DNA of 64,000 nucleotides from Bremia lactucae (Eukaryota > Oomycota > Peronosporomycetes > Peronosporales > Peronosporaceae). Position numbers and translations under genes: made by a program. The notes under the pieces are model-generated. The model did no database searches and had not been told where the DNA came from. It saw only the letters and a list, made by a program, of their open reading frames with translations. Of the stretch, positions 1 through 64,000 are shown one piece after another; position 1 is the stretch's first letter; each line of letters opens with the position of its first letter. Location: assembly GCF_004359215.1 (NCBI RefSeq), contig NC_090614.1, forward strand, positions 3,975,591-4,039,590. Reading direction: 5' to 3'.

Positions 1-876
1 GCAGAGATGACAGTACATCTCTCTCGTCTCTTGAAAAAAGACGAGAAATGGTTATGGAACGCTGATTGTCAGCGTTCATTTGAAGGAATCAAGCAAAGCT
101 TGATGCAATCGCCCATATTGGCGATTGCGGATCAAGACAGACCATTCCATGTGGTCTGTGACGCCAGCGATTTCGCAATCGGCTGTGCGTTAATGCAATA
201 CGATACAGATGGCGCGGAGCGCGTCGTCTGTTACCAATCGCGTCAGCTGCAACCAGCTGAACGCAATTATCCAGTGCATGACAAGGAACTCCTTGCCATG
301 AAATATTCATTGGCTAAATTTAGGGTCTACCTCCTAGGAGATAGACCGTTTATCGTATATACGGACCATGCGTCATTACGCACGGCCGTCAATAGCCCAC
401 ACCTCTCGCAAAAAATGGCGAGGTGGCTATCCTTCTTCGCGAAGTATAATTTCTCCGTCGAATGTAAACCAGGACGGCTTAATGTCGTCGCTGATGCGTT
501 ATCACGCCGATTCGATTTCGAGTCAGCAGTGCACTCCAACAGTGAAAATAATTTTACTGTTGCAACACTCACTACGAATGTTCCGTCATCCTCATTAGTT
601 GATGACATAAAGAAAGCCTACAAAGAAGATAAAGACCTTCTATGTTTAATGGATCATTTGATGAATCCATCCGATAAATCTTTTAAAGATTTACCGGCTT
701 TATATCGATCGTCATCCGATCGATACACAACACGTAACAGCTTATTGTATTACACAGTCGTTAGCGGCGACACCACACGTGTCGTCGTCCGAACTTACAA
801 TGATTTGCGCTTGCGCATAATGTATGAGTGTCACGATGCACCAACAAAAGGGCAGCGTGGAGGTGAGAAAACTTAG
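1..876 (+). pseudogene. Retrotransposon RNase H domain of pol (partial)
   Basis: An open frame runs from the window edge to a stop at 874-876. It carries a Ty3/gypsy RNase H: CDASDFAIGCALMQ (first Asp), KELLAMKYSLAKF (Glu), YTDHASLRT (Asp) and VVADALSRR (last Asp), so all four catalytic acidic residues are visible. It then runs into the connection to the integrase zinc finger (HDAPTKGQRGGEKT). The reverse transcriptase lies outside the window. The stop at 876 falls inside the integrase zinc-binding region, where the 56038 copy reads through, so the polyprotein is broken here. Confidence 0.88.
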
Positions 877-954
877 AGCGGATACCGACATTGATTAATG
901 AAGCTACCCCTAAGTTCAGAGTTGTGGAACAAATAGCTCACAGTAAGTCGAGAC

Positions 955-1581
955 TTTTACTGGCCCCGCCAGTATCAGTTCGTGCGCAAGTACATTCGTG
1001 CTTGCGATGTATGTCAACGGGTGAAGCCTAGCCCTTCATCCCGTGCACCTCTTCAACATCTACCACTTCCGGCAGAGTGTTGGCAGTCCGTATCTATGGA
1101 CTTCGTCTTCGGATTTCCCGAAGACGACCACAAAAACACACACAATAGAATCCTTATTTTTGTAGACAGATTCAGCAAGATGGTACATCTTGCTGCGGTA
1201 CCAGAGTCGATAACAGCTCCGGGTTGTGCCTGTGGCTTTATCGACACGTAATTCAAATTCCATGAGTTACCCCGTGAATTAGTGTCGGATAGAGATACAA
1301 GATTCACGGCGGAGTTCTGGCAATCCATGTTTTAATCTCTCGGAACACGGCTGACTATGTCAACATCCGATCACTCAGAAACGGATGGTCAAAAAGAACG
1401 CGTAAATCGCGTCCTCGAAGAGACACTTCGAGGTAACGTCCAATCGTATCCGAATTGGAGCGAGTTTTTACCGATGGTCGAATTCGCCATCAATTATTCG
1501 GTGCATGCGTCTACAACGCATACGCCGTTCTTTGTGAATGCATTACGCCATCCTCGCATACCCACCCAATTAGATGGATAA
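955..1581 (+). pseudogene. Retrotransposon integrase, broken
   Basis: Pieces of a Ty3/gypsy integrase lie in more than one frame. CDVCQRVKPS is the second half of the HHCC zinc finger. MDFVFGFPEDDHKNTHNRILIFVDRFSKMVHL holds the first catalytic Asp region, though written here only as a landmark for 1099-1190. TSDHSETDGQKERVNRVLEE is the end of the core with its Glu. A stop (TAA) at 1249-1251 and another near 1333 break the core. About 80 nt between RNase H and the zinc finger (876-955) do not match the 60.5 kb copy, so a small insertion is likely. Confidence 0.82.
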
Positions 1582-2040
1582 TAGAATTGCCACGTAGGAT
1601 GCAAACGCATCCTTCGTCTTACGTTGGTCGGCTCCGCCCGCACCATCAGTACGCGGTATCTTCCGAGGACGGATCTGACCACCCTATTCAAGATTCCCTA
1701 AAAGATTCTTGTGATCGCGAACCAGATTATCATGCCGGGTCCGGGAACCCTCGAAACCGCGATGAGCGGAACACAGCTCATCACGAAGATCGGAAGACAG
1801 CTCATCACGAAGAGCGTGCTATTTCCGTTTGTACTCCAACATGGAGAACGCACTCTTCGAACTGTCTTCCAACCGTTCGATATGGTGAGCCTGCGTCCTC
1901 TGCTCTAACGAGCGACGCTTACCGCGCTCGTGATCAAGTCCCTCTTCCAAATCATGGAGGAAGCGATCGAGTTTGTCGATCTTCGACTCTGGATCAGACA
2001 CATGGGTCGGATCTAATTTTTCCTCCTCCGCCACAGCCAT

Positions 2041-2270
2041 TGGTGGATTCCCACGGTGGTCAACATTTCCTTGTGGAACATATTCAAACAACCGTGATGT
2101 GAAGGGGTAGCGAACATGATATCTTTTTCGCTGGCGCGGTTATCCACCTTCACATGACAGCTGGGAGCCTCGTTCCCAGCTGATTGTTGACGTTGAGGGC
2201 CTCGTCCGTCAGTATGACGAGACCCATCCAATGGATCAGAAGGTCCATCGGAAAACACGCGCCTCTGGCG
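2041..2270 (+). pseudogene. Chromodomain remnant of the pol C-terminus
   Basis: Residues GGQHFLVEHIQTTVM, then after a stop and a frame change AGAVIHLHMTAGSLVP and PQYDETHP-like sequence, match the better kept chromodomain at 62163-62360 (LVRWRGYLPSHDSWEP). The C-terminal chromodomain marks this family as chromoviruses. In such elements the domain usually directs integration to modified histone marks; that is family knowledge, not seen here. Confidence 0.75.
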
Positions 2271-2355
2271 CCTGTATATCGATCGATTGCAAAACGTCAA
2301 TCGCATCGCGCATCTCGATAGAGATGCGAGCCCTTCCCCAGGGCGAAGAAAGGGA

Positions 2356-3252
2356 TTAAATATCCACTTTCAGTCGTTTCGTGTTGTCAATACAACACGG
2401 ACAGGGATCACCCCACGTGAGGCATGGAAGTCCTGCCTCACAAGACAACCGATGCAATTTATACCTTGCACCGGTTGGAATTCGTTTCTCAAACTTAACG
2501 TGAATTGCGTTAAGTCTTTGAAGCCAGGCTTCGCGTCCAATGTCTTTGACATTGCGAATGAACGCGCTCCAGGCTTGCATAAGCGAGACTTTATCTCGCT
2601 TATCGTTGACAGTATACCATTGATGCCTAAATAAAGCATCGAAATAGAAATCTTCCTCAGCGCGAATATTCTTCGCGCTGGAATCAAGGCCTGTAGCTTT
2701 GTCGCAATAAATGACGGATAATTATTGTGAGGAGTAGTCGCTCTAGACTAGCTAATAATTAGCTGTTCGGGCAAAAGCCACGGCTTCTTCTCATGGGCAA
2801 GACGAGACATTTTAGTGTCTACGATTCCCTGAGTGGTACCCACTCAAGCAGGGGTACCACAAGAACTTAAATTACGATGGCTCCGCCATCGTCATCACCA
2901 TGCACAGGAACATGTGTGAGTGACGGCACGGGAGATGGTACTGGCGATGAGAAACATCCTCATCGTCAGAACCGAACATGCTGTATCGAATGCTACCAGC
3001 ACGTCCACCAGAATGAGCCCCCTCATTCGAAGGCTCGTAGTCGGCCGCCTGACGATGATCAGGCGACTGTTCTGTTCTCCCCGAGACGGCCGTTTCGTCC
3101 GACACGCATTCGTAGTCGACCTCCAAAGAAGGTTCGCATTAACGTGGTGTATCACCACGTGCACAAGCAACATTTAGAGTTGCGGGAAACGATGACACTA
3201 CGCAGACGGAACGTCTGCCGCAAGAGACAATAATGCGTTGCCCGCGGCTGCA
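2356..3252 (-). pseudogene. Antisense ORF (aORF-I) of the family I chromovirus, broken
   Basis: The minus strand downstream of the chromodomain encodes a protein unrelated to Gag or Pol. An N-terminal acidic part (SPDHRQAADYEPSNEGAHS) is followed by a conserved block containing NVKDIGREAWLQRLNA and GARYKLHRLSCEAG, then TWGDPCPCC with a CPCC motif. The same block occurs antisense in the copies near 27.7, 47.1 and 62.6 kb. Compared with 62480-63247 this copy keeps about 195 nt more central sequence. Stops near 2761 and 3200 interrupt it. Function unknown; I do not recognise a family. Confidence 0.6.
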
Positions 3253-3690
3253 TATTTGCAATCGTTTGTAATTTAAAGAGCGAGATTTCTCGCTCATACG
3301 AGAGGTCCATAGGTTCTGCACCTTCATTTTCTTGTCGACTCGGAGGACGATAAGCTCTAGAGTTGACGAAATTCTGTAGCAGGCTGAAGACCCCCTGTAT
3401 CGCTACAGAGACCGCTTGATCTAGCGTCTCTAGTTTCAAGCTGGAACAGGTGCTTCTTGACAGGACCGTCTGCAAGACCTTAAATGAACACAATTACCTG
3501 TGTTTGTTCATATTTTGGATGACCCACGATACAACTTGCAAGGTATCGTGTATGTGTGGCATAAGCGTGAAGATCACGGTCAAATTCAGGAAGGCTGCTC
3601 AAGCCCTGAATTCGGCACGTGGCGGCTCAGATTTTTGTCTGAGACGGGTATTAAAGAGCTCATACGACCCATATAAATTAAAAAAAGAAT
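3253..3690 (-). pseudogene. gag fragment (capsid C-terminus)
   Basis: Minus-strand translation gives VLSRSTCSSLKLETLDQAVS, then RPPSRQENEGAEPMDLS, matching the gag of the copies at 21754-22131 and 43507-43893 (RPPRRQENEGPEAMDLS). The zinc-knuckle region is not preserved. The 5' half contains frameshifts. Confidence 0.75.
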
Positions 3691-3714
3691 GTTATATTAC
3701 GTGAAGCTTGTCCC

Positions 3715-3905
3715 GTCCGGCTAAGTTTGACATGTTAAATTTCGCTTTATAAATTCGATTTTACCAAATTTGTAATATTAAGATTATTAATTCAAAATCA
3801 ATGATTTTGCTAGTTCTTGATTTATTTCATCTCATAGGAAATATACTATATAATATTCCTCTTACAGGAAATAATATGTATGCAACGAGACCCTGTTACT
3901 GTTAC
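3715..3905 (-). repeat. LTR fragment, family I (minus)
   Basis: The reverse complement begins TGTAACAG...GGGTCTCG and continues with paired TTTCCT/AGGAAATA and ACAAATTTGGTAA motifs also found in the solo LTR at 40669-41128 and the LTR at 28835. Only the 5' part of the LTR is present. Confidence 0.6.
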
Positions 3906-4946
3906 ATAACACGTAACGAACTAGTTAATATTCTTCTTTCGTCTGAGTTGTAGCTATTCACTAAATTCTCAATTATTGGCAACTAATGTTAGCTTGTTAT
4001 TTACTTGCAAATACTATGGTGTTGCCTGTTTAACACAATCGTGTCAAGAACATTACCCAGAGCTTATTTGCTTATACTTTGATTGACCCAGATAGATAAT
4101 TGAAAAGTCAAGTGTTAAAACGGCCAAAATGTCTACTTTGTTCCACTGACCAGATCGAGTTTAAGCAATAAAAAAATATAAAATTGTATGTAACGATACT
4201 GAGCTATAGAATGGCGGCTGAAGGATTGTTCTGTCGCGATATCTATAACACATCATTTCGGGGGAAAGAACATTGTGATTTGCTCTGATCTCACAAGGGG
4301 GCGGTATTTTGAGTTAGTATCTTAGCATTGGCTGCCACTTGACAAAACACACATGATCATCGTGCCGTGCCTGAGTACAAGAATCTGACAATTATTTTAC
4401 CAGTTCGAGGTATCGCATTTATTAGTTTCACAATTTTTACATGTGGCTGTAGCAATCGTAATTATGGTATAGAGCAAGATTATTAGCAATCGCACAACGA
4501 AAAGAAGCCTAATCAAGTTGAAGACGTTCAGTGTTCCTCAACTCCTGGTAGACATGCTGCATACGAACCCACAGTGGTTTTACTGACTACACGTGCGAAA
4601 AACCTATTTCCAATACAATTTTTCTGCACGCTTCCCGTTTTATGTACAACACCAAATATTTCTGCAGCAAATTCAAGCTCTGCGATACAGCAGTCCGTGC
4701 CTTTCTACCATTCGTACGACCCCAAACATCCATTCAGCCGCCACCCACGACTTCGCATACGCAAGACGAAACAAACCGAACGAGAATTCTCGTAACTTGA
4801 ACTTTTGAGAAACTACACGGGGTTAAATGACAGATTTCGACCACTCACCTTTCGCGGCATAAAAATACTGTAAATAAATCTACTGGACGCGCAATTATTG
4901 GTCCAGAAAGTAGGAAACTGCAGCTGAATACTGCAACTACCAAGGC
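3906..4946. other. Intergenic, no gene recognised
   Basis: AT-rich sequence upstream of MIOX. Two overlapping short open frames near 4574-4808 have no recognisable domain and look fortuitous. No LTR similarity was seen beyond 3905. Confidence 0.5.
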
Positions 4947-4965
4947 GCTCATTTTTACTTTTCCG
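4947..4965 (+). promoter_or_regulatory. Oomycete Inr + FPR core promoter of MIOX
   Basis: GCTCATTTTTACTTTTCC lies 36-54 nt upstream of the MIOX ATG. It fits the published oomycete composite core element (Inr GCTCATTYY followed by the flanking promoter region with a CAWTTT-like core). The expected transcription start is inside this element, giving a 5' UTR of about 45-50 nt. Confidence 0.65.
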
Positions 4966-5000
4966 CCGCATCGAGCACAGTTGTTGATTTAGATCAAAAA

Positions 5001-5882
5001 ATGGGGGAACTCCTTGCTATCGCAAAGCCCACGCTTGAAGTCAATGCCAGTGTATCTGCTGGCAAAGCCGAAGATGAATTTCGCAATTACAAGGACTCGG
5101 ACCGTCATGCGCTAGTGTCACGCCACTATGCGCTCATGCGGAAGAATCAAACAGTCGCGTTTCAGGAGAAAATGCAGGCCAAGTACGGCAACTTTGCTAA
5201 CACGAAGATGACGGTATGGGAGGCTTTCACAGCGCTTAAAGGCTATGTAGACTCTTCGGATCCAGACTCTTCGTTACCAAACCTCGAACACATGCTGCAG
5301 ACTGCCGAAGGCATTCGTGCTGCGGGCCATCCAGACTGGTTTCAGCTCGTTGGACTTCTTCACGACATGGGCAAAATTCAGTATTTGTGGGGCCACGCTG
5401 AAGACGGCCAGGAGGGCACCGCTGATGGAGATCAGTGGGCTCTCGGCGGTGACACGTGGGTCGTGGGGTGCAAAATTCCCGACACTGTTGTCTTCTCGGA
5501 GTATAATTCTACCAACTCCGATATGAGCGACACGCGGTACAACACCAACTACGGTATGTACGAGCCTCATTGTGGCATTAAGAACCTCAAGTTTGCTTGG
5601 GGCCACGATGAGTATTTGTACCAAATGCTTAAATTTAACGGAACGACCATTCCGGACGAAGGCCTGGCCATGATTCGCTACCATTCCTGCTACCCGTGGC
5701 ACAACAAAAAGGAATACAAGCACTTGATGGACGAGGACGACGAGGATTTACTCGATTGGGTTCTCGAATTTAATAAGTTTGACCTTTACACGAAAGCCGA
5801 CGTGCGTCCAGATGTCGAGCTGCTATGGCCATACTACCAGGCCATCATCGACAAGTACCTTCCTGGCAAACTTTCGTGGTAA
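5001..5882 (+). CDS. MIOX: myo-Inositol oxygenase
   Basis: A 293-aa single-exon protein. MIOX is a cytosolic di-iron enzyme that opens myo-inositol with O2 to give D-glucuronate. All six iron ligands of the family are visible: His97 (LEHMLQ), His121 and Asp122 (LLHDMGK), His202 (WGHDEY), His228 (RYHSCYPWH) and Asp261 (NKFDLYTK). The substrate-loop motif GGDTWVVGC (149-157) and the closing LPGKLSW are also typical. Length matches the family (about 285-310). The start is the first in-frame ATG after the Inr element, preceded by AAAAA. It is convergent with the PKA regulatory subunit (142 nt between stops). The frame is intact. Confidence 0.97.
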   Translation: MGELLAIAKPTLEVNASVSAGKAEDEFRNYKDSDRHALVSRHYALMRKNQTVAFQEKMQAKYGNFANTKMTVWEAFTALKGYVDSSDPDSSLPNLEHMLQTAEGIRAAGHPDWFQLVGLLHDMGKIQYLWGHAEDGQEGTADGDQWALGGDTWVVGCKIPDTVVFSEYNSTNSDMSDTRYNTNYGMYEPHCGIKNLKFAWGHDEYLYQMLKFNGTTIPDEGLAMIRYHSCYPWHNKKEYKHLMDEDDEDLLDWVLEFNKFDLYTKADVRPDVELLWPYYQAIIDKYLPGKLSW

Positions 5883-6024
5883 AGGAGCTAAGTCTTGTGT
5901 AATAAAAGCTTTTTAAATATAATTGTCTTAATATCGACTTCCTTTCTCTAGAAGAACAGTAATTAATTTGTTTGGGCATAGAAAATGAAGCTTCACTATA
6001 GTGACAGTAAACTCATCTCTTTGC

Positions 6025-7083
6025 TCACGTAAAGCTTGGAGCGTTCATGTAAAGGTCATAAAGATCAGCACGTTTGCGCAAATGCTCTTGCATGGGTCCT
6101 AACAAGCGCTTAAAAGTCGCTCGATCCAGCATAAGCAGCTTGGTTTTGCTAATGGCTGTGACCGTGGCTTGACGCACGACATCATGAATCAGTGCGAGTT
6201 CCCCAAAAAAGTCCCCCGTTCCCAGCCTTGCCGACACTTCCTCTCCTCCTCGTGTGCACTTGACCTCACCATCTGCAATAATGTAAAAGTCGTCGCCCCA
6301 CGCACCTTCCATTAGAATAACCTCGCCAGCTTCCGCAAATTGTACGCGCAAAGCGTCCGCCACAATCATCTTTTCATTGCTCGACAGTGTGGATAGGATC
6401 GGCACTTGATGGATGAAATCCATATAAAGTGCTCGTTGCTGCATGGTCGTGGCCATCAGCACACGCTTAAACGTCATCCGATCTAATGACCAGCCCTTCA
6501 CGGGCGTCTTGGCACGCACCGTGGCGGCGCGTGGGGACTCGTAAAGCAGTGCGAGTTCCCCAAAGCAGTTACGAGCGGAGGAAGCCGCAACTTCACTAGC
6601 CACTTGGCCGTTCACTAACACGTCACAGATGCCACTGTCAATAATAAAAAACCTGTCTCCATTCACGTCGTCCTGTGTCACAATGTCGACTCCAGTATTT
6701 ACGGCAAACTCCTCCATGGCATCCACTAATACCTGAAGCGTATCTTCCGGTATGTTCGTAAAGAGGAGATTGCGTCGCACGGAGCGGCGGATCGACTCGG
6801 CTTCTTGGACGCTCTTGGGATACATTGGCGGTGTCCACAGTTCATTTGGAGGGGATACCGAGGACGAAACTACGGAGCGACGGTGCGATCTTGCCGAACC
6901 GCCAAGACGCGCAGTGATGGCGCTAATGTCGACGTACTCGGCGCCGTCACTGTCACTTGCGGCCTCCTCTTCGGTCTCATCATCCTCGGACTCGCCAGGA
7001 TGACACGTCATCAGACAACGCGGCTTTTCCGCCGCATTATCGACTTCGTGGTTCGTGGTACGGTCGCTGTCCTTGATAGGCAT
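6025..7083 (-). CDS. cAMP-dependent protein kinase regulatory subunit-like
   Basis: 352 aa from the ATG at 7083; an apparent longer start would be TTG. Two cyclic-nucleotide-binding domains follow an acidic N-terminal region. Phosphate-binding cassette A is FGELALLYESPRAATV (174-189; Glu176, Arg185). Cassette B is FGELALIHDVVRQATV (293-308; Glu295, Arg304). Both keep the Glu/Arg pair that binds the cyclic phosphate. RRSVV at 68-72 is the inhibitor site; having Ser makes it a phosphorylatable, RII-like substrate rather than an Ala/Gly pseudosubstrate. I see no clear N-terminal dimerisation/docking helix; residues 29-50 are Asp/Glu-rich. Cassette B lacks the usual PRAAT Pro. Family role: inhibits the PKA catalytic subunit until the cyclic nucleotide binds. 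Divergent from the deubiquitinase. Confidence 0.92.
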   Translation of the reverse strand: MPIKDSDRTTNHEVDNAAEKPRCLMTCHPGESEDDETEEEAASDSDGAEYVDISAITARLGGSARSHRRSVVSSSVSPPNELWTPPMYPKSVQEAESIRRSVRRNLLFTNIPEDTLQVLVDAMEEFAVNTGVDIVTQDDVNGDRFFIIDSGICDVLVNGQVASEVAASSARNCFGELALLYESPRAATVRAKTPVKGWSLDRMTFKRVLMATTMQQRALYMDFIHQVPILSTLSSNEKMIVADALRVQFAEAGEVILMEGAWGDDFYIIADGEVKCTRGGEEVSARLGTGDFFGELALIHDVVRQATVTAISKTKLLMLDRATFKRLLGPMQEHLRKRADLYDLYMNAPSFT

Positions 7084-7583
7084 TGGTCTCAATTGTGGCT
7101 GAGCACTTGATGGGGGAAGTTTAAATGGGTATTTAAAGTCGCGACGCTTTGCGCTTAATCTTCTAAGCTTGTCCCAGTGCGCGAATGTGTATACTGAAGA
7201 ATACTGAAACTAAGATTGACCTTTGGGTAAGATTGTCTGGCTATTAGTATACGCGGCTTTTGATTGGTTGATGTAGCCTAGGGTTGATCATCGAGATGAA
7301 GCCATTTAGGACACGAAAAAGTGGCGGCTTTGAGGGGCTTATAAGTGTTCTACGATAACGATAGATCGAGGGCGTCTTCCAGTAGTAGGCCGTTTCGTAT
7401 TAACTCGTTGATTGTATGGACATTGCAATCAGAAAACCTCAGGACATTGCCAAGGCCGTAGTGAAAGCATCTACTTTACGACTGACGCAAGTTTAAAAAC
7501 TGTTGATTGCTGTATCGAAGCAGCTGCCATAATCGCATTTAGTAGGAAATCACGAGTTTCGCATTCCCCGCCTTGTGGCCGCT
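7084..7583. promoter_or_regulatory. Divergent intergenic region (PKA-R / USP)
   Basis: 500 nt between the two start codons, presumably holding both promoters. TTTAAATGGGTATTTAAA is near the PKA-R side. No clear Inr/FPR match was found. A short open frame starting near 7412 overlaps USP exon 1 and is not supported. Confidence 0.45.
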
Positions 7584-10167
7584 ATGGGTGGCGTCAAAGG
7601 CTGCCGCCATGTAGGACAGGCCGTGCGTCTAGTCGAAGCTCGTCGAGAGCTGAAAAAGCGCTCCCAGCTGCTCTGCCAGGTGCGTCAGCAGCGCGACGTC
7701 ACCTCTTTCTCGAAAAGCTGTTTACGTAACTGCACTGAAACGGCCTCACAATGATTTTTTGTTATTTTAAAGGCGTGTCTGCTATCGCCATCGAGCGATC
7801 CCGCTGCCACAGCACTCGCAAGTTGGGCAAAATACACTGAGAATCCAGACTTGCTCGTTTGCGTGAGCTGCGGCTTCGTCGGCTGCTTTAGCGACGGCCA
7901 CTTTCAACTCCATTTTCAGGTCCACCCAAAACATTTCGTGGGACTCCAATTAGCTTCCAAAACCTTTTGGTGCGAACCTTGTCGAATCGAAATCCCCATT
8001 GACGTACGGCCAAAGGTTGAACGTGCTCGCCAGGACTTTTGTGACGTGGTCGAGGATATTGCCGCAAAGAAAAAACGGCAAATTCGGAATCAAATGCGCG
8101 TCTCAGTCTCCTCACAGACAACGTTGTCACCCATTACAACGCCCAAGGGCTCGACTCGGAATTCCCTGAATGTAGACACTCGTACAGACACGCCACCACT
8201 TGCTGAAGGCTCTTCAAGTTCCGAGACAAACCTTCACGTGGATACCACCCACACTCTGCTCGACACGCCTCTTAAAACCAAGGCGCGAGAGGATAAAATC
8301 CGACGGAAACTGCAAAAAGCTGCGTTAGACAGGGACTTGACGCCAGAGCCTTGTGTCTCTCCAGCGTTCAATCATGTTAATGAAGTCAAGACTGTACCCC
8401 TGACAGTGCTAGGGCTTACAAATTTAGGCAACACATGCTACTTTAATGCATCGATGCAGGCGCTATTAACAGCAGCGCATTATTTTCCAGAACACATGCA
8501 CATGGATAAACTCGTGCAGACCAAAAATACGCCCATTACTACGACATTTACGTACGTACGACTGTGCTTAAAAATGTGCGTCACATCATCCAGCAACTAA
8601 TGAAAACAATATGATTTTGTTAATTGTTGCACGCAGGATGCTGCACGAGACTTTCTTAAAACGTGCGCTCAACGCGATGACTGGGAACCCTTTGTCTGAA
8701 CGACGCAAGAGCAGAAGCAGTCGCGCACGTTCTAGTTCGTCATCCGTGCTAACGGTAGCTCCATTACTGAAAGCCATACGTCAAAAATTTCCCCAGTTCC
8801 GTGGCCACGATCAGCAGGACGCACATGAATTATTTGCCAGTTTTTTATGGGCTATTGACGAAGAAATGGATCCTTTATTGCCTCCTTGGACCGATTTCAA
8901 AGAATTTTCCGCTACAACAGATGGTCGAAGTGACAGTATATCGAGTATTCACTCTAGTCCGACCCCTAAGTCCGATAAACCAGATGGTGTCGACGAATCT
9001 TCTCGGTCTGCGATTGGAAAACTCCACGAAGACGATAGTACGGATAATGAGTACACTATTGACGGTGATCACGAGGAAGATGGCAGTGAAAGTGACGTCG
9101 AGCAAGAAGAAACGAACCAGATTTTAATTAAATCCCAAACAGGCGAAATCATTGCCATGCAAGTGCCCAAGAGTGCTACAAACAAGCAATTGCAGCAATT
9201 ACTAGCCAAGCGATTGAATCTTCACGAAGCCGAGATCCTTTTGAATGGGCTGTCGATCGATTCTTGTGCGTCGCTATCGTCTCGACAATCCACGGTGCTT
9301 CATGCTCGATCCGAGAAGCGACAAATGTGTTCGCAATTGAATTTAACCCGCACGTTATTCGGAGGCGCGTTAACCACGGCTGTCACGTGTCAAGCATGTA
9401 ACAATCGGACGGAAATCATCGAAGATGCGTTCCACTTGAGTGTTTCGGTCCCGGACACGCGACATCGGACTCTTACCATACGCGAGTGTCTCGACACGTT
9501 GGTCGCGGAGACGCAATTACTCGTCGACGCCAATAATGGGTACGAGTGTGAAAAATGTTCTCGACAGGTGAAAGTTCGGAGCGTCGCGGGTCGATTCATG
9601 CGAAAGAAACGAGCAGGACAAACCGAGACGAAAGTGGTTTTGCGAAATGCTTGGATGCGCTTGGTCGTGTCGTCCCTGCCGCGCGTGCTGGTGATTCATT
9701 TAAAACGCCTCGCGCGGTCGCGAAAGATTACGCAACACGTGGTGTTTGACGAGATCCTTGACATGACGCCGTACGTGAGTGAAAGTCTTCGAGAGCGGGA
9801 CAGTGAGGCCACAACATACGCGCTGTGCTTTGAACTGATTGCTGTGATTGTACACACGGGCAACAAACGGTCGGGTCATTACTCTGCGTACGTGAGTCGG
9901 TCGCGTCGACAAGAGGCAAGTGCTCTTGCCCGTCATGGTGCGTTAAAAGACGGCGTGAAGGAGATGCTACTCGTGCCACGGGACGAACCTGCCCGAGTGT
10001 GGTATTATGTCTCGGACACGGTCGTTAAACGCGTGTTGGTAGAGCACGTGCTACAATGCGAAGCGTATATGCTTTTCTATCGACGTCGACGGAACGATAA
10101 GGTGATTGTACGAGCGACATCACCTAGAATCGAGACGGAATGCTCGTCGACGGAAACGGCTTTGTGA
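7584..10167 (+). CDS. Ubiquitin carboxyl-terminal hydrolase, USP16/USP45-like, with zf-UBP
   Basis: Three-exon model: 7584-7679, 7773-8551 and 8637-10167, with GTGCGT...AAAG and GTACGT...GCAG introns of 93 and 85 nt; phases agree and the product is 801 aa. The N-terminal zf-UBP domain reads GCRHVGQ, then LLCQACLLS (CQAC is made only by joining exons 1 and 2), CVSCGFVGC, and H/H/CEPC. The Cys box GLTNLGNTCYFNASMQALL has nucleophile Cys254. The QQDAHELF box follows. Structural zinc ligands are CQAC (543-546) and CEKC (596-599). The His box GNKRSGHYSAYVS has His706, and WYYVSDTVV has Asp752. A ubiquitin-like insert may span about 451-518. Acidic and Ser-rich linkers separate the halves. The family removes ubiquitin from substrates such as histone H2A; the substrate here is unknown. 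Confidence 0.93.
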
Positions 10168-10857
10168 TGAATACATTTGGCTATACGTCGAAGGTATTGA
10201 GGGCGTTTTACTATAGACGTGACGAAACAATGTCGTCTTGAATGTTGTCATGGAAAGAGAAGAGGTTGGGGCTTCGATCTTATCGAGACGCTGTCGGAAA
10301 CGCACTCGTTTTATTGGAAACTCGACACTTTTTCATGGATCTACGTACACTGCAATAGGAAGGCACGCCTTTTGCAATTTTGTAGGATTTAGCCCAGGCC
10401 ATTTCGAGGAATACTAATGCTCAAGCCTTGAGCTATGTGAGAGGCAAATGAGCTTATCAAACGTTAAGGGATTCAAGCGAGAAATACGTGGGTGACGAGC
10501 GCGTGTGTGCTCGAATTGTAAACTTGCTATTTGATGTTTAACTATGTTGCGTTTGTGTTGTTACACTTAAACTTGTCGTCTCATTGAACCCTCACGACGT
10601 CGTTTCTCGGCAAGGTTGCCTGTATGTCGATAGGGCATCAAACTCAAGTAAAACGTCAAGGCACTCGGATAACGAAAAGTAGCCCTTGTGTCCTGGGAAT
10701 CAATTAGAAGACTGACGGAGCAACAGTTGTAACTCGAATGTAGATTAAAAAATGCAGTTCAGGATTCCACTTCCTTAAGCCAATCACACTCTCTTCTTTT
10801 TATCTAATTGATGATTGGAGGAAATCCCAAACCGAAGTCAAAGCAAGCTGTCCGACC
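10168..10857. other. Intergenic between USP and LSM2
   Basis: 690 nt without a supported gene. It must hold the USP terminator and the LSM2 promoter. The pyrimidine-rich stretch at about 10783-10803 (CACACTCTCTTCTTTTT) could mark the LSM2 start site, but this is weak. Confidence 0.4.
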
Positions 10858-11295
10858 ATGGTACAAAGTCATCACCTTGCGTGTGTCTCCTTCGCGCTAA
10901 CGCATTGCCCATTCTCTTCTCTCTGTTGCACTTTTTAAGATCTTTTATTCATTTTTCAAGACACTGGTTGGCAAAGAGGTTGCTGTCGAGCTCAAGAATG
11001 ACGTGGCGCTCATGGGCGTGCTGGACTCGGTGGATCAGTATCTTAACATTAAATTACTCAATGTCTCGGTCGTAGAAAGCGACAAATTCCCACAACTGGT
11101 ACAATACCGTGCGATTGGCAATGCAATTTCGAATTTAACGACCTCATTCTCGATAATCTGTTGCAGATGAATATGAAGAATTGTTTTATTCGTGGAAGCT
11201 CCATCCGCTACGTCCAGATCCCTGCTGGAGAAGTCGACACAGAGCTACTGCAGGACGCAGCACGTCGCGAGGCTACCGCTAATAAGCAGACGTAG
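10858..11295 (+). CDS. LSM2: U6 snRNA-associated Sm-like protein LSm2
   Basis: Three coding exons: 10858-10860 (the ATG alone), 10940-11098 and 11167-11295, separated by GTACAA...TTTAAG (79 nt) and GTACAA...TTGCAG (68 nt) introns. The product has 96 aa, against about 95 in other eukaryotes. The Sm1 motif holds VGKEVAVELKNDVALMGVL and VDQYLNIKL. Sm2 is NCFIRGSSIRYVQIP, followed by the LSm2 tail EVDTELLQDAARREA. LSm2 is part of the LSm2-8 ring on the U6 snRNA 3' end and of the cytoplasmic LSm1-7 ring in mRNA decay. The ATG-only exon is forced: IFYSFFK follows directly after the acceptor, there is no in-frame ATG in exon 2 before it, and ATG|GTACAA is a good donor. Confidence 0.93.
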
Positions 11296-12193
11296 GCTAA
11301 ATAACAGCGGATAGGAGCATTATATGACCAGCTATGTGAATTTAATGCGCAATATTCGTCAGATGATATTATTCATCGATCGCTTTTGTCATTTGGACAC
11401 AGAATCAGGCGAGGCTGGTAGTGAATTGAAGTCGTCGAATATTCATGGTTTATTGCTTGGCTTATAGAATAAGACCAAATTGAATGACCTCTAAATTTTG
11501 TACAGCAGGTGCCTCTTTTTTTAATTAATTCAAAGACGTTTTATTACGGACTTTAAAAACTGAAAAATATTAATAACCACTTATTGCAAAAATCATAATA
11601 ATTTCGTTGCAACTCGGAAAAAAATGAAATTGAGACTTGCAAAAAGCCCTCGATGAAATGTTAAACTGCTGCATTATTGTAAGCAGCTGCCTCACATGCT
11701 CGTCCAATTTTAGTCATGGACATTCTTTAATCGTCGACGTTGAACGTAGGTATTTTACCATCAAATAAATACACATAACAAAGCGTCATTATTCAAGAAC
11801 CTTTTCAGATTTGCAGTGTATAACGTCAACATCTAGTTATGAGAAACCATTAACGTCCGTCGCTACAGCGAACTCGGGCGTTGGACAAGAGCACTTCATT
11901 TAGCCATTAAACGCATAATCGTCTCTATCGCTTCTACCATCGGTACCATCGCTGCAAGCCTCACACCTCCGTTTACACACCATAGGCGACGGTCTGTAAT
12001 TGGGTGGTACAATCACACATCGCCGGAGATAGGCTAATAAGCAGACGAACAAACATCCAATGGATGGCCGCCCTGCACACCCGCACCGAAGGTGTGGATA
12101 GTTGGGTGGGAGGAGGCCTTGTAGCTGAAATTTTTCATAGTGTTATGAAGGGTGCTGGGTTCCAAAAAAGTAACTTAGTCAAAATTTAATTTA
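11296..12193. other. Intergenic, no gene recognised
   Basis: About 900 nt of AT-rich sequence between LSM2 and the family II LTR. No open frame or repeat was recognised. Confidence 0.45.
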
Positions 12194-12667
12194 TGTAATG
12201 GGGCATACATCGGTTGGAGAACCGTTGTTGTGGTACATTTACTATATCCCTTTAATCCTATTCTTAAATAGTTAATTGCTCTTATCCCATTTATTATGGG
12301 TAACAAATGTGGTCGCCGCCAGATATAAATCTGGCGGCCAAAATCTATTTTTAAAATTTGCTAGGGTAAGGTTCTAGATTAAATACTTAAAAAAGTGCAG
12401 TTCTCCTTTCGATCTTAAAGCGTCGAGTGCCTTTCTATGGCTTGCACATTGATCTGTAAGAGATATAATCCTTTTTAACGTGTATACACTTGGGCAATAG
12501 TTGCCACTTGGTTTACGAACCCCTGAATCCCTTGAAAGAGGATTCGTTAAGCTTTCAATAGCTTTCACGACTCTCTGAGTTTTTAAACCATTAGTTTTAT
12601 AGAGCTAAGAGACTCTTTGAGTCTAAAAGTCATCCTCTGACTTTAGGAGCGAGGTAGCTCCGCTACA
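12194..12667 (+). repeat. 5' LTR, family II
   Basis: Starts TGTAATGGGGCATACATCGG and ends TAGCTCCGCTACA. It matches the LTRs at 29657-30044 and 35658-36144 along its length, including the ACCGTTGTTGTGGTACAT block. Confidence 0.85.
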
Positions 12668-12669
12668 TC

Positions 12670-12688
12670 TGGTAGCCCTTGTAGTCAA
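12670..12688 (+). promoter_or_regulatory. Putative primer binding site
   Basis: TGGTAGCCCTTGTAGTCAA follows the LTR after a two-base spacer. The family I elements have a very similar site (56482-56500). TGGTAGC would pair with a tRNA ending GCTACCA, as some initiator-Met tRNAs do; the tRNA itself is inferred. Confidence 0.5.
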
Positions 12689-12789
12689 TCTACGCCTGAG
12701 TCTTTAAGACCAAACCTTCACTGAAATAGAAGAGTTTCCAGAACTTTCCGAGGCGCAACGCGCAGCTTTTGACAAACCCAAAACTCTAT

Positions 12790-13230
12790 TTGGGCTTCAA
12801 CATGAAGAGTTCATTATATCCCAGGGACCAGAGGTCCTGGATGCAAGGCTTGAAGCCTTCACGCGGTATAAATCCTCCCTGATCGGCCAGGTTCAAGATA
12901 ACCTTGCGGCATTGATGCGAACTCAGTACATTTATGTACTTGATTCAGAGCCAAAGGCTCGCCCTCTAGCTGTCAAGTTAAAATCATTTGAGGGAGGCAG
13001 TTGCCATAGCGCTACGCGCTGAGTTTGACTATAAGTCTGCTCGTGTTAGCACGCATGTTTACTTACAAGCTCTTCGAGTACATGGGTACCGTCTTAGACC
13101 CGAACCCATGGATCTAAGCCTTGTAAGGAAGGATAAGAGGCTTTGCAAGCTGTGGAACAGCATGAGAACATCCGTAGATTTTATATGTGCGGAAGCACGA
13201 AACATTTACGTCCGGCCCGTCCCCTACGAA
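12790..13230 (+). pseudogene. gag, family II, decayed
   Basis: Segments such as EAVAIALRAEFDYKSARVST and RPEPMDLSLVRKDKR (12988-13140) match the capsid/nucleocapsid boundary of oomycete Ty3/gypsy Gag. ARFKITLRH-like and DSEPKARPL-like pieces upstream correspond to 30192-30360 of the second copy. The CCHC knuckle is degraded after a frameshift. Confidence 0.7.
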
Positions 13231-13484
13231 ATACGCGAAAAGCTCGGAAGAGCACCAATTCCGACCTATACCATAAATTTGGTACGGTGCGGGAAAATTT
13301 CGATACCCAGTAAGTGCTCCGCACTTACTGGGTATCGAAATGGGGAGACCTAGGCTCTGTTGAACCTCTAGGAGGTGAGAGTAAACAGGACCTAGCTTAA
13401 TTAGCTCGGTGGGCAATGGCACGGAGCGTGAGTACAAGCTTGGCTTGTTAGTCGCTCAAGCGACTGTGAAGGGCTTTGATAAAC

Positions 13485-13900
13485 CATAGTCAATTTTAAT
13501 TGACTCAGGAGCATCTTGCAATTATGCTCGACATATTTCCCTTAAAGGAGTTTAACAATACGTTGAGGCGCTTGAAGCCCAATAAAATGATAAAATCACT
13601 GTTCGCGTAGCGGCTGGGACTCGTGTCACTGTTCCCAAGTTTACATTGAGCTTAGGCATAAATTTCTGGAATTTGACAGTATGGAACGCTGTCTCGTCCT
13701 TGATTTGAATTCGAGATATGACATAATCCTTAGAGTGGCCTGGCTTGGACGCCATGAACCATGGATCGATTGGAGGTCTAAGACCTTAGGCGCCACGCGC
13801 AATGTTCCTAAAAAACTTTTAGCAAGTCTTGAACTCACCTTTGATAAGCAACAAAAGCACTTTGGTGTGGATCATCGACTGATTCTGTCAGTGTTTTGGA
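13485..13900 (+). pseudogene. Retropepsin (aspartic protease), family II, decayed
   Basis: IDSGASC-like sequence near 13497-13520 is the active-site region, and LDLNSRYDIILRVAWLGRHE (13699-13758) matches the C-terminal half of retropepsin, with ILG changed to ILR. The two parts are in different frames. Confidence 0.7.
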
Positions 13901-13970
13901 TGTTAGAATGTCTGAATTAATAAATTTTAATGTTGAAAACATTAATTCTGAGCCCGACTCAGAAGAAGGA

Positions 13971-14126
13971 AGTGGAACGGCACGTACTCCGTCGAGTGAC
14001 ACTTGTTGTAATAACGATTCACTGAATGCTGAAAGCATTGTTGGCCTAAGGCCGAGTGGAACAACACGTACTCCGTCGAGTAATAACAATTCACTGAATG
14101 CTGGAAGCATTGTTGGCCTAAGACCG
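13971..14126 (+). repeat. Tandem duplication in the element (84 + 72 nt)
   Basis: Unit 1 (13971-14054) and unit 2 (14055-14126) both start AGTGGAAC, contain CACGTACTCCGTCGAGT and end GGCCTAAG.CCG. The second copy of this family has a single unit at about 30800, so the duplication arose in this copy. Confidence 0.85.
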
Positions 14127-14939
14127 AGTCATCAAGGGCGTAATATCCCTGAGATACGTGGAAAGGCAAGTCTTAGTCCACCGAGTGTGGTCGGCCGAGG
14201 TGGCACCATACTGGGTGTCAATAGTGACACTTTTGGTGGTTCGCCAGGGTATTTATAGTCAAACCCTTCTAATGCATGTAAAGGGACACGTAGACGTTCG
14301 CTGGATAAGAAAGTTGAGCTACCTACTCCTTGTCGGATGTCTAATTATACACCATGCCTGATAAAGAACCAATTTAGGCTGGAAAATTCGGGGACGTGAA
14401 TGTCCTGGCCTTTAAGAGGCGTATTGTCTCTACTTCAAGACAGGGGGGACGCGAAGCGTTTATACCCTCACAAAGCGATACATGTGAGCACTTATACACG
14501 CTTGTAAATGGTGTAACCGCTAACATTGAGGAAAAAGTTAGCCTTGCGGCAATCCCTTCGTTACGTGCTCTTTTAGAGCTAGATGAAATGTCTATTGATC
14601 AGTGCGGCCGAGCCTTAAAAGCTGGCGACTTATTTGAGATGGTGGTCATTCGACCCATGTTTGTTAAACTCATCGTCAAATCTGGACGAAGCTGTCCTGG
14701 ATGGCATAAAGCTGCACTTAGTGCGCGGAGTGGGTCATCGATCCTTAAAGATCCTACGGATTCATTTTATTCCTTGGTCTGCGTACAAAGCGACGCTTAA
14801 TAATTACTAATAATGCGTGAATTTGTTTCTTGTTGTTAAATTGGCGATGCGGCAAATACAGCTGTAGCGATAGAAATTGTTTTTATGGATGAATATTTCC
14901 CACTACCCGTTAAGTTAATATTGTTTCCCGTAAGAGGAA

Positions 14940-15048
14940 TAGCTATTGATTAAGGAATTCGTAGATGTGGTATGTACTACTCCACCATCTGTTTTACCTC
15001 TGGATAGAGGTGTCCGTCATGAAATTGACTTGGTTCCGGGAACTAGAA
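14940..15048 (+). pseudogene. Start of reverse transcriptase, truncated by deletion
   Basis: IKEFVDVVCTTPPSVLPLDR and GVRHEIDLVPGTR match the N-terminus of the Ty3/gypsy RT domain (FxDVF...LP..R...HxIxLxPG). The sequence then switches to the post-chromodomain region at about 15048. Confidence 0.75.
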
Positions 15049-15072
15049 GTGAGATTTGGTGGATCTATAGCC

Positions 15073-15561
15073 TCATGCGGCGTCAATCCGTGGTTGCATG
15101 GTCACTTGAAGCACTGAAATATCGGCTAGATAAATGCCGAATGCAACTGTCCTTAAGCTTGGCGAAATCGAAGCGAAGCTTCCGTTCCAAACAAACATCA
15201 GCCCCATCCGCAGAATCTCTGATATTTCAAATATCGCGGAGGCGGCGGGCCAGATGGACCCAGTTCTCAAATGAGACTTCGTTTTCACTTCTTGTTTCGT
15301 TTGGAAACGAAACGATTGGAATTTTTCTCATTGAGGTTAACGAAGCCCCACGAGTTGATCACGTAGACGCGTCAGATACTGACCTCGCATCATTACCTTT
15401 GGCGTAAGGTATCGCTCATGAAGAGCGTCGCGAGCAGCGATCTCCTCCCGCGTCCTCGCCGTGTCACCGGAGATCCAGGTGCCCAAGCTGTGACCCGCTA
15501 TCTTGTTGAGACGCTCGTCCGCACTAAGCGGAGCCTTCCAGACAACGACAAAGTAAATCAA
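15073..15561 (-). pseudogene. Antisense ORF (aORF-II) of family II, broken
   Basis: Minus-strand frames include LSADERLNKIAGHSLGTWIS and ALHERYLTPKVMMRGQYLT (15337-15520). They align with the intact antisense ORF of the other copy (LSADVRLKEIAGHSLAIWIF; ALHDRYFTPKALTRSQFLT). The rest (15073-15288) is in another frame. It survived the deletion that removed pol. Confidence 0.7.
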
Positions 15562-15733
15562 CCTTCACATCTTCCGTCCAGAAGTATCCACACGCAAACT
15601 GTGCCAGTATAATTTGTCTTTCAAATCGCCGCCCCCACCCCAAAATACCGAATTCCGAATCTTGGTACAATTCCTTGCCATTGAAAGGGCAAATTTTCAG
15701 CTCTTTTTGCCTAGCATCTGGACAACCAAAATT

Positions 15734-16290
15734 TTACCGCCACCGTGCAATGGTGGTAATGGGGGATTGGAATACCTGCAGCTTGATTACTTGCACCTGA
15801 CCTACACATGGAAGTCCACCAACTCCAGGACCACAGTGAGGTTGACGTAAGTAATTTGCGTCCTCAAATCCACGCTGGTGTTCGCCAAAGTATCCATCGT
15901 GATTGCCAATAGAGTATTGTCTTCTGTTTGCTTCTCTATCAGGCGCCTCGGAAAGCGAATCAAGATGTATACAGGGTCCTCTTCCCAAAGCAGATTCAAA
16001 CATACTTGGGCCTCTATCAGGGATCCTCGGGTGGTCTCTTATAGCCTTTCCGACATTCACCTCGTTGGCAACTTCCTTGCGAAGCTCAGTCTGTGAGCTC
16101 TCCAGACGGTCCAATCAACCAGCCAGTCCTCTCACAGAGTCTAGTAACTAATTGTTCAAACCTTGGTCGCTTGGCATTTTCTTACTTTTCTCTTCTTACC
16201 TCCAATCTTGTCGGCACATTCTGGGAGACCAGAAGTACCGGTCAACGAGTCAGACTTCTCCTCATTATCCGCAACTCGTGAGCGAAGTCC
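15734..16290 (-). pseudogene. gag-like region of the third-family element
   Basis: The minus strand has a 127-aa open frame (15734-16114) beginning MDRLESSQTELRKEVANEVN and, upstream in another frame, a Lys-rich segment (KIGGKKRKVRKCQ). Position after LTR and leader suggests gag. No capsid or zinc-knuckle motif is visible, so the call rests on context. Confidence 0.4.
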
Positions 16291-16307
16291 CCATTGGGCT
16301 CATTACC

Positions 16308-16550
16308 TGTTGATCGCCCAGCTACGCTGCGACAAACACAGAGGGAACGCGCACCACGCACGTGGTGTAAGACTAAAAATAGTAAGTGTATTACATTAAG
16401 ATCTGTCCTATAATCTAAATACTAAAATCCATGGTTCGCACAACACACACGATGTGAAGTCCACGCATTAATACGCAATATAAACCATGACTGTTAACAC
16501 CACTAAATCGCAAGTTCAACGTCCACCTCAAGATCGTCAGACTTTCAACA
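16308..16550 (-). repeat. Short LTR with TGTTGA...TCAACA ends
   Basis: 243 nt on the minus strand. The 5' end reads TGTTGAAAGTCTGACG and the 3' end GGGCGATCAACA, giving a perfect 6-bp terminal inverted repeat. The next bases GGTAATGAGCCC could be a primer binding site. Confidence 0.65.
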
Positions 16551-16559
16551 GTGACGTGT

Positions 16560-16605
16560 GGCACCAGTTGCACTGAAGCAGTGCGACGTGGACTTGTACT
16601 GAATC
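16560..16605 (+). repeat. Family I LTR 3' fragment (plus), fold-back partner
   Basis: GGCACCAGTTGCACTGAAGC and the following CGTGGACTTGTACTGAA are the plus-strand 3' part of a family I LTR. They face the same sequence in inverted orientation at about 16625-16680. Confidence 0.65.
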
Positions 16606-17027
16606 TGACGGAGCACTACTGACTTGTACTGCTTCAGTACAAGTCCACTTCGCACTGCCTTAGTGCGAGAGGTGCCTCACGTCACTTCACGTACACTAGT
16701 ACGTGCAGAGGAAGACTCTTTAAACACTTGCTTTAAAGCGGATAAAAAGAATACTGTACTTTAAATAATTAAGTTCTATCTATTTAATACTAACTTAATT
16801 ACATACCAACACAAAACATGTAATAAAGTCTTATTTGTCTCTCTCTTTGCGCGCATCCAGCGCTGACTGGACCGTTGAGAAAGTAGATATAATGGTCTAT
16901 ATCTAGCAATGGATAAGCTTCTCAAATATTACCATGTAAAGTAATATTCTCCAAATATTCTCTACCTTTAGATAATATATCTATTAACAACCTTTGTGTT
17001 AATTTCATGTCACGATACACCGTTACA
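16606..17027 (-). repeat. Family I LTR (minus)
   Basis: The reverse complement starts TGTAACGGTGTATCGTGACA and ends GTAGTGCTCCGTCA, a worn form of the TGTAACGGGG...TGCCCCGTTACA ends. Inner blocks (TATTATCTAAAGGTAGA, TATAGACCATTATATCTA) match the solo LTR at 20720. Confidence 0.8.
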
Positions 17028-17065
17028 CTTGAAGCAGAGCGAGTCAGCAGTGCCCCGTTCGTTAC
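17028..17065 (+). repeat. Family I LTR 3' end fragment
   Basis: GAAGCAGAGCGAG...CAGTGCCCCGTTCGTTACA is the plus-strand terminal part of a family I LTR. It marks the junction between retroelement sequence and the truncated tetraspanin remnant. Confidence 0.5.
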
Positions 17066-17165
17066 ACGACGTCATGGAAAGTATCGTTATCAACAGTTGA
17101 CTACACTCACCCGTTAGTACCGAGGGACGATTAACCGTGACAAGAGTAATTTTTCTCGTTTTAGC
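17066..17165 (+). pseudogene. Remnant of a duplicated tetraspanin-like gene
   Basis: CGACGTCATGGAAAGTATCG and CAACAGTTGACTACACT match the middle of exon 3 of the intact gene at 39689-40530 (CGACGTCATCGAAAGTATCG; CAACAATTGACTACACT). GTAGTACCGAG-like sequence then matches the end of exon 4 and its 3' UTR. About 180 nt between these parts are deleted and everything upstream is replaced by LTR sequence. Confidence 0.75.
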
Positions 17166-17324
17166 TTCGAATTGCTCAACCGAAGCGAAAATTTATTTGT
17201 TTATCGTAAGCAACAGATAGCATTTCTTACGAAAAGGTATGCTACCGACAAAGATTGTGTTGTCATTCCACTTAATAATAACATATTAAAAATAAGGCGA
17301 CTGCACTTGATTCGATCTAGCAAT

Positions 17325-19721
17325 CTAACACGTCTCGATCTTCTCTGAATGCCACAATGCCTTAAGATCAGCTAATGCTTGCCTAATGTCGTTCGCAAAC
17401 GTTTTTGAACTCGTAGTCGGGCATGATTTCTTGCTGGATATATGAAAACCAAGCATCTTCTCCCCAGCAATCATGTAGCTCACGCCGTAGCCATCTTCAG
17501 CCACAGGACCAAAGCCACCACCAGGGCAACGTGCATCGTCAATCGAAAACTTCGTTCCTTCCAATGCTTTTTCCACAAGACGCCAATTGTCCGTCTGCTG
17601 CTGCGGTTGTTGACTGGTCGAGAGACGCCACGGGCGGCTAAGTGCGTTTGTTAAGAAAGGCGATTCAATACTAAAGCCCACAGACACACAATACAGAGTG
17701 AACAAATGGCGGTCAATCCCCTTTCCGCTCATTGCTTTTCGGTAGAGGTCTTGGTGCACATCGCACGCATCTTGAAGGAGCCGGAGCTTCTCAGCTCCCG
17801 TCAATGCTGGATTCTCCATGCCGTACACAAACGCCTTGGACTCATCCGTCACAGGTCGCACAGTCTCCGTACGGCCATTGCGGTATAGCCGAGTCATACT
17901 TGACTCGTATGTCTGTGTGATCGTTCCCGAATTACGGTAGTACGCAAGCTGCAAGGCCATTTGTATAAAAGCATCGGGGCTAACGCGAAAGTTCTTTATC
18001 ATTCCCTTGCCGTAATCCGTGTGTGAGATGACTTTCAAGTCAAAATCGCTAATTGCTTTTTCAGCGTCTTCAAGTGACTTCAGCACCGCACTATGGAGAC
18101 CAGTGGAAAAATCCCACAAAAGCAGTCTACACGGTGGCAACGTTGACACACGCTCGTTTTCAGACTGCACCGAATTGTTTCCATCCGCGTCGTACGGGTT
18201 CGCAAAGCATTGCTTGGTGTATACTTCCTCCCACGCGTGGGCCATCACAGGAGCATCAGCCCAAGCATGCTCAGCGTTTATGCCAGCAACACTGTTCTTG
18301 TAAATGACCAAGTTGAATGACTTGTCAAACCAGCGGTTGCCTCCAGTGCCATGTATCAAATCTTTGCCCATTAAGGTCCAGTCTTTGGCCACGTCATTCT
18401 GAAGTACCACCACAAAAACTGCCGACTCAATTGCTTCAAGCGATCGCTTATTCATGCCACTGGAAAAAAATTGCTCTCGATTTTCAGCCCACTCGATCCG
18501 TCCAGCAGCCGTGAGAGCAGCAATATTTTCTTCTGCCTTACTTGCTGCCTCCATTGCCAAAGCCGTCGTCTCAATCCACTCGAACTGACGCTGGATCTCA
18601 AACTTTGTTAGCAGCTTTCCGTATTGGCCTTTTTTAAAAAGCGGCAGCTTGAACACGCGACCGCGGCAGAACACGGCAATGTGCTTGGATTTGTTTTGAT
18701 ACAATTTAAGTACATCCGTCTCACGCCCAGGAATACGCGTGCATGAGAAGATCCGCTGGTATTGGCTCATGCAAAGTGGCACAATGCCACGGATAAGCAG
18801 AGGAGGTAGCTGCTCTCTATCCAGATCTTGTTTGAACAGGAGAAACTCGTGTACCAATGCTGCCGCCAAAGCAGTAGGCTTTTTGGTCATACTAAAGTCG
18901 AGGTTAGCTCCAGGTAGCGCATAGTAGTTACTATTAATCATCAGGGATGAGCGACCTTTGAGGTACACGTACTTCTCCCACCAATCCGTCACGTAGTTGG
19001 ACGACCACCAGCTCTTAAGATACAGATAAAATTGAAGCTTGGGGCCTTCCTTGTGTACAAAGTCCTCGGCCATACGTCTCACCTTTTCATACTCTGTCGA
19101 ATCCAATAAAGGATGAACTGACTTAAGATACCTTTGAATGGTGTCCTTCAGTGATGGTAGTGGAAGCCTTGGCAATGCGTCTTGAAACGAGTATGTGAGA
19201 GGATTACGCCCACCAAATATTTTCAGCAACGCTCCCCAGGCAAGCACTACGCTGCTCTTCTGCCTCGGAGCTAAGTACAGCCATCCCCTGTAACTCAAAA
19301 GTAGTCGTAAGAACAATCGCTGAATTGCCATAAGCCCCAGTAGACCCAAGAATGCTGTCCATGCTGCCAAATACGCCACGTAAATGGAAGTCGGCAATAA
19401 ATACCAAAATGGCATTAAAAAGTTACCAACATGCCAAACAATTTCCGAGATGGGACCACTTCGCCACCAGGACTCCGAAGGCGATGACACAACAACCACC
19501 GAGATAACAAGAACCGTCATAATGACGGCAAATGGCGGTGCAGGGTACACGCCGCGCTTTATAGCGCGCTGAAGGTGAAAGAATTCCCGGACGACGCTGC
19601 GTCGGATCTCGTGCAGTGGAGGAATGGTAAACGACACGCGAATGCCCTCCTCTGAGTACAGTAATTCCACGCCACGCTTGTGCTCGTCAAAGACACCAAT
19701 GGCTTGGTGCGCTTCAGCCAT
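17325..19721 (-). CDS. Carnitine O-palmitoyltransferase I-like, copy A
   Basis: 798 aa from the ATG at 19721. An upstream in-frame extension of 41 codons begins with GTG and diverges from copy B, so it is probably 5' UTR. Two hydrophobic helices (about 63-80 and 112-139) precede the acyltransferase domain, as in outer-mitochondrial-membrane CPT1. Catalytic His485 lies in INAEHAWADAPV. Carnitine/CoA motifs include TQTYESSMTRLYRNGRTETV and GKGIDRHLFTLY, with CPGGGFGPVAEDGYGVSYMI near the end. The enzyme moves long-chain acyl groups from CoA to carnitine, the entry step for mitochondrial beta-oxidation. The frame is intact. It differs from copy B (37133-39529) at 16 residues, 15 of them between residues 387 and 649. 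Carnitine acetyl- or octanoyltransferase is less likely because of the two membrane helices. Confidence 0.93.
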   Translation of the reverse strand: MAEAHQAIGVFDEHKRGVELLYSEEGIRVSFTIPPLHEIRRSVVREFFHLQRAIKRGVYPAPPFAVIMTVLVISVVVVSSPSESWWRSGPISEIVWHVGNFLMPFWYLLPTSIYVAYLAAWTAFLGLLGLMAIQRLFLRLLLSYRGWLYLAPRQKSSVVLAWGALLKIFGGRNPLTYSFQDALPRLPLPSLKDTIQRYLKSVHPLLDSTEYEKVRRMAEDFVHKEGPKLQFYLYLKSWWSSNYVTDWWEKYVYLKGRSSLMINSNYYALPGANLDFSMTKKPTALAAALVHEFLLFKQDLDREQLPPLLIRGIVPLCMSQYQRIFSCTRIPGRETDVLKLYQNKSKHIAVFCRGRVFKLPLFKKGQYGKLLTKFEIQRQFEWIETTALAMEAASKAEENIAALTAAGRIEWAENREQFFSSGMNKRSLEAIESAVFVVVLQNDVAKDWTLMGKDLIHGTGGNRWFDKSFNLVIYKNSVAGINAEHAWADAPVMAHAWEEVYTKQCFANPYDADGNNSVQSENERVSTLPPCRLLLWDFSTGLHSAVLKSLEDAEKAISDFDLKVISHTDYGKGMIKNFRVSPDAFIQMALQLAYYRNSGTITQTYESSMTRLYRNGRTETVRPVTDESKAFVYGMENPALTGAEKLRLLQDACDVHQDLYRKAMSGKGIDRHLFTLYCVSVGFSIESPFLTNALSRPWRLSTSQQPQQQTDNWRLVEKALEGTKFSIDDARCPGGGFGPVAEDGYGVSYMIAGEKMLGFHISSKKSCPTTSSKTFANDIRQALADLKALWHSEKIETC

Positions 19722-20136
19722 ATTGACAAACGGATTCGAGGTTGAATGCGCGCTTGAGGATGCAAAATGGAAAGTGACTGTTGAAGTAATTGAACTTATG
19801 GAGTGATGGTCACTGCCAGAAAGAAAATGTTCAGTTTCAGCCACTCACTGTAATTCAACTGCTACTATTTCAGCGAATTAAAATGATCAGGAAACACCTG
19901 TTGAAGTTAGATGGAGTGCAAAAGTGACGCAGGCGATGATGGATCGCAGCTGGGATGAAGAATCAACTAGATCATTTCATTTATGTCCAAAGTTGGTGTA
20001 GTCAAACATGGTTTAACAAAGGTGGATTGTGTATACGCACGCAGCTTAGAACTCGTGTATTTCCGTATACGGTAAATTTGTCCGGCAACTCACATAGATA
20101 ATACAAATGAAATTGTTGAACGCTACAATTGTTTCA

Positions 20137-20221
20137 GGACGACTTCAACGCAACACACATAGGTAATTTTATGAACGCAAAATTCATAATATTATCTATG
20201 TGTGTTGCGTTGAAGTCGTCC
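20137..20221. repeat. Long perfect hairpin (26-bp arms), possible MITE
   Basis: Left arm 20137-20162 starts GGACGACTTCAACG. Right arm 20196-20221 is its exact reverse complement. The 33-nt spacer itself contains TTATGAA...TTCATAA. A further inverted match (CACATAGATAATA at about 20092, facing TATTATCTATGTG at 20192-20204) lies just outside. No gene or target duplication was recognised. Confidence 0.75.
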
Positions 20222-20398
20222 CAAAGCGTTACTATCACAAAGAAATACTTCTCCCTTCACAAAATTAAATCTTTAAGCTATCAAATGCGCCTTTGACGAA
20301 AGAACAAGTGACGATCATTGATTTGAAAAACATGAGAACGAGCCTAGCCATAAAATCTGAAATGTATCCATGTAGGCGGGGGCAACTATAGCAGCCAC

Positions 20399-20620
20399 TG
20401 TAACCGGGTGTACCGCTTCATAAATATTACTTCCTGTGAGAGGAATAATAAATATTATATCCTATGAGAGAAAACAATTTTAGAAGTACAAAATTATTAT
20501 CTCTCTTGAATTTGGCTTAAATGTTCCAATATTACCAAATTTGGTAATTTTGACGCAACAGTTCAATTAGATGGTTGATTTAAGTTTAAATTAAACTCGT
20601 TAATCTTGGACGTTCGAGCT
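20399..20620 (+). repeat. 5' LTR fragment, family I
   Basis: TGTAACCGGGTGTACCGCTT then ATTACTTCC...GAGAGGAATAATA, and ACCAAATTTGGTAATTTTGA, match the first half of the LTRs at 28835 and 44806(-). The second half is missing. Confidence 0.65.
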
Positions 20621-20661
20621 CCACCTCCACGACCCATTGGTTTTCGGATGCTATGAGGTCT

Positions 20662-21290
20662 ATAAGACCCAGCTCAGGCAAACATTTGTGCAGCCACGTA
20701 CCGAATTCAGGACTCAAGCTGTAACGGGGTGTATCGTTACATGAAATTAACACTAAAAGGTTGTTAATTAATAATATCTAAAAGGTAGATAATATCTGGA
20801 GGAAATTACTTTATATAGTAATTTCCTGAATTCTTATCCATTAATAGGTATAGACCATTATGTCTATTTATTCCGCAGACTAATCAGCTGTAGAAGTAAT
20901 CAAAGAGAGTTACGAGATAGGATAGATAAGAATTCATTTACATGTTTAGTATTAGTTTATAGTTAAGACAACATTTACAAAGAAAGATTAACAAGACACT
21001 TAACTATATTAATACAGTTTTCATTTTACACTCTTAAGCTAACTTGCCTTAAGAGAAGTCTTCCTCTATACGTACAGTGTACGTCACCTAACGAGAGGCA
21101 CCACTCACATCTGAAGCAGTGTGAAGTGGACTTGTACTGAAACAGTACAAGTTGCAGTGCCCCGTTACACAAGCCGAGCTCCTGGATTTAAAGCAGGGCT
21201 ATAAGACCCAGCTCAGGCAAACATTTGTGCAGCCACGTACCGAATTCAGGACTCAAGCCGAGCTCCTGGATTTAAAGCAGGGCAAGCTTG
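20662..21290 (+). repeat. Short direct repeat of gag sequence around the solo LTR
   Basis: CTATAAGACCCAGCTCAGGC and the following CATTTGTGCAGCCACG...ACTCAAGC occur before the LTR (about 20662-20719) and again after it (about 21189-21258). GAGCTCCTGGATTTAAAGCA occurs twice (about 21176 and 21260). The capsid motif AELLDLKQG is therefore duplicated, either before or with the insertion. Confidence 0.75.
20720..21169 (+). repeat. Solo LTR (family I) with 5-bp target duplication
   Basis: Starts TGTAACGGGGTGTATCGTTA and ends GTGCCCCGTTACA. CAAGC is present immediately before (20715-20719) and after (21170-21174), a perfect 5-bp target-site duplication. It interrupts gag sequence of the older element. 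It is closest to the LTRs at 56038 and 63320. Confidence 0.9.
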
Positions 21291-22131
21291 ATCGCCACGC
21301 TTATGTCCAATATATACGATACCTTATATGTTCTTTGTTGCATCGTGAGTCATCCATTAGATGAACAAATACAGGTATTTTTTTTGTGTAAGGTCTCGTT
21401 GACGGTCCTGTTAAGACTCACCTGTTCCAGCTTAAGCTAATACAGGTGGTCGCCCGTTGACTCGCGTATAGGAGACGATGAAGAAAAGAATGATGGCTAA
21501 GAAGACAAAGCTGTTTCTCCTCTTTTTGGCGTGCAAGGTCTAATGCCATTAAGATCTTACCAATAGTTTCCAAATAATGACGGCAATCGTCGCGTGTTGA
21601 ATTTACTGTCAGGCTCACCATCTTGCCGAAGGAAGACCTGTGAACTGAGATGAGTGAAGGAGACATCTAGACTGGTCTTTCAACCCATTATAGAGAGGAT
21701 TTTAGTGATTAATTACCTATTTAGTTAAAAAGTTTATTTTACCCATAAAGTAAATGTACCACTATAACAATTCACCGAACGAAGGCTTTCGTCCACTTGG
21801 AGCTTATCGTCCACCTAGACGACAAGAAAACGAAGGTCCAGAGGCTATGGACCTCTCGTTAGTGGAGAGCAAGAAACCCCGCTCTTCTAGTCACAAACAA
21901 TTGCAAAAATGCAATCAGTATCAAAAGACGGGCGACTACGACTACGAGTGTAGTGCTCTCAAAAAAAGTGAGCAAAACGATCGAACCTCCGCTAGGAACA
22001 GCAAAGGAAGCGGTCTGCTGTTGTTGCAAAATCGCAACAGTGAGGCGGATCGTCAAAAAAACGGTCGGGGTCAGCTGGTGCGAAGCGCCCGACTGATCCA
22101 GCAACGTCAACAGAATTTGCAGGTATTTTGA
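21152..22131 (+). pseudogene. gag, family I, decayed
   Basis: AELLDLKQGKLDRHAYVQ and RYLICSLLHRES are capsid. After an unrelated stretch (about 21440-21720), RPPRRQENEGPEAMDLSLVE and the degenerate zinc knuckle CNQYQKTGDYDYEC (second Cys is Tyr, His is Asp) follow at 21754-22131. Confidence 0.75.
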
Positions 22132-22189
22132 CGAACGTTGCTCCTCACACACAAACATTGTGTGTAACTGCCATACGAAAGATAAATTT

Positions 22190-22500
22190 ACATCACATTA
22201 TATACTATAGTGGCAAAAAAACTGTAAACTTCGAGTCGATCGTGGGGTGGCGAGCAATTCATTCGACGTCAATCGCTTGAAGATCACACACTCCAATTTT
22301 TTTTATTGAGCGCGATATTTTTTTAACGAGATTGACAATGCGCTTAAGAACAGGCACATCTATAACAGTAAAGAAACGTGTTGGTGGTATCCGATACACA
22401 TTTAAGGGTAAACAGTACGATGATGATTTAATCGAACATGATTTGAATGACAAGTTTGATATCATCCTAGGATTACCATAGCTCTGAAAGTACGAGCCAT
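22190..22500 (+). pseudogene. Retropepsin, family I, decayed
   Basis: GTSITVKKRVGGIRYTFKGK and DLNDKFDIILGLP match the protease at 57509-58032 (DLDDNFDVILGLP). The active-site DCGAS region is frame-disrupted. Confidence 0.65.
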
Positions 22501-23334
22501 ACATAAATTGGCAGCATCAAGTCTGACGATGCCTGCCGCTTGTTTATCAGGTGATCACCTGATGAACATCTTGGATCGTTTACAAGCAAGTGGATGTCCT
22601 TTGACGGCCTCTCTTATGTTTCGGTCATCTGCATGACTGCAGAAGACCTCAATGCGAATACCCTTCATATTGTAAAATTAGATACCGAAGGTTGGGCACA
22701 AGCCCAGAGAGCGTAAACGGTCCACCATTGTAGCGTGGGCATAGTTATCGATGGCTGTGCACAAGCACAGGCAGCGTCGACCACTCGAAAAGTTGAGTGG
22801 TACAAAACGAAAGATGTTTGCTTAAAAAGCAACATCCAAGAAAATTAGAAACTCCTGTCTGCAAGATACAGTGCGAAATTTCTAGATCCACTGTAGAGTC
22901 GTAGAGGATCTCGCTGTAATTGCGCAACACAGCTAGAGGCAGTCGGGCAGGATACTCCCAAATAAATTGAGAAAACAAGTCCCCAGAAACCAGTGGTCAA
23001 AGGCTCCCAGGTACTTTTGGAAATCGATTCCGAAAATGGAATTCGAGACATTAGATGTCTTAGCAAACAATGAATTAAGTGTAAGCACTTATACACTTGA
23101 TCTGATTGCGCCTCTGAAGTTAACTCCGGAGATAACTCAACTTCTAACGCTAGAACCAAAACGGTTCTTGCGTCATCTGCGTAGTTGCAAAGTCAAGCAG
23201 ATCTGCGTACTAGTCACAGAACACAAGAACGTGGCCGATATTTGGTCTGCAATCGTATGTCCTGAGAGGAACGGGTTCTCACCATCTCATCGATCGACCG
23301 AAGTCCCTCGATGAGAAGACTAGGATGGAACGAT

Positions 23335-24760
23335 TTACGTCAAATCCTGGGAGTCTTTGAAGATAAATCCTCTACCTAAGGGTTTAATCGAATTCAAGGA
23401 TGTTTTTCCTGAATTCGTACAAGTTGTCTGAGGAATAAAAGCACTCAAAACAAAATCGAACAGATATGAGTTTTTTCTTATGAAATACTGCGTCATACAG
23501 CAGTAGCCATTGCCTCGTAAACAAGTACTAGCGACCGATAAATTCTTTACCAATCGCTTAGCAGCGAGCCATGTGAGGAAGTTAGACTCTTCACATAGCT
23601 CTCCGACCTTCTGTGTGCATATTTTAACAGGACGATGGCGGATTGTGCATGCGTTTAATAGCTTAAACACTGCAAAGCTACCGGCTCAAACGCCGATGCC
23701 ACAAAAGACGTAATTGTTGATGGCATGTCAAAGAGTACTATCGTTTCGTCAACGGATCTAATTGATGGATTCTATTAGATCCTTATGCGTGAACAGGATA
23801 TCACAGCAGTAAGTACCCTAAGCGGAATACTATAGAAGTGGCTAGTATCTGCGACATTTAACAGATATGTAACCAGTCTGTTCAGATCGGTGCAGAATTT
23901 CGCGCCGTGCTATTTTGATGACGTAGTCATTCATAGCAGAGCCATGAACAGAAAAAAAACGTTAAACTACATCGTACCCACGTCCGAGACGCTCTTACAC
24001 TATGCGTAAGCTCAAGTTTCCTGCAATAGCAAGAAGAGTATATTCGCTGCAAGCAAAAGTCCACTTTTTGGGTGCATCGTGGGTAAACACGGTGTACGCT
24101 CGGATCAAGGCGATCACCGATTGGCGTGTGCCAGTCTATGTAAAGTATTAAGAAAGTTTTTCTGTTTAGCGGCGTACAGTACTCACGCATTATGCCGAAA
24201 TGACAGTACATCTTTTTTCTTTGTTGAAGAAATATGAAAAAGTAGTCATGGAACGCTGATTGTCAGCGTATTTCGAGGCTATTAAAAAAAAAGTTTTATA
24301 CATTCGCCAATTCTGGTGATTGCTGACGAAGACCAACCTTTTCATGTGGTCCGTGACGCCAGCGATTTTGCAATTGGCTGTGCGTGGAAATATGATACAG
24401 ACGGCGCAGAGCGCGTCGTCTGTTATCAATTGCGTCGGCTCTAACCAGCTCAACGCAACTATCCAGTGTACGACAAGGAACTCCTTGCTATGAAATACGC
24501 ACTGCCTAAGTTTAGGGTCTATCTCTTGGAATATGGACCATTCATTGTTCAAACGGACCATGCATCTTTACGCACGGCCGTACAGTCCATACATCTCGCA
24601 AAGAATGGCAAGCTGGTTGATTCTCTTTACGGAGTATAACTTCTTCGTGGAGCACTAAACACGACAAATTAACGTCGTCGCTGATGCCTTTTCGCGTCGG
24701 CCCGATTTTGAGCCGGCTGCCCAATCAACAGTGAGCATAAGGCCACTGTTGCAACGATAA
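23335..24760 (+). pseudogene. Reverse transcriptase and RNase H, decayed
   Basis: RT landmarks include PRKQVLATDKFFTNRLAASH (about 23511-23570), CYFDDVVIHSRAM with the YFDD active site (about 23908-23945), then RNase H pieces RDASDFAIGCAW, YDKELLAMKYALPKF, QTDHASLRTAV and VVADAFSRRPD (24340-24705). Multiple frames and stops. Confidence 0.75.
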
Positions 24761-24879
24761 GTGTTCTGTCGTCATGATTACTTGAAGATCTAAGAAAAGC
24801 ATATCGAAAGGATAAGGTTTTTAAAAGGTTTATGGATTACCTTAGCCATTACAACAATTCGTAAATGAACTGTCAAAAT

Positions 24880-26430
24880 TGTATCGATTCTCAATAGATC
24901 GATACACGACACGCAATGGTTTATATATTACACAGCCATTTCAGGCGACACACCTCGTCTCGTCAGCCTTGGCGCTGCGGTACACAAATGGGCGATATAC
25001 TTGGGCAGAAATTTGTTACTGCTTACATTCGTCACTGCAACTTTTAATAGATTTTGGTAGATTTACCGTAGACAGTAGGTTTTGGTCGTTAAGTTTAAAA
25101 TATAAGAATGTTTGCTCTCCAATTTTTGCCAGAGTTCCGTTTCTGTCGGTCCACCGCATCAGCAATGGAAACTGGTACAAAACGGGCAACTGTTTCTCTT
25201 GCCAGCAAGAAATTACCTGCTGACTCCATTTTGTCTTCAGTTCGACCGGTGCGCACTGCTGAGATGTCATTTTCCTCATTAGTGAGAACATTATTGCTCT
25301 CACTAATTTTTTGTTGCTTACGCTGAGTCTTTCAGCATCGTTTTCAAAGTCTGTAATGTCATAATTGCCACTAGTGAGTTGTCCACTTCAGTGTTGATTT
25401 AATCAACATTGGTATCCTTCGCATTGACAGCAACGTCAATGCGTGACGAGCAAGAGCTAGAGTGCTCTTTGCTCCAGCGTGTCCCTATCCCTGTTGAATA
25501 TTAATCATTCTCAAACGAGGTGGACATACGTAAATGGTAAAAGTTACTCTTGAAAAACGGAGTATTGTTTTGTAGAAGCATACACCGAACTGTTGATGCT
25601 AAATTCGGCCATCGGCAAGAACTCGCTCCAACTCGTAAAAGAGTGGACGTATCCGCGAAGTATCTCTTCAAGGACCATAATGAGTAGCGTTTACGCATCA
25701 TGTATAAGTATCAGTAAAGGGTCATCGTGAATGCTAGAAGACTTACCTCAAGTCGCGAAAGTCGCGACTTCTGCTGGCCTCGCCAGTATCAATTCGTCCG
25801 CATTCACACACGTTTGCAAAGTTTGGCAACAGGTGAAGCTCAGTGCATCATCCATGCTCCGTTACAACCTCTGCCTGTTTCATCAAAGTATTGGCAGTCC
25901 GGATCTTGGACTGTGTCTTCGGATTTCCGAAGACAATCACTATAAAAATGGTATTATTGTACTATTTTTATCGTTTCAGCAAATGGCCCATCTTGCTGGA
26001 GTCCCGGAGTCGATCACAGTCAACATCTGTGCTCGTATCTTGTTGACACGATATTTCGGCTCCATTATTACCCCGTTAATTGGTCTCAGATCGAGACCCC
26101 AGATTCACGGCAGCGTTTCGGCAAGCAGTTTTTAAATTACTTGGAACGCAGTTGAAAATGACAACTTTCGGCCATCGTGAAACAAATGGTCGGATGGGGC
26201 GTTCAAACCGTATCCTCAAAGAGATACGTCGCGTTTACGTCCACTATTTCACAAGTTGGAGCCAGTTCTTGCCGAGGATTGATTTTGCCATCAACAATTC
26301 AGTGCATGCTTCTACAAAAAATACATCGTTTTTTGTTAACGGCTTACGCCATCCACGTATATCACCCTGTTTGAGAGTAATTCCTGTACAAGGGAAACGC
26401 TCACACAAGCAAAGAAAAATCTAGCTCTTG
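24880..26430 (+). pseudogene. Integrase, decayed
   Basis: The core is visible in pieces: FGFPKTITIKMVLLYYFYRF (25918-25977), MVSDRDPRFTAAFRQAVFK (26080-26136) and HRETNGRMGRSNRILKE (about 26173-26223). Sequence like the integrase C-terminal region of the 61.4 kb copy (SIANAMDRQ) appears out of order at 25140-25330 and again at 26640-26780, so a local rearrangement or duplication has occurred. Confidence 0.65.
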
Positions 26431-27339
26431 CTCATCCCGCATTGACCCTACTGTCATTGCAGCGGATACCAATATCGATTTCAGTCAACATTGAAGTGAA
26501 CAAACTCAAAAAGGACAAAATGCCATTGCTGACTTTAATAGTGACGCTAAAAGACTCAGCATCCAAAACAATGATGCTAGTGAGAATAAAAATGCCCTCA
26601 CAAAAACGGAGATTGACATCTTCATAGTGCAAACCGGTCGCACTGAAAACAAAAATAAAACTGGGTCAGGGGGTGATTACCTGATGGCTACAGTAACAGT
26701 GGTGCGTTTCGTACAGAATTTCATCGCTGATGCGGTGGACGACAGAAACAAAACTCTGACAAAAATGGAAGAGCAAACATTCTTTTATATAATGCTAGCT
26801 ACCTTGTTCTACTGCCGTTAGTAAATTTACCATGACATGTAGTGACGACTGTGGGCAGAAATATATAACTGCCCAAGTGTATCGACCCGTTCCGTGTACT
26901 GCACATGTTCACACGATCGAGCTGCATCGTAGGATGCGTGTGATTCAACGTTTTATTTTGGGATCTTCGCCCTGACTACCAGTACGAGGCTAGTTTTTTT
27001 CTTCCGGATCCTCTCGGAACGGTATGAGGCGTCTGCCAAAGCCTGATGGCTCCGAGCTAAAGACTGATAGTCTCGGTACAGAGTCTGGTTCTCATGAATC
27101 AGATAATCCACTCTTTTCTCCAAGGTAAAGATCTTTTAACAAGCTGTTTGAGCTCTTTGTGAAAGGACTGATGTGTCCTTTTGTTCGCCGGTTGATCTGT
27201 CACAATTTGCATACAAATTCTGAACTAACCCAGAAACATTATAAACCATCATCGCTAACTCGCGGCGTGTTCCCATCATATATGATTGGTGTGATCCAAT
27301 TCACGGTGTTGACTGGGGTTTGTCGAACGTGGCGAACTC

Positions 27340-27620
27340 GAATTTCTCTATTCCTCCACATCCATTAACGAATTCGAGTGGTGAAGAGCGTTTTCTTGCT
27401 GAAAGCTTTTCGAACGACCGTGAGGTGAAAAGTTCGAAGGAGTTATCTTGGTCGTTTGCGAGGGTATCCAGCCGCGCATGATAATTGATAAACTCGTTTC
27501 CAACTGATGTTGGACGTTCCGCGTCTCGTTCAATACCCATCCTCCTAGACTGAGGGTCCATCAGAGGGCGAGCGGTTCCCGCGCTCGTAGAAGGATTGAG
27601 GCTCTCATTCCCTTCGCGCA
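27340..27620 (+). pseudogene. Chromodomain remnant, family I
   Basis: GEERFLAESFSNDREVKS and the following LVVCEGIQPRMIIDK-like frames correspond to the chromodomain at 46690-46880 and 62180-62330. It is heavily decayed. Confidence 0.5.
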
Positions 27621-27639
27621 TCTCAGAAGAGACGAGCGT

Positions 27640-28720
27640 CCTCCAATGAAGATATTGAAGAGAGTATGCCTTTAGCTGGACTCTTAGAGCAACAAAGACA
27701 TGAGTTTCCGCCTCTCTAAATAAACTGTGCAGCTTGTAGCGTGCACCAACTACGGTCCGTATTTCGAACCGTTCACGGTATGCATTCAGTTTGTCAAGCC
27801 AGACTTCGCAGCCTATGCTTCACACATTCTGTCTCAAGCTTGAAAAAAAAGATTTGACACCCTTTACCCTCTTACAATCGTTCTACCGATGCCGGAAAAG
27901 TCATCGATGAAGGATTCCGTTTCGTCCTCACCGGGCTTGTGAAGTCTTGATGAGTTGAACAAATGAATATGGTACCGATCGTAAGTCATACCAAGACTAC
28001 GAGTCAGGTTACCTTTAGAAAGCAACAAAGGCTTCTTTTCGGGAGCAAACCCGCAAAATATTGCGGCCCCTCTCCCGTTGGATCATGAAAACGCAACCAC
28101 TAACATGGCTCGGCGCGATCCCTAGATCACTCCGTTACTGGTGATGCATACTAGCACCAGCAGCAGCATTCTTACCGAAGTGACCTATACAATCACTTCG
28201 TTCCTTGTGATGCAAAATGACATCACCAGAGAGTGGTCGTCGTCTATGGAGTGACTCCACTACAAAAGGGTCTGACGAAGCGTAAGATTCTTGGACTGAC
28301 ATTATGGAGCAATTATGTTCTCGACTTAGATTTGAAACAATCCCGTCATCACCTCTTAGGTTGTCACCTGATAGTCCAAAGGTTTCACAGATGTGGCTCC
28401 GATTGATACGGACGCCTTGACAGTTTTAATCGAGGTGAGCGATGACGCCGACTCGGCCCAGTAATTACAATGGAAATAGCAGGTGACTTGTCACTGCCAC
28501 CTGCAATGGGAGTAGCAGATGACTTTTATCAGTCCTACAATTAGAGTAGGAGGCGCCTTCTTCACCGCAGTAGACGCACGAGCTCCTACTAGAACATTTG
28601 CATTACTAACAGCCGCAGTGATCGGTGCAGCTGCCATTATTGCGGCCTCATAAGCGACGTGCACAAGTTTACACACCATGGTCAAACGAATTGATTTTAA
28701 ACAAAAATAGAAATGCAATA
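27640..28720 (-). pseudogene. Antisense ORF (aORF-I), decayed copy
   Basis: Minus-strand translation gives SIGCEVWLDKLNAYRERFEI then RTVVGARYKLH at 27700-27830, the same block as SIGREAWLDKLDAFRDQFKI in the 47.1 kb copy. Upstream, GNLTRSLGMTYDRYHIHLFN and HKPGEDETESFIDDF (27890-28020) also have counterparts at 47280-47400. At least one stop (TGA for the codon before SIGCE) is present. Confidence 0.6.
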
Positions 28721-28834
28721 AGATTGAAACTTTTAATAAGATTCCAATAATGCAAATTTACAGGGGAAGACATAAAAGTATTTCCTTTTCACTGACATCA
28801 GTCACTATTGTCACTGTTGGTTAAGGGAGCGTGA

Positions 28835-29341
28835 TGTAACGGGGTATCCCATTACATAACATCATTTCCTAAAAGGAAAAAAATAATGTTTTTATGAGAG
28901 GAAATGATTAAATACGTACCAAATTAATATCTTCATTATTTTTGACTCAGTCAATTCAATACAACGAAATTTAGTGATATGGACGCAATAAGACATTAAT
29001 GGTATTGATTGATTGATTTAATTGTACGTTAACCCTACCAATCGCTACAAGACACGATTGTGCGGTGCGAAAGTAGGTGCCATACATAGTTTTTTTTATC
29101 ATAAAATAAAGTCAGTAGTAGATAGAAGATCGTTACGACAGAGCTTAATGTATTAATATAATTTTACTGTCCCCTTATTCTAAGGCCTTAACATAAATCT
29201 TTGGTAGCTAGGACTTCCTAGCATCTTGGAATATTCCTCTGCACGTCGAGTTTGGGGATTAGTCGAGGCGCCCCACCATCACTGTAATCAGTGTAGGTTG
29301 ACTAGTACAATGATCAGTACTAGCAAAGGCTACTCGTTATA
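28835..29341 (+). repeat. 3' LTR, family I
   Basis: Starts TGTAACGGGGTATCCCATTA directly after TTAAGGGAGCGTGA, a polypurine-like tract. The end is worn (GGCTACTCGTTATA for GGTGCCCCGTTACA). The 41-kb solo LTR is its closest relative in the window. Confidence 0.75.
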
Positions 29342-29656
29342 CTATGACAAAGAAGCACCCATTTCGGCAGCACCATCCCACGAGATCGTAATAAATATGA
29401 TGCTTGAGAAGCTATATGGTCCAGGTGAGTCATCAGAAAGCGTGTAGCAAGCTAGGTTTCCAATTGATGGACTCAGATTGCATCATTAGAGGTTATCATA
29501 AAATACGCACTACATTTGAATATTCTACAGAAAAGGTACTAAAATGTAGTAACATGGCGTCGTGTTGTGGACATTAAAAGTAATTTTCCTACGCCGCCAT
29601 CAAGGTATTTCAATCCTGCACGCGGCGATAAGAATTTCGTTGCTTGAAACACGGCC

Positions 29657-30044
29657 TGAAATGAGGCAAACAACGGTTGGTGAACCATTGTTGTGGTACA
29701 TTTGATTTATGGGTAAAATACCTTTTATTCTATTTAAAATAGTTAATTAGTGAAATTTCATTTATCGTGGGTAAGAAAAGTGGATTTCTATTCGGCGGCC
29801 GAATCGATGTTTAATTTAGCTAAGGTAAGGTTTAGATTTAAATAATTAAATAAAGTTCAGTTCCTCTTCTGATCTTAAGAGTCTAGTGCCTTCCTAAGGC
29901 ATGCGCAGTGATCTGTAAGAGATAGAAGCCTTTATAAGGTACATACTCTCGGGCACTAGTTGCCACTTGGCTCTACGTATCCCTATCCCCCTTGAACTAA
30001 AATTTACCTTCCTCTGACTTAAGGAGATAGGTGCTCCGCTACGC
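29657..30044 (+). repeat. 5' LTR, family II (with ~95-nt deletion)
   Basis: Begins TGAAATGAGGCAAACAACGG and ends GGTGCTCCGCTACG. Relative to the 3' LTR it lacks about 95 nt between CTTGAACTA and TCTGAC. A PBS-like TGGCAGCAGTCGTAGTC follows at about 30047. Confidence 0.82.
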
Positions 30045-30099
30045 CTGGCAGCAGTCGTAGTCAAGCCACGCCTGAGTCCTTATAAGACTAGTCATTTAC

Positions 30100-30650
30100 T
30101 GAAATGAAAGAGTTTCAAGAACTTTTAAAGGGCATCACACAGCGTATGACAAATTCAAAGCTTTGTTTGGGCTTAAACACATTGATTAAATATGTCCCAA
30201 GGACTAAGGGTTCTGCATGCAAGGTTTGAAGCCTTTGCGCGATATGAATCCTTCCTAATCGGACAGGTTCAGGATCACTTAGCGGCATCTATATCAACTC
30301 GATACATATCTGTACCTGATTCAGAGCCGAAGGCTCGCCCCTTACTTGTCAATGTGAAGACCTTTGAAGAAAGGAGGGATAAAACCTCCCTCTTTTGGTT
30401 AAGCAGATAGAGATATCTATTGACTCCGCCTTGTTCTTGACAGAACGGCAAATGGTGGCTATGACCATTTTCAAACTTGGAGGTAGAGCGATGGAGTGGG
30501 CACTATCGTGCAGTACGTCCATAAACGAAGCTTTCCCTTCATGGGCTTCGCTGAAACAGCAAATGGCTAGTATATTTGCACCGCTTGATAAGGCTTTTCG
30601 CATGCGGGCACGGCTCCTGGCAAATGGTAGGGTGAACGACCCCTAGGGGA
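30100..30650 (+). pseudogene. gag, family II
   Basis: RFEAFARYESFLIGQVQDHL then, after a frame change near 30390, DSALFLTERQMVAMTIFKLG and GRAMEWALSCSTSINEAFPS, typical of Ty3/gypsy capsid (retrotrans_gag). The nucleocapsid is missing. Confidence 0.8.
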
Positions 30651-31519
30651 CTTTGTCCAGGAGTTGAGTCATGATTCAACAAAAGCGATATTGGCACGGA
30701 GCATTGAATAGGTCTGTCTGAAAATCAGACACTGGAATGTCTGATTTGAAAACTCCAATGTTAAAAGCATTAATTCTGAGCCCGACTTAGACGAAGGAAG
30801 TGGAACGGCATGTACTCCGTTGAGTGACACTCGTCGTGATAACGGCTAACTGATTGCTGAAAGCATCGTAGGCCTAAATTCCAGTCATCAAGGGTATAAC
30901 ATTCCTGAGATACGTGGAGTTTTACGTCTAAGTCCACCGAGTGTGGTCGGCCAAGGTGGCAACATACTGAGTGTCAGTAGTGACAGTATTGGTGGTTCGC
31001 CAGGGCATTTCGGTTCAAACCCTTTTAATGCACGTGAAGTGACACGTAAACGGTAACTGGGCAAGGAAGTTGGGTTATATTACTCCTCGTCAGGTGTCGG
31101 ATTAGACACCAGCTCTAGTATAGAACCAATACAGGCTAAATTTTTTGGAGACGTGAATGTCCCGGCCTCAATGAGGCGTATTGTCTCTACTTTAAGATAG
31201 GATGGATGCAAAGCATCTATACTCTCACAAAGTGATACGAGCGAGCAATTTCCTACGCTTGTGAACTGTATAACCGGTAACGTCGAGGAAGAAGTTAGCC
31301 CTGCGGCGATTCCTTCGTTACATGCTCTTTTAGAGCTGGTCGACATGCCTATTGATACGTGCAGCCGAACCTTGAAGACTGGCGACTTATCTGAAATGGT
31401 GGTCATTCGACCAACAATTGAGTTAAACTTATCGTCACTTCTGCACGAAGCTTCTTGGAGGACACAAAAGCTGCGATTATTGCGCGGAGCGGATCCTCAA
31501 TCCTTACAGATTCTATGAT

Positions 31520-32172
31520 CCATTTTGTTCCTCGATTAAGGAATTTCAAGATGTGGTATGAACCAATCCACCATCTCTTTTACGCTAAGGTAGAGATATC
31601 TGTCATGAATTTGACTTAATTCCTGGATCGAAATACTGTGGCACACGACACTGGTCTTTAACAAGAGAACAGTGTGGCGTCATTGACGACTTTCGTGGTA
31701 AGCATGAGGCTGGAATAGTACGAGAGAGCAAATCTCCCCATTCGACAACGCCATTTTGTGTTCAGAAGCCAAATAGTAAATGGCACATTGCGCATTCTGA
31801 TAGCAAGCTTAATGCTGTCACTATACCAGCACAAAACCTCATTCCCAGAAAGGACGTTCTTCAGAACAATAGGTGAAATGCACAGTGCACTTAATTTAGT
31901 CGATGTTTACTATCAACTGCTCATTCGAGCTAGCATCTCCCACTTACAGCGGTTACTCCAGGCGGTATGGCATGGGAGTGGTTCGTTATGCCACAAGGGT
32001 TTTCCAACGCCCCGGCAGCAATTAACTGTCTAATGACGCAGCTATTCCGCCCTAATCGAGGTTATGCACAGAACTTATTTTGATGACATTTTTTTCTATA
32101 GTCGTGCGGAGCAGGGTCGGTCGGATGTGGAAAGCCATCTAGACCATTTGCGAGCAGTGCTAGAGTGTATGC
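31520..32172 (+). pseudogene. Reverse transcriptase, family II, decayed
   Basis: CHEFDLIPGSKYC, then KSPHSTTPFCVQKPNSKWHI, PAQNLIPRKDVL and RTYFDDIFFYSRAEQG with the YFDD active site (about 32070-32112). Stops at about 31560, 31580 and 32034. Confidence 0.8.
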
Positions 32173-32199
32173 GCACAATATAATTGTAAGGCAATGCAT

Positions 32200-32900
32200 C
32201 CTATATGAATTTTTGGCGCATTTGATTAATTTCTTTCTTAGGAAGTCTCATTCGGATCCCGCTGAAATAAAAGCCATAGTAAATTGGCCGTTCCTTGAAA
32301 CTAAAAGGATTTGCGTAAATGGTTCGGTGTCGCCAATTGTTTACATAAATATAGCGAAAATTACGCTGATATGGGCAGGCCATTATCTAATCTCCTTTAA
32401 AAAGGGTATAGAATGGTGCTGGACTAGCACCGAATATAATGCTTTTCGAGCAGTTAAGGATAGTCTTATCCATGCCCCGATTCTGGCACTACCAAATCCA
32501 AATTGGCCTTTCAGTGTCGTCAGTGACGCTTCGAATCTTGCCATTGGCAGTGCTTTGTTACAAATAGATGTTGATGGGCGTGAACGTGTTATTGCGTTCA
32601 AATCTAGGCAGCATAAAGCTGCGGAAAAGAACTACCCAGTTCATGGCAAAGACTTACTTGCTATGAAGTATGCTCTCGTCAAATTCAGAGTTCATCTGCT
32701 CGGCTTCAATCCGTTTGTGATAAAAACAGATCACGCGTCATTACGCACGGCGACTAAGTCGCCCCACCTCTCACAGAGAATTGCCCGATGGCTACCCTTT
32801 TTCGCCGAGTTCAGCTTCGAGGTGAAGTAAAAGCCTGGCAAGCAGATTGCTTTGGCCGATGCGTTATCACGCAGGCCAGATTGTGAGCTATCTCATTTAA
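32200..32900 (+). pseudogene. RNase H, family II
   Basis: SDASNLAIGSALLQIDVDG, HGKDLLAMKYALVKFRVHLL (Asp in place of the usual Glu), KTDHASLRTATKSPHLSQ and LADALSRRPDCELSH. One stop (TAA, 32828-32830) separates the last part. Confidence 0.85.
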
Positions 32901-33059
32901 CGACTATAATGTCGCCTATTACTGAATTGATCCGCACGGCTTACGCCAAGGATAAACAGTGTGTTGCTCTGCTTCGAGCTCTAAAGAACTCTTACTCGGG
33001 TTTTAAACTGTCGGCACGCTTGCGTGCAAGGTTACATCGATTTTCTTTCGATAACGACC

Positions 33060-34494
33060 TATTGCTTTATTGCACGGACGCTGCGGATTCTCCACGCGTC
33101 GTTGTTCCGCATGTTGAGGATTTGAAGAACCGAATTCTCCATGAGGCACAAGATACTTTACTTGGTGGTCATCTCGGTACAGAAAAGACCTACAGCTCTG
33201 TAAGCCAGATTTATTGGTGGCCCAAACTTATAAATGGGTCAGCAAATACGTTCGCACATACAAAACTTGCCAGCGGGTAAAGCCCTCGGCGCATGCTGCA
33301 GCGACACTGACAAGTAGGCCCGTACCAATAGGGTGTTAGGAGTCTATTTACATGGATTTTTTGGTCTACCGGAAGATGTGGCCGGTAACTCTGGCGTAGT
33401 GGTTTTTGTTGACCTATTGAGCAAAATTCGTCATTTAGCGGCTGTGCCGGATACCATTGATGGTGGAGGTACATCAAGGATGTTCATCGACCGCGTGATT
33501 GGACAGCACGGTTTGCCAGTGGCAATTGGCTCTGATTGGGACCCCCGTTTCACGGGTAAATTCTGGAAATCAATTTTCTGAGTGCTTGGCACCAGATTGG
33601 ACATGTCCACTGCGGTCCATCCGCAGACGATGGTAAAACTAAACGTGTCATCGCGTCATTGAAGACGTTTTACGGTGTGTTCTCAGACACCGAAGCTCTC
33701 GGCTCAAGGCTCCCAGTGGTAATGTCTGCGTTAAATAACGCTGTCCATGCCTCTACAGGCTACACTTCTTGCTATGGCAACGGTCTCACCCACCCACGCA
33801 TTCCGTTAACGATACCACTGCGTGGTTTAGGGTTTGGTGGAAGGGGAAATTAGCCGATAGTCTTGCTGATATTAGCCCTGTTACCATTAAAAAACAAGTC
33901 AGCGAGTTTCTCGCGACGCGATTTAGTGTCTTAAGACATGTACGTGACACAATGGCTGATAATCAAGACAAACAAAAAGAACAAGCAGATACCAAAGGTA
34001 GAAGCTGTATTAATTCTTATATGGTCGGAGACCGAGTTTTATTAAAAGCTAAAAATCAACCTACTAACTTGGTTTCCGCGGTCTTCACGACCAGATTACG
34101 CCCGCGCTTTAATTGGCCATTAATGGTCGTGGCCAAGAAGGGTCTAGCTTACACGCTAAACCTTCCTAGCAAGTCGCGTTCACACCCAGTGTTCTACGTT
34201 GGCTTGCTTAACCCATATCGGGACCCTTCTCATGTGGACTTAAAGGCGCTTGCGCCGAGACAGGCGATCGTGCCGCAGATTGCAGCATCCTCACCACGAT
34301 GTCCAGCTGGACCTCTAAACGAGGTTGCTGACGTTCCAGCATCGAAGGCCGATTCAGCACCGCCTCAAAAAAAACTTAACCCGAGAAAGGCTCTCACGGA
34401 AGAAGTTGTACCTCGTGCTTTCGAGCATGCACCACGAGGCCGGCTCGCAGTTTGGGTCTCCGCCGAAATTTCGGCCCCCTCCCGCGCTGCTTGA
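33060..34494 (+). pseudogene. Integrase, family II
   Basis: Zinc-finger HEAQDTLLGGHLGTEKTYSS (33140-33200), a degenerate second half (TKLASG for CxxCQ), core FVDLLSKIRHLAAVPDTI and GSDWDPRFTGKFWKSIF (33405-33581), and a C-terminal part (33900-34250) with VGDRVLLKAKNQPTNL and HPVFYVGLLNPYRDP. Several stops. Confidence 0.82.
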
Positions 34495-34496
34495 TG

Positions 34497-34680
34497 CGCG
34501 GGGGAACCTTCAGTTTCACGTGAAGGAACTTTTAAAGCGACGTCGTCCAAAGGGCCAACACCAGTATCTGGTGAAGTGGCTGGGGTACGTCTTTACAGAT
34601 AATTATTGGTAGTTTGAGATACCTCTTCGGCAAGATTGCCCGCACACCGTTGACCTTTTTGAGCGCCCAGCTCAGGGTCA
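34497..34680 (+). pseudogene. Chromodomain, family II
   Basis: FHVKELLKRRRPKGQHQYLV and KWLGYVFTDNYW, then after a stop FEIPLRQDCPHTVDLFERAQ. The aromatic-cage-type chromodomain is recognisable. A TAG at 34610-34612 interrupts it. Confidence 0.8.
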
Positions 34681-34748
34681 ACTTGCGTCAAACGACGCTT
34701 CCCACCACTAGAAGCGGATCTATAGCCTTAGTGCGGCTTCGATCGAGG

Positions 34749-35324
34749 TTACACGGTCGGCCGAATCACTGAAATATCAGCTTGGCCTTCCCTCATTTGT
34801 GGCATGAAGGCCGAACGTAACTGGCCTTTGGCCTTAAGCTTGGCGAATTCGATGCGAAGCTTCCGTTCAAAACAAACATCAGTCACATCCGCAGACTTTT
34901 GTGATATTCCAAATATTGCGAGGCGGCGGGCCCGATGGACCCAGTTCTTAAATGAAACTTCGGTTTCGCTCTTTGATTCATTTCGAAACAAAACGATCGG
35001 AATTCCCTTCATTGAGATTACCGAAGCCCCACGGGCCTGATCATGCAAAGGCGTTAGAAACTGACTTCGCGTCAATGCCTTTGGCGTAAAGTATCGATCA
35101 TGAAGAGCGTCGGGACCAGCGATCTCCTCTGGCTTCCTCGAGTCACCAAAGATCCAGATGGCCAAGCTGTGACCCGCTATTTCTTTGAGACGCACGTCTG
35201 CACTAAGCGGAGTGAATCTATATTCAGCATGAGCTTTAGCTTTCACTATCGGGGCAACTCGACGACGAGCTTGTTCCTCTTTGAGGATCGCCCGTACTTG
35301 GTCTTTATCGAGCGGATTTGTCAT
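34749..35324 (-). CDS. Antisense ORF (aORF-II) of family II, intact
   Basis: On the strand opposite to gag-pol, between chromodomain and 3' LTR. From the ATG at 35324 it gives 191 aa. The frame stays open upstream to about 35456 without another ATG. Recognisable blocks are DKDQVRAILKEEQARRR, LSADVRLKEIAGHSLAIWIF and ALHDRYFTPKALTRSQFLT. The protein is basic and shows no signal peptide, membrane helix or named domain. The family II copy at 15073-15561 encodes a diverged version in the same position and strand, with substitutions that keep the protein similar. Function unknown. Confidence 0.6.
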   Translation of the reverse strand: MTNPLDKDQVRAILKEEQARRRVAPIVKAKAHAEYRFTPLSADVRLKEIAGHSLAIWIFGDSRKPEEIAGPDALHDRYFTPKALTRSQFLTPLHDQARGASVISMKGIPIVLFRNESKSETEVSFKNWVHRARRLAIFGISQKSADVTDVCFERKLRIEFAKLKAKGQLRSAFMPQMREGQADISVIRPTV

Positions 35325-35657
35325 GATGTTGAACTCAGGGTCCCGTGTCCTGCTCAATGCAGTTAAGACATCAGCGGCGCCACTATCTAAGAACGGATTT
35401 GGGGTTCGCCGACGTTCATCCGGAGGAGAAGGCGTAAAAGAATGACGCTTTGTCTCTACTTCTCTGATGGAGAGTGACTTTCAAATCCACCATTCCCTTA
35501 TCGTGGAGGAAGGTGCTAAGAGTCTGTGACTCACGCTTGATTGTTATGAGACAAAGGAAGAAAAACACAACCGAACGGTTAGCTGCTTAGTTTCCAACCT
35601 CAAAGAGGAAATGAAGTGTATGTTGTCAATCGGTGACAACAGTCTGCTGGGGTAGGG

Positions 35658-36144
35658 TGTAATGGAATACACATCGGTTGGAGAACCGTTGTTGTGGTAC
35701 ATGTACTTTATGGGTAAAATACCTTTTTATCCTATTTTCAAATACCTAATTAATTAAATCCCATTTACTATGGGTAACAAATGTGGGTGTCGCCCAAAAT
35801 AAATCTGGTGGCCAAAATCTATTTTTGTAAAGTAGCTAGGGTACGATTTTAGATTAAATAAATAAATAAAGCGCAGCTCCCCTTTTGGTCTTAAAGCGTT
35901 AAGTGCCTTCCTCAGGCTTGCGCAATGATCTGTAAGAGACGGAAGCCTGTCTAAGGTATATACTCTTGGGCACTAGTTGCCACTTGGTTCTACGAACCCC
36001 TGAATCCCTTGAACTAGGATTCATTAAGCTTTAATAGCTTGTACGACTCCATGAGTTGTAAAACCCATTAATTCTATAGAACTAAGAGACTTCTTAAGTC
36101 TGAAAGTCTTCCTCTGACGTTAGAAACGAGATAGCTCCGCTACA
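35658..36144 (+). repeat. 3' LTR, family II
   Basis: Starts TGTAATGGAATACACATCGG after GCTGGGGTAGGG (polypurine-like) and ends TAGCTCCGCTACA. Full-length relative to 12194-12667. Confidence 0.85.
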
Positions 36145-36397
36145 CTATCGGAATTTGCTGAACGACCAGTGGGTCCGCCGTGACGTGCCAAAATGGAATT
36201 CAAAACAGGGTTTGGTCTTGGCGACAACTATAGCGTACGGATGGCGTCACGAAATACTTGATGCCTCACTGCGCGTCCTGCGGATAAAATCACAATTCCG
36301 AGAAAGTTTTGTTTTCTCACGTACAGATGAAGAAATATTCGCTTCAAATCGTTCATTTTGTTTGACAATTTTCTTTTAAAGCACCCTTTTTAAACAC

Positions 36398-36519
36398 ATT
36401 TATTTGAATATACCAACTTTAAACACTTCCTTATTAACCTAATTTATTTGAATAACCACCTTTTAACATAAACGTAAATTGTTTGAGTCCACCTTGTTAA
36501 ACTAATTTATTTGAATATA
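36398..36519 (+). repeat. Three spaced copies of an AT-rich 14-16mer
   Basis: ATTTATTTGAATA occurs at about 36399, 36442 and 36505, in similar TAAC/TTTAAAC contexts, upstream of CPT1 copy B. It has no counterpart upstream of copy A. Confidence 0.6.
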
Positions 36520-37132
36520 CAAAATTCTATTTAAAGGATCTAAGCTATAATTTATGAAACGATTCCGTTAGCAAAATGACACTTATGCTGATAATCGACT
36601 TTATCTAGAACTAAACGGATGCAAATTCATCCAAAAAAATCTATATTTACATTCGTTCTGCTTTTATGGTTGGAAAGTGACTCACTGCTCTTCAGATTCC
36701 TTCTGCTCTTTGTCGTCTTGTCTCCTTCTGCAATGTCACTCACCGCATTTAAGTGTCCTCCTGGTCTTTTTATACTGTCTCTCACCTACTTCTATTCGAA
36801 GGTTATCATGTGCAGATCGGCAAATGTTTCAAGAAATGCCCACCCTCTGTACAGAGAACGTCCTTTTCGAAATTCTAATTCTAAGTTCACCTATACAGTG
36901 GATTATTCATCCTCCCAGCTGCGATCCATCATCGGCTGCGTCACTTTTTTGCAGTAGGTGTTTCCTGATCATTTTAATTCGCTAAATAGTAGTTATTGAT
37001 GCACGGTGAGTGGCTAATACTATATATTTTCGTTTTGGCAGTGACCATCACTCCATAAGTTCAATTACTTCAACAGTCACTTTCCATTTTGCATCCTCAA
37101 GCGCGCATTCAACCTCGAATCCGGTTGTCAAT

Positions 37133-39529
37133 ATGGCTGAAGCGCACCAAGCCATTGGTGTCTTTGACGAGCACAAGCGTGGCGTGGAATTGCTGTACTC
37201 AGAGGAGGGCATTCGCGTGTCGTTTACTATTCCTCCACTGCACGAGATCCGACGCAGCGTCGTCCGGGAATTCTTTCACCTTCAGCGCGCTATAAAGCGC
37301 GGCGTGTACCCTGCACCGCCATTTGCCGTCATTATGACGGTTCTTGTTATCTCGGTGGTTGTTGTGTCATCGCCTTCAGAGTCCTGGTGGCGAAGTGGTC
37401 CCATCTCGGAGATTGTTTGGCATGTTGGTAACTTTTTAATGCCATTTTGGTATTTATTGCCGACTTCCATTTACGTGGCGTATTTGGCAGCATGGACAGC
37501 ATTCTTGGGTCTACTGGGGCTTATGGCAATTCAGCGATTGTTCTTACGACTACTTTTAAGTTACAGGGGATGGCTGTACTTAGCTCCGAGGCAGAAGAGC
37601 AGCGTAGTGCTTGCCTGGGGAGCGTTGCTAAAAATGTTTGGTGGGCGTAATCCTCTCACATACTCGTTTCAAGACGCATTGCCAAGGCTTCCACTACCAT
37701 CACTGAAGGACACCATTCAAAGGTATCTTAAGTCAGTTCATCCTTTATTGGATTCGACAGAGTATGAAAAGGTGAGACGTATGGCCGAGGACTTTGTACA
37801 CAAGGAAGGCCCCAAGCTTCAATTTTATCTGTATCTTAAGAGCTGGTGGTCGTCCAACTACGTGACGGATTGGTGGGAGAAGTACGTGTACCTCAAAGGT
37901 CGCTCATCCCTGATGATTAATAGTAACTACTATGCGCTACCTGGAGCTAACCTCGACTTTAGTATGACCAAAAAGCCTACTGCTTTGGCGGCAGCATTGG
38001 TACACGAGTTTCTCCTGTTCAAACAAGATCTGGATAGAGAGCAGCTACCTCCTCTGCTTATCCGTGGCATTGTGCCACTTTGCATGAGCCAATACCAGCG
38101 GATCTTCTCATGCACGCGTATTCCTGGGCGTGAGACGGATGTCCTTAAATTGTATCAAAACAAATCCAAACACATTGCCGTGTTCTGCCGCGGTCGCGTG
38201 TTCAAGCTGCCGCTTTTTAAAAAAGGCCAATACGGAAAGCTGCTAACAAAGTTTGAAATCCAGCGTCAGTTCGAGTGGATTGAGACGACGGCTTCGGCAA
38301 TGGAGACAGCAAGTAAGGCAGAAGAAAATATTGCTGCTCTCACGGCTGCTGGACGGATCGAGTGGGCTGAAAATCGAGAGCAATTTTTTTCCAGTGGCAT
38401 GAATAAGCGATCGCTTGAAGCAATTGAGTCGGCAGTTTTTGTGGTGGTACTTCAGAATGACGTGGCGAAAGACTGGACCTTAATGGGCAAAGATTTGATA
38501 CATGGCACTGGAGGTTCCCGCTGGTTTGACAAGTCATTCAACTTGGTCATTTACAAGAATTGTGTTGCTGGCATCAACGCCGAGCATGCGTGGGCTGATG
38601 CTCCTGTGATGGCCCACGCATGGGAGCACGTATACACCAAGCAATACTTTGCGAGCCGGTACGACGCGGATGGAGACAATTCGGTGCAGTCTGAAAACGA
38701 GCGCGTGTCAACGTTGCCACCGTGTAGAATGCTTTTGTGGGATTTTTCAACTGGTCTCCATCGTGCGGTGCTGAAGTCACTTGAAGACGCTGAAAAAGCA
38801 ATTAGCGATTTTGACTTGCAAGTCATCTCCCACACGGATTACGGCAAGGGAATGATAAAGAACTTTCGCGTTAGCCCCGATGCTTTTATACAAATGGCCC
38901 TGCAGCTTGCGTACTACCGTAATTCGGGAACGATCACACAAACATATGAGTCAAGTATGACTCGGCTATACCGCAATGGCCGTACGGAGACTGTGCGACC
39001 TGTGACGGATGAGTCCAAGGCGTTTGTGTACGGCATGGCGAATCCAGAATTGACGGGAGCTGAGAAGATCCGGCTCCTTCAAGATGCGTGCGATGTGCAC
39101 CAAGACCTCTACCGAAAAGCAATGAGCGGAAAGGGGATTGACCGCCATTTGTTCACTCTGTATTGTGTGTCTGTGGGCTTTAGTATTGAATCGCCGTTCT
39201 TAACAAACGCACTTAGCCGCCCGTGGCGTCTCTCGACTAGCCAACAACCGCAGCAGCAGACGGACAATTGGCGTCTTGTGGAAAAAGCATTGGAAGGAAC
39301 GAAGTTTTCGATTGACGATGCACGTTGCCCTGGTGGTGGCTTTGGTCCTGTGGCTGAAGATGGCTACGGCGTGAGCTACATGATTGCTGGGGAGAAGATG
39401 CTTGGTTTTCATATATCCAGCAAGAAATCATGCCCGACTACGAGTTCAAAAACGTTTGCGAACGACATTAGGCAAGCATTAGCTGATCTTAAGGCATTGT
39501 GGCATTCAGAGAAGATCGAGACGTGTTAG
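37133..39529 (+). CDS. Carnitine O-palmitoyltransferase I-like, copy B
   Basis: 798 aa from the ATG at 37133; the GTG-started extension upstream differs from copy A and is probably 5' UTR. Domain plan is as in copy A: two membrane helices near the N-terminus, catalytic His485 in INAEHAWADAPV, and the carnitine acyltransferase C-terminal half. Homology to the copy A locus starts at about 36895 and runs through the 3' flank. The frame is intact and apart from 16 substitutions the protein is identical, so both copies look functional. It converges with the tetraspanin-like gene, with 159 nt between stop codons. Confidence 0.93.
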   Translation: MAEAHQAIGVFDEHKRGVELLYSEEGIRVSFTIPPLHEIRRSVVREFFHLQRAIKRGVYPAPPFAVIMTVLVISVVVVSSPSESWWRSGPISEIVWHVGNFLMPFWYLLPTSIYVAYLAAWTAFLGLLGLMAIQRLFLRLLLSYRGWLYLAPRQKSSVVLAWGALLKMFGGRNPLTYSFQDALPRLPLPSLKDTIQRYLKSVHPLLDSTEYEKVRRMAEDFVHKEGPKLQFYLYLKSWWSSNYVTDWWEKYVYLKGRSSLMINSNYYALPGANLDFSMTKKPTALAAALVHEFLLFKQDLDREQLPPLLIRGIVPLCMSQYQRIFSCTRIPGRETDVLKLYQNKSKHIAVFCRGRVFKLPLFKKGQYGKLLTKFEIQRQFEWIETTASAMETASKAEENIAALTAAGRIEWAENREQFFSSGMNKRSLEAIESAVFVVVLQNDVAKDWTLMGKDLIHGTGGSRWFDKSFNLVIYKNCVAGINAEHAWADAPVMAHAWEHVYTKQYFASRYDADGDNSVQSENERVSTLPPCRMLLWDFSTGLHRAVLKSLEDAEKAISDFDLQVISHTDYGKGMIKNFRVSPDAFIQMALQLAYYRNSGTITQTYESSMTRLYRNGRTETVRPVTDESKAFVYGMANPELTGAEKIRLLQDACDVHQDLYRKAMSGKGIDRHLFTLYCVSVGFSIESPFLTNALSRPWRLSTSQQPQQQTDNWRLVEKALEGTKFSIDDARCPGGGFGPVAEDGYGVSYMIAGEKMLGFHISSKKSCPTTSSKTFANDIRQALADLKALWHSEKIETC

Positions 39530-39688
39530 ATTGTTAGATCGAATCAAGTGCAGTCGCCTTATTTAAAATATGTTATTAAGTGGAATGACAACACAATCTT
39601 TGTCGGACTGCTTCCGAGTAAATATAAATAAAATTCCACTTCGGTGAGCAATTCAAAGCTTAAACGAGAAAAATGACCCTCCACACGG

Positions 39689-40530
39689 TTATTCGTATCT
39701 CGGTACTATCGCGGTTTCGTGCGTCTCGGGTGTCACGTATTTCTTCTTGTACTTATCCTTTAGCGTCGCATACTTGGTTGCAATGTTCTATTGAAAAGAA
39801 GCACGAATAAATTTAATGCAAACACCACCGCACTTTACTCCTCACCTTTTCCGTCGTGACTGTTAGCAATTGGTCATCCAAGTCGCTAAGTGTAGTCAAT
39901 TGTTGGTAACGATACTTTCGATGACGTCGCGCACGGTGAAGTTCGCTACTGCAGCAGAACCGCACAGCTTCCATGATAAATAGAATTAATAATCCATAGG
40001 CTGGAATGAATTTGTTATTTTCGAGTCGCTGCAGCTGTTCATTACTAGAAGATATAAGCAGTAGCAATTAGTGCCACACGCACTTGCCAACTACTGAGCA
40101 GTGCATTTCACCCACGTAATCTTAAGCTCTTGTTGATGCTGCCGTAAAAAGTGATCAATTGTGGAACCTTGAATTAATATCATCACAGCCAGTGCAAGCT
40201 CGGCCAAAGCCAGAAGAATAAGCAGGTAGGACGAGCACGAGAGGCACACTGAGCAGTTCCGATTCGAGGCGCCACACCAACTCATAAAGGCTGACAGCAC
40301 CAGCAGGACCCCCACAGCCAAAACCGGTTCGTAAAGCCATGCCGGAGCGTACTGGTTCACTCCTGTTTTCATTTTGTAAGCTAAGCCATGCTATCAGAAT
40401 CGAGCGGAAGTTAATGCTAACCGATGAAGAGGCTATACACCGTCAAGGCCACGCCGCAAAGTAGATCAACTCCGTTGAAGATAAATAGGGCGCTGCCAGA
40501 GCAGCACTCGCTGCAGGAGTCGCCAAACAT
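39689..40530 (-). CDS. Tetraspanin-like four-helix membrane protein
   Basis: A four-exon model on the minus strand: 40422-40530, 40116-40380, 39846-40044 and 39689-39787. Introns of 41, 71 and 58 nt have GT...AG ends and all phases agree, giving 223 aa. Four hydrophobic helices are visible: ALFIFNGVDLLCGVALTVYS, EPVLAVGVLLVLSAFMSW, SSYLLILLALAELALAVMIL and FIPAYGLLILFIMEAVRFCC. Cys clusters lie before helix 1 (CSECC) and before helix 3 (CSVCLSCSS). The loop between helices 3 and 4 is only about 30 residues and lacks the CCG motif of true tetraspanins, so this is a divergent or reduced member. The Lys/Tyr-rich C-terminal tail is cytosolic if the topology holds. The 41-nt first intron is short; RNA data would be needed to settle it. 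Confidence 0.72.
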
Positions 40531-40668
40531 CGACCGACGATATTTCTGATTCACTTGATCACTAGATGCTCTTTAAATGTATTTCTGCTAAAAGCATATT
40601 TTTAAGATTAGTCTCATAAGAATATTCTTTTGTGTGTTCAATGAAAATTTAGTACAAAATAATTTAAA

Positions 40669-41128
40669 TGTAACGAAGTGTCCATTACATAATTATTATT
40701 TCGTATAAGAGGAAATAAGCAAAGAAGTACAAAATTATTATGTGTATTAATTTTGCCTGAAATGGTTCCAATGATACCAAATTTGGTACCATTGATGCAA
40801 TAAGACATTAGCTCTATTGATTAGTTTATGAAGTCTAAATCAACCCCGCCAATTAGTTTAAGACACGATTGTGCGGTGCGCAAGGAGGCGCCATACTTTG
40901 TCAGATATTAATATAATACGTTCAGTAGTAGATAGAAGATCGTTACGTAAGAAGCTAATTATATTAATACAACTTTACTTTTCCCTAATTCTAATCCGTT
41001 GAACTACCTTTGGTCCCTTAGCTACTTAGAAACCTTCATCTGTACTCTTGTGAGACGCCTCACCTACACTGTAATCAGTGTAAGGTTAACTAGTACTGAT
41101 CAGTACTAGTGAAAGGTGCCCCGTTACA
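40669..41128 (+). repeat. Solo LTR, family I
   Basis: 460 nt, TGTAACGAAGTGTCCATTAC ... GGTGCCCCGTTACA. Flanks TTAAA (40664-40668) and TTAAG (41129-41133) agree at four of five positions, so an aged target duplication is likely. It sits between the tetraspanin-like gene and an inverted element. Confidence 0.85.
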
Positions 41129-41667
41129 TTAAGGGTTCTATGGCATAGTGTTGCTTGTCTGTGCTGGGCAACTCAACGTTTGTATGTGCTGCAGCGAGCG
41201 GGTTTTGTGACGATATCAATGAGTCGCTCAGCTCTAGCAAAATTCGTATGTTTCCTGAAAAAACACCCCTTCGGATGTTCTTACTTACCTCTTAATCGGA
41301 GTAGCGAGAAAATAGTTTTAGGAAAGGTTGTGCCTCTGGTTACAATGCTTGGATTTCCTCAGCCGCTCTAACGCATACTTCAGACAAAGACCGTCGCCTT
41401 GGCTGTATAAGCGGTGGTATGAGGCTTGCAGCGATGGTCGCGACAATGGAAACAATAGAGACGACTATTCCTTTATTATCTTAATGAAAATGCTCCTGTC
41501 CAACGCCCGGGTGTGCTGAAGCTGTCTCAATCCATGTGGACACTGCCCAAGTATTCCATTAGACTAATAGCTCTCACCATATTGAAAAATTGATCATTCA
41601 TAGTGGGCTAATCAATGAGCCGCTTATAATAATGCAACATTCCAACATTTTTATGGAGTAAAATTAA
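41129..41667. other. Unassigned sequence
   Basis: About 540 nt between the solo LTR and the truncated minus-strand element. Two short open frames (41180-41371, 41328-41519) show no recognisable domain. Confidence 0.4.
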
Positions 41668-41689
41668 ATGGTCTGTCTTGGTCCGCAAT

Positions 41690-43250
41690 CGCCCGGATTG
41701 CCGATTGCATCAAGCTTTGCTTGATATAGTCAAAGAAGCGCTGACAACCGGCATTCCATGACTAATTTACACTAATTTTTAACAAAAAAGAAATATGTCT
41801 GTAGTTTCGGCATAATTGCGGAAGTACTTATGTAAGAACGCCGCCAAGCTGAGGAACTTTCAAAGTCCCTTTTCATTGACTGAAATAGGCCAGTCGGTGA
41901 TCGTCTTGAAATTTCCAGGATCAGGCATAGGCATAGGCATACACTGTATTACCCACAATACACCCATATAGTGATATTCGCTTGCAGTAAATATACTCTT
42001 CTTGAGATTTGCAAAGCAACTTGTGATTACGCATAAGTGTAAGAGCTTTTCGAACGTGGGTACGATGTACTTCAACGTCCGACTTTCTCTTCATAGATCT
42101 GAGATGAAATAAGACGTCAAAAAATTAAATCGGTGGGAGATCCCGCACCGATCTCAACAGATTGGTAACACATCTGCTGAATGTTGCTGGGGCATTATGA
42201 AGCCCCTGTCGCAAGACTAGCCACTCTCATAGCATTCCGCTTGGGGCACCTACTGCTGTAAACGGGATATGCTGTTCACGCGCAAGGATCTTATAAAAGT
42301 CATCCATCAGATCCATTGACGATAAGATAGTACTCTTTGACATACCATCAATGATTACGTCTTTTTGTGGCACCGGCGTTTAATCCTGTGCCGCTGCAGC
42401 GTTTACTTTATTATACGCATGCGCAATTCGCCGCCTTCCTATTGTTTTACGAACACACAAGGTCGGAGAGCGATGTGGGGAGGTTTACTCCCTCACATAT
42501 CCCGCTGCTAAGCGATTAGCAAAGAATTTTTCGATCGCTAATACTAGTTTAAGAGACAATGGTCACTGCTTTATATCAGAGTATTTGGAACCTGAACTCA
42601 GGTCGATTCCGTGTCAAGTGCCTTTATCCTTTGGCAACTCGCACGGTACGGGAACATTCTTGAATTTGATTAAATCCTTATGTTAAGGTTTTGTCTTAAA
42701 AGACTCCTAGAATTGGGACGTAGAACATTCAATCCGAGTCTTCTCACCGAGGACACTTTCGTCTATCGATGGGCTGCCGAGGACCCGTTCGTTATCAGAA
42801 AGTACTATTGCCGACTAAATATCGACCACGAAGTTGTCATCTGTGACAAGTTAGCAGATCTGCTTGACTTCGCCACTACGCAGATCACACAAAAACCGTT
42901 TCGGGGTGTTCACAGGATTGTGGACGCTCCAAGACGTTCATCAGATGGTCATCTGATGAACGAGATGCAGGACCGTAACGGCTTCATGCTGCCAGTTCAA
43001 CATGTCTCGTACTTTCTGAGCCACGGTAATCCAAGGATGACATCAAATTTGTCATTTATATCTGGGACGATGAAATTATCATCGCACTGTTCACCCTCGT
43101 CGCTGACTGGTTATCAACTACATGTATCTTTCTGTTACGGATGAGCCTGTTGCTAGGCGCACTGTTATCCTCGTTAGAGGTACATCGCGCTTAATCGATT
43201 TGAGTCTGTGATCTTCTAGCGATTAACACTCCACAACCGACCACTATAAA
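41690..43250 (-). pseudogene. Protease, RT and RNase H start, decayed (minus)
   Basis: Protease C-terminal sequence and the following CSSDGHLMN-like spacer lie at about 42930-43200, and RT segments at 41840-42560 match the 59 kb copy in reverse orientation. The RT palm region near 42100-42350 contains several stops. Confidence 0.65.
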
Positions 43251-43506
43251 GTTTAAGTTAGTGAGGTTATTCTCATCACCTAGGGTAGTTCAACACAATT
43301 TTTGTGTGAGGAGCAACTTTTATCAAAACGCCTGCAAATTCTTTTGTCGTTGCTGGACCAGAAGGGCGCTTCGCACCTACTGACCCCGACGTCTTTTTGC
43401 GATCCGTCTTGCCGTGCGCTATTGCAACAGCTTCGGATCCTCCGCTGTTCCTAGCGGTAGGTCGATTGTTTCGCTCAGAAGGTTTAGGTACTGGGCGTGG
43501 AACATT

Positions 43507-44330
43507 TCACGTATAGGCGGAGTGGCCCGTCTTTTGACAGCGGTTGCATTTATGCAAACACTTGTTACGTGAAAAGCGAGGTTTCTCGCTCTTTATTTGC
43601 GAGAGATCCATAAGTCCTGGGCCTCCGTTTTCTTGTTGTCTCGGAGGGCGATAATCTTCAGAGTGGACGAAAGCCTGGTTCAGGCTAAAGTCCTCCTGTT
43701 CCACTGAAGAGATCGCTTGGTATAGTGTCTCTAGTTTAAGCCGGAACAGGTGAGTCTTGACAGGACTGTCTGCAAAACTTGATATAAACATAATTACTTG
43801 TGTTTGTTCATCTATCGGATGACTCACGATACAGCTTACTAGGCATCGTGTATGTTGGGCATAAGTGTGTAGATCACGCTTGCCCTGCTTCAAATCCAGG
43901 AGCTCGGCTCGAGCCCTGAATACGGCACATGGCGGCTCAAATGTTTGCCTCAGCTGGGTTTTTCGGGTCGACGCAGAAGCGTTTACCCATTAGCAGCACT
44001 TGCATGCTGCTATCTCGACAGCTCTAACTGTTGAGCACCCTGTTGTCTCAAAAACTCTGCGTGTTGAAAGCCTTGCTGGTGAAGTAAAATTATTTTTTCT
44101 TCGGCCTCGTCGAGTTCATATTGTATGAACTCGGTTATAGCCGCGTGTTGCTTATGGCTGGCCATCCAACCACCAAATTGTGCGCTCAATCGCTCTCCAT
44201 TCAAAGTCACTCAAATGAGTGAACATTTCACGCATTGTGTGATAGCCTTCTTGAGGGGCTTGGAAGATTCCTCAATCTTTATCCAACATGTACATGTTGG
44301 ATGGAATGTGCTTAGGCGGTTGGACTGACT
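43507..44330 (-). pseudogene. gag, family I (minus)
   Basis: N-terminal part (44010-44210): HKQHAAITEFIQYELDEAEE, then LLHQQGFQHAEFLRQQGAQQ, a Gln-rich helix. Then capsid/nucleocapsid (43507-43893): KQGKRDLHTYAQHTRCLVSC, VKTHLFRLKLETLYQAIS, and zinc knuckle CNRCQKTGHSAYT (last Cys replaced). A frameshift lies between. Confidence 0.78.
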
Positions 44331-44346
44331 ACGATGTGCTACCAGG

Positions 44347-44806
44347 TGTAGCGGGCCACCTTTTGCTAGTACTGATAACAGTACTAGTCAATCTAGACTT
44401 ATTACAGAGTACGTGGGTTGCCTCGATCACTTCAGTCTAAAGAATAATTTAAGTGCTTTAGACTAGGGAAAAGTAAAACTGTATGAATACATTAAGTTCC
44501 GTCGTGACGATCTTCTATCTACTCACTTTAATATATTAATAGCTTACTATGCAATGCGCCTCCTCGCGCGACGCTTAATCGTGTCTTGTAACGATTGGCG
44601 GGTTAGTTTATTATATTTTGCTCAACCAATCAATTGATTAATGTTTAATTGCGTCAATATTATCAAATTTAATAATAGTGGAACTATCAAATCAAAATTA
44701 ATAAAGTATATTAATCTTGTACATATTTTTCATTTCCTCTCATATAAAATAAATTACCTGTTCCTCTTGCAGAAATAATATTTATGTAACGGTACACCCC
44801 GTTTCA
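44347..44806 (-). repeat. 5' LTR, family I (minus)
   Basis: The reverse complement starts TGAAACGGGGTGTACCGTTA and ends AAAAGGTGGCCCGCTACA, with the AGTACTGTTATCAGTACT hairpin near the end. It heads the minus-strand element. Confidence 0.8.
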
Positions 44807-45059
44807 GTAACCTGGCTTAGTCGCCTTTTAAAAGTGAAGACTTTGTCGAAGAAAAATGCGAACGATACATTTATTTGACCTTTGGGCGGAATGAGAAGCT
44901 CCACGACCATATGTCGTCGCTGATGCCCTTACGCGCCGGCCCGATGTTGAGCCGGCTGCACAAAACAACTGTGAGCATGAGCTCACTTTGCAACAATAAT
45001 TGTTCCGTCGTCAACATTACGTGACGACGTTAGAAGAGCCTATCTAGAAGATAAGCTCT

Positions 45060-45690
45060 AAAAGAGTTGATGGGTTACCTTTAAAGTACGTCACAAAAGT
45101 TCTTTAAAGAATCGTCGAAAATGCATCGATCGACAACGGATCGATAAAATAAGCACTGGTTTACTGAATGACACAGTCATTTCTGGCGACACACCTAGTG
45201 TCGTCATACCCGCCGATAATAATTCAGTGCCACGATGCACCAATAAGCGGGAATCATGGACGTGAGAAGTTCCTCACACTAAACGACTTCTACTGCCCAC
45301 GCCAGTTTATACGGATCTCACATTACTGCAAACGCAATGAGCTCACCGCACCTCTCGCCTAGAAGTGCAAGATGGCAGCATACGTGCTTGCGAAATTTGT
45401 CACCGGATGAAGCACAGTGCTTCATTCCGTGCTACGCTACAACCGCTTTTTGTTCCGGTGGGTGTTGGTAGTTCGCATCGATGGACTTTGTCTTGAAGAC
45501 GATCACAAAATTATTGAAACCGTGCAGAAATTATCCTCGAGGAGATACTTCGCGGATACGTCCACTAGTCTGGAAATGGATCGTATTCTTGCCAATGACA
45601 TAATTTTCTGCCTTCATCAATTCGGTGCATGTATCAACAAAGCACACCCCGTTATTCGTGAATAGCTTGTACCATCCACGTTTACACACG
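45060..45690 (+). pseudogene. Integrase fragments, decayed
   Basis: Pieces such as QCHDAPISGNHGREKFLTLN (zinc finger start, about 45223-45290) and RRYFADTSTSLEMDRILAND (about 45540-45600). The catalytic core between is largely deleted. Confidence 0.6.
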
Positions 45691-46570
45691 CATTGCTTGA
45701 GAGTGACTCTTATCCAAGGAAAGGTAGGGACACGCTCGAGCAAAGAACAATTTAGCTTCTTTTTTCACGCATTGACTCAACAGTCGCTGCGAAGGATATC
45801 AATGTTAATTTAATAGAATTGGATAGGACAAACTCATAATAGCGATACGGCTATAGCTGACTTTACTAACAATGATGCTGATACACCAACATCGAAAACA
45901 ATAAAATTATCGAGAACAATAATGCTCTCACTAATGACGAGCGTGACATCTCCGCAGTACGCACCAGTCGCACTGAAGACAAAAACAAAACCGAGTCAGC
46001 AGGAGGAGAATTTCCTGCTGGCTAGGAAAGCAGTGGTTCGTTCCGTCCAGGTTTTCATCGCTGATGCGGTGGACCAACAGAAGCGGAACTCTACAAAAAA
46101 AGAAGAGCATACATACTTTCATTCAATGTTTATGATCTTGTTCTACATTCTACAACAAACCTTCCAAAACATGTAGTGACGAATGCGGGCAGAAATATTT
46201 TCCTGCTCAGGTATATCGGCCCGTTTCGTGTACTGCACTGCCAAGGCAATGCGTACACGATCGAGCTGCTTCGCAGAATGCGTACGCATCATACGCTTTA
46301 TAGCGGGCGGTTCCGAACCACAACGAAACGGTCTGAGGCGTCTGCCAAAGCCTGATAGTCCCGAGCCAAAGCATAATAGTCTCAGGACAGAGTAATATTC
46401 TCACGAGCCAGACGTTCCGCTGATTATCCAAGAATGAAATCTTTTGACGAGGTGTTGCCAGCTCGTACTGAAGGGACTAGTGTGTCCGTTCTTTCACCAG
46501 TTTTAAATTGCAACTTGCGCACAGTTTTTAGCTGGTCACGAGAAATATTGCCGACCATCACCTCAAACTC

Positions 46571-46880
46571 GTGACTGCGGGATCACTCGGATTCAATGTC
46601 GTCCCGTTAATAATGGAGGACGTGATCCAAGTCACGGATTTGACTCATATTCGGCGAACGAGGCGTTCTCCTCCACATTCATTGACGGATTCGAGTGGTG
46701 AAAAGCATTTCTTTGCTGAACGCTTAACAAACCACCGTAAAGTGAAAGGGGTTCAAAATTGTTATCTCTTTCGTTTGCGAGGGTACCCACCCTCGCATGA
46801 TAGTTAGGAGCCTCATTCCCAACTGACGTTGGACATTCCTGGTCTCGTTCGACGGTACGACGAGTCCCATCCTCCTCGAC
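46571..46880 (+). pseudogene. Chromodomain, family I
   Basis: EKHFFAERLTNHRKVKGVQN and CYLFRLRGYPPSHDS lie in an open frame ending at a stop at 46805-46807. Downstream WSRS-like and RRYDESHP sequence continues in other frames. Confidence 0.7.
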
Positions 46881-46999
46881 AGAGAGTTCATCAGAGAACG
46901 AGCACTCTCCGCGCTCGTAAAAGGATGAAAGATTTTCAATCGCTACGCGCACCTCTCAAGAGACTTGCGTCATTCAATAAGGGTCTTTACGGGATATAT

Positions 47000-47840
47000 A
47001 TCCTTAAAAGGCATAACCTGCAACCTTAAAACAGCATGGGCATGAGTTCCCTTCCCACGAGAGGCAAAATATCCCAGCCTTTTTAGACAAACGGTACAGC
47101 TTGTAGCGTGCACCGACTACGGTCCGTATTTTGAATTGGTCACGGAAAGCATCCAATTTGTCAAGCCAGGCCTCGCGGCCTATGCTTTGCACATTCTGTA
47201 CGAATGCTTCCCAAGCTTGGAAGAAGGAGTAACATCATTTGCCCTTTTACCTATGAACAATCGATGCCATAAAAGGCATCAATGAAAAAAAAATTCCGTT
47301 TCGTCCTTTCCAGGCTTGTGGATCCTGGATGAGCTGAATAGCGGAACACGATACCGATCGTTGGTCATACTAGACCAACGAGTAAGGTTGCCCTCAAAGG
47401 GCAACCTAGTATTCTTTTGGGAGCAAACCGCCAAACATTGCGGTCCCTCTCCCGTTGACTTATGTTAACATTAACGCTAGCATTACTCTCGGAGAGATCC
47501 TTAAAATCACTTCGTCCCTGGTGATGCATACTGACATCACCAGAGTCATCATCGTCCATGGAGTCATCACAAGATGAATCCGCACAAAAGGGAAGACGAG
47601 GTATTAAACAACTTCCTCACCACCTATTTGGTTGTCAGAACCCGTTGGTTTAACAGACGTGGCCCGAGTTGATCCGGAAGCCTTACCAGTTGCCACCCAG
47701 TCGGAAAATGTCGCCGACTCAGCCCAGCTACAATAGGAGTAAATGTGACTTGTCGCAGTCACCTGTAATGTGGTAGCAGGTGAATTAGGACTACAGGTGG
47801 GCACTTCGTAATGCGGCCACGCTCTACTTAGACACACACC
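47000..47840 (-). pseudogene. Antisense ORF (aORF-I), diverged subtype
   Basis: The best kept block, minus strand 47004-47220, reads AWEAFVQNVQSIGREAWLDK, RTVVGARYKLYRLSKKAG and CLSWEGNSCPCC. It aligns with RNVKDIGREAWLQRL, GARYKLHRLSCEAG and CLTWGDPCPCC in the 2.4 kb copy. Many codon differences are synonymous on the minus strand (GTC/GTG, ATT/ATA, GGA/GGC, GAA/GAG). Upstream parts at 47365-47559 and 47604-47837 lie in other frames. Confidence 0.62.
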
Positions 47841-47894
47841 CTAGCGCAGCGAGGAAGCGGTTTAACCAGCTTCTCTTGCGTGCAGTCAAATAGT

Positions 47895-48298
47895 TGTGGT
47901 GGGCGCATTAGTGACCTCACCCAACACACGAAGTACTCTGGTTAAGTGTCGTCACGAGAGCGGTAATTCGGCTCCTCGTGCGCACTTACCAAGTAGGAAG
48001 TAGTTTCAAACCGATTTATATTTAATCGTGTTAGATATAAATACCTTTATTTACAATCAAAATGTAATCTCTATAGATAACACTCAATATGTATTGCGAG
48101 CGTGTCTTTCTAGCTTCCTCGCGTAACGGATGACGCTGGGCGTCATCCCTCCTAATGTGAATGCACCCATGTGCATCACATACACAAGGGTTGGTCACAA
48201 ATGTGCACCACACCCGAGTGTTGGGTCTAATTACTATAATTTAGTAATTGACTATCCCCTTAAGTACACCAAGTGTACTTAACGGGGACTGTGTAACA
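47895..48298 (-). repeat. LTR of another family (minus), ends uncertain
   Basis: The reverse complement begins TGTTACACAGTCCCCGTTAA and continues AT-rich with an AATAAAGG motif. It contains perfect hairpins at 48260-48282 (10-bp stem) and 48128-48148 (9-bp stem). It resembles neither family I nor II. A TGTAACGGGCTAAAG stretch just outside (to 48322) may belong to it. The lower-coordinate boundary is a guess. Confidence 0.45.
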
Positions 48299-48322
48299 TT
48301 ACGGCAACTTTAGCCCGTTACA

Positions 48323-49320
48323 AAGCCTGCTCTAGTGAATAAAATATTAAAAGTGGTGGAACCGCCTTCTTCATTTATCTTGGCGCAGATTATCCCCTTG
48401 CGATAGTAGCGTTGTGGTCACAACGAGTTTTGCCAATAATTGTTGGAATCTCGCAGCAAGGTTTTGTGCAAGAGCGACAAAATTTAAAACTTGTCAAGAT
48501 GATGTTATGTCAACTGGCCACACTTTAACACAAAGGTGAATTACCGGTTCAAACAGTCGTTTGATTATTTTACCAGACTTCCGCAAAGCGTACGACACTG
48601 AAAAATAAAATTTCTGCATGCATTTTTGCGATGTTTGGGATTTGACAAGCATTATGTTAAATTAAGTTAACAGTTTCATATGGGGACGAAGGTGGCGTTT
48701 CACGTCCACGGCGTGACTTCGGCCCCGGTCCTAGTTGTTTTCGGTATACACCAGGGCTTCTCTAGCCTCTCTCCTTTCTCTGATAGCTATGGAGCGGCTT
48801 GGTTTGGCGATTCAGCAATCCATCAAGGTGCACGGAACACTCGTACGTGGAAGCTCCCATGGCACCATTTCTAGACACGGCTGGCCAGATGACCCCGGCG
48901 ATGCAACAGGTCATTGGCTTTGGGGAGTTGTCTGCTCTCCAAGTCCAGCCAGCGAAAATAATGAATTGACATCTTTCAATAGCACCATTCGACTGCAAGC
49001 CTTCTCCATAATGCGAAATGATCCCTTGCCCACAACTTGCATTGGCTTATATTGCCAGCGAACATTGAAGAGAGCAGACGCCGTAATCACTTTGCGATAA
49101 ACTTTGCTTCTCTGCTTCAAGAAGCAGCTTATTGGTGTGAGGTCGATGACTAAGTCCTCGCGAACTCGACTGTTTATCCAGACGGTCTTACTCTATCGGA
49201 GGAAATTATCCTTCAGCGCCAACAGTATGGTTCGAGTGCAACATTGTCGAGCGCCGGTGATTACTAACCGGCAGCGACGTCGGATTCGGCGAGGTTAGAA
49301 GAGGATGTGAAAGTAGGACT
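48323..49320. other. Unassigned sequence with short open frames
   Basis: About 1 kb. Open frames at 48680-48874 and 48735-49100 (plus) and 48911-49120 (minus) overlap one another and show no recognisable domain. No LTR similarity was seen. Confidence 0.4.
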
Positions 49321-49324
49321 TAGT

Positions 49325-49675
49325 AAAGAGTAAATATTATTCCTTTATAAGAGAAAATAAAAAAGTATAAAATTTATATTGTTAATTAAGTTTGACCTGA
49401 TAGTTTCAACATTGCCATATTTAGATTACAATAAGGCAGTGGATAGAAGATCGTTACGACAGGAAGACTTAATATAAGAACACAGTATCTCTTTTTTCTC
49501 TTTACATTAATCAACCAATCAACAGAACTGTTTTTTTTGCTGCTTCAATATAATAAAATGTGGTAATATTGGAAATGTAAAGTGAAAATTCTTAGAATAT
49601 ACGAATTTCACACTTCTTTATTTATTTTCCTTTTCTAAGAAATAATAATTTTATTATTTCTTACCGCGTCACAAA
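49325..49675. repeat. Two family I LTR fragments in inverted orientation
   Basis: 49325-49505 has plus-strand LTR motifs (ATTATTCCTTTATAAGAG; GTGGATAGAAGATCGTTACG). 49550-49675 has minus-strand motifs (GGTAATATTGGAAATG; TTTCCTTTTCTAAGAAAT). Both are 5' to middle LTR segments. Confidence 0.55.
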
Positions 49676-50204
49676 GTCTTATCGTATGAGAAGCAATTCA
49701 CCGCAGGACAAAGGTTTGGCACAACTACACATGTGTATTTTATCAGCTAAATTTAGAGCCAACCACCGAATGAGCGAATTTAATCGATGATTCGCGACAT
49801 GTCCAGCCTATAAATATATAAAAAGCGTCTTTTATTGCAAAACAGATAATTGTTGCTCATGATGACCAGTGCTGCACATCCGGCTTCTTATGGCGTTTTG
49901 CTGTAAACATTGATAACACACAAAAATAGAGACTTGGGAATGTTCGAGTTGCGTATCTACTAAGACCTGAACTGAACTTTCTTGAGCTCACGAACGCATA
50001 CACGTCGATTTGACACGCTGAATAATATCATGTGTTTTCTCTAGAGAAGACCAGGTCATAAGCATTAGTGTTCATCGGGTGAGCCCGTAAAACAATAAAA
50101 TGAATCAGACAACATCCTAAAATAGGAAAATGCCAAGTCGTTTCATGATTGCGGGCACTTTCAACCATTTTTTATTACGCGGCAAGGTGTGAACGATATA
50201 GGTC
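49676..50204. other. Intergenic, no gene recognised
   Basis: AT-rich upstream region of the next gene. Nothing else identified. Confidence 0.4.
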
Positions 50205-50624
50205 ATGCATGAGTCATACTTTCATTTGCCTCGTCGTCGCCACTCCACATTCACAATGAACCAACGCATATCATCATCCTCGATCTGCGGACCCATGAAT
50301 CGTCGACATTCACTGGTCGAAGGCTACAAGCTCCACCTCCTGGCTACAATGATTGATAAGGTACCCGTTCCTAGTAGATCAAAAAGTGAGGACGGCCAAG
50401 AGTGCACGAAGCTGGTGACCGAGATGATGGCACAACGCCTTAGGTCCAGCTTCCAAACTTCCCAGGGGGTCCAGTTTGAAGACAAACATTACAAGCACCA
50501 GATGAAGCTCTACAGTCTCATAGCGCTCGCAGCAGATCCCTATACTTCTACAATCAATGCTCGGATAGCTCAGAAGGCGCTTAAGTACCGCAATAAGTCC
50601 TATTGTAAAAAGGGCTGGAAGTAG
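50205..50624 (+). CDS. Hypothetical protein, paralogue 1 of a small basic family
   Basis: 139 aa if the first ATG is used; a second ATG at codon 18 (MNQRISSSS) or codon 31 (MNRRHSLVEGYKL) fits the paralogue's start better. I do not recognise the family. It aligns with the product of 52179-52514 over most of its length: RRHSLVEGYKLHLLAT with RRRSLSESYKLNHGAT, QGVQFEDKHYKHQMKLYSLI with QGVVFKCQKYQSRVNSLVAL, and AQKALKYRNK with AKKALRYRKV. RRHS could be a basophilic kinase site. No signal peptide or membrane helix. It is convergent with the CCDC43-like gene. Confidence 0.6.
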   Translation: MHESYFHLPRRRHSTFTMNQRISSSSICGPMNRRHSLVEGYKLHLLATMIDKVPVPSRSKSEDGQECTKLVTEMMAQRLRSSFQTSQGVQFEDKHYKHQMKLYSLIALAADPYTSTINARIAQKALKYRNKSYCKKGWK

Positions 50625-50736
50625 CCCGTTGATTGGCTGGAAACAGCCTCTTATTACCGTTGTAATATCGTGTCATTTTGAGCGTAGAATTTTAAAAGTG
50701 TTGATTTAACCAGAGAAATAAACAATTTGTATTGTT

Positions 50737-51423
50737 TTAACCACAGCCACGTTGTTTTTCTTTCTTCATCGTCCTCTTCTTGGTCTTATCCTTCCGTGCC
50801 TTGTCTTTGGCCAACAGCTCTTTCTCGTACTTGACTTTCTTGTCGTGCTCGGTCTTCATCTTCTCCCTCATGGAATTCTGTGCCTGCTGCACCCTCTGTC
50901 TATTAGTATTGACAGGACCGACGTCCTCAGTGGCCACTTCACTGCCCTTTATCTTCACGATATTGCCCAATTCGTCAAACTCGGACATGACTGTGAAGCC
51001 GTATTCATTAATGAGATGCTCGCGGGACATGAGTTCCTCACGCGTCATCTTCTTGAGGCGATCAGCCACCTTTTGCTTTTCGTAAATGGCTGCCTCCTTA
51101 GCTTCCTGAAGCTGCTTGTCTCGTATCTGCACATCCTTCATCTGCTTTTCAATTATCTTCAGTTCAGCCTCCACTTGGAATTGCTGTTGCTCGTCCTGAA
51201 GCAGCTTCAGGGCGTCCTGGGTCATCTTCGCCTCATCCAGCACGTCAGCTAGCACACTTTCGGTCACGAGCCCATCCGCAGCGCCTGAAAATACAGCGAC
51301 TACGCTGCTGACGCGCTCCGATACGTCCAGATCTTCATCTCGCAGAAGACCAAGCGCGTACTCTACATAGACGGAGGCATCGAGGTGAAGGATCGACACT
51401 TTGTCCCGCACATAAGCCTCCAT
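50737..51423 (-). CDS. CCDC43-like coiled-coil protein
   Basis: 228 aa, single exon, ATG at 51423. The N-terminal globular part (VSILHLDASVYVEYALGLLR through SGAADGLVTESVLADVLDEA) has the helix pattern of CCDC43 (coiled-coil domain containing 43). A long charged coiled coil (about 80-140) follows, and the tail is very Lys-rich (KARKDKTKKRTMKKEKQRG). Length matches CCDC43 (about 220). Its molecular role is not established. The assignment rests on N-terminal pattern, length and tail and could be tested by a profile search. Confidence 0.72.
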   Translation of the reverse strand: MEAYVRDKVSILHLDASVYVEYALGLLRDEDLDVSERVSSVVAVFSGAADGLVTESVLADVLDEAKMTQDALKLLQDEQQQFQVEAELKIIEKQMKDVQIRDKQLQEAKEAAIYEKQKVADRLKKMTREELMSREHLINEYGFTVMSEFDELGNIVKIKGSEVATEDVGPVNTNRQRVQQAQNSMREKMKTEHDKKVKYEKELLAKDKARKDKTKKRTMKKEKQRGCG

Positions 51424-52178
51424 ATGTAGGAATCGTGTGGTTTACACGTGTTCGGGTGCCGCACATCCGATACTGACCACTGCTTGATACCTCGCGAACT
51501 GGTGTAAATGAAAATATATCACTTAAAACAGGGTATCTATCCTCTGTCCCGTCTTAAGAATATTTTCTTAGCATACGCGTCATATCGAACGAATAAGGTG
51601 GCAGCAAACGAAGCATAAGAAAATCTACAAGATTCCGAAGCATCTGAGCGCTTTCTTGCTAAAGACTTTTTAAATTTGCAGTGCGCGACATGAAGACTTT
51701 CCGTGGACATGGAAGTGTTTCGAAGCGACGGGAACGCTAACTGTGCAGCACTTCGATACAGATGCCCTCCCACGAAGTATAGCACATTGTTGTAGCATTG
51801 TCACTTGTACCCCCATTCCCCGAGCGAGGAAGACTCTCTGGTCTGATTTACTCAATAAATACGTGGATAATTAGCCCAGTGTTTTATGGTCGAGCATTGA
51901 ATAGTCACAGACAGGATACAAAACTCGGACAGAGACGTGACATGATACAAGTTGAAAAGTAGGACTGTAAGATCGTGATACAAACGACAAGAGAAGATTC
52001 TTGAGTAAAAGTCAGCTCGACAACCGCAATAAATCCCGGCAACAAAGCAGAAGAGCTAACTTTGTGTTTAGACTACATGTATTATATTACTACGAGGTAG
52101 ACAACATTAAATTGCCGCGTTGCGTTGTTCTCGGGGCTTCTTTATACACAGCCGCAGCGTGGCCTCCCCCGTCTCTTC
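51424..52178. other. Intergenic
   Basis: The upstream region of the CCDC43-like gene and the downstream region of the next. A short minus frame at 51537-51785 starts with GTG and has no domain. Confidence 0.4.
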
Positions 52179-52514
52179 TCATACCATTAAGCAGTGGCGT
52201 TCTACCACTTTGCGATACCGCAACGCCTTCTTGGCGAGCAATACATTGCTCTGTGAGCTTGACGAGGTTGTAGCCAGAGCCACGAGGCTGTTGACCCGGG
52301 ACTGGTATTTTTGGCACTTAAACACGACGCCTTGTGCCGTGCAAATAAAGCCTTCGGATTTGTAGCACTTCTCTAGCGCTGCAAGATTGCTATTGTCATG
52401 GCGTACGCCATGAGGCAGGTAACTGCCAACAGAAGTCTCGTGGTGGACAGTGGCCCCGTGATTGAGTTTGTAGCTCTCGGAAAGTGAGCGACGGCGCGAG
52501 TTGAGCGATGACAT
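52179..52514 (-). CDS. Hypothetical protein, paralogue 2 of a small basic family
   Basis: 111 aa, ATG at 52514. It aligns with the product of 50205-50624 (about one third identical by eye, same motif order): RRRSLSESYKL, ATVHHETSVGS, TAQGVVFKCQKY, SLVALATTSS and AKKALRYRKV. Both contain the RRxSL motif near the N-terminus, and the two genes flank the CCDC43-like gene, pointing to an old local duplication with inversion. Function unknown. Confidence 0.6.
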   Translation of the reverse strand: MSSLNSRRRSLSESYKLNHGATVHHETSVGSYLPHGVRHDNSNLAALEKCYKSEGFICTAQGVVFKCQKYQSRVNSLVALATTSSSSQSNVLLAKKALRYRKVVERHCLMV

Positions 52515-54147
52515 TTTGGGTGCTTTGCAAGTGGCAGAATGCGAACTGAGGAGTCCGACGGACTTCGTCGGGTCTAGAATTCAATTAGGTATGCAGCTGC
52601 CTTGGAGCAGACAGGCTGACTGCGGAAACTTCTGGCGACTCATCCCGATCGAGAATTTGTGATACTTTATAGGTAGATTTGTCGCGGAAGTCATTGGAAA
52701 GTCTCGACGTAATACGCAATGGCTGCCACTTTAGATCGGATATCCAGAGTGCACTGAAACGTAAAACACAATGGCTGCCACTTGTATCGTAGATCTAAAA
52801 GCATCCTACATCGTGCTGTGTTTTTCTCAACGCCACACGTGTTTCGTAAGTAGCTCTCGTGCTGATCGTCAGTGTGTAGATCGCAGCTTTTTTAATAGCT
52901 GGCAGAAGCCAATCCGGATTCTCTGCTTCGTGGTCGGCGCACGGGAACGTTTATATTTGCCGCATCTTTAATTGGCTAGCTACGGTAACTGAAAACTTTT
53001 AATTATTTAATTTACGGACGATAATTTTTTGATTAGCAAGTATCGTAAAAACAGCCTTTTTACCCTTTCAATTTACAATAGAAGGTGCAATAACAGCTCG
53101 AAGGATTTTAATTATCAATAATCGATACTAGCAAAGCTTCGCGCGAAGTGTTAAGAGCATTTGGACACACGAGTGATTGACACGCAGGAGCGCTAGCTAT
53201 ATTCTGACCGAGCACTTGTCTCAAATAGCACATTTTCTGTATCCGCACACGAGGCGATGGTCAGACTACTGTAACTGCACACGATAAATATTTTCCATGA
53301 CCGGACACGTAGAAAAGTACTAAGAATACAAATGATGTATATTAGCTGAAAGCAGAGGCTGTACACTTTCGGTCACCAATGCCTAAAATTGACGATTGAG
53401 CATGCCGATGTATGTAACCCAGCAGATTCCATTTCAATCGTTCTTAGCGCACTACACAAATCGCAATGACTATGCTAAGAAATCAGTTCCACAAAAGAGA
53501 CGAACTTTAGCAAAAACTTAAAACATTATTATTCGTTGGTAACTTGCAACTGATATAGAATTCGGCTTATACCAATTAGCCTTAGGCAGAAACCGTAGAT
53601 GTTTAAGAATAAGAATCTTTTTGATCCGCACTTAAGACGATCAGTATCCAATCTCTCTTTGTTGTGTTCCGAGCGAGAAACACGAACCTTTGGTTCGCCT
53701 CGTTTGCTTTCAAATGCCATAAACGGGCCTTGCCTGTTTGTATCACGACATTCCGAGTGCAGCGTAATGCGTTTGCAATATTCTTTTGAAGCGGAATTCA
53801 TTCAATAAGATTATATGAGGACAAATTTGAGGTCGGGTAGGTAATATAATTTGAAAGATAGCTTACGCAGCCGTTTCAGGACAAGGTCGGAGGTAGGATG
53901 CAATAAAACCTTGCATATAGTTGCAGTTCAGCTCCTGTACATTACGATATATGTGAGCAAATCCGACAGGCTGTAGCAGCTGGAAGCTGTCTCACTCGGC
54001 AACGATGTCTCGCGGAACGGTGGCCTGAATTTATTCTTTTGATACTACAGGAAGCAGCAAAGAAGCTCCGTGCCGCGTCTGCAGACCGCTAATGTTCGCA
54101 AATTGATAAAATACCATTGTTTTTGATTAAATGAACTAGATATAACG
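52515..54147. other. Intergenic, no gene recognised
   Basis: About 1.6 kb of AT-rich sequence. A 90-codon minus frame at 53529-53801 starts with ATG but has no recognisable motif and is opposed by an overlapping plus frame. Not called. Confidence 0.4.
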
Positions 54148-55065
54148 TCACACAACACGCAGCCGACGGAACAGTTCCCGCACCATTCCGCAGATCGATT
54201 TCAGCCGCTGGTCCCTCTCAGTAATGATACCCGGCATTTGAAACGCTCGCACGTGAGTTCGGACGGGGTAGGACGGCTTTTGCTTCGAACTTGGGACATG
54301 AGAGACCGGCCAATTTCCGGCCTCAAGCCGACGACGTAGACGCTTGTAAACGTCCTGTTGTATGCCACTGAGACTGCGGTGCGCGGTGTGTTCTAACGCA
54401 AAGTCGGCAAAAGCTCGGGCAATGGCGGGAGGGGCCTCGTTCCCACTTGCACGCATGACTTGAATAGGAGCTCCGAATTGTCCACGGAAACTTTGAAATG
54501 CAGAACGGACATGACCCGCGTGCGAGTGGAACTGGTTCAAGCGCGTTCGAATCTTTTCTTCTGTATCATCGCTTCGCTGCCTGACACGGCAAGCCACATC
54601 GAGTGGAGGAGGATTGAAGTCGACGTGGTACGTTTTCCCCGTCTCTGGATCAACTCTTCGACCCTGAATACGTCGAATGACTTCTTTGTCCGCCACGTCC
54701 AGTTCCAGAACACAGTCGGGCGCTGCCGTACCACCTTGAGCGGTTAGTAATGATTTCGCCTGTCCACTTGTTCGTGGGAAGCCGTCGAGGAGCCAGCCAC
54801 GAGTTTTACAGTCGAATTCAGCGATTCGGCTAAGAACAACATCGACGATGAGGTCATCAGGTACCAACTCGCCGTTGTCCATAAAACGCTGAGCCTTGAG
54901 CCCTAGCATCGTCTTGTCTTGTATAGCTTGGCGCAAGATATTTCCCGTTGATAGGTGGACGACTCCCAGTAATTCGACGAGAAGCTCGCACTGGGTGCCC
55001 TTTCCCCCGGCTGGTGGGCCTAGAATCACAAGTCGAGGAAGTGATTCTATACCTCCCTGCTCCAT
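54148..55065 (-). CDS. Adenylate kinase family nucleotide kinase
   Basis: 305 aa from the ATG at 55065; an upstream in-frame GTG is ignored. The P-loop reads GPPAGGKGTQ (16-25), a Gly/Ala swap relative to the usual GPPGAGKGTQ. Other motifs are HLSTGNILR (37-45), DGFPRT (94-99), LID domain GRRVDPETGKTYHVDFNPPP (135-154) and RSDDTEEKIRTRL (164-176). Adenylate kinases convert ATP + AMP to 2 ADP. The LID has no Cys4 zinc site and matches the long eukaryotic type. After the usual end at about 225 there is an 80-residue basic C-terminal extension (about 226-305) that I do not recognise. A UMP/CMP kinase is excluded by the long LID. Confidence 0.93.
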   Translation of the reverse strand: MEQGGIESLPRLVILGPPAGGKGTQCELLVELLGVVHLSTGNILRQAIQDKTMLGLKAQRFMDNGELVPDDLIVDVVLSRIAEFDCKTRGWLLDGFPRTSGQAKSLLTAQGGTAAPDCVLELDVADKEVIRRIQGRRVDPETGKTYHVDFNPPPLDVACRVRQRSDDTEEKIRTRLNQFHSHAGHVRSAFQSFRGQFGAPIQVMRASGNEAPPAIARAFADFALEHTAHRSLSGIQQDVYKRLRRRLEAGNWPVSHVPSSKQKPSYPVRTHVRAFQMPGIITERDQRLKSICGMVRELFRRLRVV

Positions 55066-56037
55066 CGTGGAGTCAATGTGGGTGTCGGTACGAGCAAACA
55101 CAGGAGAGGTGATGACCTATTGTGGTTACTTGGCGACGATAGAGAAGTGACTAATTGTTTACTAGATCAAAGCCAATAAGAATTTTTGGTTGCTTCGCGT
55201 TCTGATGTCGACGAAGATGCTTTTTATCGATCTCTCGTCAAGCCGCGGCTTTTTTTTATATCAATTTTTTAGACCAAAAAAGTATGCGTTAGTTTTACTT
55301 AGTCTTAAATCACAGTTTTATTTGCTGTGGTTACAAGGTCCGATTTTGGGAGGAGATTGTTTTCCATCTTCTCATGCCAGCCCTATTCGACATCCGCGAG
55401 ATGACCTAGTCGTGCTCTCGCAGCCATTAAATTACAAAGCCCAGAGTTTGCAAACGATGACAACCAGTGTTTGCAACCTCACGTTTTCATAAGTTATAAT
55501 TCTTTGGAAGCTGCTGGTAGCAGACAATGCGATACGAGACAGGAGCCGTTGATCGAAACGTGACGTTGCCCCTCTCCCTGGCCTCCATCTCCTTGGCTCT
55601 AAACCTGTCTTTGTTTCCTTTGATAGAATGGTCGTATATGATAAGGTTACATCATTTATCAGGTTCCTGTGTTAAATTGTTTTTAGGGATTCATGAGTCA
55701 CACCATAAGCACGAGAAAGCAAATTAAATTATTCAGCCCACCTTTTCTTTGTCACCCACCTTTTTCAATATTTTATGTGTAAAACGTGGCTTCTCATTGG
55801 CCCAAACGAGATATGAAGGGTTTTTGCTCTCAAAGTTTATCATCACCAACGTAACGACATTGATATTAAGCTATTTTAACTTTATCAAGATTGCCATCTA
55901 TAAAATCCAGCCTTGCACCACCCACTTAGCATTCGTACGTTTCCTTATAACAAGCAAAGGCAGCACTTGATGTCCAAGCACAACAAGAAGGCAATGATAC
56001 TATAAAAATTAGGAATAGGAAAAATGGTTATGAAAAG
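55066..56037. other. Intergenic upstream of the adenylate kinase
   Basis: Nothing supported. Short plus frames at 55190-55970 have no domain. The kinase promoter must lie here; ATTAGTCACTTCTCTA on the minus strand (about 55136-55155) is a weak Inr candidate. Confidence 0.4.
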
Positions 56038-56480
56038 TGTAACGGGCTGTATCGTTACATGAAATTAACACTTAAGCTTGAAATTTAAAATATTATCTAA
56101 AAGGTAGAGAATATTTAGAGAATATTACTTTATATAGTAATGCTCGGAAATCTTATCCATAAATAGGTATAAGCACGTTATATCTATTTATCCCGCAGAC
56201 TAATCAGCTGTAAACGTAAACAAAGAGAGAGAGACAGATAGATTTCAATTGCATGTTTAGTATTAGTTTATAATTAAGTTTAGCATTAACAGATAGAAAG
56301 AAGAGAAACTTAATTATATTAATACAGTTTTCATTTAATCCTCTTTAAGGTAGTTGTCTTAAAGAGAAGTCTTCCTCTGCACGTACTAGTGTACGTGGTG
56401 TGACGTAAGGCACCCTCGCAACTGAAGCAGTGCGAAGTGGACTTGTACTGAAGCAGTACAAGTCGTAGTGCCCCGTTACA
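56038..56480 (+). repeat. 5' LTR, family I
   Basis: TGTAACGGGCTGTATCGTTA ... GTGCCCCGTTACA, 443 nt. The last 140 nt hold a row of perfect hairpins (56341-56366, 56380-56397, 56440-56464). The 3' LTR lacks about 50 nt of the middle region (between GCTCG and TCAGCTGTAAACG). Confidence 0.9.
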
Positions 56481-56481
56481 C

Positions 56482-56500
56482 CTGGTAGCACTTTGTAGTC
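56482..56500 (+). promoter_or_regulatory. Putative primer binding site
   Basis: TGGTAGCACTTTGTAGTCC follows the 5' LTR after a two-base spacer. It matches the family II site (TGGTAGCCCTTGTAGTC) at most positions. TGGTAGCA would pair with a tRNA 3' end TGCTACCA. Confidence 0.5.
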
Positions 56501-56529
56501 CGCCAAGGACCACACTTCCCACATTTAAC

Positions 56530-57092
56530 ATGGACATGTCAGATGATAGTGGGAAAACGCATCACGTTTCGCGTGATAGCTACTCCTTTCTAAGTGACAT
56601 AGAAAGGAGTGCGGTCGAACGAATCAATTCGACCGTAAAGAATGATGCCATCTTGGCCATGCTGTCCGGTGTTTTAACAGGGATGCCCTCCATTCAGCCA
56701 TCGCGAAGTTCAACAACATGAACTTGACGAGATGAAGGAAAAAGTAGCCTTGCTGAATCAGCAAGGCTCTCAACAGGCAGAACTGTTGAGGTTACAACAG
56801 GTACAGACCCTGTACCTGGGATGACGCAAACGCGTCGTCCCGAAACTTTACAGATTGACATCTCTAAGTATAGGGGAGTCGAAGAAGACTCCCTCTTGAG
56901 ATGGTTTGTCGAGTTGGACGATGCCATAAGGGCACGTCACATCGTCGACGAGCAAATGCAAGTCGCATTCGCTCAATCAAATTTGGCAGGTCGTGCCAAA
57001 ACTTGGGCATTGGGCCTTAAGTTGCGCGACCCATACGTCTTTGGGTCGCTAGAGGCTTTTAAAGCCCGGCTCAAACAGACGTTTGAACCGCC
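56530..57092 (+). pseudogene. gag, family I, cut by assembly gap
   Basis: The N-terminal frame starts MDMSDDSGKTHHVSRD and stops at 56719-56721. A Gln-rich helix (HELDEMKEKVALLNQQGSQQ) continues in another frame, then MTQTRRPETLQIDISKYRGV starts the capsid in the first frame (56821 on), with NLAGRAKTWALGLKLRDPYV before the gap. Two frame changes are therefore needed, or translation begins at 56821. Confidence 0.8.
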
Positions 57093-57508
57093 NNNNNNNN
57101 NNNNNNNNNNNNNNNNNNNNNNNNNNNNNNNNNNNNNNNNNNNNNNNNNNNNNNNNNNNNNNNNNNNNNNNNNNNNNNNNNNNNNNNNNNNNNNNNNNNN
57201 NNNNNNNNNNNNNNNNNNNNNNNNNNNNNNNNNNNNNNNNNNNNNNNNNNNNNNNNNNNNNNNNNNNNNNNNNNNNNNNNNNNNNNNNNNNNNNNNNNNN
57301 NNNNNNNNNNNNNNNNNNNNNNNNNNNNNNNNNNNNNNNNNNNNNNNNNNNNNNNNNNNNNNNNNNNNNNNNNNNNNNNNNNNNNNNNNNNNNNNNNNNN
57401 NNNNNNNNNNNNNNNNNNNNNNNNNNNNNNNNNNNNNNNNNNNNNNNNNNNNNNNNNNNNNNNNNNNNNNNNNNNNNNNNNNNNNNNNNNNNNNNNNNNN
57501 NNNNNNNN
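57093..57508. other. Assembly gap (416 N)
   Basis: A run of undetermined bases inside gag. Comparison with the copies at 21.2 and 43.5 kb suggests it hides the rest of capsid and the zinc knuckle. Any frame across it is not informative. Confidence 0.99.
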
Positions 57509-58032
57509 GCCTTACTGATCCAGCAACCTCATGAGAATTTGCAAATCTCTTGACTAAAGTTGCTCCAGACACACAATCGTTATTTGTCTCTGCACCTGGT
57601 GATGAGGTATCCCTCATCACCTTAAGATTAGAAAAGACAAATTGTTTGTCTTTTGGATCCCTAGTGGACTGTGGAGCGTCGAATTACTTTATTCGTCGCT
57701 ATTCGCTAGAGGGTCGTAGGCTCAATTATATTAAGCGCGACATCCCTCCAAGGAGGATGACGGTGCGTCTCGTGACAGGCGCATCGATAACAGCAATGAA
57801 ACGCGTAGTGAAATTTCACTCCACGTTAAAAGAGTTACAGTATGATAATTTCATAGTACTGGATTTAGATGACAATTTTGATGTTATCCTAGGTTTACCT
57901 TGCCTCAGAAAGTATGAGCCAACAATCAGCTTGCAGCGTCGATCCGTGAAGATGCCTGCCACTTGTTCATCAGATGGCCATCCGATGAACGTCTTAGAGC
58001 GTCCACAAGCGTGTGGATGTACCACGAGTTAG
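57509..58032 (+). pseudogene. Retropepsin (aspartic protease)
   Basis: LVDCGASNYFIRR holds the active-site Asp-Cys-Gly (usually DTG or DSG). VLDLDDNFDVILGLPCLRKY is the second conserved part. The frame is open from 57550 to the stop at 58030-58032, with CSSDGHPMNVLERPQACGC at the end. This is the best kept protease in the window. Confidence 0.85.
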
Positions 58033-58759
58033 TGCGACGGCCTCACTTGTGGTACGGTCGTTAGTACAACTGCACAAGATCACAGTGTGATTACTAATCA
58101 CCCTGTGGAGTCAGCTGCCGGAGGCTGTGCAAATGCACAGGCAGCGCCGAAGGTCCACCACTCGAAATAAGTCGAGTTGATTGAGACATGAATGTACGCC
58201 TAGCGGGCGGCATTCACAAAGTTACCGGTTATCGAGAATGGACAACACGATGATCCTAGGTCGAGTAGAGAGTCGATCGTAGAGGACCCGACTGTGATAG
58301 CGCAATCACAGTCGGAAGTCGTTGAAGGAAGAGGTCCCCACGTACTTGAGGAGAAACCTCCTCAAATAGTTGAAGTTACTAGACTTAAAGATCCCGAGGG
58401 ATTATTTCCTCGGCAGCCTGTGGATAAATCCCAGGAAGAAACCGAGACATTAAATGTCTTGGTTAGTAACGGTTCAAGAGTAGGCGCTTATACTCTTGAT
58501 CTGTAGCGTTTCCGAAGCTAACTTTGAAGATAACTCCATCACCAACCCTAGAACCTGAGCGGTCCTCGAGAGATCAGCATGGTGGTTAAATCAAGCATTT
58601 CTGCGTTCTCGTCACAGAGGACGATTACGTAACCGACATCCGGTCAGCGATAACTTTTGCAAAGAACGAACGGATTCTGAGCAGCTCATCGATGGACGAA
58701 AGTGTCCTCGATGTGAAGACTCGGATTGAGAGAGATACTACTAAATCCTGGAGTCACTC

Positions 58760-59600
58760 AGAACAAATCGTTTATTCAAGGATTTAATGGAATTCAGGGA
58801 TGTATTCCCTGAAGCAGTTCCATGCGAGTTGCCTAAGGATAAAGGCACTCGACATGAGATCGAGCTCATACCGGGCTCGAAGTACTGTTTCATGAAGCAG
58901 TGGCCTCTGCCTCGTGAACGAGTACTTGCGATCGAAAAATTCTATACCGATCGATTAAAAGCGGGCCAAATAAGGGAGTCAACCTCCCCACACAGCTCTC
59001 TGACCTCCTGTGTGCGAAAGGCCACATGAGGGTGGTGGATAGTGCACGCATTCAACAAACTGAATGCTGCAACGGTACCAGCTCAAACGCCGATACCTCG
59101 AAAAGACGTAATCATAGATGGTATGTCTAAAAGTACGATCTTTTCGTCTATGGATCCGATGGATGGGTTCTATCAAATCCTTATGCGTGAACGAGACATC
59201 CCGTACACAGCAGTTAGCACTCCCAGTGGGATGCACTGGGAATGGCTAGTGATGCCACAGGGGCTTAGTATCGCCCCTGCAACATTCAACAGATGCGTAA
59301 CGGATCTGTTGAGACCGGCGCGAGAATTCGCGCCGAATCATTATGACGATGTGTTCGTCCATAGCCGAGCCATGGACGGGAAGACGGACGTGGAAGTTCA
59401 TAAAACTCACGTTCGTCAGGTTCTTACGCTTATGCGAAGGCATAAGTTGTACGCAAATTCAAGAAGTGTATATTCGCTGCGAGCGAAATACCACTTCTTG
59501 TGTGCATCGTCGGTAAACACGGCGTGCGCCCTGATCCCGAAAAGATCAAGGCAATCACCGACTGGCCAGTTCCAGTCGATGTAGGAAGTTCCTCGGTTTA
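58760..59600 (+). pseudogene. Reverse transcriptase
   Basis: FRDVFPEAVPCELPKDKGTR and HEIELIPGSKYC start the domain (58790-58890). After a frame change at about 59027-59042, AFNKLNAATVPAQTPIPRKD, SMDPMDGFYQILMRERDIPY (first catalytic Asp region) and MPQGLSIAPATFNRCV follow. The active-site motif reads NHYDDVFVHS; the first Tyr of YxDD is His here, whereas other copies have YFDD. The frame is lost again near 59515. Confidence 0.88.
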
Positions 59601-60200
59601 GCGGCGTACTTGCACAAGTACTCTCGCAATCATGCAGAGATGACAGTTCATCTTTCTTGTCTCTTGAAATAAGACTAGAAATGGTTATGGAACGCTGATT
59701 GTCAGCGTTCGTTTGAAGGTATCAAGCAAAGCTTGATGCAATCACCCATCTTGACGATTGCAGATCACAAGACAGACCATTCCATGTGGTCTGTGACGTT
59801 AGCAATTTCGCAATCGGCTGCGCGTTAATGCAATGCGATACAGACGGCGCGGAGCGCGTCGTCTGTTACCAATCGGGTAAGCTGCAGCCAGCTGAACGCA
59901 ATTACCCAGTGCATGACTAGGAACTCCTTGCCATGAAATATGCACTATCTAAATTTAGGGTCTTTCTCCTCGGTGATAAGACGTTCATCGTATATACGGA
60001 CCATGCGTCATAACGGACGGCCGTAAACAGTTAACACCTATCGCAAAGAATGGTGAGGTGGCTATCCTTCTTCGCGGAGTATAAATTCTCCGTAGAATAA
60101 AAAATAGGACGACTTAATTTTGTCGCTGATGCGTTATCACGCCGACCCGAGCCGGCAGTGCACTCCAACAGTGAAAATAATCTTACTGTTGCAACACTCA
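59600..60200 (+). pseudogene. RNase H, broken
   Basis: It aligns with 1-540 of the window. Stops include TAA in LLK*D (about 59670), TAG in HD*ELLAMKYALSKF (59919-59921) and TAA in the HASLRT region (about 60010). A one- or two-base insertion occurs at about 59765. Confidence 0.85.
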
Positions 60201-60429
60201 CTACGAGTGTTCCGTCATCAACCTTAGTTGATGACATAAAGAAAACCTACAAAGAAGATAAGGACCTTCTATGTTTGATGGATCATTCAATGAATCCATC
60301 CAATTAATCTTTTGTATTTTACTGGTTTTATATCGATCGTCATCCGATTGATACACAACACGCAACGGCTTATCGTATTACACAGCCGTTGCTGGCGACA
60401 ATCCACGTGTCGTCGTCCCAACTCACAAT

Positions 60430-61140
60430 GATTTGCGCTTGCGCATCATGTATGAGTGTCACGATGCACCAACAAGTGGGTATCGTGGACGTGAGGAGAC
60501 TTATCTCACAGTAAGTCGCGAGTTTTACTGGCCTCACCAGTATCAGTTCGTGCGCAAGTACATTCGTGCTTGCGAGGTATGTCAACGGGTGAAGCCTAGC
60601 CTTCACCCCGCGCACCTCTCCAACCTCTCACACTACCGGCAGAGTGTTGGCAGTCCGTATATATGGACTTCGTCTTCGGATTTCCCGAAGACGACCACAA
60701 AAACAATGGAATCCTTGTTTTTGTAGACAGATTCAGCAAGATGGTACATCTTGCTGCGGTACCAGAGTCGATCACGGCTCCGGGCTGTGCCCGTGTCTTT
60801 ATCGACACGGTATTCAAACTCCACGGTCCACCCCGTGAATTTGTCTCGGATAGAGATCCACGGTTCACGGCGGAGTTCTGACAATTCCGATCTCTCGGAA
60901 CACGGCTGACTATGTCAACATCCGATCACCGGGAAACGGATGGTCAAACAGAACGCGTAAATCGCGTCCTCTAAGAGATACTTCGAGGTTACGTCCAATC
61001 GTATCCGAAGTGGAGCAAGTTTTTACCGAAGGTCAAATTCGCCATCAATAATTCGGTGCTTGCGTCTACAACGCATACACCATTCTTCGTGAATGGCTTA
61101 CGCCATCCTCGCATACCCATCCAACTAGAGGGCTCCTCTA
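60430..61140 (+). pseudogene. Integrase
   Basis: Zinc finger HDAPTSGYRGREETYLTVSR and YIRACEVCQRVKPS (60460-60605). Core MDFVFGFPEDDHKNNGILVF and VSDRDPRFTAEF (60663-60881) with both catalytic Asp regions; TGA at 60879-60881 ends this frame. The third acidic region (TSDHRETDGQTERVNRVL) follows at about 60915-60970. Confidence 0.88.
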
Positions 61141-61389
61141 GTTTAAGGGGGGGGGGAATCGCACGAGCAAAGCCATTTCTGGCTCATACTCATCACGCGT
61201 CGAAGTTAACAACGACGCGAGTGATATCGATGTCGAAGAAACCGACATCGAAAATGAACCCACCAGCTTCAGCTGGTTGTTATTGAGTCCAGCAGAAATT
61301 AAAAAATCAGAACAGAATTTAGATGGGGGGGGAAGAACCTCTGGAGAAAGCAGCCACTAGTTTTAAAATTTTTAAGGAAAGCCCTTTAA

Positions 61390-62040
61390 GAGAGTGATCT
61401 CATGGCAGTACGCACTAAGCGTACTGAAAATGACAAAACGAATGAGTTAGCAGAAGAGTTTCTGCTAACTCGAGAATCAATTATCCGTTTCGTTCAGGAT
61501 TCCATTGCTAACGCAATGGACCGACAGAAACGGAATGCAGACAAACATGGAAAAGAAAATATGCATTCATTTAAAATTAATGATCTAGTGCTACTCTCTA
61601 CGGTAAACCTACTTAAGCGTGTAGTCACTAATGTGGGTAGCAGTTAACTACTACCCTAGTTCATTGAACCTCTCTGTGTACTGCATTGCAGATGCAATGC
61701 GTACACAATAGAATTGCCACGTAGGATGCGAAGGCATCCTACATTTTACGTTGGTCGGCTCGTCCGTACCATCAGTACGCGGCTTCTTCCGAGGACGGAT
61801 TTGACCGCCCTTTTCAAGAATCCCCAAAAGATTCTTGTGATCGCGAACCAGATTCTCATGTTGAATCTGGATTTTCTCATGCCGGTTCCGAGTATCCTCG
61901 AAACTGCGATGAGCTGACGACAGCTCATCACGAAGAGCGTGATATTTCCGTTCGTACTCCAACAAGGGGTACGCACTCTTCGTTCGGTCTTCCAACCGCT
62001 CGATATGGTGAACCTGCACAGTCTGCTCCAACGAGCGACG
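61390..62040 (+). pseudogene. Integrase C-terminal / linker region
   Basis: KRTENDKTNELAEEFLLTRE and QDSIANAMDRQKRNADKHGK, then FKINDLVLLSTVNLLKR (61402-61647) form the integrase C-terminal domain start. PRRMRRHPTFYVGRLVR-like sequence (61714-61770) completes it (HPxFYVGRL). The remainder up to 62040 is a less conserved linker. Confidence 0.75.
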
Positions 62041-62162
62041 CTTGCCATGCTTGAGGTCAACTCACTCCTCCAAATCATGGAGGAAGCGATCGATTTTGTC
62101 GATCTTCGACTCTAGATCCAACACACGGTTCGGATCTAATTTTTCCTCCTCCACTACAACCA

Positions 62163-62441
62163 TTGGTGGATTCCAACGGTGATCAACGTTTCCTTGTGAA
62201 ACGTATCCAGAACCACCGTGATGTGAAGGGGCAGCCAACGAGTTGTCTTGTTCGCTGGCGTGGTTATCTACCTTCACATGACAGCTGGGAGCCTCGTTCC
62301 CAGCTCGTTGCTGACGTTGAGGGCCTCTTCCGTAAGTATGATGAGACCCATCCGATGGTTCAAAAGGCCCATCGAAAAACACGCGCCCCTGGCGCTCTTA
62401 AATCGATTGCAAAACGTCAATCGCATCCCGCATCTCAATAG
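62163..62441 (+). pseudogene. Chromodomain (best preserved in the window)
   Basis: FLVKRIQNHRDVKGQPTSCL, VRWRGYLPSHDSWEPRSQLV and ADVEGLFRKYDETHPM form a full chromodomain with aromatic residues at the expected cage positions, followed by a basic tail. The frame is open, but upstream stops disconnect it from integrase. Confidence 0.88.
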
Positions 62442-62479
62442 AGATGCGAGCCCGTCCCCAGGGCGAAGAAAGGGAATAG

Positions 62480-63247
62480 ACATCCCCATTTACTCTCTTC
62501 GTGTTGTCAACACAACACGGACAGGGATCACCCCACGTGATACATGGAAGCCCAGCCTCACATGACAACCGATGCAATTTATACTTTGCACCGGTTGGAG
62601 TTCTTTTCAAACTTAACGCGAATCGCGTTAAGTCTTTGAAGCCAAGCTTCGCATCCAATGTCTTTGACATTGCGATTGAACGCGCTATAGGGTTGCATAA
62701 GCGAGACCTTATCTCGCTTATTGTTGTCTTCACCCCCCTGAGTGGTACCCACTGAAGCAGGGGTACCACAATAACTTTTATTACGATGGCTTATGCCATC
62801 GTCATCACCTTGCACAGAAACAGGTGCAAGTCACCGTACGGGAGACGGAACGGGCGATGAGGAATCATTGTCATCGTCGGTACCAAACAGACCATTAACT
62901 CGTATATCAGAAGAAGTCCTCTCTTTCGAAGGCTCATAGTCATCCGCCTGACGTCTATCCGACGACTGTTCTATTATCCCCAAGTCGGCCATTTCGTCCA
63001 ACTCGCATTCATCGTTGACCTCCAAAGAGGGGTCGAATTCACGTGGTAAATCACCACGTGCACCCGCAACATCTACTGTTGCGCGAGAAGAAGATACTAC
63101 GGCAGATGGAGCGTCTGCCGCAAGAGACATTAGTGCGTCACCCGCGGCTGCATGAACCGCAGCCGAAGGCGCCGTTCTACCAGCACCCCTCATGAATTTA
63201 TTCTTCATGCGATAGAATTTGAAATGATAGTTCTGACCAATCAACAT
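62480..63247 (-). pseudogene. Antisense ORF (aORF-I), nearly intact
   Basis: Starts at ATG 63247, only 73 nt from the 3' LTR, and is read away from it. An Ala/Ser-rich N-terminus (about 60 residues) and an acidic stretch (SSDRRQADDYEPSKE, FGTDDDNDSSS) are followed by an in-frame TGA at 62831-62833. Beyond it the same frame continues through KRDKVSLMQPYSAFNRNVKD and IGCEAWLQRLNAIRVKFEK. A small indel near 62595 then moves the GAKYKLHRLSCEAG and TWGDPCPCC part into another frame (to about 62480). The repaired length would be about 250 aa, about 65 more in copies without the central deletion. No known domain recognised. Confidence 0.65.
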
Positions 63248-63303
63248 CAATTAAGTGATCATATAGTGACCACTCTATCCAATGACAGTCAGAGTGGTTC
63301 TCG

Positions 63304-63320
63304 TTTAAGGGAGTGGTGAT
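63304..63320 (+). promoter_or_regulatory. Polypurine-like tract before the 3' LTR
   Basis: TTTAAGGGAGTGGTGAT directly precedes the LTR start. The 28.8 kb copy has TTAAGGGAGCGTGA in the same place. Expected role: primer for plus-strand DNA synthesis. Confidence 0.6.
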
Positions 63321-63708
63321 CGAACGGGGTGTATCGTTACATGAAATTAACACTTAAGGTTGTAAATTAATATATTATCTAAAAGGTAGAAAATATTTGA
63401 AGAATATCACTTTATATAGTAATGCTCGAATCAGCTGTAAACGTAAACAAAGAGAGAGAGACAGATAGATTTCAATTGCATGTTTAGTATTAGTTTATAA
63501 TTAAGTTTAGCATTAACAGATAGAAAGAAGAGAAACTTAATTATATTAATACAGTTTTTATTTAATCCTCTTTAAGGTAATTGTCTTAAAGAGAAGTCTT
63601 CCTCTGCACGTACTAGTGTACGTGAAGTGACGTAAGGCACCACTCGCAACTGAAGCAGTGTGAAATGGACTTGTACTGGAGCAGTACAAGTCGTAGTTCC
63701 CCGTTACA
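63320..63708 (+). repeat. 3' LTR, family I
   Basis: TCGAACGGGGTGTATCGTTA ... GTTCCCCGTTACA. It matches the 5' LTR apart from a deletion of about 50 nt after GTAATGCTCG and scattered substitutions, including at both termini. Confidence 0.9.
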
Positions 63709-64000
63709 TAAAAGCTTTAATTCTTACATGCTTCTACACAACTGATATCGACTTACATAAAAAGGAATAACTATTTTCTGAGGCAAACGCTATGAAAAAC
63801 ACCGTAACACATTGTTCCTTAGCGGCCAGTCACACCCGGAATAATACGTGTGGAAAATCGCTAATGTGTGCCGTCTAGCCGCAGCGTTGGTTGATTGCTA
63901 AAGCCATCATACAGGGAGGATTTCGTCATTGGCTTCCACGGATTACGGACATGACATCATAGTCTGACGTCACAGGGAGGAAGGGTAATCATTAGTCTAG
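63709..64000. other. Flanking sequence, no gene recognised
   Basis: About 290 nt beyond the element to the window end. Nothing supported. Confidence 0.5.

What the first reader, a model, noticed from the sequence alone, without database searches (positions are those of the whole stretch)
1..3252. Retroelement sequence saturated with short perfect hairpins
Reading 1-1450 by eye I found eight perfect stems of 7-9 bp with loops of 3-7 nt: 88-104, 137-159, 243-260, 675-693, 703-725 (9 bp), 1104-1126 (9 bp), 1174-1194 (9 bp) and 1413-1433 (8 bp). With equal base use, about 0.6 stems of at least 7 bp with loops of 3-9 nt are expected in 1450 nt. More follow at 2493-2515, 2539-2555, 2579-2603 (10 bp) and 2874-2892. 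They lie in pol and in the antisense ORF region alike. MIOX and CPT1 show nothing near this density. Either the element RNA is selected to be highly folded, or a mutation process such as template switching by reverse transcriptase keeps perfecting small inverted repeats. I know of no description of this in oomycete elements.
Basis: partly seen in the sequence, partly recalled or inferred. Interest (0 to 1): 0.86.

Follow-up and report, generated by a model that had tools for sequence, protein, structure and literature searches.

The report
Hairpin-saturated retrotransposon in lettuce downy mildew
A jumping element that is common in the lettuce downy mildew genome is packed with short, perfectly paired hairpins, about twenty times more than chance; the pairing looks preserved while the element multiplies and lost afterwards, so it is real and may well be useful to the element.

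Summary
Confirmed, and stronger than claimed. Window 1-3252 holds 32 perfect stems (>=7 bp, loop 3-10) against 1.5 in dinucleotide shuffles. The pol ORF holds 9 against 0.68 in codon-preserving shuffles; five host genes sit at chance. The sequence belongs to a Ty3/Gypsy family of Bremia lactucae. Folding-energy excess is 30-32% on the sense strand against 1% in host DNA; PMC7642675 gives 23.4% as its highest viral genome mean.

Substitutions private to one copy (read as decay after insertion) hit stems at nearly the general rate and create stems no more often than chance (59 against 56). Variants shared by several copies are about half as dense in stems and 1.5-1.8 times as dense in loops as elsewhere. 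Pairs co-vary between lineages. So pairing is maintained in the multiplying lineage.

Both strands are about equally structured, and conserved mismatches do not favour G.U over A.C, so it is not ordinary sense-RNA folding.

Best reading: selection keeps both strands folded, resembling genome-scale ordered RNA structure (GORS). The advantage (avoiding duplex or RNAi) is inferred. Template-switch conversion during reverse transcription is the main rival.

The parts
1..3252 (+). Copy 1 of the Ty3/Gypsy element (pol to 3' region), hairpin-saturated; its 5' part lies upstream of the window
   Evidence: 32 perfect stems vs 1.49 expected; similarity to copy 2
1..876 (+). Open end of the pol ORF (RNase H region), 9 perfect hairpins
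   Evidence: Pfam RT_RNaseH 2.4e-34 and RT_RNaseH_2 3.7e-34; codon shuffles 0.68 vs 9
934..1577 (+). Integrase region of copy 1, outside the pol ORF that stops at 876; hairpin-rich
   Evidence: similar to copy 2 60502-61132, 88.8%; tblastn with integrase-bearing homologues
1578..3253 (+). 3' region after integrase, dense hairpin tiling
56041..56480 (+). 5' LTR of copy 2, with hairpins at 56341, 56380 and 56440
   Evidence: 82.3% identical to 63323-63708; hairpins
56821..57534 (+). gag-like ORF of copy 2
   Evidence: Ty3_capsid and DUF4939, E about 6e-4, below their cut-offs
58000..63720 (+). Copy 2, pol to 3' LTR, 9.1 hairpins/kb (measured on 58000-63700)
63323..63708 (+). 3' LTR of copy 2
23044..26480 (+). 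Old copy or relative of the same clade, about 70-73% identical, hairpins fewer
41663..42886 (-). Old relative, 72% identical to copy 2, most of copy 2's hairpins not present
44000..48400 (+). Another hairpin-rich Gypsy stretch (3.4/kb, MFED 0.20); the tblastn matches to pol cover only parts of 44841-45810
31900..34500 (+). Control: different Gypsy element, hairpin-poor (0.4/kb), strand-asymmetric fold
3..22 (.). hairpin 7 bp
22..46 (.). hairpin 8 bp
57..77 (.). hairpin 9 bp
88..104 (.). hairpin 7 bp
105..128 (.). hairpin 9 bp
137..159 (.). hairpin 8 bp
243..260 (.). hairpin 7 bp
675..693 (.). hairpin 8 bp
703..725 (.). hairpin 9 bp
958..974 (.). hairpin 7 bp
1103..1127 (.). hairpin 10 bp
1173..1195 (.). 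hairpin 10 bp
1413..1433 (.). hairpin 8 bp
1596..1613 (.). hairpin 7 bp; at this location one other copy has the commonest loop exactly inverted
1761..1782 (.). hairpin 7 bp
1908..1931 (.). hairpin 7 bp
2158..2182 (.). hairpin 9 bp
2309..2328 (.). hairpin 8 bp
2380..2399 (.). hairpin 8 bp
2417..2441 (.). hairpin 8 bp
2493..2515 (.). hairpin 8 bp
2538..2554 (.). hairpin 7 bp
2579..2603 (.). hairpin 10 bp
2658..2680 (.). hairpin 9 bp
2830..2846 (.). hairpin 7 bp
2833..2860 (.). hairpin 9 bp, alternative to 2830-2846
2874..2892 (.). hairpin 8 bp
2945..2965 (.). hairpin 7 bp
3011..3028 (.). hairpin 7 bp
3046..3065 (.). hairpin 7 bp
3142..3160 (.). hairpin 8 bp; register shifted in copy 2
3202..3218 (.). 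hairpin 7 bp; loop is the exact inverse of that in three other records

Best explanation
A multiplying Ty3/Gypsy lineage of Bremia lactucae carries a dense chain of short Watson-Crick hairpins (arms 7-12 bp, loops mostly 3-10 nt) through gag, pol, the 3' region and the LTRs. Selection during the element's life cycle keeps the pairing. It acts on folding of both strands (sense RNA and its complement, such as minus-strand cDNA or antisense RNA), not on the sense RNA alone. Shown here: the excess, its presence in all parts of the element sampled, approximate strand symmetry of the predicted fold, co-variation between lineages, low shared variation in stems and high shared variation in loops, and near-neutral loss by private substitutions. 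Inferred: that the cause is selection; that private substitutions are mostly post-insertion decay; that the benefit is keeping complementary strands folded so that they do not anneal into long duplex that feeds silencing.
For: Excess over dinucleotide and codon shuffles. Mean folding z of 150-nt tiles (+/-): copy 1 -3.77/-3.50 (21 tiles), copy 2 -3.42/-3.23 (38 tiles), host -0.34/-0.43 (34 tiles). MFED in 350-nt fragments: copy 1 0.32/0.28, copy 2 0.30/0.34, L023 0.32/0.32, host 0.01/0.01. Shared variant sites per column (stem/elsewhere/loop): 0.058/0.100/0.179, 0.050/0.104/0.157 and 0.034/0.104/0.159 at three thresholds; carriers of shared stem variants that are paired again: 32 of 147, 32 of 119 and 16 of 55. 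Private substitutions with stems defined from the other copies: stem 0.0427, elsewhere 0.048; 4 of 282 re-paired. Watson-Crick double changes: 534 of 896 double changes, where independence predicts about 442 double changes of any kind (sums mine). Compensated transversions and at least one paired indel. Stretches without a perfect stem of 6 bp or more still fold: z -1.3 to -1.75 in 29 tiles of copy 1, copy 2 and L023, -3.0 to -4.1 in 7 tiles of L012 and L028, against 0.09/0.04 in 27 host tiles (decayed stems may contribute). No recurrent stem over 12 bp at 70 locations (tiles overlap slightly).
Against: No function was tested. Stem columns were chosen because they are perfect in 25-50% or more of copies, which lowers shared variation there by construction (the loop excess has no such bias); singletons are also somewhat lower in stems (0.40-0.42 against 0.50 per column). 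Within the 21 main copies the excess of paired double changes is small: 20 cells against 12.2 in column shuffles. Stem lengths fall off smoothly (25, 19, 14, 6, 5, 1 for 7-12 bp), so there is no sharp upper limit. Exact loop inversions (3 against 0.12 expected) point to template switching at some of these repeats. The conserved-mismatch spectrum (27 of 32 transition type) does not differ clearly from shared variation elsewhere (292 of 423, p=0.07). A related Gypsy in the same window lacks the trait, so it is not a general need. Copies are related to one another, so counts are not independent.
Confidence: 0.5

Rival explanations
1. Mutation drive: during reverse transcription the nascent strand snaps back or switches strand at small imperfect inverted repeats and copies one arm from the other. 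Over many cycles perfect hairpins accumulate without benefit, limited only by the protein code.
For: Strand symmetry and no G.U preference are expected. Exact loop inversions: 3 of 125 minor loop alleles with two or more changes, 0.12 expected, the signature described in yeast (PMC8604942, passages read). Compensated transversions and a paired indel. Much weaker in the 4 Copia loci examined (19 against about 6.5) and at chance in another Gypsy. One private 21-bp hairpin at 13297-13341 in an unrelated repeat, absent from 6 of 6 relatives read, looks like a single switch.
Against: No same-arm clustering of differences. Private substitutions create stems at the chance rate, 59 against 56.2, although these are probably mostly post-insertion changes. 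Shared variants are depleted in stems and elevated in loops. Stretches without perfect stems still fold more than shuffles.
Confidence: 0.28
2. Ordinary selection on sense-strand RNA structure only (packaging, stability, translation), as in structured viral RNA genomes.
For: Strong sense-strand folding; stems constrained and loops free. Among rare one-mismatch stems (present in 15% of copies or fewer) G.U exceeds A.C, 29 against 16.
Against: G.U should be tolerated far more than A.C. Conserved one-mismatch stems seen in at least 3 copies give A.C 18, G.U 9, other 5 (16, 8, 5 without sites counted twice); all mismatches present in half the copies or more give A.C 36, G.U 18, other 35; intermediate frequency A.C 8, G.U 6, other 7. 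Single changes give 174 G.U and 173 A.C, 2806 and 2898 (sums mine). Minus strand about equally folded.
Confidence: 0.1
3. Template switching or cruciform-linked repair in host chromosomal DNA perfects inverted repeats in all repeats.
For: Loop inversions; the 21-bp private hairpin; a roughly threefold excess in 4 Copia loci.
Against: Five host genes at chance; private substitutions destroy 260 stems and create 59, the latter at chance.
Confidence: 0.05
4. Artefact of base composition, codon use, sequencing or assembly.
For: The assembly is reported as gapped and repeat-collapsed (PMC6570648, passages read); nine copies are 100% identical over 875 nt beside N runs.
Against: Shuffles and codon shuffles; the same hairpins recur, with compensated changes, in copies 7-35% diverged.
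Confidence: 0.02

Closest known systems
Genome-scale ordered RNA structure (GORS) of positive-strand RNA viruses (PMC7642675, passages read)
   Same: Excess folding energy throughout; many sequential short stem-loops in coding and non-coding sequence; no long uninterrupted duplex (paper: runs over 14 bp avoided; here no recurrent stem over 12).
   Different: An LTR retrotransposon, not an RNA virus; MFED 0.30-0.32 on the sense strand of 3-6 kb stretches against the paper's highest genome mean of 0.234 (its local peaks exceed 0.5); perfect Watson-Crick arms; both strands alike; pairings mostly homologous where a hairpin is present in both relatives (1219 homologous, 61 displaced, 1183 absent, sums mine), whereas the paper reports mostly non-homologous pairings.
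Template-switch arm homogenisation and spacer inversion (PMC8604942 yeast genes; PMC8794818 rRNA hairpins; passages read)
   Same: Perfect short inverted repeats, exact loop inversions, compensated pairs.
   Different: Density (about 10/kb) far beyond isolated events; no sign of arm conversion in private mutations.
Coding palindromes in Nematomorpha mitochondrial genes (PMC6649704, abstract and passages read)
   Same: Perfect inverted repeats inside protein-coding sequence, with conversion or structure as open explanations.
   Different: There repeats of up to 284 bp in mitochondrial genes; here arms of 7-12 bp tiled across a nuclear retrotransposon.
Ty3/Gypsy LTR retrotransposons of oomycetes
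   Same: RT/RNase H followed by integrase, LTRs, close Phytophthora and Peronospora homologues.
   Different: The hairpin saturation, absent from another Gypsy of the same window.

Membership tests
Ty3/Gypsy LTR retrotransposon | RT/RNase H domains of the Gypsy type | tested here: met
   RT_RNaseH and RT_RNaseH_2; 1121 homologues, best 120 listed, oomycete where a source names the organism in the listing
Ty3/Gypsy LTR retrotransposon | Integrase downstream of RNase H | tested here: met
   tblastn with integrase-bearing homologues over 1-1575 and 59123-61235; in copy 1 the pol ORF stops at 876, before it
Ty3/Gypsy LTR retrotransposon | Direct LTRs | tested here: met
   56041-56480 and 63323-63708, 82.3% identical; copy 1 not tested for its 5' LTR
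Ty3/Gypsy LTR retrotransposon | Gag capsid | tested here: inconclusive
   Ty3_capsid E 6.7e-4, below cut-off
GORS | MFED well above shuffles across the sequence | tested here: met
   0.28-0.34 on either strand vs 0.01 host, on the stretches free of N only
GORS | Sequential short stem-loops without long duplex | tested here: met
   stems 7-12 bp at 70 recurrent locations
GORS | Pairings poorly conserved between relatives | tested here: not met
   1219 homologous vs 61 displaced
GORS | Positive-strand RNA virus with persistence | tested here: not met
   LTR retrotransposon; filed only as 'works like'
Template-switch mutation | Exact spacer inversion | tested here: met
   3 of 125 minor alleles with two or more changes vs 0.12 expected; a fourth is a one-base change
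Template-switch mutation | Clustered one-arm changes that perfect the repeat | tested here: not met
Selected RNA structure (sense strand) | G.U tolerated over A.C in stems | tested here: not met
   only rare mismatch stems lean to G.U (29 vs 16)

The most novel reading that the evidence does not exclude
A retrotransposon lineage has evolved a both-strand folding armour: much of its sequence, including pol codons, is arranged as short Watson-Crick hairpins so that sense RNA and its complement stay self-folded and do not anneal, hiding the element from RNA silencing. This could help explain how Gypsy elements came to fill 58.6% of the B. lactucae contig sequence.
Probability: 0.3. Interest if true: 0.88.

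Novelty: new variant of a known kind. Interest (0 to 1): 0.78.

Why it matters
Large-scale ordered structure is described for RNA viruses. Here a retrotransposon shows a mean folding excess above the highest viral genome mean in the paper consulted, on both strands, in a plant pathogen genome dominated by such elements (Gypsy 58.6% of contig sequence, PMC6570648). The many decayed copies act as a built-in neutral control, so selection and mutation drive can be separated directly. Either answer would be new to me: a structural counter-defence of a retroelement, or a reverse transcriptase that rewrites its own genome into hairpins.

Tried and rejected
Sense-strand RNA selection (G.U vs A.C, strand z): rejected as sole cause. 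Host-DNA template switching: private mutations show no pairing bias. Same-arm clustering of changes as a sign of conversion: none, in hairpins or in position controls. 5' versus 3' arm polarity: none consistent; one of six identity bins (88-92%) has 161 against 207 differences. Sharp stem-length cap: not supported. An identity gradient along copies and nine copies identical over 875 nt first looked like localised mutation or gene conversion. In those nine the stretch begins at, or 21 nt from, an N run, and the assembly is reported as gapped and repeat-collapsed, so I read it as collapsed gap edges; this is unproven, since L023 is 99.9% identical there without an N run nearby. I left those tiles out but not out. 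Relatives' DNA from other oomycetes: none found in viral contigs or genome contigs; the one weak relative (29% identity) is not hairpin-rich (1 vs 2.2). Rfam: no match in the window at gathering thresholds. Copia: 19 vs about 6.5 in 4 loci chosen from 150 listed matches; 10 of the 19 are in one locus, which shows no similarity to the three Gypsy stretches compared.
Full report
WHAT IT IS. The window is G000:C5:3975591-4039590. The genome is Bremia lactucae: a protein of this family named as B. lactucae lies on a record of 3,964,575 bases, the length of contig C7. The published assembly is 115 Mb with 24 Mb of gaps, collapsed repeats and 58.6% Gypsy (PMC6570648, passages read). Window 1-3252 is part of a Ty3/Gypsy element (RT_RNaseH; homologues in Phytophthora, Peronospora and other oomycetes). 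A longer copy with two LTRs lies at about 56041-63708. In the genome, 39 further places match at 93-96% in pol; only 40 of 4750 candidates were scored.

THE OBSERVATION. Perfect stems of at least 7 bp with loops of 3-10 nt: 32 in 1-3252 against 1.49 in shuffles. The pol ORF has 9 against 0.68 in codon shuffles; five host genes have 0, 0, 1, 0, 1. The excess begins at stems of about 6-7 bp, is strongest at loops of 3-12 nt, weaker at 1-2 and 13-15, and absent at loop 0. All 20 loci fetched around copies are dense: 27 to 63 stems per 8.9-kb locus (N included) against 1.4 to 5.0 from a Markov model. Of six arbitrarily placed 10-kb loci, two are strongly dense (56 and 40 stems; both contain members of this family), one moderately (17), and three have 4 to 7, against 2.7 to 5.7 expected. 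Copia loci: 10, 4, 2 and 3 against 1.8, 1.2, 1.7 and 1.8, a weaker excess that is mostly in one locus. A different Gypsy at 31.9-34.5 kb has 0.4/kb; another Gypsy stretch at 44-48.4 kb has 3.4/kb.

HOW STRONG IS THE FOLD. Mean z of 150-nt tiles (sense/antisense): copy 1 -3.77/-3.50, copy 2 -3.42/-3.23, 5' part of copy 2 -3.57/-2.90, L023 -3.32/-3.75, L011 -2.10/-1.99, host -0.34/-0.43, hairpin-poor Gypsy -1.50/-0.42. MFED in 350-nt fragments: copy 1 0.320/0.280, copy 2 0.302/0.344, L023 0.316/0.323, host 0.010/0.008 (stopped by the time limit after these four of six rows). PMC7642675 (passages read) gives 15% for SARS-CoV-2, 7.5-10.7% for HCV and 23.4% as the highest genome mean, with local peaks over 50%. 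It used 350-base fragments but a different step and program, and whole genomes where I have stretches of 3-6 kb, so the comparison is approximate.

IS PAIRING MAINTAINED, AND WHERE. Between copies, pairs co-vary: double changes number 132, 302, 279 and 183 in the identity bins 65-75, 75-82, 82-88 and 88-93%, where independence gives 66, 155, 152 and 69; 87, 195, 166 and 86 of them are Watson-Crick. Within the 21 main copies the excess is smaller, 20 paired double cells against 12.2. Examples include compensated transversions and a paired indel in an LTR hairpin (CTCTTTAAG/CTTAAAGAG against CTCTTAAG/CTTAAGAG; the automatic 'paired indel' class of that call also holds register shifts). Substitutions private to one copy, with stems defined from the other copies only, occur at 0.0427 in stems, 0.048 elsewhere and 0.061 in loops, and 4 of 282 are re-paired. 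Of 2201 private substitutions, 59 create a stem of at least 7 bp where random base choice at the same positions gives 56.2; 260 destroy one. Variants shared by at least three copies behave otherwise: per column 0.050 in stems, 0.104 elsewhere and 0.157 in loops, and 32 of 119 carriers are paired again (middle of three thresholds; the others give 0.058/0.100/0.179 with 32 of 147, and 0.034/0.104/0.159 with 16 of 55). So pairing is maintained in the multiplying lineage and not in the private history of single copies. Limits: stem columns were picked for being perfect in many copies, which lowers shared variation there; the loop result is free of that bias. Singletons are 0.40-0.42 in stems, 0.50 elsewhere and 0.46-0.48 in loops.

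SENSE RNA, BOTH STRANDS, OR MUTATION. Sense-RNA selection should tolerate G.U far more than A.C (general knowledge). Conserved one-mismatch stems seen in at least 3 copies give A.C 18, G.U 9, other 5 (16, 8, 5 after removing three sites counted twice in overlapping tiles); without the 3-copy rule the conserved class is 36, 18, 35, the intermediate class 8, 6, 7, and the rare class 16, 29, 43, which leans to G.U. Single changes are 174 G.U and 173 A.C. The strands fold about equally. This leaves both-strand selection or a strand-symmetric mutation process. For mutation: exact loop inversions, 3 of 125 minor alleles with two or more changes against 0.12 expected (plus one single-base case), at the locations of 1596, 3202 and L030:8629; compensated transversions; a trait confined to part of the Gypsy elements. 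Against it: no same-arm clustering, no pairing bias in private changes, elevated loop and reduced stem variation in shared variants, excess folding in stretches without perfect stems (where decayed stems may contribute). The transition share of conserved mismatches (27 of 32) is higher than in private stem mismatches (148 of 278, p=0.0006) but not clearly higher than in shared variation elsewhere (292 of 423, p=0.07), so that test is inconclusive. I favour selection on folding of both strands (0.5) over conversion during reverse transcription (0.28).

MECHANISM PROPOSED. Shown: a hairpin-tiled sequence, folded on either strand in silico, with pairing maintained between lineages. Inferred: folded sense RNA and folded complement anneal poorly, so less long duplex is available for silencing; arms of 7-12 bp are too short to be diced. 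The last point rests on general knowledge of Dicer, not on a call. No small-RNA data were available to me.

A CAPTURED SWITCH NEARBY. At 13297-13341 another repeat has a 21-bp perfect stem. All six relatives read lack the extra 10 nt; two of them have a 9-bp stem with a 10-nt loop and four have no perfect stem of 7 bp. The window copy's right arm is the exact reverse complement of its left arm, including changes seen in none of the six (40 of 812 candidates scored). This looks like one template-switch event and suggests that such events occur in this genome. It does not show that they made the Gypsy hairpins.

NOVELTY. Searches of the held open-access library listed no description of hairpin saturation in an LTR retrotransposon; only listings were seen, except for the papers named here. 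Subscription papers and preprints are not covered. PMC8604942 and PMC8794818 were read in passages, PMC6649704 in abstract and passages.

Noticed in passing
window 13297-13341: 21-bp perfect hairpin with a 3-nt loop in another repeat family; the 6 relatives read lack the extra 10 nt and have shorter stems or none, so it looks like a single private template switch.
   Followed up: yes
window 31900-34500: A Gypsy element with no hairpin excess whose fold is strand-asymmetric (z -1.50 sense, -0.42 antisense), unlike the main family.
   Followed up: partly
L014-L022, first 875 nt of the shared pol stretch: Nine copies are 100% identical over 875 nt and diverge downstream; the stretch adjoins N runs, perhaps collapsed gap edges in the assembly.
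   Followed up: partly
L011, L022, L024, L028: Segments of roughly 90-490 nt of element sequence are in inverted orientation relative to the rest of the copy; breakpoints not examined.
   Followed up: no
window 17328-19844 (-) and 37010-39526 (+): Two carnitine acyltransferase genes of equal length (839 aa) in opposite orientation, possibly an inverted duplication.
   Followed up: no
window 877-933: About 57 nt present in copy 1 right after the pol stop and absent from copy 2 and the other copies shown.
   Followed up: no
element copies, hairpin loops: Loops carry more private substitutions than other non-stem sequence (0.061 vs 0.048), but not more singletons (0.46-0.48 vs 0.50); unresolved.
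   Followed up: partly
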